Source: Methylococcaceae bacterium (GTDB taxonomy: Bacteria; Pseudomonadota; Gammaproteobacteria; Methylococcales; Methylococcaceae). Taken from it: DNA of 34,268 bases. The notes under the pieces are model-generated. The model ran no database searches. It was not told the DNA's origin and saw only the letters and a program-made list of their open reading frames with translations. Below are positions 1 through 34,268 of the stretch, in pieces. The position numbers were made by a program, and so were the translations under genes. The stretch spans positions 1 to 34,268 of the forward strand of contig JAQTSI010000008.1 in assembly GCA_028711365.1 (NCBI GenBank), read 5' to 3'. Every line of letters starts with the position of its first letter. The first letter of the stretch is position 1.

Positions 1-1
1 T

Positions 2-3000
2 AGGGCGGGGCGAGTCTTTTTTACGCTGGCTTTGCCCCTGGAAATGAGCGTGACTTCTTACTCGCCGATCGGCTATTCCCAGCAGGTGACGAAGACTACC
101 CAGACTGCCCAGGATGATTCTTGCACACCGGGCAGCATCACGAACCTTTCGGAGGTTCCGGCCGATACCAGCGTAACCCCTCCCTTGCCGGCTTATACGC
201 AGCTCGTCGTGACGACTTGTACCGCTCCTACCGTGGACGCCACCACCGGCAAGATCACCGTGCATGGCACCTTACAAATAGACACCACCATCACGACCCA
301 TTCGTTCGGGTGTTTCCTGAAATCCCCTAGCACCAGCACACTTCCACCGGATCTCAGTTTCGGTGGATATGGCCTGATCTGTACTCCGATCGTCGGGCTT
401 AATCAGGGTGAGAGTTTCAATCCGGTCGTCGTCGTCACCCCCACCAAAACCGGCGATTTCACCACCGTGGCAGCGGTATCGGTGCCCGACAACGACACCA
501 ATCTAGCCAATAATGTCGCCAACAGCGTCACCACCGTCACGGCGCCGTCGGCGGATTTGGCCATCAGCCTCGCCGCCGCGCCCGATCCGGCGGCCGTCGG
601 CAACGCCCTCAGCTATACGGCGACCGTCACCAACAAGGGCAGGAGCGACGCGAGCAAGGCGCAGTTGACGCTGACCTTGCCCAGTGGCGTCAGCCTGGCG
701 ACTTCCGTTCCTTCTGGCTGCACGCAAACCGGCAATGGCTCTATTGGTTGTAATCTTGGCGCCATCGCCTCGGGCGCCAGCGTGATTCAGACGATCGTCG
801 TGACGCCCTCCCAGTCGGGTAGTGTCGCCGTGCAAGCCATCGTTTCCGCCACCGAGGTCGATCCGGATCCTTCCAATAATGTGGCCAGTGCAACGGTTTC
901 GGTGGTGGCGCCCACGAACAACCCAGCGGATTTGGCCGTTACCATCAGCGCCAACCCCGAGCCCGTCATTGTCGGCAATGCGCTCACTTATACATTGAGC
1001 GTCAGCAACAAGGGGCCAGGGGATGCGTCGGGTGTGAATCTGAATGTCACGCTGCCTATCGATGTCGTGAAAATCGTTTCCGCGGTTCCCGCCTTCACCC
1101 CTGCCACGGCAACGACGCCCGCTTATGGTTGTTCGATTTCGGCCAAGGACAACACCGTCGCTTGCCAATTGGGCAATATTCTCGCCGGCTCTGCGGTGCA
1201 GCCAGTCATCGTGGTGACGCCCTCTCAGGCAGGCAGCTTGGGCGCCACCGCCTCGGTCTCCTCCGGCCAAGTCGATCCCAATCTGTCCAACAACACGAGC
1301 AGCGCCGCGACCAAGGTCACGGCGTATTCAGCGGATTTGGCGCTTGCCCTCAGCGCAACGCCGAATCCGGTTTCCATCAACTCTCCATTGACCTATACCG
1401 CAAGCATGGTCAATAAAGGGCCTAATGCGGCTTCGAACATACAATTGACGCTTGCACTGCCCAGCGGCGTGAACCTGGTTTCCTCCATTCCTTCAGGCTG
1501 TACCCAGTCGGCCAATACTGTCGTTTGCAGCAATGTGGGAAGCCCTACTGTAGTTGAAGGGAATCCAATCCTCATTCCGGGTATTGCCCAAGGCGCCAGT
1601 TTTAACCAAACCATCATCGTAACGCCGGGACAAACGGGGACGATTGCCGCAACGGCTTTAGTATCCGCCAGCCAGGTCGATTCCGATACCACCAATAACC
1701 AATCCAGCACGGCGGTGACTGCGGTGGCGGCGGCGGGTTCGCCGACGGATTTGGCAGTCAGCCTGTCTGCTGCGCCCGAGCCGGTCACCGTGGGTAACGC
1801 GCTCACTTATACGGCGATCATCACCAACAAGGGAGCGAATGATGCGGCGAAAGTGAAATTCAACCTGACGCTGCCTTCCGGCGTGAATGTGGCCTCCGTG
1901 CCGGCGGGCTGCACGGTTCAAACCGCGCCCAATGGCCTTGCTTGCGATCTGGGTGCGCTAGCCAATGGCGCCAGCCTGAAACCGGTCATCGTGGTGACGC
2001 CGACCCAGGCGGGCAGCCTCTCTGCGGTAGCGTCGGCGTCTTCCGATCAAAGCGATCCCGATCTGACCAACAATCAGACGATTGCAATTTCGAAAGTATT
2101 GTCTTTGCCGGCGGATCTCTCGGTGATCAGTTTCGGTGCGGTGCCGAATCCGGTCAATGTCGGCAATGCGCTGACCTATTCGGCGGTGTTGCAGAATAAT
2201 GGGCCTAGCGATGCGACGGGCGTGCAGTTGACGCTGACTTTGCCGACTGGGGTGAATTTAATCTCTTCCATCCCTTCCGGCTGTACCCAATCCGGCAATA
2301 CCCTGGTCTGTCCGATAGGCAATCTCGCTTCCGGGGGCAGCGTGACGCCGGTCATTGCCGTGACGCCCACGCAATCGGGCAGTCTGAGCGCGACCGTTGC
2401 GGTCTCCGGCAAGGAAACCGATCCCAATCTGGCCAATAACCAGGCCAGTTCGACGGTGGATGCGATCGGGACCGTGAGTTCGCCGACGGATTTGGCGGTC
2501 AGCTTATCTGCCGCGCCGGATTCGGTGATCGTGGGCGGCGCACTCACCTACACGGCCACCTTGACCAATTTGGGGCCTAGCGATGCGGCGAAGGCCAAAT
2601 TCAATCTGAATTTGCCTTCCGGCGTGAATGTCGCTTCCGCACCGGCGGGCTGCACGGTTCAGGCTACCCCCAGCAACGGGATTGCTTGCGATCTGGGGAC
2701 GCTGGTTTCCGGAACCACGGTGACGCCGGTCGTCATCGTCACTCCGACTCAAGCCGGCAGCGTCACCGCGGTTGCGTCGATCTCTTCCGGGCAAAGCGAT
2801 CCCCACTTAGGCAATAATCAATCCAGCGCCACGACCAAGGTCGTCGCTCCACCGGCGGATTTGAGCGTGAGCCTTTCCGCTTCGCCCACTCCCGTATTGG
2901 TCGGCAAGACGCTCACCTATACGGCGGTGGTGCAGAACAAGGGCCCGAACGATGCGAGCAATGCCCAGTTGACGCTGACGCTTCCCGATGGCGTGACCTT

Positions 3001-4747
3001 CACTTCCTCGTTGACTCCCGATCCGGCAGGATGCAAGCAGGTCGGCACTACCGTTTCCTGTCCGCTAGGGAAGATTCTCTCCGGCGCCAACGTGAAGCCG
3101 ATCATCGTCGTGACGCCGACACAAATAGGCGACATCAACGCGGTCGCTTCGGTATCCGCTACCGAAGTGGATACCAATCCGGCAGATAATCAAGCCAACT
3201 TGACCGTCTCGGTCATTTCGCCCAGTCAGTCGACGACGACCGACTTGGGGGTGAGCCTGGCCGCCGATCCGACTCCGGCAACGGTGGGAAGGCTATTGAC
3301 CTATGTCGCGCTGGTCAACAACAACGGCCCCGGCATCGCCGCGAATGCGACCTTGACCTTCACCCCGCCCGCTGGGGTACAGGTTTCGTCGCTGGATGTG
3401 GGGTGTTCGTCGGTCGGTACTACCGTCGTGTGCCAGACGGGAAGATTGGCATCCGGCGAGATCGGAGTCTGGCGTATCGGTGTGACGCCGACCCAGATCG
3501 GCGATCTTGCCGCTACGGTTGCCATCTCGTTCGCAGGCGATCCTAATCCAAGCAATGATCAGGCTAACCTTACCACCAAGGTTGTCGCCTTCGAACCTCT
3601 GCCGGTCGATCTGACGGTGAGCCTATCCGCCGATCCCAGCGAGTTACTCGCCGGCAATTACCTGACCTATAAAATCGATGTCGCCAACAATCCGCGCAAT
3701 AGCGTGGCGAATTCCAATACCGCGACCAATATACGAGCGGTGTTGAATCTGCCTGCTGCGGGATGGACGTTCGTTTCGGCGGATGGAGGCTGCGCTCCTG
3801 CGGGAAATACCGTCACTTGTAATGTGGATAGCTTGATCTCGGGAGCCAATAGCAGCCGCTTGATTATCGTCAGGCCGACCCAGCCCGGCGTGTTCCAAGC
3901 GCAAGTTTCCGTCTCTGCCGCGGAGCGTGATGCCGACTTGACCAACAATCAAGCCAGCCTCACCACTTCGGTGACAGGCCCTGCGGGAGGTGGAACGGGA
4001 ACTGGGCCGGGAGCCGGACCGGTCGATTTGTCCGTCAAACTGTCCGCCAATGCAAGCCAGCTACCAGCGGGCAGTTCTTTGACCTACAAAATCGATGTGG
4101 GCAACAACCTGGGCGGTAATCCGGCGAATTCCAACACCGCGACCAATGTGCAGGCGGTGTTGAGCCTGCCGGCTTCTAATGTGACGTTCGTTGCGGCGGA
4201 TGGAGGGTGCTCTCCCGTGAACAATACCGTCGTTTGTGTCTTTGATAGCTTGATTCCGGGAGCGAGCAGCAGTCGCTTGATTACCATCAAGCCGACCCAA
4301 GCCGGCGTGCTCCAGGCGCAAGTTTCTGTATCCGCCAAGGAAACCGACGCCGATATGACCAATAATCAAGTCGGCCTCTCCACGACGGTGACTGGAGTCG
4401 CAACTGGAGGCGGAGTCGGGGTTACAGCGCCGGTCTCGAACACCGCCATGCTGGTGATCTCTCCCAACATGGGAGAGGTTTGGAAGGCCAAAAGCCCGGT
4501 GACGATAAACTGGAGCCTGAACGGTTACGATGCCAGCAAAAAAGTGTCCGTCAGCCTCTCCCGCAATGGAGGCAGGACCTGGACGATCCTGAAAGCCGGG
4601 ATAAGAAATACCGGTTCGATAGGCTGGAAGCCGAGCGCGGCGTTCAAGACTTCACAAGCGAGGATCCGGGTCTGCCTGCCGAAAGGCAGGGGTGTGGCGA
4701 AACCGATCTGTGATGATAGCGACGGTAACTTCGCCATCGTCAAATAG
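2..4747 (+). CDS. Giant DUF11-repeat exported/surface protein, 5'-truncated by the window edge
   Basis: The frame is open from base 2 through the TTG at 32 and the ATG at 44, so the true start probably lies left of the window and the N-terminus is missing. Counting from the TTG, ten tandem repeats of about 115-130 residues run from residue 174 to about 1450. Each opens with a (A/T/V)DL(A/S/T)V-type strand, continues with a P-x(n)-V-G-x-x-LTY motif and N-x-G-P-x-(D/A)A, and closes with VTP(T/S)Q-(A/S)G and D-P-(D/N)-x-x-NN. This is the pattern of DUF11/CARDB-type beta-sandwich repeats. Repeats 9 and 10 are a divergent pair with an insertion. A Gly-rich linker precedes a C-terminal domain (about residues 1470-1571) resembling Kre9/Knh1-type Ig-like domains (PN-x-GEVW, WSLNG, NGGRTW, DGNF). 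Such proteins are usually cell-surface or secreted; adhesion or matrix roles are inference. No sorting signal or membrane anchor is visible at the C-terminus. Confidence 0.85.
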   Translation, partial: RAGRVFFTLALPLEMSVTSYSPIGYSQQVTKTTQTAQDDSCTPGSITNLSEVPADTSVTPPLPAYTQLVVTTCTAPTVDATTGKITVHGTLQIDTTITTHSFGCFLKSPSTSTLPPDLSFGGYGLICTPIVGLNQGESFNPVVVVTPTKTGDFTTVAAVSVPDNDTNLANNVANSVTTVTAPSADLAISLAAAPDPAAVGNALSYTATVTNKGRSDASKAQLTLTLPSGVSLATSVPSGCTQTGNGSIGCNLGAIASGASVIQTIVVTPSQSGSVAVQAIVSATEVDPDPSNNVASATVSVVAPTNNPADLAVTISANPEPVIVGNALTYTLSVSNKGPGDASGVNLNVTLPIDVVKIVSAVPAFTPATATTPAYGCSISAKDNTVACQLGNILAGSAVQPVIVVTPSQAGSLGATASVSSGQVDPNLSNNTSSAATKVTAYSADLALALSATPNPVSINSPLTYTASMVNKGPNAASNIQLTLALPSGVNLVSSIPSGCTQSANTVVCSNVGSPTVVEGNPILIPGIAQGASFNQTIIVTPGQTGTIAATALVSASQVDSDTTNNQSSTAVTAVAAAGSPTDLAVSLSAAPEPVTVGNALTYTAIITNKGANDAAKVKFNLTLPSGVNVASVPAGCTVQTAPNGLACDLGALANGASLKPVIVVTPTQAGSLSAVASASSDQSDPDLTNNQTIAISKVLSLPADLSVISFGAVPNPVNVGNALTYSAVLQNNGPSDATGVQLTLTLPTGVNLISSIPSGCTQSGNTLVCPIGNLASGGSVTPVIAVTPTQSGSLSATVAVSGKETDPNLANNQASSTVDAIGTVSSPTDLAVSLSAAPDSVIVGGALTYTATLTNLGPSDAAKAKFNLNLPSGVNVASAPAGCTVQATPSNGIACDLGTLVSGTTVTPVVIVTPTQAGSVTAVASISSGQSDPHLGNNQSSATTKVVAPPADLSVSLSASPTPVLVGKTLTYTAVVQNKGPNDASNAQLTLTLPDGVTFTSSLTPDPAGCKQVGTTVSCPLGKILSGANVKPIIVVTPTQIGDINAVASVSATEVDTNPADNQANLTVSVISPSQSTTTDLGVSLAADPTPATVGRLLTYVALVNNNGPGIAANATLTFTPPAGVQVSSLDVGCSSVGTTVVCQTGRLASGEIGVWRIGVTPTQIGDLAATVAISFAGDPNPSNDQANLTTKVVAFEPLPVDLTVSLSADPSELLAGNYLTYKIDVANNPRNSVANSNTATNIRAVLNLPAAGWTFVSADGGCAPAGNTVTCNVDSLISGANSSRLIIVRPTQPGVFQAQVSVSAAERDADLTNNQASLTTSVTGPAGGGTGTGPGAGPVDLSVKLSANASQLPAGSSLTYKIDVGNNLGGNPANSNTATNVQAVLSLPASNVTFVAADGGCSPVNNTVVCVFDSLIPGASSSRLITIKPTQAGVLQAQVSVSAKETDADMTNNQVGLSTTVTGVATGGGVGVTAPVSNTAMLVISPNMGEVWKAKSPVTINWSLNGYDASKKVSVSLSRNGGRTWTILKAGIRNTGSIGWKPSAAFKTSQARIRVCLPKGRGVAKPICDDSDGNFAIVK

Positions 4748-4826
4748 GGTTTCGAGGGGAGCCATGGGTTCTTCAGGCAAGATGGGCTAGGTTAAAAGCC
4801 TGGCCCGTTTCCTGAGGCGGGATCGT

Positions 4827-4872
4827 CGAGGCTCAAAGATCTGAGGTTGGCTCTTTGGGCCTCGGCGTTTTT
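4827..4872 (+). terminator. Intrinsic terminator of the DUF11-repeat gene
   Basis: Arms at 4827-4839 and 4852-4864 form a 13-bp stem with a single G.U pair and a 12-nt loop. A T5 tract follows at 4868-4872. It sits 80 nt after the stop codon at 4745-4747, as expected for factor-independent termination on the + strand. There is no matching A-run upstream, so it looks unidirectional. Confidence 0.75.
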
Positions 4873-4956
4873 CTCTGAGACTCGTCTTTCTCAGTCAACG
4901 CAGGAACGATGAACTGCCTCAGCGACGATTTTTCACGAGGGGGGGCTTGCCCGAAC

Positions 4957-6039
4957 TTATTCCAAGGCCACGTCCACGGGGGTGTCCTTCAGCACGGTCA
5001 CCGGGACGCCCAGCGCGGCCCAACGGTATAGCCAACCTGCGTCCTCGGGGGCATCAGGCCAGCGTTTGTTATGATCCTGGGTCGACAGATTGACGCAGCC
5101 ATGGCTGGCGGGGTGGCCAAATCGGTTGTGCCACCAGGCGCCATGGAAAGCGAGATCCTCATGGAAGAATTGCGTGTAGGGAACATTCTCCACCTCGTAG
5201 TACCCCTTCTTGCCACGGGGGACGCCTCTGCTGCGCATGGTTTTGTGGGGGTAGCGGTCGTAGATGTAAAACGACCCGGTGGCGGTCGGGGTTCCCGCCT
5301 TGCCGGTGCTGGCCGGAAGCACTCGCACCACCTGACCATTTTCCACGGCAGTCACCCGCTGTTTGTCGAGATAGACGAAGATGCGCTTGTCGGGACCGGT
5401 GCTGAACTGGCTTTCCAGCGGGGCGTCCAGGGCGCCTCCGCGCGACGAGCGTAACCCCTGCCGATCGGCGCTGACATGTATGGTGCTGTTGGCGGGCCAA
5501 AGCGGTTGAGGGCTGAATCTTACCTTCCGTTTGCCCACCCATTCCCATCTGCCGGAGATCTCCTGGCCATCGGTGCTGCGCACCGCGATATGCTGCCCGA
5601 CGTTTTTTCGCTCGGCCAGCGGTTCGCTGAATGTCAATAGCAGAGGCAGGGCCAGGCCCACGTCGTTCATATCGCGAGGGCTGATGTCGGCGGTAAGGGT
5701 AGGCGGGATCAGGTTCTCCTGCGACAAGGAGGGCAGTAGGATATCCGTGACCTCATTCCCTTGTATCTGGACCGAATAGACCGGCTCGACGTCATGCTTC
5801 GCTGAGAGCAGTATCCATCGCGATGACTCGGCCTCCAGGGTGGAATGCAGACTATCCGCCGCTGGGGGGCGGATCGGTAGGCGCGGGTCGGCCGGTGCTC
5901 GCCCCGTCGGGGGTGTCATGGCGGATATCGGCTGGGAAATAAAGTCTTTCATCGGCGCGGCTACCCCGATGGCGGCCAGCGGCGCGATCAGCCAGCCGGC
6001 GAGGGATTTCCCCGCGAATTTTGATCTGGGTTGCTTCAC
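4957..6039 (-). CDS. L,D-transpeptidase (YkuD domain) with N-terminal membrane or signal segment
   Basis: The 360-residue product ends in an L,D-transpeptidase catalytic domain. The signature FHGAWWHNRFG...SHGCVNL is intact, with the catalytic Cys at about residue 315 and the conserved His at 313. The region before it (KRIFVYLDKQRVTAVENG) is the typical first strand of the domain. Residues about 10-30 (GKSLAGWLIAPLAAIGVAAP) form a signal peptide or anchor. The middle (SEPLAERKNVGQHIAVRS, GRWEWVGKRKVRFSP) resembles an Ig-like domain found ahead of YkuD in Ig-L,D-transpeptidases. These enzymes make 3-3 crosslinks in peptidoglycan or attach proteins to it, in the periplasm. The GTG at 6039 is chosen because GAGGTAAG lies just upstream; the ATG at 6165 would add 42 residues that do not look like a signal sequence. 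The gene is convergent with the DUF11-repeat gene. Confidence 0.88.
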   Translation of the reverse strand: MKQPRSKFAGKSLAGWLIAPLAAIGVAAPMKDFISQPISAMTPPTGRAPADPRLPIRPPAADSLHSTLEAESSRWILLSAKHDVEPVYSVQIQGNEVTDILLPSLSQENLIPPTLTADISPRDMNDVGLALPLLLTFSEPLAERKNVGQHIAVRSTDGQEISGRWEWVGKRKVRFSPQPLWPANSTIHVSADRQGLRSSRGGALDAPLESQFSTGPDKRIFVYLDKQRVTAVENGQVVRVLPASTGKAGTPTATGSFYIYDRYPHKTMRSRGVPRGKKGYYEVENVPYTQFFHEDLAFHGAWWHNRFGHPASHGCVNLSTQDHNKRWPDAPEDAGWLYRWAALGVPVTVLKDTPVDVALE

Positions 6040-6415
6040 TCTTACCTCACACGATAGACGGATCGCCGGCTCGATGGCCCTTCGCTTCCGTCGATGCGTT
6101 AAAATGGTTGAAATGATGACGTTCCCCCAAGCGCTTTTCAAGTGGTTTGCGCTTGAGGCTGGCATGAAAAGCCTGGGTCCTGCGGGCCTTGGCTCTCCTT
6201 ACGGCGCGCCGGCTCTCTCGCCTGTCGGGTCTCATGAGCCATATCCTCGACGCAAGCCGTTCCTGCTTCGACAGGCCCGGATAGTGGTGATTCCAGCCTT
6301 TAAGCCGAGTTTAAGCTTCGTCCAGTTATGATTGCCCCATACGCCCAAAGCGGGTCGAAGGACGAAAGGAACCAGCGTTAATTCAATCCCCGGATGTTTC
6401 GAGCAGAGTCCATTC
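6040..6415. other. Divergent intergenic region between L,D-transpeptidase and permease
   Basis: 376 bases separate the two divergent genes and should carry promoters for both. I see one inverted repeat, CAAGCGC at 6128-6134 with GCGCTTG at 6149-6155, and no convincing gene. The permease frame is open through most of the right half, back to a TTG at 6332, but that extension has no membrane character. Confidence 0.5.
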
Positions 6416-8008
6416 ATGAATAAAAGGTCAGGCAGCGCGATGCCGTGGTTCGTAGGCGGCGATATTGACGGCTTTTTCGGCCTGGCGCTGGACAATTTGG
6501 TGCAACTGCTGGTGATCGTCGGGCTCTGCCAGGGGGTGTTGGGTTTTTCTGAAGAACTGGTTTATGGCCGCATCCTGCCCGGCGCGGCGGTTTCATTGCT
6601 GGTGGGCAATCTGTTTTACGCCTGGCAGGCGAAAAAATTGGCCGATGCCGAGGGGAGAAGCGATGTTTGCGCGCTGCCCTATGGTATCAACACCGTCACC
6701 CTGTTTGCTTTCGTTTTTCTGGTGATGCTGCCCGCCAAGTTGTCGGCCCAGGCTGCCGGCCTCGCCGATCCTTCGCGGGCGGCTTGGCAGGCGGGGTTGT
6801 TGGCTTGTTTCTGCGCCGCCTTGATCGAAATCTTCGGCGCATTCGTCGCCGACTGGTTGCGCCGAGTCACGCCACGGGCCGCATTGCTGTCGAGTTCCGG
6901 TATCGCCCTGGGATTCATCGCCTTGGGCTATCTGTTTCGCGCCTATGCGCATCCCATCGTGGGACTGTCCACCCTCGCCGTCATCCTGCTGATCTATTTC
7001 GGGCGAGTGCGGTTCAAAGGCAGGATTCCGGGGGGATTGGTCGCCATTTCCCTAGGGACGATCCTGGCATGGTTGACCGGGGTCGCCCCTTCGGGACCGG
7101 ATCCGGTTTCCACCGGTTGGCGTTTCCCGACCCCAGTGTTGGGAGACTTGTTCGATGCGTTGAGGATGGATTATGTGCTGACCTATCTTTCGGTGATTCT
7201 GCCGATGGGTTTGATCAGCCTGGTAGGTTCCTTGCAAAACATCGAGTCTGCGGAAGCGGCCGGGGATCGTTATTCCACCCGGACTTCGCTGGTGGTGAAC
7301 GGCATCGGCACCATCGCCGCATGTGCTTTCGGCTCCTGTTTTCCCACCACCCTTTACATCGGTCACCCGGGCTGGAAATCGATGGGCGCAAGGGCGGGCT
7401 ATTCCGTCCTGAATGGAATGTTCATGAGCCTCATCTGTCTATCGGGTACCCTGAGCTACATCGCCTGGTTGGTGCCGGTGGACGCCGGCTTGGCCATCAT
7501 CCTGTGGATCGGCATCGTCATCGCGGCTCAGGCTTTCCAGGCCACGCCCAATCATCATGCGCCGGCGGTGGTGGTGGGCATGTTGCCGGGGCTCGCCGCC
7601 TGGGGCGCTTTCATGGCCAAGAGCGGATTGCATGCCGCCGGTTTGGGCAACGCGAATGGTCCTCCATTTTCGAACGCTTTACTGGGGGAGTTTGCCAAGG
7701 CGGATCTATGGATGGAGGGCGCCTTTGCACTGGAGCAGGGGGCGGTGTTTTCGGCCACCATCCTGGCGGCAATCACCGTGTCGGTGATCGAACGCCGGTT
7801 TTTTCAGGCGAGCCTGTGGTGTTGGGTGGCGGCCTTGTTCGCCGTCTGTGGATTGATGAACAGCTATCGCTGGGTCGCCAGCGATACGACCCTGTCCTTG
7901 ACGCCTGCCTGGCCTTGGGCTTTGGCCTATGCGTCCATGGGTCTGGTCTTTCTGGCGGCGAATTGGGTGACGGTAGCCGAGGAGGATGGCAAGCCGCCGC
8001 TGGGGTAA
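6416..8008 (+). CDS. NCS2-like nucleobase/xanthine-uracil-type permease
   Basis: The 530-residue protein is strongly hydrophobic throughout, with roughly 12-14 membrane segments. The best family marker is the stretch QNIESAEAAGDRYSTR...GIGTIAACAFGSCFPTTLYIGHPG, which matches the NCS2 (nucleobase-ascorbate transporter, AzgA-like branch) pattern of a conserved D/E followed by FG-x-x-x-PTT-x-Y-x-x-x-G. The N-terminal part (ALPYGINTVTLFAF) also fits the first re-entrant half of the fold. Known relatives move purines, uracil or xanthine with protons across the inner membrane. The substrate cannot be told here, and some relatives are only annotated as permeases. The ATG at 6416 is chosen over the TTG at 6332; a further ATG at 6440 directly before PWFVGG is a possible start. 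No purine-metabolism gene is adjacent, so context gives no substrate clue. Confidence 0.75.
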   Translation: MNKRSGSAMPWFVGGDIDGFFGLALDNLVQLLVIVGLCQGVLGFSEELVYGRILPGAAVSLLVGNLFYAWQAKKLADAEGRSDVCALPYGINTVTLFAFVFLVMLPAKLSAQAAGLADPSRAAWQAGLLACFCAALIEIFGAFVADWLRRVTPRAALLSSSGIALGFIALGYLFRAYAHPIVGLSTLAVILLIYFGRVRFKGRIPGGLVAISLGTILAWLTGVAPSGPDPVSTGWRFPTPVLGDLFDALRMDYVLTYLSVILPMGLISLVGSLQNIESAEAAGDRYSTRTSLVVNGIGTIAACAFGSCFPTTLYIGHPGWKSMGARAGYSVLNGMFMSLICLSGTLSYIAWLVPVDAGLAIILWIGIVIAAQAFQATPNHHAPAVVVGMLPGLAAWGAFMAKSGLHAAGLGNANGPPFSNALLGEFAKADLWMEGAFALEQGAVFSATILAAITVSVIERRFFQASLWCWVAALFAVCGLMNSYRWVASDTTLSLTPAWPWALAYASMGLVFLAANWVTVAEEDGKPPLG

Positions 8009-8119
8009 GAAGGTGCTTCGCTGAATGCCCAGCATCATTGACCGTTGATTTGGGAAAGCTTCATGCAGGTCATTGATGTAGAACGAAATCTGACCAGAAT
8101 TGCCGAGATCGCCATCATC

Positions 8120-8147
8120 TTGACAGTTCGGCGAATAAGTCTATGCT
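8120..8147 (+). promoter_or_regulatory. Candidate sigma-70 promoter upstream of the radical SAM/exporter cluster
   Basis: A perfect TTGACA at 8120-8125 is followed after 16 nt by TATGCT at 8142-8147. It is the only good -35 match in the 275-nt gap before the first gene of the cluster. It would give a leader of about 130 nt, including an AT-rich stretch (8161-8200) and a short GGCAA...TTGCC hairpin. The -10 is weak and there is no experimental support. Confidence 0.4.
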
Positions 8148-8283
8148 TACGCGAGCAATGTGAATATTTAACAGATAATTAATACTATAAAATACCACAC
8201 AAAGGCAAGTCTTTTTTTGCCGGGCTTGGCGCCGAATCGGGCGTAGCCATTATTGAGGTTTACTTGAATCTAGGGTGAGAGTC

Positions 8284-9753
8284 ATGAACGCTGTAAAATC
8301 TGAAAACCAATCCGTCTCTTCGGTCATCGATGCGGCGATGATGTCCGCGGCACAAAGAAGAGTCGATGATTTCAAACGCTTACGTCAGTTGGGCATGCTG
8401 CCGAAGGATGGAGATTTTTTTCCATCGGTGCATTACCCACCCATCACGATGTATCCCCCCACCACCGAGGATGAACTGTTCCAGGGGTATACGGTGCCGG
8501 CAGACGGTTTGTTCGATGTCTATGTCCACATACCTTTTTGCCTGCAGCGCTGCACTTTCTGTCATTATCCCGTCAAGTTAGGCAAGAATACCTCGGACGA
8601 GAAAGACAGGTACCTGGTTGCATTGGCCAAGGAAATGAGCCTATATCGGGCGCGGCTGGGGTTGGTGGATCGCATTAAAGCGCGTTCCATACTGGTAGGT
8701 GGCGGTACGCCGACTTTCCTGAATATTCCGCAAATGCGATATTTCTTCGAGTTCTTCAATGAAAATGTCGAGGTGGCAGAAGGCACGCAATTCAACTACG
8801 ACGTCGATCCCAATACCCTGCTGGGCGAGGAAGGCAGGCAGCGCCTGCAAATCATGAAGGACAATGGCGTGAATCGCTTGACGATTGGCGTTCAATCGCT
8901 CAATGACGAAGTGCTGTTCAAAATGAACCGGCACCATTCCGCGGAGCAGGCTATCGATTCGATTCGGGTTTCCCGAGAAATGGGATTTCAGGTCAACATA
9001 GAGTTTATCTATGGTTATCCCGGGGAGACATTGGAGAATTGGGCGGCAGTGATCGAGCAAGCAGCGCAGCTCGACGTCGAGGAAATCCAGATGTATCGGC
9101 TCAAAGTCGAGGCTTATGGCGATTACCAGGGGCCGATCAAGAACGTCAAGGAAAAACATCCCGAAAGGATACCGGAGATCGATGAAACCCTGGAGATGAA
9201 ACAGATCGCCATCGAAATACTGAATAAGCATGGCTACCATGAAAACCTGCGCCGGGTTTATAGCCGCAAGCCGGAGCATTATTCGCATTATGCCCACAAC
9301 CAGTGCTGCATGCTGTACGACGAAGTGGGGTTCGGCTTGACCGCTTTCAGCAGCCTCAGAGACCGTTTCGCTCTCAATACCCAGTATTTCGACGAATATT
9401 ATTCGCTCATCGATTCGGGGAAACTGCCCATCAACCGCGGCATTGTGCGCACCAAAGAAGAACAGCAGCGCTGGGCGATCGTTTTGCCGCTCAAGAATCG
9501 CACGGTGCGAAAACGCGATTTCCAGCGCGCGACGGGGGAATCCATCGAAGGCAAATTCTCCGACAAATTCGCCGCCCTCAAAGAGCATGGCTTGATCGAG
9601 GAAACCGAAAGGGAGATTAAACTCACCCCGCTCGGCTGCTTTTTTGCGGACGAGGTCGTGCAGCAGTTTCATCAAACCGAGTTCATGCCTTTTCCCGAAA
9701 CAAACTACGAACCGGGTCCATTGTGCCCCTATCACCATAACCATGTGGATTAA
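8284..9753 (+). CDS. HemN/HemW-like radical SAM enzyme
   Basis: This 489-residue protein has the CX3CX2C cluster-binding motif typical of radical SAM enzymes (HIPFCLQRCTFCHYP, Cys at about 86, 90 and 93). It also has the GGGTPT motif (VGGGTPTFL) that contacts S-adenosylmethionine. The sequence around FNYDVDPNTLL, VNRLTIGVQSLNDEVL and IEFIYGYPGET is characteristic of the coproporphyrinogen-dehydrogenase-like (HemN/HemW/HutW) family, and a winged-helix-like HemN C-terminal segment follows (about 400-470). Known members do oxidative decarboxylation, haem chaperoning, haem ring opening or radical methylation, so the reaction is open. It is the first gene of an eight-gene collinear cluster. A housekeeping porphyrin role is unlikely, given the second radical SAM gene, a methyltransferase and exporters downstream. 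The ATG at 8284 is preceded by AGGGTGAG; a GTG at 8275 would add three residues. Confidence 0.8.
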   Translation: MNAVKSENQSVSSVIDAAMMSAAQRRVDDFKRLRQLGMLPKDGDFFPSVHYPPITMYPPTTEDELFQGYTVPADGLFDVYVHIPFCLQRCTFCHYPVKLGKNTSDEKDRYLVALAKEMSLYRARLGLVDRIKARSILVGGGTPTFLNIPQMRYFFEFFNENVEVAEGTQFNYDVDPNTLLGEEGRQRLQIMKDNGVNRLTIGVQSLNDEVLFKMNRHHSAEQAIDSIRVSREMGFQVNIEFIYGYPGETLENWAAVIEQAAQLDVEEIQMYRLKVEAYGDYQGPIKNVKEKHPERIPEIDETLEMKQIAIEILNKHGYHENLRRVYSRKPEHYSHYAHNQCCMLYDEVGFGLTAFSSLRDRFALNTQYFDEYYSLIDSGKLPINRGIVRTKEEQQRWAIVLPLKNRTVRKRDFQRATGESIEGKFSDKFAALKEHGLIEETEREIKLTPLGCFFADEVVQQFHQTEFMPFPETNYEPGPLCPYHHNHVD

Positions 9754-9819
9754 TTTGACACTTCGAATTCGGCCTTTGGCGTCGATCATCAATTTCCAGA
9801 ACTCGCGATGGGGCGATAT

Positions 9820-10554
9820 ATGATCCGTTCTAGCAAGCAATGGCATTGGGCCGTGGGCCTCTCATTACTGTTCGGTTTGGGGACGAGCCCATGGGCCGTT
9901 TCTGAAATGGGGTCGACCGGCCATTTGCCGCGTGATGCTCAACAGATACCGGGGCAGGAAGGGCCTCCGCCACCGGGCGGCATGATGCCGGGCGCCGACC
10001 CGTTTCACCTGCTCATGAATAGTCGAGAAGTGCAAGCCGATCTCGGGCTGACCGAAACCCAGATACGGCATTTATCCCGAGTCGATGCCGATTTCCTGAC
10101 CAAAATGCGGGAGTCCTCGGCTTCGCCCGAACAGATGCAGCAGCAGATGCAGGAAGGCCAGATGAAGATTGCCAAGGTGTTGAGCACCGAGCAACTCGAC
10201 CGGTTCAAGGAGATCATGTTTCAGATCGAAGCGCCCTGTAACCTGATGCGGGAAGTCGAAGATTTAGAAAGGCTGCAACTGACTCCGGCTCAAACCGGGC
10301 AGGTCGACGGATTGTGTCAAGGCATGTGGGGAAAAATCCGCTCGCTGGCGGAAGAGGCCCACCGGAGTCAGCCCAATGATCCCTGTACCGCCATGATGAC
10401 GGTTAGGGCTCAAGAACAGAACATGAAAAGTCAAATTCAGAAAGACATCGACCAGATATTGACCGGAGCTCAGAAAAAAATCTACGGCGAGATGAAAGGG
10501 CGCCCGATCCATTTACCCCCCATGAGGCCCCCAGCCTGTGACAAAAATTCTTGA
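9820..10554 (+). CDS. Spy/CpxP-like (LTXXQ) periplasmic protein
   Basis: The 244-residue product starts with a signal peptide (HWAVGLSLLFGLGTSPWAVS) followed by a Pro/Gly/Met-rich stretch (GPPPPGGMMPGADP). Two LTXXQ-type motifs follow (LGLTETQIRHL and LQLTPAQTGQVDGL), with alpha-helical, Gln/Met-rich sequence between them. This is the layout of the Spy/CpxP family of ATP-independent periplasmic chaperones and metal-stress sensors. It is longer than classical Spy (about 160 residues) and contains a tandem-like duplication plus Cys residues at PCNLM, GLCQG, DPCTAMM and PPACDKNS, which could bind metal or form disulphides (inference). It lies between two radical SAM genes; the downstream one starts 10 nt after its stop, so it is almost certainly co-transcribed. 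The ATG at 9820 is preferred because it begins the signal peptide directly; an in-frame ATG lies at 9808. Confidence 0.65.
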   Translation: MIRSSKQWHWAVGLSLLFGLGTSPWAVSEMGSTGHLPRDAQQIPGQEGPPPPGGMMPGADPFHLLMNSREVQADLGLTETQIRHLSRVDADFLTKMRESSASPEQMQQQMQEGQMKIAKVLSTEQLDRFKEIMFQIEAPCNLMREVEDLERLQLTPAQTGQVDGLCQGMWGKIRSLAEEAHRSQPNDPCTAMMTVRAQEQNMKSQIQKDIDQILTGAQKKIYGEMKGRPIHLPPMRPPACDKNS

Positions 10555-10564
10555 GGAATCTCCT

Positions 10565-11572
10565 ATGATCGCCATCAACACGACTTTCCCCATTATCGAC
10601 CGATTGCAGAGTTCCCCGGTCGATCGGGATGATATTTTGACGCTTCTGACCGCGACCGGAGCGTTGCAGGAAGAGTTATTTCGACGGGCCAGGGACATGC
10701 GGCATACCCATTGCGGCGACTTGGTCCATCTGCGGGGCGTCATCGAAATCTCGAATTACTGTCAGAAAAGTTGCAGCTATTGCGCCATCCGTGCGCCCAA
10801 CAAGGAGTTGGACCGTTATCGGATGTCTGCCGAGGAAATACTCGATATCGCCGGTCAAATCCATAATACCGGCATCAGGATCATATTCATACAGGCAGGA
10901 CAGGATCCGAAATGCGATGAAATCCTCGAAACCGTCATCCCCAAGATCAAACAGCAATTCAATACCGAAGTGCTGCTGTGTTTGGGAGAGCGTTCCAAGG
11001 AAACCTATCGACATTTCCGCGATCTCGGCGCCGATTCTTACATATTGAAGTATGAAACCTCCGATCCGGTGCTTTATGAGATGACGGCGTTGACGCCATT
11101 GAAGAATCGTTTGGACTGTGCCCGCTCGATCAAGCAAGTCGGGATGAAACTGGGTGTGGGTAATATCATCGGCTTGCCCGGCCAAAATTTTGAAAGCCTG
11201 GCGGATGATATCCTGTTGGGATATGAACTCGAACCGGATTTCGTCAGCGCATCACCTTTCATCGCCAATGAACACACGCCCTACGAGGATTCGCCGGCAG
11301 GTGACTTCAATGTGACGCTCAATACCATGGCCATCAACCGGCTGATGCACAAAACCTGCTTATTGCCGACCGTGAGCGCCTTGGAGAAAATCTATCCGCA
11401 CGGCCAGCTCATGGGCTTGAATGCGGGCGCCAATGTCATCACCATCAATTTCACGCCTTCGAGTCGCCGCGAAAACTATGCCATATACTCCAGCCACCGC
11501 TTCATCGTCAGCCGGGACCATGCGCTGCACATCATTCAGCAAGCAGGCTTGAAGGCCGAGATTTTTCAATGA
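10565..11572 (+). CDS. HydE/PylB/BioB-like radical SAM enzyme
   Basis: The 335-residue protein has a CX3CX2C motif (ISNYCQKSCSYCAIRAPN, Cys at about 66, 70 and 73). It shows the BATS/HydE-type layout: a helical N-terminus, GVIEISNYC, IIFIQAGQDP, CLGERS, DSYILKYETSDPVLY and GNIIGLPGQ. The family includes HydE (hydrogenase maturation), PylB (methylornithine mutase), BioB and related enzymes. KYETSDPxLY with GLPGQ is especially HydE/PylB-like. No HydF, HydG, hydrogenase or pyrrolysine genes are in the window, so the substrate is unknown. A GAGGA ribosome-binding site 7 nt before the ATG at 10565 fixes the start. Its stop overlaps the next ATG as ATGA at 11569-11572, indicating translational coupling to the methyltransferase. 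Confidence 0.8.
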   Translation: MIAINTTFPIIDRLQSSPVDRDDILTLLTATGALQEELFRRARDMRHTHCGDLVHLRGVIEISNYCQKSCSYCAIRAPNKELDRYRMSAEEILDIAGQIHNTGIRIIFIQAGQDPKCDEILETVIPKIKQQFNTEVLLCLGERSKETYRHFRDLGADSYILKYETSDPVLYEMTALTPLKNRLDCARSIKQVGMKLGVGNIIGLPGQNFESLADDILLGYELEPDFVSASPFIANEHTPYEDSPAGDFNVTLNTMAINRLMHKTCLLPTVSALEKIYPHGQLMGLNAGANVITINFTPSSRRENYAIYSSHRFIVSRDHALHIIQQAGLKAEIFQ

Positions 11573-12714
11573 GTTCAAGACTGATGATGAGAGATCCCAT
11601 GGCGACTCGCAAATCCAATGGTGTACGGAGCTTGGTCGGCGCGCTCATGCTGCAGGCGGTTGGCGCCACCGCGGCCGAGCAAGCCCCGACCCCGCCACCC
11701 CCGATTCCCATCGTTTCCGGGACGGCGGCGCAAGCTTCGCTGGTTCATGTGGGAGGGAACGATACTTTTGCCATTACTCCCGATGGCCGCCGGGCAGGCA
11801 CCCTTTTTTATGAAGCGCTGAAAGGCAAGAAAAAGAACGCCAAGGAATCGGCGCTGCAGGCCATAGAGTTATGGGACAAGATCATTCCGCAGGAAAACTA
11901 CGGCGGCGAATATACCGCTTTGCAGTGGTTCGCCACTTACTTCGTGGCCGATCCAACCCAGCGTGACGAGATGCTCAAAGACCCCTTCGTCAATGAGTTT
12001 TTCCATCTTTTTGCCGACAACAAATATGCCGTTCTCAAGGAATACATCAACCGCAAGTACCATGTCGAAGACATCGGTGACGAAGAGACCTATACGGGGC
12101 AAACCCGCAAGGCGTGGTTGGAGGACACCATTTTGTTCAATAATCCGCGCCGCGAGGAATGGGAGCGAACCAGTCAGGTCATGGAGTTGATCGATCTGAA
12201 GCCCGGCGACAGCATCGCCGACATCGGCAGCGGGCCGGGCTACTATACCTTCCGTTTCGCGCAGAAGGTGGGGCCTACGGGCAAGGTCTATGCGATCGAT
12301 ACCGTCGAGGATCACCTCAAGTATGTCGGCAAGACCGCCAAGAACACCGGCATCGGCAATATCGATCTGATTCACACCGATGGCAAAACCTTAGGTCTAG
12401 CGGATGCCAAGGTCGATGCGGTATTCATGTGCTCGCTTTATCACAATATCTATGCCATGTCGGCGGAGCCCGAGCGAGTGGAACTGGTGGAAAGCATCAA
12501 GAGCGCGCTCAAGGATGACGGCACCTTTTATCTCGTCGACAATGGTTTGGTGCCTCCGGGAACCTTGCCTTACCATGGGCCTTACATCGCCAAGGAGTTG
12601 ATCATTCAACAACTCACCGCCTTCGGATTCAAGCTCGTTCAAGCCGAAAACAAGATACCGCAAAGATATATCCTGATTTTCAAGAAACAAGCCGCCAAAA
12701 AGGATCCTGCCTGA
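11569..12714 (+). CDS. SAM-dependent class I methyltransferase with an apparent signal peptide
   Basis: The 381-residue product has a Rossmann methyltransferase domain in its second half. Motif I is IADIGSGPGYYTF (217-228), the acidic residue after beta-2 is D244 (VYAIDT), then IDLIHTDGKTLG and VDAVFMCSLYHNIY. The first about 200 residues are unusual. Residues 18-38 (GVRSLVGALMLQAVGATAAEQ) look like a Sec signal peptide with an A-x-A cleavage site, followed by a Pro-rich linker and a helical domain I cannot name. S-adenosylmethionine is normally cytoplasmic, so either the N-terminus is not cleaved or the true start is internal. The ATG at 11569 overlaps the upstream stop; ATGs at 11584 and 11599 are alternatives and keep the signal-like segment. 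The target is unknown. Position between a radical SAM gene and transporters suggests a tailoring step in the same pathway. Confidence 0.7.
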   Translation: MSSRLMMRDPMATRKSNGVRSLVGALMLQAVGATAAEQAPTPPPPIPIVSGTAAQASLVHVGGNDTFAITPDGRRAGTLFYEALKGKKKNAKESALQAIELWDKIIPQENYGGEYTALQWFATYFVADPTQRDEMLKDPFVNEFFHLFADNKYAVLKEYINRKYHVEDIGDEETYTGQTRKAWLEDTILFNNPRREEWERTSQVMELIDLKPGDSIADIGSGPGYYTFRFAQKVGPTGKVYAIDTVEDHLKYVGKTAKNTGIGNIDLIHTDGKTLGLADAKVDAVFMCSLYHNIYAMSAEPERVELVESIKSALKDDGTFYLVDNGLVPPGTLPYHGPYIAKELIIQQLTAFGFKLVQAENKIPQRYILIFKKQAAKKDPA

Positions 12715-12748
12715 CAAGCCGGCAGCGGGTCGAAAATTGATTCCTGAC

Positions 12749-13642
12749 ATGGACACCAAACTCATCGGGGTTTGCGCCGCCTTGGGTTCGGCGGCGAGCT
12801 GGGCCTTGGGTGCGATCTTGTTCAAGCAATTGGGCGATTCGATACCTCCCATTGCGATGACCTTGGCGAAGGGGGCGGTTAGCGCCATCTTGCTGGGGCT
12901 TGCCCTGCTCGCCGTCGGTTACGAGGAGCTGGACGGGACCCCCCTGTGCATTCTGGTCGCCAGTGGCTTGCTGGGCATTTCGGCAGGCGATACCTTCTTC
13001 TTCGCCGCGCTGCGCGATCTCGGCGCTTATGCCGTCGTGGTGTTGTTGATGCTGGGGCAGGTGTTGACGGTCGTGCTGGCCGTGCTCTTGCTTGATGAGC
13101 AATTGTCGATCGCGGAACAGGCAGGGATAGCCCTCACCATCGCCGGCGTCAGCCTGGTCTTGTTTATCCAGGCCAGGAACGAACCGGCATCGAAATCCAG
13201 GCTCTTAGGGATATTCTACGGTTCGATGTCGATCATCTGCATGTCGGCATCGCTGCTCATCGCCAAACCGGTCCTGGAGACGACTTCCAGCATTCAGGCG
13301 ACGTTCATCCGCATGTTCGCCGGCATGCTGGGCATATTGCTCTTCGGCGTGATCGGCCGGCAACTGAACGGTTTTTTCAAGCCCTTCACCGAATTCAGGC
13401 TGGCCGGCCGTTTCGTTCTATCGGTTTGCATCGTCACTTTCGGCGGCTTCTGGCTGTCTCTGGTGGCGGTGAAATACCTTGATGTCTCCATCGCCAATAC
13501 GCTCAACTCGACCGAGCCCTTGTTCGTGCTTCCCCTGGCGGTGATCTTTTTGAAGGAAAGGATTACCTGGCTGATCGTGCTGGGCAGCGTGATGGCCTTT
13601 GCCGGGGTCGCAATGCTGATCGGCGGCTGGATTCCGGTATGA
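12749..13642 (+). CDS. EamA/DMT-family transporter
   Basis: The 297-residue protein has about ten hydrophobic segments arranged as two EamA repeats. The first opens with [20 protein letters not shown], and the second begins near [20 protein letters not shown]. The hallmark end-of-repeat sequences are present ([19 protein letters not shown], and [23 protein letters not shown] near the C-terminus). Drug/metabolite transporters of this kind usually export small metabolites or amino acids across the inner membrane. The gene follows the methyltransferase by 34 nt and its stop overlaps the ATG of the ABC ATPase (ATGA at 13639-13642), tying it to the downstream exporter. The ATG at 12749 is used; a TTG at 12737 would add four residues. 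The substrate is unknown, but export of the cluster's product or an intermediate is plausible. Confidence 0.8.
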
Positions 13643-14367
13643 ATTCCCAGGGGCTTGACGAGAATCCGCCTCTGTTTCGGATTCGCGATCTTACCAAGAT
13701 CTACCGAAGCGGGGAGGTGGAGGTTCAGGCGCTGCGCGGGGTGGATCTCGAACTTTACCGGGGCGAGTTCATCGTCTTGTTGGGCCCTTCCGGTAGTGGC
13801 AAATCGACCCTGCTCAATATCCTGGGCGGCCTGGACATGCCGACCAGCGGCCAGGTGTCGTTCCGCGACGTGGACCTGGGCGAGTTGGACGAGCGGGGCA
13901 GGACCCTCTACCGGCGCGATACCATAGGCTATGTATTCCAATCCTATAACCTCATTTCCGGTCTGACGGCCCGGGAAAATGTCGCCTTGGCGACCGAGAT
14001 CGTTGCCAATCCCCTGTCTCCTGAAACGGCGCTGGGTTTGGTCGGTCTGGCGGATCGAATGGATCATTTCCCCTCGCAACTGTCGGGGGGAGAGCAGCAG
14101 CGGGTTTCCGTCGCCCGCGCCATTGCCAAGCGGCCCGCCATCTTGTTGTGCGATGAACCCACCGGAGCGCTGGACAGCAATACCGGCATCGTCGTGCTCG
14201 AGGTGATTCAGGACGTCAGCCGAAAACTCGACACCACCACCGTGTTGATTACGCATAATGTCGCCATCGCCGATCTTGCCGATCGAGTCGTGTCGTTCGC
14301 GAATGGCAAAATCTCCGAGGTGAGGAACAACGAGCGCAAGCGTTCGGCGAGAGAGCTTTCCTGGTAG
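13639..14367 (+). CDS. ABC transporter ATP-binding protein (MacB/LolD/DevA type)
   Basis: A 242-residue ABC ATPase with Walker [10 protein letters not shown] (49-57), Q-loop YVFQSYNL, signature LSGGEQQRV (148-156), Walker B ILLCDEP followed by TGALD, and switch His in VLITHN. The compact single-domain form and [10 protein letters not shown] sequence place it with the LolD/MacB/FtsE-type ATPases. These pair with FtsX-fold permeases rather than classical importers. It overlaps the upstream EamA gene by four bases and is followed after 6 nt by an FtsX-type permease, then a HlyD-type adaptor. This is the layout of DevBCA- or MacAB-like tripartite exporters that push substrates from the inner membrane or periplasm outward. 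The outer-membrane TolC-type partner is not in the window. Confidence 0.9.
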
Positions 14368-14373
14368 GCATTC

Positions 14374-16743
14374 ATGAACGCCCTCGATAGAAAGTTGCTG
14401 CGCGACCTCTGGCGGCTGCGGGGTCAGGTCATCGCGATCATCCTGGTGACCGCGGCCGGTGTCGCGGCTTTCATCATGGCGATGGCCACCGTCGATTCCA
14501 TCGAGGTGACCCGCACCGCCTATTACGAGCGCTACCGGTTTGCCGAGGTGTTTTCCGCGCTCCGCCGCGGTCCCGAAACCCTGGTTCCCCGCATCGCCGG
14601 CATCCCCGGCGTCCAGCAAGTCAGCACCGGCATCGCCCATAATGTCATACTCGACATCGAGGGCATGGAAGAGCCGGTCAATGGCCTGCTGGTCTCGGCC
14701 CCGGAGAAAGGGCCGGAATCCCTCAATAATATCCATATACGCAGTGGCCGACTGATCCGTCCCGGCTCTAGCGATGAAGTCGTCGTCAGCGAACCTTTTG
14801 CCCGGGCAAACCAACTGCTGCCGGGCGCATCGCTGTATGCAAACCTGAAGGGACAGAAGCGCAAACTCCATGTCGTCGGTGTCGCCTTGTCGCCCGAATA
14901 CATTTTTTTCGCCGTGCCGGGCACCCTCTCGCCCGATGACCGCCGGTTCGGCGTCATGTGGATGGACCGTAAAGCGCTCAGCAATGCTTTCGACCTGGAT
15001 GGCGCGTTCAACAATCTTGCGCTCACATTGCAGCCGAATGCCTCCGAGTCGGAGGTGATCGGCCGGCTGGACAGGATGTTGGTCGATTATGGCGGGGTGG
15101 GAGCTTATGGGAGGGCCGATCATATTTCCCACGCCACCCTCAACGGTGAAATCACCCAGTTGCGCGCCAGTATCCATATCGCCGCGCCGGTCTTCCTGGG
15201 CGTCATCGCTTTCCTCCTGCATATGCTGATGATGCGTCACATCGAAACCGAGCGCGAGCATATCGGTATCTTGAAAGCCTTCGGTTATGGTGATTCCCAG
15301 GTCGCCTGGCATTATGCGAAATTCGTCATCCTGATCGTCGCTGTGGGGGTCATGATCGGCATGGGAGGAGGCGTCAAACTGGGCCGCACGGTGACGGAAA
15401 CCTATGCGGAGCATTATCACTTTCCGTTCCTGGAATACGGTTTGCGCTCTTCGGTTTTCTTCGAGGCCATCGCCGCCTATGGCATGGCGGGCTTGATCGG
15501 CGCCTGGGGCAGCATGCGCCGCGCCGCCAGGCTCGAACCCGCGGTGGCGATGAGGGCGCCTCCGCCGCCGGTCTATCGGCGCACCTGGATCGAAGGCTTG
15601 GGTATCGTCCTGTTGCTCGATCAATCGACGCGCATGATCTTGCGCCATATCATCCGCTGGCCGATGCGCTCCGCCTTGACGATATTCGGCATCGCCGCGG
15701 CCATCGCCATCCTGATCTCGCCGTTCGGCATTACCGGGTCGGTGGACAAGATGATCGACACCCATTTCTTTCAGGCGGAACGGCAGGATTTGACGATGTC
15801 GTTCGCGCAGGAAAGACACAGCAGCGCCATCTATGATCTCGTGCTTGCCCCGGGGGTGCTGCGCATCGAGGGATTTCGCGCCGTACTCGCCTCGGTAGGT
15901 TTTGGCGGTAAATCGCGCCGCATCACGGTGCTCGGGCGACAAGCCGATGGCGTGTTGACTCGCGCCCTGGACCGCCGGCAGCGGCCGATCCCCTTGCCCG
16001 ACCGGGGAGTGACCCTGTCCAGTTCGATGGCCCAGTGGTTAGGGGTGAGCGCGGGGGATTACGTCAGCCTCGAATTCTTGCAAGGGCGGCGCATGAGCCG
16101 GCAGGTTCCCGTCACCGCGATCACCGACAGCTACATAGGACTGTCCTTCTTCACCCTGTTCATGGACCGGGGCATCCTCAATGCGTTGATGATGGAGGGG
16201 GATGTCATTTCAGGCGTGCATCTGAAGATCGATCCGCTTCAGCAACAGAGCCTCTACGCCAAAATCAAGGAAATACCGTCCATCACCGGCGTCATCTCTC
16301 ATGGCGCATCGCTGGCGACGATGCGAAGACTGTTGCAGGAGACGCTGAAGCTGACTTTCGTCAATGGCATGTTCGCGGTCATCATCATTTTTGGCGTTAT
16401 TTATAATAATGCGCGCATTTCCTTCACCGAGCGCAGCAATGACTTCGCCACCATGCTGCTGATCGGCTATGGCCGCCGCGATGTCTATTTCATCGTGCTG
16501 GGCGAACTGACGCTGTTGACCCTCGCCGCCATGCCCTTGGGCTGTCTGGGCGGCTATGCGTTTGCCTGGATGTTGACGGAGGGTACGGCCAACGAGGTGT
16601 TTCGGACCCCCCTTCACATCGAATCGCGGGCGTTCGGAATCGCGATGTTGTTCGCCTTGCTCTCGGTGCTGATATCGAGCATCACGGTGCTGATGAAGGT
16701 TAACAAGATGGATATCGTCGAAGTATTGAAAACGAGAGAATAA
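14374..16743 (+). CDS. ABC exporter permease with two FtsX domains
   Basis: The 789-residue protein has an N-terminal membrane segment (QVIAIILVTAAGVAAFIMAMA), a large periplasmic domain and a central FtsX block (about residues 265-390). A second membrane anchor follows at about 430-450 (ALTIFGIAAAIAILISPFGI), then another periplasmic domain and a C-terminal FtsX block (about 660-785). That duplicated layout matches long FtsX/MacB_PCD permeases of the DevC/LolCE-like superfamily, which form a mechanotransmission-type exporter rather than a channel for bulk solute. The cytoplasmic coupling helix HIETEREHIGILKAFGYGDSQV, with a matching C-terminal copy around RSNDFATMLLIGYGRRDV, is the expected ATPase contact. 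It sits between its ATPase and adaptor genes with 6- and 26-nt gaps. The substrate is not deducible; relatives move lipids, lipoproteins, glycolipids or peptides. Confidence 0.85.
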   Translation: MNALDRKLLRDLWRLRGQVIAIILVTAAGVAAFIMAMATVDSIEVTRTAYYERYRFAEVFSALRRGPETLVPRIAGIPGVQQVSTGIAHNVILDIEGMEEPVNGLLVSAPEKGPESLNNIHIRSGRLIRPGSSDEVVVSEPFARANQLLPGASLYANLKGQKRKLHVVGVALSPEYIFFAVPGTLSPDDRRFGVMWMDRKALSNAFDLDGAFNNLALTLQPNASESEVIGRLDRMLVDYGGVGAYGRADHISHATLNGEITQLRASIHIAAPVFLGVIAFLLHMLMMRHIETEREHIGILKAFGYGDSQVAWHYAKFVILIVAVGVMIGMGGGVKLGRTVTETYAEHYHFPFLEYGLRSSVFFEAIAAYGMAGLIGAWGSMRRAARLEPAVAMRAPPPPVYRRTWIEGLGIVLLLDQSTRMILRHIIRWPMRSALTIFGIAAAIAILISPFGITGSVDKMIDTHFFQAERQDLTMSFAQERHSSAIYDLVLAPGVLRIEGFRAVLASVGFGGKSRRITVLGRQADGVLTRALDRRQRPIPLPDRGVTLSSSMAQWLGVSAGDYVSLEFLQGRRMSRQVPVTAITDSYIGLSFFTLFMDRGILNALMMEGDVISGVHLKIDPLQQQSLYAKIKEIPSITGVISHGASLATMRRLLQETLKLTFVNGMFAVIIIFGVIYNNARISFTERSNDFATMLLIGYGRRDVYFIVLGELTLLTLAAMPLGCLGGYAFAWMLTEGTANEVFRTPLHIESRAFGIAMLFALLSVLISSITVLMKVNKMDIVEVLKTRE

Positions 16744-16769
16744 AGATCCTCTATGAAACGGGTAGATCC

Positions 16770-17987
16770 ATGTCGGTATTGAGCGGCAAGAAAGTGTTTA
16801 TTCTGGTGGGGGCGGCGCTTTTCGTCCTGCTGGCCGTTCTGCTGGGACCCAAACCCATGCCGGTGGATGTCGGAAAACTGGGCAGGGGGCCGTTGCAGAT
16901 CACCGTCGAGAGCGAGGGGCGCACCCGGATCAAGAATATTTATGCCATCTCGGCGCCGGTCGCCGGGCGTCTGTTGCGAAGTCCGTTGAAAGCAGGCGAT
17001 GCCGTCGAGGCCGGGAAAACCGTCTTGGCGAGAATCGATCCGCCCATTCCGGAGTTCCTGAACTCCCGCACCTTGGCCGAACGCAAGGCCAAAGTCGAAT
17101 CGGCCGTGGCACTGTGCGAACTGGCCAAGGCCGAAGTCACTCGCGCCAGGGCCGCCCTCGATTTCTCGCGGGCCGAGTTGGCGCGCAATCAAGCTTTGGT
17201 GGTCAAGCGGCTGGTGGCGCCTCAAGTCCTGGAACAGGCGCAGTTGGCGGTTCGCACCAAGGAGGCGGAATTGGCGGTGGCCGAAATGACGCGGAAGTCG
17301 CGCGAGGCGGAACTGGAGATGTCACGCGCCTTGCTCATGCCCACCAAAGCCGCCGTCACCGGTTCCGGTGGAGGAAATCTGATCGAACTGATCGCGCCGA
17401 TCAGCGGAAAGGTGCTGAGGGTGCTGGAAGAGAGCGAGGGTCTCGTCGCCGTGGGTAAACCCCTGTTGGAGATAGGCGATCCCACCGATCTGGAGGTTCT
17501 GGTCGAGATGCTGTCGGAGAACGCCGCCAAGGTGAGGGTAGGGCAGGAGGTTCGTATCTTGAGATGGGGGGGCAAAACCCTGAAGGGCCGCGTTCGTCGG
17601 ATCGAGCCTTATGGATTCATCAAGATATCGGCTCTAGGCATCGAAGAACAGCGTGTCAATGTGTTGATCGACTTCGATGAGCCGATCGAAAACTGGCACA
17701 CCATGGAGCATGGCTATCGAGTCGATGTGCAAGTGGTCATTTGGGAACACAACGACGTGCTCAAGATCCCCATGGGCGCCTTGTTCCGGGACGGCAACGA
17801 ATGGGCCGCTTACCGCATCTCGGACCACAGGGCGCAGATGCTCCCTGTCAAAATCGGGCAATCCACTAATCAGGAGGCTGAGGTGGTCAGCGGTTTATCC
17901 GAATCCGATCAGGTCATTCTGCACCCCAGCGACCGCCTGCGCAGTGGGGATCTGGTGATGGACCGGCTGGAAATGGAAAACCGCTAA
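16770..17987 (+). CDS. HlyD/MacA-type periplasmic adaptor of the ABC exporter
   Basis: The 405-residue protein starts with an uncleaved-type membrane anchor (VFILVGAALFVLLAVLLGP). Next come the first half of a biotinyl-lipoyl-like domain (IYAISAPVAGRLLRSPLKAGDAVEAGKTVLARID), a long alpha-helical hairpin (about 90-190, many Ala/Glu/Arg heptads) and the second half (IELIAPISGKVLRVLEESEG). Beta-barrel and membrane-proximal domains complete it. These membrane-fusion proteins bridge an inner-membrane pump to an outer-membrane TolC-like duct. It is the last gene of the collinear cluster and follows its permease by 26 nt. No clear hairpin plus T-run follows the stop; the nearest structure is the long inverted repeat at 18063-18148. 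Confidence 0.85.
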   Translation: MSVLSGKKVFILVGAALFVLLAVLLGPKPMPVDVGKLGRGPLQITVESEGRTRIKNIYAISAPVAGRLLRSPLKAGDAVEAGKTVLARIDPPIPEFLNSRTLAERKAKVESAVALCELAKAEVTRARAALDFSRAELARNQALVVKRLVAPQVLEQAQLAVRTKEAELAVAEMTRKSREAELEMSRALLMPTKAAVTGSGGGNLIELIAPISGKVLRVLEESEGLVAVGKPLLEIGDPTDLEVLVEMLSENAAKVRVGQEVRILRWGGKTLKGRVRRIEPYGFIKISALGIEEQRVNVLIDFDEPIENWHTMEHGYRVDVQVVIWEHNDVLKIPMGALFRDGNEWAAYRISDHRAQMLPVKIGQSTNQEAEVVSGLSESDQVILHPSDRLRSGDLVMDRLEMENR

Positions 17988-18199
17988 TTTATCTCGCTGC
18001 ACGGGATTGCCGCGCCAAGGATTGGGTCCAAAATAATTTCCCGAAATTAACATTCGTGGTTCCGGCAAGGATCGCCAGAACCTGGGCTCCAGGGATGGCG
18101 TGGCCATCGAGTGTCCATGCAGCCTGGATACCGGCGATCCTTGCCGGTATAACGGTGCTTTGAACGAAAGTGCCGTTTGATCAATCAGGGAAGTTGTTT
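17988..18199. other. Intergenic stretch after the exporter operon
   Basis: No gene is visible between the adaptor stop and the small membrane-peptide frame on the other strand. The only notable content is the palindromic element at 18063-18148. The DNA has no run of T residues that would make a simple terminator. Confidence 0.5.
18063..18148. repeat. Long palindromic (REP/dispersed-repeat-like) element
   Basis: Perfect 15-bp inverted arms, CCGGCAAGGATCGCC at 18063-18077 and GGCGATCCTTGCCGG at 18134-18148, enclose 56 bases. The interior holds smaller hairpins of its own (CCTGG-gct-CCAGG and ATGGC-gtg-GCCAT). The tail CCGGCGATCCTTGCCGGTATAACG has the look of dispersed intergenic palindromes seen in many proteobacterial genomes, but only one copy is in this window, so dispersal is inferred. 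It could also help terminate the upstream operon. Confidence 0.55.
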
Positions 18200-18307
18200 T
18201 CAGCCATATCCCAAGTCCCGTGAAACGCCCGCCATCATGAAGGAAATGGCGACTACGATGATGGCAACATCGGGAATGTTAAGGAAAATGTCGGGAATGC
18301 TGATCAT
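18200..18307 (-). CDS. Possible small membrane peptide, 35 aa
   Basis: ATG at 18305-18307 to TGA at 18200-18202 encodes a very hydrophobic peptide (MISIPDIFLNIPDVAIIVVA, then ISFMMAGVSRDLGYG). One membrane span is likely. The upstream ribosome-binding site is weak and I recognise no family. It lies beside a decayed-looking stretch and may itself be a remnant. Confidence 0.25.
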   Translation of the reverse strand: MISIPDIFLNIPDVAIIVVAISFMMAGVSRDLGYG

Positions 18308-18340
18308 GATGTAGACCCTGCTAAGGAAGACATAGGTTCA

Positions 18341-18577
18341 TCAAACCATCATGCTGGGAATGTTGAATCCGAAGATGATCTCGATAGGGATCGGCATGAT
18401 GGCTTGATGGATCGAGAAGATTGCTATGCCGATCGACGCGATCATGAAATGAATCGGTCTCTTCGTCTGTTTGATCGGCACGACCAAGCCGCGTCCAACG
18501 ATTGAACCGTACCCCCACTGGCCGATCGATGCCAGGGGCAAACATTGACCATTAAACTGCCAATCGCGAGCGTCCAA
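18341..18577 (-). pseudogene. Possible remnant of a DUF3309-like small membrane protein
   Basis: A 78-codon frame contains the stretch LPLASIGQWGYGSIVGRGLV. It loosely follows the LPxWxxSxxWGYxPSGGLGLV core that I associate with the small DUF3309 membrane proteins. What follows does not keep the family's simple hydrophobic tail and the sequence before it does not look like its N-terminus, so I read this as a decayed copy rather than a working gene. The resemblance is short and could be chance. Confidence 0.25.
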
Positions 18578-18772
18578 TGGATGCCCAAAGTTCGCCCTAA
18601 CCGGACACTCGGCATGCGCCTTTCATTTCATTCGAGCGACAGCTTTCAGGATCCCCTAGTAATTCCATATCTTGGCTAACGAAGGTGTAGAAAAAACAAT
18701 TTCTGGCGGTGTTAACGGATGCAATTGTTTGATTTATATAGGCTGACATTGCAATAAAAAAGATTTTCTACA

Positions 18773-18819
18773 GCCTCAACGCAAAGCTCAACGGAGTCCG
18801 CTGGAGCGTTGGATTAGGC
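18773..18819 (-). repeat. attC-like site, short (after antitoxin-like gene F)
   Basis: On the minus strand it runs from GCCTAAT (18819-18813) to GTTGAGGC (18780-18773), with CAACGC pairing to GCGTTG and an imperfect inner stem (CAGCGGA with TCCGTTG). At 47 bases it is shorter than usual and both outer boxes carry changes from consensus. The stop codon of the upstream cassette gene (18788-18790) lies inside it. Confidence 0.5.
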
Positions 18820-19012
18820 TGGTTGATGTTTTTGCTACTTCCAGCAAGTACCGAAGCGCTTTGTTGACCGCTTCATCATTAGGAAAAGCTTCTGCAATAT
18901 CAGGCTCAAGGAACATCACATTGGTTTCTGCCTTGATTCTGTTCGCATATTTGCCGCGTACAATCTCACCGAAATCTGACCGCTTATACTCTGGTCGAAC
19001 TTCATCTGTCAT
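18788..19012 (-). CDS. Small antitoxin-like cassette protein (copy F), paralogue of 21338-21577
   Basis: The 74-residue product shares a clear core with the gene at 21338-21577: EY-x(3)-DF-x(2)-(I/A)VRGKY, NV(M/V)(F/V)LEPD(I/V)A-x-AF, (N/Q)(D/N)-x-EAVN(K/Q)ALR-x-(L/M)L. I know this as a common family of small conserved hypothetical proteins in proteobacteria and cyanobacteria, often next to short toxin-like genes, so an antitoxin role is inference. The last ten codons (SLIQRSSGLR) are read from the attC-like site and match the equivalent tail of its paralogue. It is the last cassette of the array; no partner gene is visible beside it. Confidence 0.65.
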   Translation of the reverse strand: MTDEVRPEYKRSDFGEIVRGKYANRIKAETNVMFLEPDIAEAFPNDEAVNKALRYLLEVAKTSTSLIQRSSGLR

Positions 19013-19098
19013 TTAATTAAATACTGCTGCACCAGCCGCGCAAGACTCGATAGGGGGGCTAGCCCTTGCCCGACAGGGACTTTCACCCTGCAAGAAAC

Positions 19099-19115
19099 GC
19101 CGAGCTTTGCTCGGC
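19099..19115. repeat. Perfect hairpin adjacent to the attC at 19117
   Basis: GCCGAGC (19099-19105), loop ttt, GCTCGGC (19109-19115): a 7-bp perfect stem with a 3-nt loop. It sits at the cassette junction, at the 5' end of the following cassette. It may attenuate read-through between cassettes, though no T-run follows on the minus strand. Confidence 0.45.
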
Positions 19116-19116
19116 A

Positions 19117-19207
19117 CAATAACGCTCACGATCAGCGCCCCGCGCCACGAAACCCGAAAATACCAAGCCGCTTCGTGGCGCGGGTGCGCTGGAACAGTTT
19201 GTCAGGC
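19117..19207 (-). repeat. attC site, long and well folded (after cassette E)
   Basis: On the minus strand the site opens with GCCTGAC (19207-19201) and closes with GTTATTG (19123-19117). The folded arms are excellent: CAGCGC plus CCCGCGCCACGAA at 19133-19151 pairs with TTCGTGGCGCGGG-T-GCGCTG at 19172-19191. That is 19 base pairs with a single bulged base and a 20-nt loop, as expected for a single-stranded recombination hairpin with an extrahelical base. The segment from R'' through GTTCCAGCGCACC is nearly the same as in the attC at 21305-21372. Confidence 0.7.
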
Positions 19208-19429
19208 GGCTCTTAAAATGAGCTCTTCAGTCAAAATAGGAAGTTCCACAGGGGCAAAAAACGATTCAGGGTATAAATAGTCTTCCCCCGATTCATCAAT
19301 GATGCGAACTTGTCCGTGTTTTGCGGCATCTTCGTCGGGTAAAACTTCATAAAGCTTTCTCAGCTCCAAAGATGCGGCATAGTCATCGTTTTTGACACAA
19401 ACAACAAAAGAATGATTTGACATGTTCAT
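19202..19429 (-). CDS. Conserved small cassette protein (second gene of coupled pair E)
   Basis: The 75-residue product (VVCVKNDDYAASLELRKLYE, then LPDEDAAKHGQVRIIDESGE and DYLYPESFF) belongs to a widespread family of short conserved hypothetical proteins that I recognise by this pattern but cannot name. It is acidic and probably cytosolic. Its ATG overlaps the TAA of the upstream gene by one base (TAATG at 19429), so the two are translationally coupled. Its own stop lies inside the R'' box of the attC at 19117-19207. A second ATG two codons in (19423) is an alternative start. A toxin-antitoxin-like or regulatory pair is a reasonable guess from size, coupling and cassette location, without direct evidence. 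Confidence 0.7.
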   Translation of the reverse strand: MNMSNHSFVVCVKNDDYAASLELRKLYEVLPDEDAAKHGQVRIIDESGEDYLYPESFFAPVELPILTEELILRAA

Positions 19430-19662
19430 TAATCCAGATAGCGTTTAATTTTAGGTTCACGTTTGCCAATGCCTGTGGCTTCATACCAGTGAATCTCAGC
19501 AAGGCGTATTGTCCCATCCGATAGGCGCACTGAGGCAATGCCTTTTCGCTTTCTCCAATTGCCGATTCCATATTGCTTCCGAAGTCGGCCAACTTCTCGA
19601 ATCTCAGAGCCATGGGCGAAGGTTTCTGCGTTTTGAATCTCGCCCAGAACTTCAAAAAACAT
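19429..19662 (-). CDS. Conserved small basic cassette protein (first gene of coupled pair E)
   Basis: The 77-residue, strongly basic protein has a conserved-looking core (GSEIREVGRLRKQYGIGNWR, KRKGIASVRLSDGTIRLAEI and HWYEATGIGKREPKIKRYLD). I recognise this as a common small hypothetical family that often precedes the gene type found immediately downstream here. Many Arg/Lys residues suggest nucleic-acid or ribosome contact (inference). A short AGGG lies upstream of the ATG at 19662. Its stop overlaps the start of the next gene. The 190 nt upstream carry no gene, only the hairpin at 19775-19804, and may hold the cassette's own promoter. Confidence 0.7.
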   Translation of the reverse strand: MFFEVLGEIQNAETFAHGSEIREVGRLRKQYGIGNWRKRKGIASVRLSDGTIRLAEIHWYEATGIGKREPKIKRYLD

Positions 19663-19774
19663 AGTAGCCCTGTTAGCCGATTAAGTTGATTGCCTAATTT
19701 TGAATTGAGCGGTCGCTTCGGGGGAGAAAGCCGGGGTTGCATGGCTTTTGCTCTTTAACTTTTCCCCCTACCAC

Positions 19775-19804
19775 GGCGGATTGTCGCTTCGTTTCGAATC
19801 CGCC
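19775..19804. repeat. Hairpin in the leader of the cassette E gene pair
   Basis: GGCGGATT (19775-19782) and AATCCGCC (19797-19804) form an 8-bp perfect stem with a 14-nt loop. It lies between the junction at 19847-19928 and the start of the coupled gene pair. A role as terminator of the previous cassette or leader structure cannot be decided from sequence. Confidence 0.4.
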
Positions 19805-19846
19805 TTACGAGTTACGAGTTGCCCGACCTGGCTCGTTCCTCACGCG

Positions 19847-19928
19847 ATCTAACCATATTCGTTAGGCCAGTTTGTTGGTTAGACATGTTGGCGGGCGTTC
19901 TTCACCTTAACCTTGCGCGGGCTTAGAC
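19847..19928 (-). repeat. Rearranged attC region with a cluster of recombination boxes
   Basis: Minus-strand order: GTCTAAG (19928-19922, holding the upstream gene's TAA), GTCTAAC (19884-19878), GCCTAAC (19867-19861), GTTAGAT (19853-19847). The last three lie within 38 bases, with 10- and 7-nt spacers, and no long stem connects the outer boxes. It looks like one or more attC sites that lost their central hairpins, possibly after imprecise recombination. Confidence 0.45.
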
Positions 19929-20194
19929 TCGTACTTTTCCTGTTCCACCACATGCAGTACATATGGCCTCGCTAATATGCTCTTCTCTATATTCCCCAAC
20001 AGCCTTCCTGCAATAATCGCAGGAGTACGTTCCATACAATAATTTCCAAGGTCCCTGTGTAGACATGCCGGTACCGCCACAATGAGCGCAATCTATATGT
20101 TGCTTCTGGAATGCCCTGAAACAGGATACCCACAATGAGGGCAAGGTGCTGCAACATCTGAAATGCAACCAGCGCACTCGGGGCATGTTATCAA
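19923..20194 (-). pseudogene. Frameshifted double zinc-ribbon cassette gene
   Basis: Two zinc-binding halves lie in different frames. From a TTG at 20194 one frame gives LITCPECAGCISDVAAPCPH, then CGYPVSG, a classic CxxC...CPHCG zinc ribbon, and stops at 20093. The second half, AFQKQHIDCAHCGGTG...CDYC...ICTACGGTGKVRV, has DnaJ-type CxxCxGxG knuckles. It sits in another frame that is open back to 20186 and ends at 19923. The two join naturally near 20115-20122, so a single-base insertion or deletion (or a sequencing error) most likely splits one original protein of about 85-90 residues. The frame reading MPRVRW from 20186 is therefore only the out-of-frame leader of the second half. The stop overlaps an R''-like box, making this a cassette gene. 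Function unknown. Confidence 0.65.
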
Positions 20195-20224
20195 GCCATA
20201 TATTCGCTCTTATTGAATGCTGCT

Positions 20225-20290
20225 GCCTAACGTAAAGGTGAGGGGCGTGGAGCGAGCGGCAGCGCCGTTTGCGGAGCGTCCCTCTCGACC
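20225..20290 (-). repeat. attC-like site after the oxidoreductase cassette
   Basis: The R' box GTTAGGC (minus strand, 20231-20225) is perfect. GAGGGGCG (20240-20247) pairs with CGTCCCTC (20277-20284) over 8 bp with one G.U pair, and inner GC-rich repeats (GGAGCG twice) follow. The R'' box next to the gene's stop is not recognisable, so the site is probably damaged on that side. Confidence 0.5.
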
Positions 20291-20866
20291 CTAGAGTCCG
20301 CGCCGACCAAGCTCACGCACCGATGTCAGGAACGCAGCTAGAGTCTCTGGCGTGGCGTCTTTGGCACGGTAGAGTGCTTTGCGGCGCACCGGACGGAAGC
20401 CACAGTGGCGCAACACCGCACGAGATACCCACCGCCAGAATAGATCGCCGCGAAAGAGCCAGCCAGCAAGCTGTGGTGAATTCTGCGTGTAGAGCACCCG
20501 GGCCGACCGGCCGGAAAGCAGCGGCTCCACATAAGGAAACCGCGCGTGATATCGCATTGCAAAGCCGGGGAGAAATACCCGGTCGATATAGCCCTTAAGA
20601 AGAGCCGGGGCGCTCCACCACCAGTTTGGCGAGACTACGACAAGATGCTCGCACCATTTGATGAGGTCTTGCTGTTGCGCGATGTCCGGCTCCAGGGGTT
20701 TCAGGCTGTGGAAGCCGCCGCGCAAGACGAGATCGAACTGAAGCGCTCTCAGCGCGACGCTGCGTACTTCGTGCCCCTCTTCTTGTGCGCCAGCGAGGTA
20801 CGCCGCCGCTATGGCATCGGAGAGACTGCCTTCGTCCGGATGGGCGTTTAGAAGAAAGATTCGCAT
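20291..20866 (-). CDS. NAD(P)H:quinone-oxidoreductase-like flavodoxin-fold protein
   Basis: The 191-residue product starts MRIFLLNAHPDEGSLSDAIA, the FMN/FAD-binding opening of the flavodoxin_2 (NQO1/MdaB/KefF-like) family. The family's second signature, LVVVSPNWWWSAPALLKGYIDRVFLPGFA, is complete at about residues 75-105. Relatives are soluble FAD or FMN enzymes that reduce quinones by two electrons. LYTQNSP and the tail VLRHCGFRPVRRKALY fit the same fold. It is the largest cassette of the array and the only one with a clear metabolic assignment; quinone detoxification or redox stress protection is likely. The ATG at 20866 begins the conserved strand directly. The upstream ribosome-binding site is weak, as often in cassettes. 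Confidence 0.85.
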   Translation of the reverse strand: MRIFLLNAHPDEGSLSDAIAAAYLAGAQEEGHEVRSVALRALQFDLVLRGGFHSLKPLEPDIAQQQDLIKWCEHLVVVSPNWWWSAPALLKGYIDRVFLPGFAMRYHARFPYVEPLLSGRSARVLYTQNSPQLAGWLFRGDLFWRWVSRAVLRHCGFRPVRRKALYRAKDATPETLAAFLTSVRELGRRGL

Positions 20867-20891
20867 ACGGTCCGGTCGTTGAACTGGTGCC

Positions 20892-20908
20892 GTCTAACGT
20901 TGTTAGGC
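20892..20908 (-). repeat. Collapsed attC (R''-R' boxes only)
   Basis: On the minus strand GCCTAAC is followed after three bases by GTTAGAC, both perfect consensus boxes, with the central hairpin of a normal attC missing. The stop of the lipoprotein gene (20910-20912) lies immediately before it, exactly where an attC should start. Confidence 0.55.
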
Positions 20909-20909
20909 A

Positions 20910-21278
20910 TTACTTAAAGGCACTTTGAATAACGAAACCGAAGTGCGGGGTGGGATTGCTTACAATAATCTGATCCCCCGTCGACTTTTCAATAACATAT
21001 CCATCAAATATTTTTTCCTGGCCCCCTTGTAGGTTGCCGTAGACTTTCACTTTCTCGTCGGGAGAAAGATTCAATTTCTTATGTTCTAGCAACTTTGCCC
21101 TAACAAAAATTGAGCCGGTATTGTCTGCCAGAGTAAAACCATTTTGTTCAAGTTGGGTCACCGTCCCTTCGATTGTGCTTACCGGTGGTAATGCCAAATT
21201 CTTGATGGGTGTCGTGCCAGCGCAGCCACTTGTTATCAAAATAACCCCGGCCAATAGATACAAATAGCGAGTCTTCAT
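20910..21278 (-). CDS. Small OB-fold-like lipoprotein in a cassette
   Basis: The 122-residue product has a lipoprotein signal peptide with lipobox ITSGC (MKTRYLYLLAGVILITSGCA). After it comes a short beta-rich domain: IEGTVTQLEQNGFTLADNTG, SIFVRAKLLEHKKLNLSPDE, KVKVYGNL, DGYVIEKST. This pattern resembles the bacterial OB-fold (YgiW/DUF5666-like) proteins, which act in the periplasm and may bind small ligands. Localisation at the inner or outer membrane face is inferred from the lipobox; residue +2 is Ala, not Asp, so outer-membrane sorting is likely. The ATG at 21278 is preferred; a TTG at 21284 is in frame two codons earlier. An AAGGA lies upstream. Confidence 0.75.
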   Translation of the reverse strand: MKTRYLYLLAGVILITSGCAGTTPIKNLALPPVSTIEGTVTQLEQNGFTLADNTGSIFVRAKLLEHKKLNLSPDEKVKVYGNLQGGQEKIFDGYVIEKSTGDQIIVSNPTPHFGFVIQSAFK

Positions 21279-21304
21279 TTCCAATGTATCCTTTTCGTTG
21301 ATAT

Positions 21305-21372
21305 GCCTAACGCCTGCGTTCAGCGCCCGGCGCGGCTTTATTGCGCTGGTGCGCTGGAACGGTTTGTTAGGC
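21305..21372 (-). repeat. attC site, complete (after antitoxin-like cassette A)
   Basis: On the minus strand it opens with GCCTAAC (21372-21366) and closes with GTTAGGC (21311-21305), both perfect boxes 68 bases end to end. CAGCGC pairs with GCGCTG as the arm next to the boxes, with a GC-rich centre. The stop codon of the upstream gene (21338-21340) lies inside the site. The left half matches the attC at 19117-19207 closely. Confidence 0.75.
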
Positions 21373-21577
21373 TAGATGTTTGTTTGGCGAATTGGAGCAT
21401 TGCTCTTAATGCTTGGTTGACGGCTTCTGCATTTTGGAAAGCAGCGGCAACATCCGGTTCGAGAACAACGACATTCGAGCTTTCGAGGTATTGTTTGTAG
21501 TACTTGCCCCGTACAGCCTTGGAAAAATCGAAGTTATATTCCGATCGAAGCTCGTCTTGTAATTCTTCAGGATTCAT
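21338..21577 (-). CDS. Small antitoxin-like cassette protein (copy A)
   Basis: The 79-residue product (MNPEELQDELRSEYNFDFSK, AVRGKYYKQYLESSNVVVLE, PDVAAAF, EAVNQALRAML) is a clear paralogue of the protein at 18788-19012. The ATG at 21577 is set by GAGAGGAAA upstream; an in-frame TTG at 21637 would add 20 residues without family character. About the last eleven codons, SLTNRSSAPAQ, are encoded by the attC site. A short coiled-coil gene lies 53 nt upstream on the same strand, so the two may form a unit such as a toxin-antitoxin module. That is inference from size and pairing only. Confidence 0.7.
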   Translation of the reverse strand: MNPEELQDELRSEYNFDFSKAVRGKYYKQYLESSNVVVLEPDVAAAFQNAEAVNQALRAMLQFAKQTSSLTNRSSAPAQ

Positions 21578-21630
21578 AAGATTTCCTCTCGTGAGCAGTC
21601 GCAGGTCTGGCGCTGATAATGCGGACCTCG

Positions 21631-21777
21631 CTAGCACTTTCTGTATGGGACACCACCAGAGGTTTCTAGGCTCGTGATTCGGATGGCTAGTTCGCTTAGC
21701 TTGCCTTCGATACGATCTTGACCGGCTCTTAAGGCGCGCAGAGGTTCGAGAACAAGATTTTCGACGTCTTCGGTCAT
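21631..21777 (-). CDS. Short coiled-coil protein, 48 aa, probably truncated
   Basis: The ATG at 21775-21777 has a good AAGGA seven bases upstream. The product (MTEDVENLVLEPLRALRAGQ, DRIEGKLSELAIRITSLETS, then GGVPYRKC) matches the start of a familiar family of short coiled-coil proteins that begin NLVLEHLRxIR and continue for another 30-60 residues. Here the heptad pattern stops at SLE and an unrelated tail follows, so the gene seems cut near its middle. It is the first gene of the array on the minus strand. Confidence 0.6.
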   Translation of the reverse strand: MTEDVENLVLEPLRALRAGQDRIEGKLSELAIRITSLETSGGVPYRKC

Positions 21778-21840
21778 GGCGTTTCCTTTTTGGCTTTGCG
21801 GATGGGGTTGGGTTGGGGATTTGTGGGTGCTTCTAGCTTA

Positions 21841-22050
21841 CTACGACTGTAACTTACCCAACAGCAATCTCCTCCCTGCCCAATCCTCGAACGCCGCCAT
21901 CCTTTCGCTCTCCCGTTTGCCGGCTTCGATCCATTCCAACATGGCCGGGTACTCGAGCCCCTGGTTCACAGAGTCCTGCCCTGAGATTCCGGCTTCCAGT
22001 CGATAAGTATGGAAACGCAAGGCAACCGGCGCATACATCGCATCCAAAAA
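21841..22050 (-). pseudogene. Truncated glutathione S-transferase (C-terminal fragment)
   Basis: The encoded stretch DAMYAPVALRFHTYRLEAGI...YPAMLEWIEAGKRES is the conserved C-terminal helical core of bacterial glutathione S-transferases (pattern D-A-M-x-A-P-V-x-x-R-F-x-T-Y ... P-A-M-x-E-W). Only about 67 residues remain. The frame upstream (MKKTMERECQFPDRLN...) has no GST character and the thioredoxin-like N-terminal domain is absent. The break lies next to a 9-bp perfect hairpin at 22077-22097 and at the upstream edge of the cassette array, so rearrangement around the array probably destroyed the gene. Confidence 0.65.
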
Positions 22051-22076
22051 ATAGTGCTGGCATCGATCTGATGTCA

Positions 22077-22097
22077 GCCATCGCCGTTGGCGATGGC
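22077..22097. repeat. Perfect hairpin at the GST breakpoint
   Basis: GCCATCGCC (22077-22085), loop gtt, GGCGATGGC (22089-22097): a 9-bp perfect stem. No T-run follows on either strand, so it is not a standard terminator. It lies just outside the last recognisable GST sequence. Confidence 0.5.
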
Positions 22098-22180
22098 GGC
22101 GTGATGAAACATCAATATTCAGCCGGTCCGGAAACTGGCATTCTCGCTCCATCGTTTTTTTCAACCCATGGGAGCAGAAA

Positions 22181-22972
22181 ATGAGGTATCAGTGGAATCC
22201 GGAAGACTATACCCGGCATTCGTCCGGGCAGGAGCGCTGGGCGCGCGAGTTGCTGGGAAATCTGGCATTACGGCCGGACGATGCCGTCCTGGACATCGGT
22301 TGCGGCGCTGGGCGCATCACGGCGGCCATCGCCGAGGGTGTGAGCAGGGGCAGGGTCGTCGGGCTCGATCTGTCGCAGGAGATGATTCGTTACGCGCAAA
22401 CTCATTATCCGGCATCGCGTCACCCCAATCTCGCATTCCAGCAAGGCGACGCCAGCCGATTGCCATTCGAAGCGCAATTCTCCCTGATCTTCTCCAATGC
22501 GGCTTTGCATTGGATCCGCGATCACCGACCGGTGCTGGCTGGCATCGCGCGTGCGCTGCAAGCGGGGGGGCGCTGCCTGATGGAGATGGGAGGCCATGGC
22601 AGCGCCGCCGCCTTGATCGAGGTGTTCGAGGCCGTGGCCGAAGAAGAGCCCTGGGCTGACGCCTTTGTCGGGTTCGAGTCGAGCTACGGTTTCCACGATG
22701 CCGAGCATTATGGTCAATGGCTGTGCGAGGCGGGGTTGGAAGCCGAGCGGGTTCAATTGATCGACAAGGATATGGTGCATGCCGATCGCGAAAGTTTCAC
22801 CGGCTGGCTGCGCACCGCTTGGCATCCCTATACCTCGCCGGTGCAGCCGGAAACCCGTCAACGGTTCATCGATGCCGTGGCGGCGCGCTATCTCGCCGAA
22901 TTTCCGCCCGATGCCGGGAACCAAGTCCATGTCGCCATGGTGCGGCTCCAGGTCGAAGCCAGAAAGCCTTAG
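22181..22972 (+). CDS. Class I SAM-dependent methyltransferase (Tam/UbiE-like)
   Basis: The 263-residue cytosolic protein has a full methyltransferase fold: motif I VLDIGCGAGRIT (36-47), acidic residue after beta-2 in VVGLDLSQEMI, then QQGDASRLPF and SLIFSNAALHWI. The phrase FSNAALHWIxDH and the C-terminal region (YRxW-like WLRTAWHPY, RFIDAVAARYL) are typical of trans-aconitate methyltransferase and related small-molecule enzymes. The exact substrate is uncertain. GGGAG seven bases before the ATG supports the start. It is convergent with the cobalamin operon and is not obviously linked to it. Alternative: a BioC-like malonyl-ACP methyltransferase, less likely without biotin genes nearby. Confidence 0.8.
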   Translation: MRYQWNPEDYTRHSSGQERWARELLGNLALRPDDAVLDIGCGAGRITAAIAEGVSRGRVVGLDLSQEMIRYAQTHYPASRHPNLAFQQGDASRLPFEAQFSLIFSNAALHWIRDHRPVLAGIARALQAGGRCLMEMGGHGSAAALIEVFEAVAEEEPWADAFVGFESSYGFHDAEHYGQWLCEAGLEAERVQLIDKDMVHADRESFTGWLRTAWHPYTSPVQPETRQRFIDAVAARYLAEFPPDAGNQVHVAMVRLQVEARKP

Positions 22973-23127
22973 GCGATTTCCGGGAAACGATTGCCCCATT
23001 TAACCCCCAACCCCTCTTGTCAGGGGGGCTTTTCTCCCACCCCAGATATAGGAAGAGCGGATGAGGGGGTTCTGATGCAACGGGAGAAAGGTAAATCCAT
23101 TCCCGGAAACGACCTTAGCAGCGGTCA
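22973..23127. other. Convergent intergenic region with weak terminator-like hairpin
   Basis: CCCCT (23011-23015) pairs with AGGGG (23022-23026) and is followed by CTTTTCTC. This could terminate the methyltransferase transcript, but the stem is short. TTCCGGGAAACGA near 22978 and TTCCCGGAAACGA near 23099 form a near-identical repeated pair around the region. No gene is seen. Confidence 0.4.
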
Positions 23128-23733
23128 TCAAAGCTCTATCCCCTTCTGGGCGCGGATGCCTTGGGCAAAAGCATGTTTGACGTTGACCACTTCGCTGACG
23201 GTGTCGGCTCGCTCGATCAACTCGGGTTTGGCTCCGCGCCCGGTGATGATCACATGCTGGCCGGACGGCCGTCGGTCCAGGTCGGCCAACACCCGCTCCA
23301 GCGGCAGGTAGCCGTATTTCAGCACGATGTTCAACTCGTCCAGCACCACCATCTGCAGTTCGGGGTCGTCCAGCAGGACGCGGGCGATGTCCCAGGCCGC
23401 TTCGGCGGCCTGGATGTCGCGCTGGCGGTCCTGAGTGACCCAGGTGAACCCTTCGCCCATCACATGGTACTGCACTTCTTGCGGGAAGCGGCGGAAGAAG
23501 ATTTCCTCACCCGTGGAAAAAGCGCCCTTGATGAACTGCACCACCCCCACTTTCATGCCATGACCCAAGGCTCGGGCGATCATGCCGAAAGCCGAGGAAC
23601 TCTTGCCCTTGCCGTTGCCGGTGATGACTAGCAACAGGCCTTTGTCGCGTTTCGCTTGGGCGATGCGTTCATCGACCACGGCCTGCTTGCGCGCCATGCG
23701 CTCGCGGTGACGCCGGTCGCGGGGTTCAATCAT
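23128..23733 (-). CDS. cobO: Cob(I)yrinic acid a,c-diamide adenosyltransferase (CobA/CobO/BtuR)
   Basis: The 201-residue protein has the P-loop GNGKGKSSSAFG that defines the CobA-type corrinoid adenosyltransferases. Other family landmarks are GMKVGVVQFIKG, VTQDRQRDIQAAEAAWDIA, VVLDELNIVLKYGYL and HVIITGRGA. It transfers the adenosyl group from ATP to Co(I) of cobyrinic acid diamide or cobinamide in the cytosol. The start ATG at 23733 overlaps the stop of the upstream cobB gene (ATGATTGA, 8 bases), and the N-terminal MIEPRDRRHRERMARKQ is the usual basic arm of the family. An in-frame extension to 23937 exists but overlaps cobB without family character. It is the last gene of the four-gene operon. 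Confidence 0.92.
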   Translation of the reverse strand: MIEPRDRRHRERMARKQAVVDERIAQAKRDKGLLLVITGNGKGKSSSAFGMIARALGHGMKVGVVQFIKGAFSTGEEIFFRRFPQEVQYHVMGEGFTWVTQDRQRDIQAAEAAWDIARVLLDDPELQMVVLDELNIVLKYGYLPLERVLADLDRRPSGQHVIITGRGAKPELIERADTVSEVVNVKHAFAQGIRAQKGIEL

Positions 23734-25057
23734 GAGCCGATCCTGCGGACGAGAGCCAGTCCGCCGCGAGGGGCGGATTGGAGGGGAAATACCAATGCAC
23801 ATAGGAAGCCAGCACCGAGCCTGATCGATAGACCGCCTCGCCTGTGCTTCCCTCCTGTGTCTGGGCTTGGTAACTGGCCGGCAGCGGGGTTTGCAGGCTG
23901 GAATAATGGAAAGTATGGCCGCGGATGATGGCGTCATCGAGGATGAGTTGTTGCGAGCCGATGGCGGCCAGTTTCTTCCCCATGCGAGCCACGGCGGGCA
24001 GCACGCCGAGCATGGGGTGATAAACGCCTTCCGTATCCTCCAGCGCCTCGCTCAGATACAGCAAGCCGCCGCATTCGGCCAACAGCGGCTTGCCATCCCT
24101 GACATGGGCGCGTATTTCCCCGCGCAGCGAGTCATTGCAGCTCAATTGCCCGGCATGCAATTCCGGGTAGCCGCCCGGCAGGTAAACGGCATCGGCCAGG
24201 GGTAGTTTCCCATCGGCTAGGGGCGAGAAAAACTCGATCCGCGCTCCCAGTTGCCGCAGACAGTCGATATTGGCTTCGTATAAGAAACAAAAAGCGCGGT
24301 CTTTGGCCACAGCGATGGTCTGGTTCCGCAGCAAGGGTTCGAGAGGGGAGGGGGCATCGAAGCCGGAAAATTCCACCGCGGTCGGTCTGTCGGCCAGGAA
24401 GGTATCGCCAATCGCATCGGCCAGAAGGTCCAGGCGTTGATCGAGATCATCGATCTCCTGCGCCAGTTGCAGTCCCAGGTGACGACCGGGCAGGGAGGCT
24501 TGCGGGCAACGCGGCAGGGTAGCGAGTGGAATCTGTTCCGGCAGGGCGGCGCGCAACAGTTCCCGGTGGCGCGAAGAACCCACCCGGTTGGCCACCGCTC
24601 CGGCCAAGGTCAGGCCGTCGCGGAAGGTGGCGAGCCCATGCAGCAAGGCGGCGAAAGTCTGCGCCATGGCCTGGGCGTCGATCACCGGCAGGATGGGTAA
24701 ACCGAACAATTCGGCCAGATCGGCGCTGGAGGGAGTGCCATCGAACAGCCCCATCACGCCTTCGACCAGGATCAGATCGCTTTCCCCTGCCGCCTCGAAC
24801 AACAACTGCCGGCAATGTTCGGCACCCATGATCCAGCTATCCAGGTTATACACCGGATGGCCGGAAGCTTTTGCCAGGATGCCGGGGTCGATGAAGTCCG
24901 GGCCGGTCTTGAAGCAACGCACGCGCAAACCCTTGCGGCTGTGGTAACGGGCAATGGCCGCAGTGACTGAGGTCTTGCCGTGACCCGAAGCCGGCGCCGC
25001 GATCAATACCGCCGGACACCGCAGCGGCGGGCCTTCAGCCGGCACAACCCGGCCCAC
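23726..25057 (-). CDS. cobB: Cobyrinic acid a,c-diamide synthase (CobB/CbiA)
   Basis: The 443-residue protein has the N-terminal ATP-grasp-like P-loop domain (VLIAAPASGHGKTSVTAAIA, FKTGPDFIDP, NLDSWIMG, VEGVMGLFDG) and the C-terminal class I glutamine amidotransferase domain. The latter shows the nucleophile in LLAECGGLLYLSE and the catalytic His region GHTFHYSSL. It amidates the a and c side chains of (hydrogeno)cobyrinic acid with glutamine and ATP. The length is normal for the family. The GTG at 25057 starts inside the upstream ferredoxin gene (23-base overlap); a second GTG at 25045 is possible. No cobaltochelatase genes are in the window, so aerobic versus anaerobic route cannot be settled from this gene. 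Confidence 0.92.
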   Translation of the reverse strand: MGRVVPAEGPPLRCPAVLIAAPASGHGKTSVTAAIARYHSRKGLRVRCFKTGPDFIDPGILAKASGHPVYNLDSWIMGAEHCRQLLFEAAGESDLILVEGVMGLFDGTPSSADLAELFGLPILPVIDAQAMAQTFAALLHGLATFRDGLTLAGAVANRVGSSRHRELLRAALPEQIPLATLPRCPQASLPGRHLGLQLAQEIDDLDQRLDLLADAIGDTFLADRPTAVEFSGFDAPSPLEPLLRNQTIAVAKDRAFCFLYEANIDCLRQLGARIEFFSPLADGKLPLADAVYLPGGYPELHAGQLSCNDSLRGEIRAHVRDGKPLLAECGGLLYLSEALEDTEGVYHPMLGVLPAVARMGKKLAAIGSQQLILDDAIIRGHTFHYSSLQTPLPASYQAQTQEGSTGEAVYRSGSVLASYVHWYFPSNPPLAADWLSSAGSAHD

Positions 25058-25388
25058 GGTGGTAGATCAGATCCTCGACCGGCTCGCCGCCCACCAGGTG
25101 TTGTTGGATGATGCGCTCGAGGTTGGCTTCGTTGACGTTGTAATACCAGATGCCATCCGGTTGCACGCAAACGAGGGGGCCGGATTTGCAGGTGGCGAAA
25201 CAGGATATGCGGGTGCGCTTCACCCGCAGATCGCCCTGGTCGATCCCGGCGGATTTGAATTTCGCTCCCAGGCCATCGAACAGGGTCTGCGATTCGCCAT
25301 CGAGGGTGCAGCGGGGGCCGGTACAGACCAGCAGATGGCGTTTGTAATCGCCCATCTTGGGCTTTTCGGGGGTAGGCGTATCACTCAT
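25035..25388 (-). CDS. Thioredoxin-like [2Fe-2S] ferredoxin of the cobalamin operon
   Basis: The 117-residue product has four Cys in the thioredoxin-like ferredoxin pattern: LVCTGPRCTLDGES and, further on, ISCFATCKSGPLVCVQPDG. YNVNEANLERIIQQHLVGGEPV closes the domain as usual for this family. Such ferredoxins often sit in cobalamin operons and are thought to supply electrons for cobalt reduction before adenosylation (family knowledge plus inference). The ATG at 25388 overlaps the cobJ stop (ATGAGTGA). An in-frame start further up at 25430 would run deep into cobJ and is less likely. Confidence 0.8.
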   Translation of the reverse strand: MSDTPTPEKPKMGDYKRHLLVCTGPRCTLDGESQTLFDGLGAKFKSAGIDQGDLRVKRTRISCFATCKSGPLVCVQPDGIWYYNVNEANLERIIQQHLVGGEPVEDLIYHRGPGCAG

Positions 25389-26754
25389 CGGTTTCGGTCT
25401 CGGCTTGCAGGATTTCCTCGGCGGCGACATGAGGCTGTCCGAATCGCTCGCGGGCCTGGTGGAAAGAGGTCAGGGCGGCAGGCTCGAAAACCCCGTCGCG
25501 TTTGATCTGTAACAGGGAGAACAGGGCGTCGCCCTGCGGGTCCAGGAAATAAAGGCCCTGCTGGCGATTTTCCTGGCTGAAGAACCAGGCGCTGGCAATC
25601 CGGCTCAAGTCGACATGCAAATGGAAGTGCGGGGTGATCAGGTTGAGCCAATCTCCGCGTCGGCTGAAGTCGCCGGCATCGAGCAGCAGTTCGGCGGTGG
25701 CTCCGCTGTCGGTGCGCACTACCGCCCGCAATCTTCCCCAATCGATGGCGGCTTCCAGCACTCCGGCTAAATCTTCCATGGCGAATGCCATGGCTCGATG
25801 ATCGCCGGCCTCGTCTTGCGCCGCGCCGATGGCGGCCAGAATCTCGCCCAACGGCGCAGCGAAATAATCGGCGGCTTGGCGCAGTGAGCGCTCCGGCTGA
25901 TCGCGTAACTGTTTACGCACGCAGGCATGCCAGCCGTTCAAGCCCATGCTCAGCGAGCGGCCGGCTTCCTCTCCCGATTTGGCCTCACCGGTGAGCCGAT
26001 CGTATTTGTTGGCGTAGCCGCGCGGGGTGATCATCAAGCCTTCTTGCACGAAAGTGGCGCTGTTGCCGATCAACACCGTGCACAGCATGCCGATCTCGCA
26101 GTCGGCCATGTGCGCCAGGCTGGTCATCTGGATCGCCTGGCGTCGGCGGTAGCCGGATTTGACGATGGCCACCGGAGTATCCGGGCTGCGATGGCGCAGC
26201 AGGATGGTTTGCGCCTCGACGATCTGGCGGGTGCGCCGCCCGCTTTTGGGATTGTACAAAGCCACCACGAAATCTCCTCTGGCCGCCGATTCCAGCCGCT
26301 TGGCGATGGTCGGCCAGGGGGTGAGCAGATCCGAAAGCGAGATGGAACAGAAATCATGGGTGAGCGGGGCGCCGACCAGGGCCGCGCAGGCATTCAGCGC
26401 GGTGGCGCCCGGTATCACCTCCACTTCGATGCCGCTGTCCGGTTTCCAGCCGGCTTGCAGCAGTACTTCGAACGTGGGCCCGGCCATGCCGTAGACGCCG
26501 ATGTCGCCCGAGGAGATCAGCGCCACTTTCTTGCCCAGCAGGGCCTGCTCATAGGCCTCGACGCAACGGTCGATCTCCTCGGTCATGCCCTTGCGGATCA
26601 CCTCCTTGCCTGCGAGCAGTTCCTGCACCAATTTGATATAGGTGGAGTAGCCGATCACCACGTCGGCCTCGGCGATGGCCTCGCGGGCGCGGTAGCTCAT
26701 ATGCTCCTTTGCTCCGGGTCCGAAGCCCACCAGCAATATTTTGCCCTTATTCAT
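25381..26754 (-). CDS. cobJ: Precorrin-3B C17-methyltransferase (CobJ/CbiH) fused to a ChuX/HutX-like domain
   Basis: Residues 1-255 are a complete tetrapyrrole methylase: ILLVGFGPGAKEHMSYRARE, VIGYSTYIKLV, ISSGDIGVYGMAGP, VEVIPGATALNACAALVGAP, DFCSISLSDLLTPW, FVVALYNPKSGRR and MLCTVLIGNSATF. It methylates C17 with ring contraction. The extra about 190 residues hold a helical linker (about 270-340) and then a domain at about 340-440. That domain (WGRLRAVVRTDSGATAELLL, GDWLNLITPHFHLHVDLSRI, YFLDPQGDALFSLL) closely resembles the ChuX/HutX/HemS haem-utilisation fold. This differs from the ferredoxin-like extension of CbiH60-type enzymes. It is the first gene of the operon, with GAGGGCGA before the ATG at 26754. 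A haem- or corrin-binding accessory role for the extension is inference. Confidence 0.85.
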   Translation of the reverse strand: MNKGKILLVGFGPGAKEHMSYRAREAIAEADVVIGYSTYIKLVQELLAGKEVIRKGMTEEIDRCVEAYEQALLGKKVALISSGDIGVYGMAGPTFEVLLQAGWKPDSGIEVEVIPGATALNACAALVGAPLTHDFCSISLSDLLTPWPTIAKRLESAARGDFVVALYNPKSGRRTRQIVEAQTILLRHRSPDTPVAIVKSGYRRRQAIQMTSLAHMADCEIGMLCTVLIGNSATFVQEGLMITPRGYANKYDRLTGEAKSGEEAGRSLSMGLNGWHACVRKQLRDQPERSLRQAADYFAAPLGEILAAIGAAQDEAGDHRAMAFAMEDLAGVLEAAIDWGRLRAVVRTDSGATAELLLDAGDFSRRGDWLNLITPHFHLHVDLSRIASAWFFSQENRQQGLYFLDPQGDALFSLLQIKRDGVFEPAALTSFHQARERFGQPHVAAEEILQAETETDE

Positions 26755-26803
26755 TCATCGCCCTCGGCGCAGGGTCCGTGTGTGTTGCCGCATAAGCCGA
26801 AAA

Positions 26804-27118
26804 TCATTGCTTGATACCCTGGTAGGCGTCTTCGCTTTCTTTCATGATTTTCTTGCCTTCTTCGATCAGGCGCTCGCCTTCCTCTATCTTGATCTGTCCT
26901 TGACGGACCAGTTCCTCACCTTGGTGGACCCTTTGTTGACCCAGTTTCCAGCGTTCGCCGAACTGGGCCAGGTTCTGGCTTTCCATCAGCATTTGATCGC
27001 CCGATTTGATTTTCGGAGACTCGGGAGGTGGAAGCTTTTTCGGCGGGCTGGAAGCGCAGGCCGAAAGGGCGATCAGACCGGCAAGCAGGCTGGATTTCAC
27101 AGCGAAGTTCGGTTTCAT
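26804..27118 (-). CDS. Small coiled-coil lipoprotein
   Basis: The 104-residue product starts MKPNFAVKSSLLAGLIALSA and has lipobox LSAC followed by Ala, so it is probably an outer-membrane-directed lipoprotein. A Pro-rich linker (PPKKLPPPESPKIKSG) leads into a charged helix with repeating (Q/E)G-E-x-L-(I/V)-x-(Q/E)G units (HQGEELVRQGQIKIEEGERL), a probable coiled coil. I do not recognise a named family. The length and layout recall small Lpp- or Pal-linked stress lipoproteins only in general terms. The ATG at 27118 is preferred over one at 27136, since it begins the signal peptide. It lies 49 nt before cobJ on the same strand, so it may share a transcript with the cobalamin genes. Confidence 0.7.
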   Translation of the reverse strand: MKPNFAVKSSLLAGLIALSACASSPPKKLPPPESPKIKSGDQMLMESQNLAQFGERWKLGQQRVHQGEELVRQGQIKIEEGERLIEEGKKIMKESEDAYQGIKQ

Positions 27119-27270
27119 GAGATTTCCCGGTTTCAAACGGTGGATGGATGCGCAGACAGCTCGATGCGGGCAATTATGCCCGAGACGGCATGCCCCGCCA
27201 ACCGTAGGGCGCCGAGGGGAATTCGGTGAGATGCCGGCTTCGGCGGGGCCCAGGGATGAGGCGATGGGTT

Positions 27271-28404
27271 CTAGGGAGGGGAGGACCTCGACCTGCTCTT
27301 GACCGGTTCGACCACATAACGCCCCATCATGCCGGCCTCGATGTGGTCGTTGACATGGCAGTGATACATCCAGGTGCCGGGGTTGTCCGTTTTCATGTCG
27401 GCGGTGATATGGGTGGCAGGTAGCAGGTTGACCACATCGATGCGCTGACCGCCCGAGAGCAGCGTGTTGCCATGCCAGTGCGGGGTGTGCAAATCCGCCT
27501 CCGTGCCCAAGGCCAACTGATACCAGCGCACGTTCTCGCCCACCTTCATCTTCAAGCCCGGGATGTTGTCGTAGATATAGCCATTCATGGCGTGTTTCAG
27601 ATTGCTTTCCTTGAAGTCCGCATCCTGCTTGAGTTCTCTCGCGCCGGGGGCGAATTCGGCGATATTCTTGTCCAGATAGAAGCTCTTGTTTTCGTCGAAG
27701 ATGCTGAACAGCACCACGAATTCGCGGTCGATCTGTTTCAGTTTGCCGTTTTCCTGCAACTGGCCCTTGCGGGAGACGATGATGGGGCCGACCAGGCCGG
27801 TGTTGGTATCCATGGTCTCGTTGCCATGCGAGTGATAAAGCCAGACGATGGAACTGGGGTCTTTAGGTCCCGGCCCCGAGCGTTCCGGCACTTCCCAGGT
27901 ATAGGTATAGGTTCCGCCGGGGCTGACCAGATCATCCTCCTTGTCTTTCCCGCTGGTGCCGTCATGATAATGCGTGCCCTCGCTGTCCTTCTTATAGAAT
28001 ACGCCGTGGGGATGAATCGAGGTTTGCATGTCGGAGGTCTTGTTCTTGAACACGACCTTGATGACATCGCCGACATTGGCGCGGATGACCGGGCCGAGTA
28101 TCCCCAAATGTTCCCATTCCGGCGGACGGGGCTTGAGCCGGCTGAATTGGGCATCGGCATATTCGACGAAATGGGCTTTGCGGTACTGGCGACCGATGCG
28201 GTTCTTGCCATCGCCTTCCACGAAGACTTTCTCCTCGTCGGAAAATTCACCCTGATGCATAGGATTGACGGGGTAAGAAGGCGCGTAGTCCCACAGCACC
28301 TCCTCCGCGGCGATGTAGTAGGTGCGCGTCACACTCTTGGCGTCAGCGGGGGTGATGACGGCCAGGATCAATAGACCCAGCGCCAAGCGAAAGAAAGGAT
28401 GCAT
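27271..28404 (-). CDS. Exported multicopper oxidase, hephaestin/ferroxidase-like
   Basis: The 377-residue protein has a signal peptide (FRLALGLLILAVITPADA) and all four copper motifs: HPH (131-133), HSH (191-193), HTPHWH (306-311) and HCHVNDHIEAGM (348-359). These supply a full set of type 1, 2 and 3 ligands; the axial residue of the type 1 site is Met. The sequence WDYAPSYPVNP, VIRANVGDVIKVVFKNKT and SIVWLYHSHGNE resembles the ceruloplasmin/hephaestin branch more than laccases or CueO. A ferroxidase or copper-oxidase role in the periplasm is likely but not proven. At 377 residues it is shorter than three-domain enzymes, so two cupredoxin domains are expected. The ATG at 28404 is preferred, with one at 28419 also possible. 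A Fur-box-like sequence lies just upstream. Confidence 0.85.
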   Translation of the reverse strand: MHPFFRLALGLLILAVITPADAKSVTRTYYIAAEEVLWDYAPSYPVNPMHQGEFSDEEKVFVEGDGKNRIGRQYRKAHFVEYADAQFSRLKPRPPEWEHLGILGPVIRANVGDVIKVVFKNKTSDMQTSIHPHGVFYKKDSEGTHYHDGTSGKDKEDDLVSPGGTYTYTWEVPERSGPGPKDPSSIVWLYHSHGNETMDTNTGLVGPIIVSRKGQLQENGKLKQIDREFVVLFSIFDENKSFYLDKNIAEFAPGARELKQDADFKESNLKHAMNGYIYDNIPGLKMKVGENVRWYQLALGTEADLHTPHWHGNTLLSGGQRIDVVNLLPATHITADMKTDNPGTWMYHCHVNDHIEAGMMGRYVVEPVKSRSRSSPP

Positions 28405-28430
28405 GTTCGGTTCCGTCATGGGTAGTACGA

Positions 28431-28449
28431 TTTGATGATAATCAATCTC
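28431..28449 (-). promoter_or_regulatory. Fur-box-like operator upstream of the multicopper oxidase
   Basis: The 19 bases contain the nine-base core TGATAATCA exactly and agree with the classical 19-bp Fur consensus at 14 of 19 positions by hand alignment. They lie 27-45 nt before the ATG at 28404, where a repressor would block transcription or initiation. Iron control of a ferroxidase-like gene would make sense, but binding is inferred only. Confidence 0.45.
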
Positions 28450-28713
28450 AACAAATAACGCTACTGTATTTACATGGTTTTTTTATGGGAACTTCAATGC
28501 CAGCCGGAGTTGGGTGCGGCGCTCAGACACCGAATAGAGTGGAGTTGGGCCGTTGCCTTTGAAAAGCTAACGCCAGGACGTGCATGAGCAAAGAGTTGAG
28601 GCGTTTGCCGAAGAACCCCTCGCAGGGGGGCTGCGGTAATGGAGCCGTTCAAGGGGGCATGAAACGGGGGGGGGGCCCGCTGAGAGGAGTCGAAGCCAGC
28701 CGCCCGAAATGAA
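28450..28713. other. Intergenic region between the multicopper oxidase and tadD
   Basis: About 260 bases with an AT-rich stretch next to the oxidase gene (probable promoter) and GC-rich DNA further right. A homopolymeric run of ten G at 28666-28675 and a short CCCCT-cgc-AGGGG hairpin (near 28617-28629) are visible. No gene is seen. Confidence 0.45.
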
Positions 28714-29640
28714 CTACTGCCCCGCCGCGCGTAGCCTTTTCAAGTTTTCGTGTGCCAATTGATGATAGGTCGGCGATAGCGAAATCGCTTTCTGAAAATG
28801 CTCATAAGCGGTGTCCGTCTTGCCATCCATCATGTCGATGTAGCCAAGATTATTGTAAGAATCCGCTTCGTCCAGCACATGCCTGAAAGCTTGCAAGGCA
28901 GCCGCATCGTCGCCGAGACGAGCATGGATCAATCCTTGGTTCAGCCAGGCGGTGTCGTAGTGGGCATCGAGCTTGGATACTGCTTGAAACAACTGCATGG
29001 CTCCCTGCCAATCTCCCGAGAGATACTTCGAGTAGCCAAGATTGTTCATCACCATGGGCATATTGGGCTTGATCTTCAATGCGCTTTCATAATATTGCCC
29101 GGCAAGCCGAAAATCGCCTTCCTTGTCCGCAAGCAATCCCAGCCCGTTACAAGCCCGCCACCGTCCGGGATCGATGGCCAAGGCGGCGGTCAATGATCGT
29201 CTGGCTTCGGCCGGTTTACCGGTATTCAGTTGAATAAGCCCCAGTCCCTCCAGCGCATTGGCGTTCTTGGAATCCTGTTTCAATACCAGTTGATAGGCGA
29301 GTTCCGCCGGTGGGTAATTGCCTTTCTCGGCATGAATGTCAGCAATTTTCTCCAACGCTTTCTTGTTCTTGTCATCAAACTCAAGCGCCCTGACGTAATA
29401 ATAGAGAGCATCGTCCTTATCGCCTTGCTGGAAAAACTGGTCGGCGCGTCCGATCGCCGACGGGGCGTCAGTAGTCACATCCACCGCTTCATGAACGATG
29501 GCCTGTTTCTCGTCGTACAGCCCGGCTGCCCTAGGTTTTATCGATATTGGCGCAGGCCCACAGCCCGCCAATGACGTGCCGATAATCGCAAATGCCAAAC
29601 AGCATAGGGTATGGCGTGCAGAACAGACCCTGTTTACCAA
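28714..29640 (-). CDS. tadD: TadD-like TPR lipoprotein of the Tad pilus locus
   Basis: The 308-residue product begins with a lipoprotein signal ending in LAGC, then at least six tetratricopeptide repeats of 34 residues. Clear examples are DDALYYYVRALEFDDKNKKA, PAELAYQLVLKQDSKNANAL, GLIQLNTGKPAEARRSLTAA, GDFRLAGQYYESALKIKPNM and KTDTAYEHFQKAISLSPTYH. TadD is a lipoprotein needed for Tad/Flp pilus assembly, probably for secretin placement. The TTG at 29640 is chosen because GGGAGG lies a few bases upstream and the signal peptide starts there; the frame stays open back to 29784 without a better start. It is the last of five tad genes, starting 59 nt after tadC ends. Confidence 0.82.
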   Translation of the reverse strand: MVNRVCSARHTLCCLAFAIIGTSLAGCGPAPISIKPRAAGLYDEKQAIVHEAVDVTTDAPSAIGRADQFFQQGDKDDALYYYVRALEFDDKNKKALEKIADIHAEKGNYPPAELAYQLVLKQDSKNANALEGLGLIQLNTGKPAEARRSLTAALAIDPGRWRACNGLGLLADKEGDFRLAGQYYESALKIKPNMPMVMNNLGYSKYLSGDWQGAMQLFQAVSKLDAHYDTAWLNQGLIHARLGDDAAALQAFRHVLDEADSYNNLGYIDMMDGKTDTAYEHFQKAISLSPTYHQLAHENLKRLRAAGQ

Positions 29641-29699
29641 AGTACCTCCCGAAGGGATTGCCTGCTGGCTCTGAAGAAGGATCACAGAAAAACGCTGGC

Positions 29700-30665
29700 T
29701 TAGTGCCCCAAAGTCGAGAAGACGGCGATCGCTTTGATGACGGCGGGGCCTATGGCGACGATAAAGAAACCGGGGAAAATACATAGGACCAGAGGAAATA
29801 TCATCTTGGTGCCGAGTTTTGCCGCTTCTTCATCCGCCTTCTGCATCCGCTTGTCACGGAACTCTTCGGAATAAATGCGCAGTGTTTGTGAAATGCTGGT
29901 GCCGAAGCGCATACTCTGGCCCAGAACCGCGACCAGCCCCTTGATGTCTTCCAGTCCGGTTCGAAGGGCCAGGTTCGCCATGGCCTGAGTCCGATCCACA
30001 CCCGCGCGCATCTCGACGGTGACGAGGAGCAATTCTTCGGCCAAGGCCGGGTGAATATCGACGATCACTTGAGCCACTCGCAGTATGGCGGCATTCAGGC
30101 CTAAGCCCGCTTCCGTACAGACGACCAGCAGATCGATCGCATCGGGCAGTCCATTGCGTAGTAAACGTTGCTGCCTGACGATCCTTTTATCCAGGTAATA
30201 GCTGGGGGCGATCATGCCCAACATACCTGCCATCGCCGCATACATGATAATTTTGTGCGGTTCGAAGTTTGGAAATAATGGATACGCCAGCAGGACCAGC
30301 ACGGGAAGCGCGACCATAGCGAGTGATCGGATGAAATAATAAATCACCAGACTATTGGAAGAGCGGTAGCCGGCATGGGTCAGACGATCGATCGTGCTGT
30401 TTCGTCGACGCTGATCGCCGGGGAGGAAAACAGGGGAGAATCGATCCAGTTTTTCCGCCCAGCGCTCCGTGGCCGATACCGGTGTCGCGTCTTTGGTGAT
30501 GAGGGTATCCAGTCGTTTTCTCACCGGGTCGAAGCGCCGCGCCAATATCAATAGGCCGGCCACGCCGGCGGAGAAAATGGAGGCCGCCAGTAGAAATACC
30601 GCGAGGTTCCGGGCCAGATCCCTATTGCCCATCAAATTCGCCAAGCCTTCGACAAGAATGTTCAT
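29700..30665 (-). CDS. tadC: Tad pilus inner-membrane platform protein TadC
   Basis: The 321-residue protein has the type II secretion F domain layout: an N-terminal membrane segment (NLAVFLLAASIFSAGVAGLL), two central segments (MVALPVLVLLAYPLF, IIMYAAMAGMLGMIAPSYYL), the cytoplasmic domain with GLPDAIDLLVVCTEAGLGLN, and a C-terminal segment (MIFPLVLCIFPGFFIVAIGP). GLPDAxDLLxVCxEAGLxLxxA and FGTSIxQTLRxxSxExRxxRxxxAEExAxK are family hallmarks. It forms the platform with TadB in the inner membrane. It follows tadB by 6 nt. Confidence 0.93.
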   Translation of the reverse strand: MNILVEGLANLMGNRDLARNLAVFLLAASIFSAGVAGLLILARRFDPVRKRLDTLITKDATPVSATERWAEKLDRFSPVFLPGDQRRRNSTIDRLTHAGYRSSNSLVIYYFIRSLAMVALPVLVLLAYPLFPNFEPHKIIMYAAMAGMLGMIAPSYYLDKRIVRQQRLLRNGLPDAIDLLVVCTEAGLGLNAAILRVAQVIVDIHPALAEELLLVTVEMRAGVDRTQAMANLALRTGLEDIKGLVAVLGQSMRFGTSISQTLRIYSEEFRDKRMQKADEEAAKLGTKMIFPLVLCIFPGFFIVAIGPAVIKAIAVFSTLGH

Positions 30666-30671
30666 GGCTTA

Positions 30672-31649
30672 TCAAATTTCTATCGAAATCAGTTTCCGTA
30701 TCCAAAGGTTGCCGGCGATGAGCAATCCAACGCCCACCAGGATGGCTTTTCGTCCCATGGGGTCCTGGGTCAAGGTCGCCACATAATCCGGATTGACGAA
30801 GGTCATTGCGACAAACAAAACGAATGGAACCATGGCCAAGATCCAAGCCGAAATTCGCGACTCGGCGGTCAGTGTCAGGACGCGGCGATGGAATCGGAAC
30901 CGCCCCCGGATGAGCCGACCGATGTTTTCGAAAGTCTCCGCCAGATTGCCGCCCGTCTCCCTTTGCACCAGAACGGTCGTCACGATCGCCATCAGGGACA
31001 TGCTGGGGATTCGGTCGACCAGATTGTGCAGCGCCCAGCGCGTGTCCACTCCAAAATTGATTTCGTCGAAGGTGATGCGGAATTCGCTGGCGAGCGGTTC
31101 ATCCATCTCCGTAGCGACCAGATGCAAAGTCTCATTGAATGGATAACCCGCTCGCAAAGCGCGCGTCATGACGTCCAACGCCTCCGGCAATTGTTCTTCG
31201 AACTTGGCGAAGCGCTTGGCGAGATCGAACCTCAACTTCATGACCGGAAGCACTCCCAGGATGACAGTCCCGGCGAGGGCGAGCAGCCACAGGCGGCTCA
31301 GCATCCAGGCGAGACCTCCTCCCAATAGGCCCAACAAAAGGCTGAGCAGGACCAGCCGGTAGGCGGGAAAACCATGCCCGGAGCGTTCGATGAAGATTTC
31401 CAGCCGCCTCATCCCGGGTAGCGATTCAATCCTCTTTTCGAGAGGCGATAATTGCTTGAGATATTTCGCCCGGATCAGGGATATCTGATCCTCGGGCAGG
31501 TATTCAGCGGCCAGGGTGCCCAGTCGCCGTTTGAGCCGACGGATTTCTTGCCGCCCGGACCCAAAAGTGGGCACGACGATGGATTGGGTCAGCAGAAACA
31601 CCGCACCGAATACCAGAGCCAGGAAAACCAACAAGGTAATTTTATCCAT
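30672..31649 (-). CDS. tadB: Tad pilus inner-membrane platform protein TadB
   Basis: The 325-residue protein starts with a membrane segment (ITLLVFLALVFGAVFLL), has a paired central segment (YRLVLLSLLLGLLGGGLAWM, LLALAGTVILGVLPVM), and then the T2SSF domain with FEEQLPEALDVMTRALRAGY, DEPLASEFRITFDEINFGVD and QRETGGNLAETFENIGRLIR. The C-terminal anchors ISAWILAMVPFVLFVAMTF and KAILVGVGLLIAGNLWI complete it. QLPEALDxMxRALRAG and GGNLAExLxxI are diagnostic for TadB. It works with TadC to assemble Flp pili using the TadA ATPase, whose gene lies 12 nt upstream. Confidence 0.93.
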   Translation of the reverse strand: MDKITLLVFLALVFGAVFLLTQSIVVPTFGSGRQEIRRLKRRLGTLAAEYLPEDQISLIRAKYLKQLSPLEKRIESLPGMRRLEIFIERSGHGFPAYRLVLLSLLLGLLGGGLAWMLSRLWLLALAGTVILGVLPVMKLRFDLAKRFAKFEEQLPEALDVMTRALRAGYPFNETLHLVATEMDEPLASEFRITFDEINFGVDTRWALHNLVDRIPSMSLMAIVTTVLVQRETGGNLAETFENIGRLIRGRFRFHRRVLTLTAESRISAWILAMVPFVLFVAMTFVNPDYVATLTQDPMGRKAILVGVGLLIAGNLWIRKLISIEI

Positions 31650-31661
31650 GAGCGTTTACCG

Positions 31662-33068
31662 TTATCCGCCGCGATCGGGATCGAACAGATCGAAGGAAAG
31701 ATCGATACCCCGTTTCTGAAGTTTGTCATGGAACTTGGGAACGATGCCTGTGGCCTTGAATGAGCCCAAGACGTTTCCGTATTCGTCGATGCCTCTTCTC
31801 TGGAAGTTAAAGATTTCCGACATGGTGATGATGTCGCCTTCCATGCCCTGAATTTCCTGTATGCTGATCAGCTTTCGCTTGCCATCCTCCAATCGCGCCA
31901 GTTGCAACACCACATTGATGGCCGAGGCGATTTGCGACCGCACCATCCGAGCCGGTAGGTCCAGCCCCGTCATCGCCACCATGTTTTCCAGTCGACCCAG
32001 GGCGTCACGCGAAGAATTGGCATGCACGGTGGTCAGTGATCCATCATGACCGGTATTCATGGCTTGCAGCATGTCGAACGCCTCGTCGCTGCGCACCTCG
32101 CCAACGATGATACGGTCCGGGCGCATGCGCAGACTGTTGCGGACCAGGTCGCGCTGGCGGACCTCCCCCTTGCCCTCGATATTAGGGGGACGTGTCTCCA
32201 GCCGGACGACGTGCGGCTGCTGCAACTGCAATTCCGCCGAGTCCTCGATGGTGATGATGCGTTCGTTTGCCGATATGAAGCCGGTTAGCACATTCAGCAG
32301 GGTTGTCTTGCCCGAGCCGGTGCCTCCGGAAATGAGGACATTCAACTTCGCCTTGACGATGCCGATCAATAGGGCCGCCATCGTCTGGGTACAGGTGCCT
32401 AATTCGATGAGATCCTCCATGCGCAACCGGTCCAGGGTAAAGCGACGGATCGACAGGGTCGGCCCATCGATGGCCAGGGGTGGAATGATCGCATTGACGC
32501 GCGAGCCATCCTTGAGGCGGGCGTCGACCATCGGCGAAGACTCGTCGATGCGTCTTCCCACGGAAGAGACGATGCGGTCGATGATGTTCAGCAAATGGGC
32601 ATCGCTCTGAAAGCGCAGAGGCGTGAGTTCCAGCTTGCCGTAGCGTTCCACGTAGATTTTGCCACAACCATTGACAAGGATGTCGGCGATGCTCGGATCG
32701 ACCAGCAGCGGCTCTATGGGGCCAAGCCCAAGAATCTCGTCTTCGATACACTTGGCGAGGAACTGCCGGGCCGAGGCGTTGAGCGGGGCCGCCTGTTCGT
32801 CCATAATGCGTTCGGCCAACTCGCGAATCTGGTTTCGCGCCTGTTTTTCATCGAGGCGAGCAATTTGGGAGAGATCGATCATTCCCATCAGTTTTTGATG
32901 TATCCTCTGCAGCCAATCCCTCTCCGGCTCGCTGAGCGCCCTTACCACCAAAGGCGGAACGAATTCCACCGGGAGACGGTGCGAGGCGCCCTCATCGCCG
33001 TTTGCCCTAGGCAGCACGGGGGGATCCTCTTTGCTGAAACGTCCGATGATTCGATTTTTCAGGTCCAT
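31662..33068 (-). CDS. tadA: Tad pilus assembly/retraction ATPase TadA (CpaF)
   Basis: The 468-residue protein is a secretion-superfamily ATPase. It shows an N-terminal helical domain, [39 protein letters not shown], Walker A GGTGSGKT (248-255), the Asp box [11 protein letters not shown], Walker [20 protein letters not shown], and the His box [14 protein letters not shown]. These are all standard for CpaF/TadA and spaced as expected. It powers Flp pilus extension and, in studied species, retraction. The C-terminal domain ([19 protein letters not shown]) is the usual short cap. The start is 3 nt after the tadZ stop, so the two are one operon. Confidence 0.95.
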
Positions 33069-33071
33069 CGT

Positions 33072-34268
33072 TTAGGCTTCCGATAAGAGTCTTGACAGGA
33101 ATTGTCTGAACATCCCTTGATCGACTGAATGCCTCTTGCCGCCAAGCGTCTCGGCCAATTTCTGGATCGCCCGGGTGGTTGGTGAGTTGGGCGCGTGGTC
33201 GGCAATCGGGATACCCAGATTGGACGCCGTGCTCAAATTCTTGAAATCGTTGGGTATCACGGTGATCGACCTCGATGCCAAAGCGCTCTCCACCTCCCTC
33301 AATTCGAAGGCATTATTACGTTCGTAACGGTTGAGGATAGGCATGATTCGGTCCAACGGCAAACCCAAGTCTTGCGTCATGATGTGAATCATCCGGTGCG
33401 CATCCCGCACGCTGGAAAGATCCTGTTGCATCACGATCATGACATGGTCGGCTTGTTCCAGAATCACGTTGAAGACCGGATCGATCTGACGCGGCAGATC
33501 AACCACCAGGTGATCGTAACATTTGCAGGCGAGTTCGATGAGGCGTTTAAGGCGCTTTTCATCGATTTCGCCCGGCAGGATGATCTCACTTTCCGGGCCA
33601 TTCAAAACATGCAAGCCGCTGGCATGTTTCGCCACATAACCCATCAAGGCGATTTCGTCCAGGGACTCGATCGAGGCCAAAGCATCCATGAGACCTTGCG
33701 GCGATTCAAGATTCAACCTCAGGCATTGCGTCCCGAACTGGAGATCAAGATCCAGCAGTAGCGTCTGCAGACCTTCCCGGGTGACGAAGGCGTGGGCCAG
33801 GGCGCAGGCAAGGGTGGAGGCGCCGGCTCCACCCTTGGCATTGACCACGGCGGTGAGCGAGCGCTCCGAAACGGTACGGTCATTGAAATCTTCCTTGAGG
33901 ATCTTGCGCACCGCGACCAGGCTGTCATCGACGATCTTCTGCCCCATGATGAAATCGCGTGCTCCGGCCTGCATGGCGAGCCGCATGAGTTGGGCGTCGG
34001 CCATGCCCCGATCGTAGACGATCAGGGTGATGGGGCGAGACTGCCGGGCCTGCTTGGCCAGCGCTTCCAGTTCCATTTCGGCCTTGACGCCCAGGAAGTG
34101 GATCAGCATATCGGCTTTGAAATCGGAGCTGTCAGGAAAATGTTCACCTTGACTGTTCAGAACCCGTGACTGGATTTTGACACCGGGAAATTGGCCGACC
34201 AGGCCCTTGAGGATTTCCATGTTGGCTTCTCCATGCCCGGTCAGCAATAGTTGGATGGTTCTTCTCAT
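33072..34268 (-). CDS. tadZ: Tad pilus localisation protein TadZ/CpaE (MinD-like), start at window edge
   Basis: The 398 residues comprise an atypical receiver-like N-terminal domain (1-125, ADMLIHFLG, PITLIVYDRGMADAQLMRLA) and a MinD/ParA-type ATPase with deviant Walker A KGGAGAST (145-152). Further landmarks are LLLDLDLQFGTQCL, YDHLVVDLPRQIDPVF and VMQQDLSSVRDAHRM. TadZ places the Tad machine at a cell site, often a pole. The ATG at 34266-34268 is the last codon of the window, so the gene may start there or extend further right. It precedes tadA by 3 nt. Upstream Tad genes (secretin, prepilin peptidase, flp) are presumably outside the window. Confidence 0.88.
   Translation of the reverse strand: MRRTIQLLLTGHGEANMEILKGLVGQFPGVKIQSRVLNSQGEHFPDSSDFKADMLIHFLGVKAEMELEALAKQARQSRPITLIVYDRGMADAQLMRLAMQAGARDFIMGQKIVDDSLVAVRKILKEDFNDRTVSERSLTAVVNAKGGAGASTLACALAHAFVTREGLQTLLLDLDLQFGTQCLRLNLESPQGLMDALASIESLDEIALMGYVAKHASGLHVLNGPESEIILPGEIDEKRLKRLIELACKCYDHLVVDLPRQIDPVFNVILEQADHVMIVMQQDLSSVRDAHRMIHIMTQDLGLPLDRIMPILNRYERNNAFELREVESALASRSITVIPNDFKNLSTASNLGIPIADHAPNSPTTRAIQKLAETLGGKRHSVDQGMFRQFLSRLLSEA

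Follow-up and report, generated by a model that had tools for sequence, protein, structure and literature searches.

The stretch of DNA analysed here (hereafter the window) comprises 34,268 nucleotides of a Methylococcaceae contig and carries, on the forward strand at 11569–12714, a gene for a predicted exported class I S-adenosylmethionine (SAM) methyltransferase (MTase), recognised by profile match, predicted structure and comparison with homologues. The open reading frame is uninterrupted and encodes 381 residues counted from 11569, where the ATG overlaps the stop codon of an upstream HydE-like gene. The in-frame ATG at 11599, which yields a protein of 371 residues with a more compact leader, is the more likely start, and alignment rows taken from 11602 begin at codon 2 of this reading. 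The protein comprises a signal-peptide-like leader (MATRKSNGVRSLVGALMLQAVGATA; 11599–11673), assigned from sequence, hydropathy comparison and a pLDDT below 50, followed by a proline-rich linker apparent from the sequence (APTPPPPIPIVS, PTPPPPIPI; 11683–11718). An N-terminal helical domain (11731–12189) was delimited by homologue comparison and the structure model, and a Rossmann-type class I MTase domain (12190–12687) by profile match and the model. The latter contains an intact SAM motif I, DIGSGPG, at 12220–12240, which is conserved in homologues.

The MTase gene is flanked on the same strand by genes for a HemN/HutW-like radical-SAM protein with an intact CxxxCxxC motif (8275–9753), an exported LTXXQ/Spy-like protein (9808–10554), the HydE-like radical-SAM protein (10538–11572) and a DMT/EamA transporter (12737–13642), which together with the MTase are referred to as the module. 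These are followed, again on the forward strand, by an ABC ATPase (13639–14367), an FtsX/MacB_PCD permease (14374–16743) and a HlyD-family periplasmic adaptor (16770–17987), that is, by the components of a MacB-type exporter encoded together. Between 8275 and 17987, all genes share one strand and the largest intergenic gap is 54 bases, so that a single operon is likely, as predicted from gene arrangement. Further downstream, the region 18000–22150 lacks long open reading frames and contains attC-like repeats (e.g. 19120–19207 and 21308–21372) between small genes, one of them for a flavodoxin-fold protein, so that it looks like an integron cassette array. On the reverse strand, 25384–26754 encodes a fusion of a tetrapyrrole methylase with a ChuX/HutX-like haem domain, near cobalamin genes (23128–25057).

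The module proteins were compared with curated families. The HydE-like protein scored 252.4 bits against TIGR03956, just under the curated cut-off of 254.6, and its profile matched solved HydE chains at 1e-89. It is thus close to the [FeFe]-hydrogenase maturase, yet HydG above cut-off was absent from 13 of the 15 module genomes, the exceptions being two rumen genomes (G420 and G421), and was not found in the window genome. Ordinary hydrogenase maturation was therefore rejected as its general role, and a function with a hydrogenase is unlikely outside those two genomes. The HutW-like protein belongs to the same radical-SAM family as HemN/HutW and NocN and shares their CxxxCxxC cluster motif. 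Unlike HemN, HemW, HutW and STM4012 themselves, it fell far under the curated cut-offs (HutW, 141.9 against 400 bits; HemN, 160.5 against 325; HemW, 167.1 against 205; STM4012, 175.2 against 380) and has a conserved N-terminal block of its own, FFPSVHYPPIT. The Spy-like protein of the window scored 20 bits against LTXXQ (PF07813), below the gathering cut-off of 24.3, which its homologues at three other loci (L004, L013 and L017) pass. The DMT transporter matched EamA (PF00892) above cut-off in two stretches (128 bits), and the solved structures nearest to its profile include, at a weak E-value of 6e-6, SLC35B1, an ATP/ADP carrier of the endoplasmic reticulum.

Relatives of the MTase with 45–54% identity were found at 14 loci of the genome collection, where Spy-like, HydE-like, DMT/EamA and HemN/HutW-like proteins recur as neighbours, with not every locus containing all five module genes within the fetched flanks. 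In cyanobacteria and at a Desulfuromonadales locus, the genes are typically arranged as Spy, HydE, MTase, DMT, HutW, while the Verrucomicrobiota have a rearranged order with the HydE-like gene last and a different ABC protein. Across 12 loci, the four core proteins (MTase, HydE-like, DMT and HutW-like) covary in pairwise identity (Mantel r 0.73–0.94, p 0.0005). Among 291 sampled cyanobacterial genomes, the full MTase is present in four. These four and no others have a HydE-like match at E≤1e-140, and they are among the six with a HutW-like gene (E≤1e-90); in G661 and G413, the HutW-like gene is present though not adjacent. Anabaena sp. FACHB-1237 is one carrier of the module. The MacB-type pump was seen next to the module at only five loci (the window, Bradyrhizobium, L007, L013 and L014), and in the window and in Bradyrhizobium its genes come directly after the module. 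The Bradyrhizobium copy, on a plasmid typed as conjugative, consists of the Spy-like gene and MTase–DMT–ABC–FtsX–HlyD in the order of the window, with 46–67% identity over the latter five products (MTase, 56%). Its two radical-SAM genes lie ~3.4 kb beyond HlyD, on the far side of an amino-acid ABC importer, and a TolC-family gene is annotated nearby. At E≤1e-40, searches of 60 taxonomic relatives and of 348 further genomes sampled from the phylum of the window genome did not find the MTase, and vertical inheritance was rejected for the window genome on these counts. The module is regarded as a mobile operon common to distant phyla, in which membership of the MTase is well supported.

In the cyanobacterial genomes G507 and G661, both of which have the MTase, the module DMT gene is missing and only distant paralogues of it are present. 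In view of the co-occurrence pattern and of this absence, the MTase and the two radical-SAM enzymes look like the core of the module, as judged from gene content, with the DMT carrier a usual but replaceable component. Conversely, two genomes of the cyanobacterial phylum, G612 and G664, have the DMT gene and both radical-SAM genes with no recognisable MTase, and three and one N-terminally membrane-anchored proteins, respectively, take its place. At the loci concerned, the MTase position is occupied by one or three such proteins (L097, 7263–8336, reverse strand; L098, 7330–10341, forward strand). FkbM-like motifs (SYGVGYDITFE and VFVKMDIAGAE) were discerned in these proteins by eye only, and searches with Pfam, NCBIfam and PDB profiles and profile–profile comparison gave no support, so that a replacement MTase in G612 and G664 is a lead.

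These patterns bear on the function of the DMT protein, which might be a SAM transporter, or a SAM/S-adenosylhomocysteine (SAH) exchanger, feeding an MTase that methylates the Spy-like protein or another envelope component. Its gene lies directly 3' of the MTase gene in most loci, and its profile falls near that of SLC35B1, if weakly. The SAM/SAH transporter of Chlamydia is itself a member of the DMT superfamily. That organism provides a precedent for a transporter dedicated to SAM/SAH, as cited in PMC3937554. G507 and G661 retain the MTase in the absence of the module DMT gene, and G612 and G664 have the DMT gene in the absence of a recognisable MTase, which argues against an obligatory role in SAM supply. 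Against a SAM-supplying carrier also counts that no module-type DMT gene was found in flanks of up to ~9 kb around 12 of the short exported MTases described below. We consider this role rather unlikely and prefer to see the DMT protein as the carrier of a biosynthetic precursor, within the secretion pathway proposed below.

The assignment of the MTase itself was examined by profile, motif and fold. Residues ~198–330 matched Pfam Methyltransf_31 at 3e-14 (53.3 bits against a cut-off of 27). The AlphaFold2 model, with a mean pLDDT of 82 and values below 50 up to residue ~44, begins with a disordered stretch, which leads into a helical bundle and then a Rossmann MTase. Its top structural matches are SAM methyltransferases, the closest being 3dh0 from Aquifex (Z 21.6, rmsd 2.1 over 185 residues). 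Homologues conserve DxGxGPG (motif I) as well as the acidic residue that follows β2. Together, these data assign the protein to genuine SAM-fold class I methyltransferases, in keeping with the earlier note, which had described a full SAM-binding fold behind a signal-like leader and a proline-rich linker. The same note had pointed to an unrecognised domain of about 140 residues ahead of the fold and suggested predicting its structure. This domain proved real, with ~150 residues and no match in Pfam. Modelled alone, it is all-helical (pLDDT 82) and found no counterpart in the PDB with Foldseek at E≤0.001. It is closed by a near-invariant block, LED.ILFNNPRREEWE, and among the relatives examined it occurs only in module members. 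In Kiritimatiellae, the protein is a ~677-residue fusion of two MTase-like halves (L015, 6933–8963; L016, 6930–8966), of which the first has a degenerate SAM motif, DYGCRQG.

It is conceivable that the exported protein is no longer a methyltransferase and that the SAM fold has been reused for another periplasmic ligand. To our knowledge, SAM is not to be expected in the periplasm, and the degenerate motif in the extra half of the Kiritimatiellae proteins would fit such reuse. Invariance of motif I and of many further MTase-domain residues across phyla, together with the very low dN/dS of the mature part reported below, makes this explanation unlikely, and the protein is treated hereafter as a predicted active methyltransferase.

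Export was assessed from the leader and its conservation. The best 15-residue mean hydropathy was at least 1.48 in all 18 module homologues and at least 1.67 in all 13 shorter relatives, compared with at most 1.02 in each of 12 cytoplasmic-type controls, among them the two radical-SAM proteins of the module and a different MTase encoded in the window. The window leader, at 1.71, is moderately hydrophobic. Leaders in other phyla differ in sequence and are of the same type, with the hydrophobic h-region of Sec export in every homologue examined and its positive n-region in most. Cleavage is predicted before AEQ (after ATA), the AXA site having been read by eye, and several homologues have an obvious cleavable leader, such as that from Bradyrhizobium (...YASPWPAHS↓Q). 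In six close pairs, dN/dS, calculated from the printed dN and dS values, was about 0.16–0.49 in the leader against about 0.04–0.10 in the mature part. The leader is thus under purifying selection and therefore translated and constrained, which makes a downstream start unlikely in homologues; such a start, or homologues devoid of the leader, had been named at the outset as grounds for abandoning export, and no leader-less protein was encountered among the homologues examined. Export to the periplasmic side is accordingly well supported as a predicted localisation. A cytoplasmic function, either through a reverse anchor, as in the earlier suggestion of a membrane-tethered protein whose domain lies in the cytoplasm, or through a start at the in-frame ATG at 11647 beyond most of the leader, would suit the moderate hydrophobicity in the window but is very unlikely given the positive charge ahead of the hydrophobic segment in most members (N-in/C-out), the cleavable leaders and the purifying selection.

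Beyond the module, short exported class I methyltransferases were found at a further set of loci (L028–L041, L057, L059 and L103–L105). Most resemble the window protein in having a leader, an MTase domain, an ER..WQKP-like block and an LPYQY.L.F-like C-terminus, and they differ from it in having neither the module neighbours nor an N-terminal helical domain. With their lipobox-like leaders (LAGC and FAAC), two of these proteins look like lipoproteins. A second, shorter exported MTase (L008, 745–1524, reverse strand) is encoded ~6 kb from a module copy on the same cyanobacterial contig. On a Methylosinus plasmid, a short exported MTase (L104, 4803–5534) lies directly 3' of feoB and a FeoC-like regulator, which is a hint of a link with iron.

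Known systems offer partial analogies. Pseudomonas pyoverdine is completed by periplasmic enzymes (PMC6206403), and MacB homologues expel their substrate from the periplasm without inner-membrane transport (PMC5985334). The pyoverdine system (PvdE, periplasmic PvdQ/P/O/N and PvdRT-OpmQ) thus resembles our model in its cytoplasmic precursor, exported tailoring enzymes and MacB-type pump, and differs in that the window would employ a radical-SAM-derived precursor, SAM-dependent tailoring and a DMT carrier instead of the ABC protein PvdE; no NRPS was detected among the module genes scanned. In the pseudopaline cnt system, the EamA protein CntI brings the product to the periplasm ahead of a tripartite pump, MexAB-OprM (PMC9774294), which parallels the DMT inner-membrane step and the outer-membrane pump proposed here; the module differs in its additional exported MTase and radical-SAM enzymes, and no CntL/CntM-type gene was seen in it. 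The open-access literature searched contained no description of the module, no mention of a periplasmic, exported or extracytoplasmic methyltransferase and no precedent for periplasmic SAM chemistry. Tailoring in the periplasm before secretion is a known principle, in which SAM chemistry would be unusual.

From the conserved leader, the intact SAM motif, the gene module and the radical-SAM co-occurrence, all of them directly observed, and from the analogy with pyoverdine, pseudopaline and MacB, we propose, with about even confidence, that the exported MTase is a late tailoring enzyme of a mobile operon for the production and secretion of a small molecule. In the cytoplasm, a precursor, possibly amino-acid-like, would be assembled by the HydE-like and HemN/HutW-like radical-SAM enzymes, and the DMT carrier would take it across the inner membrane. 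In the periplasm, the last processing site to judge from the exported enzyme and the MacB-type pump, the MTase would methylate it, perhaps aided by the Spy-like protein, and the ABC/FtsX/HlyD pump would expel the product across the outer membrane. As to the chemistry of the product, the amino-acid importer next to the module genes of Bradyrhizobium offers a hint at most. Periplasmic methylation would be the most economical reading, against which count the adjacency of the pump in some loci only and the persistence of the MTase in G507 and G661 without the module DMT gene. We also know of no periplasmic SAM source, which likewise weighs against the pathway. True periplasmic SAM methylation served by a dedicated inner-membrane SAM supply, and spread between phyla as a mobile operon, appears doubtful.

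Of the original interpretation, export of a genuine SAM-fold enzyme has held up, and what it missed is the operon context, through which the question becomes one about a conserved module for export and modification and no longer about a solitary odd protein. Export signals are found on class I methyltransferases in several phyla, and the conserved, co-transferred module provides this puzzle with a genetic context, namely defined neighbours, candidate carriers of substrate or SAM and genomes that would allow its deletion. Methylation outside the cytoplasm, if real, would oblige bacteria to deliver SAM to that compartment.
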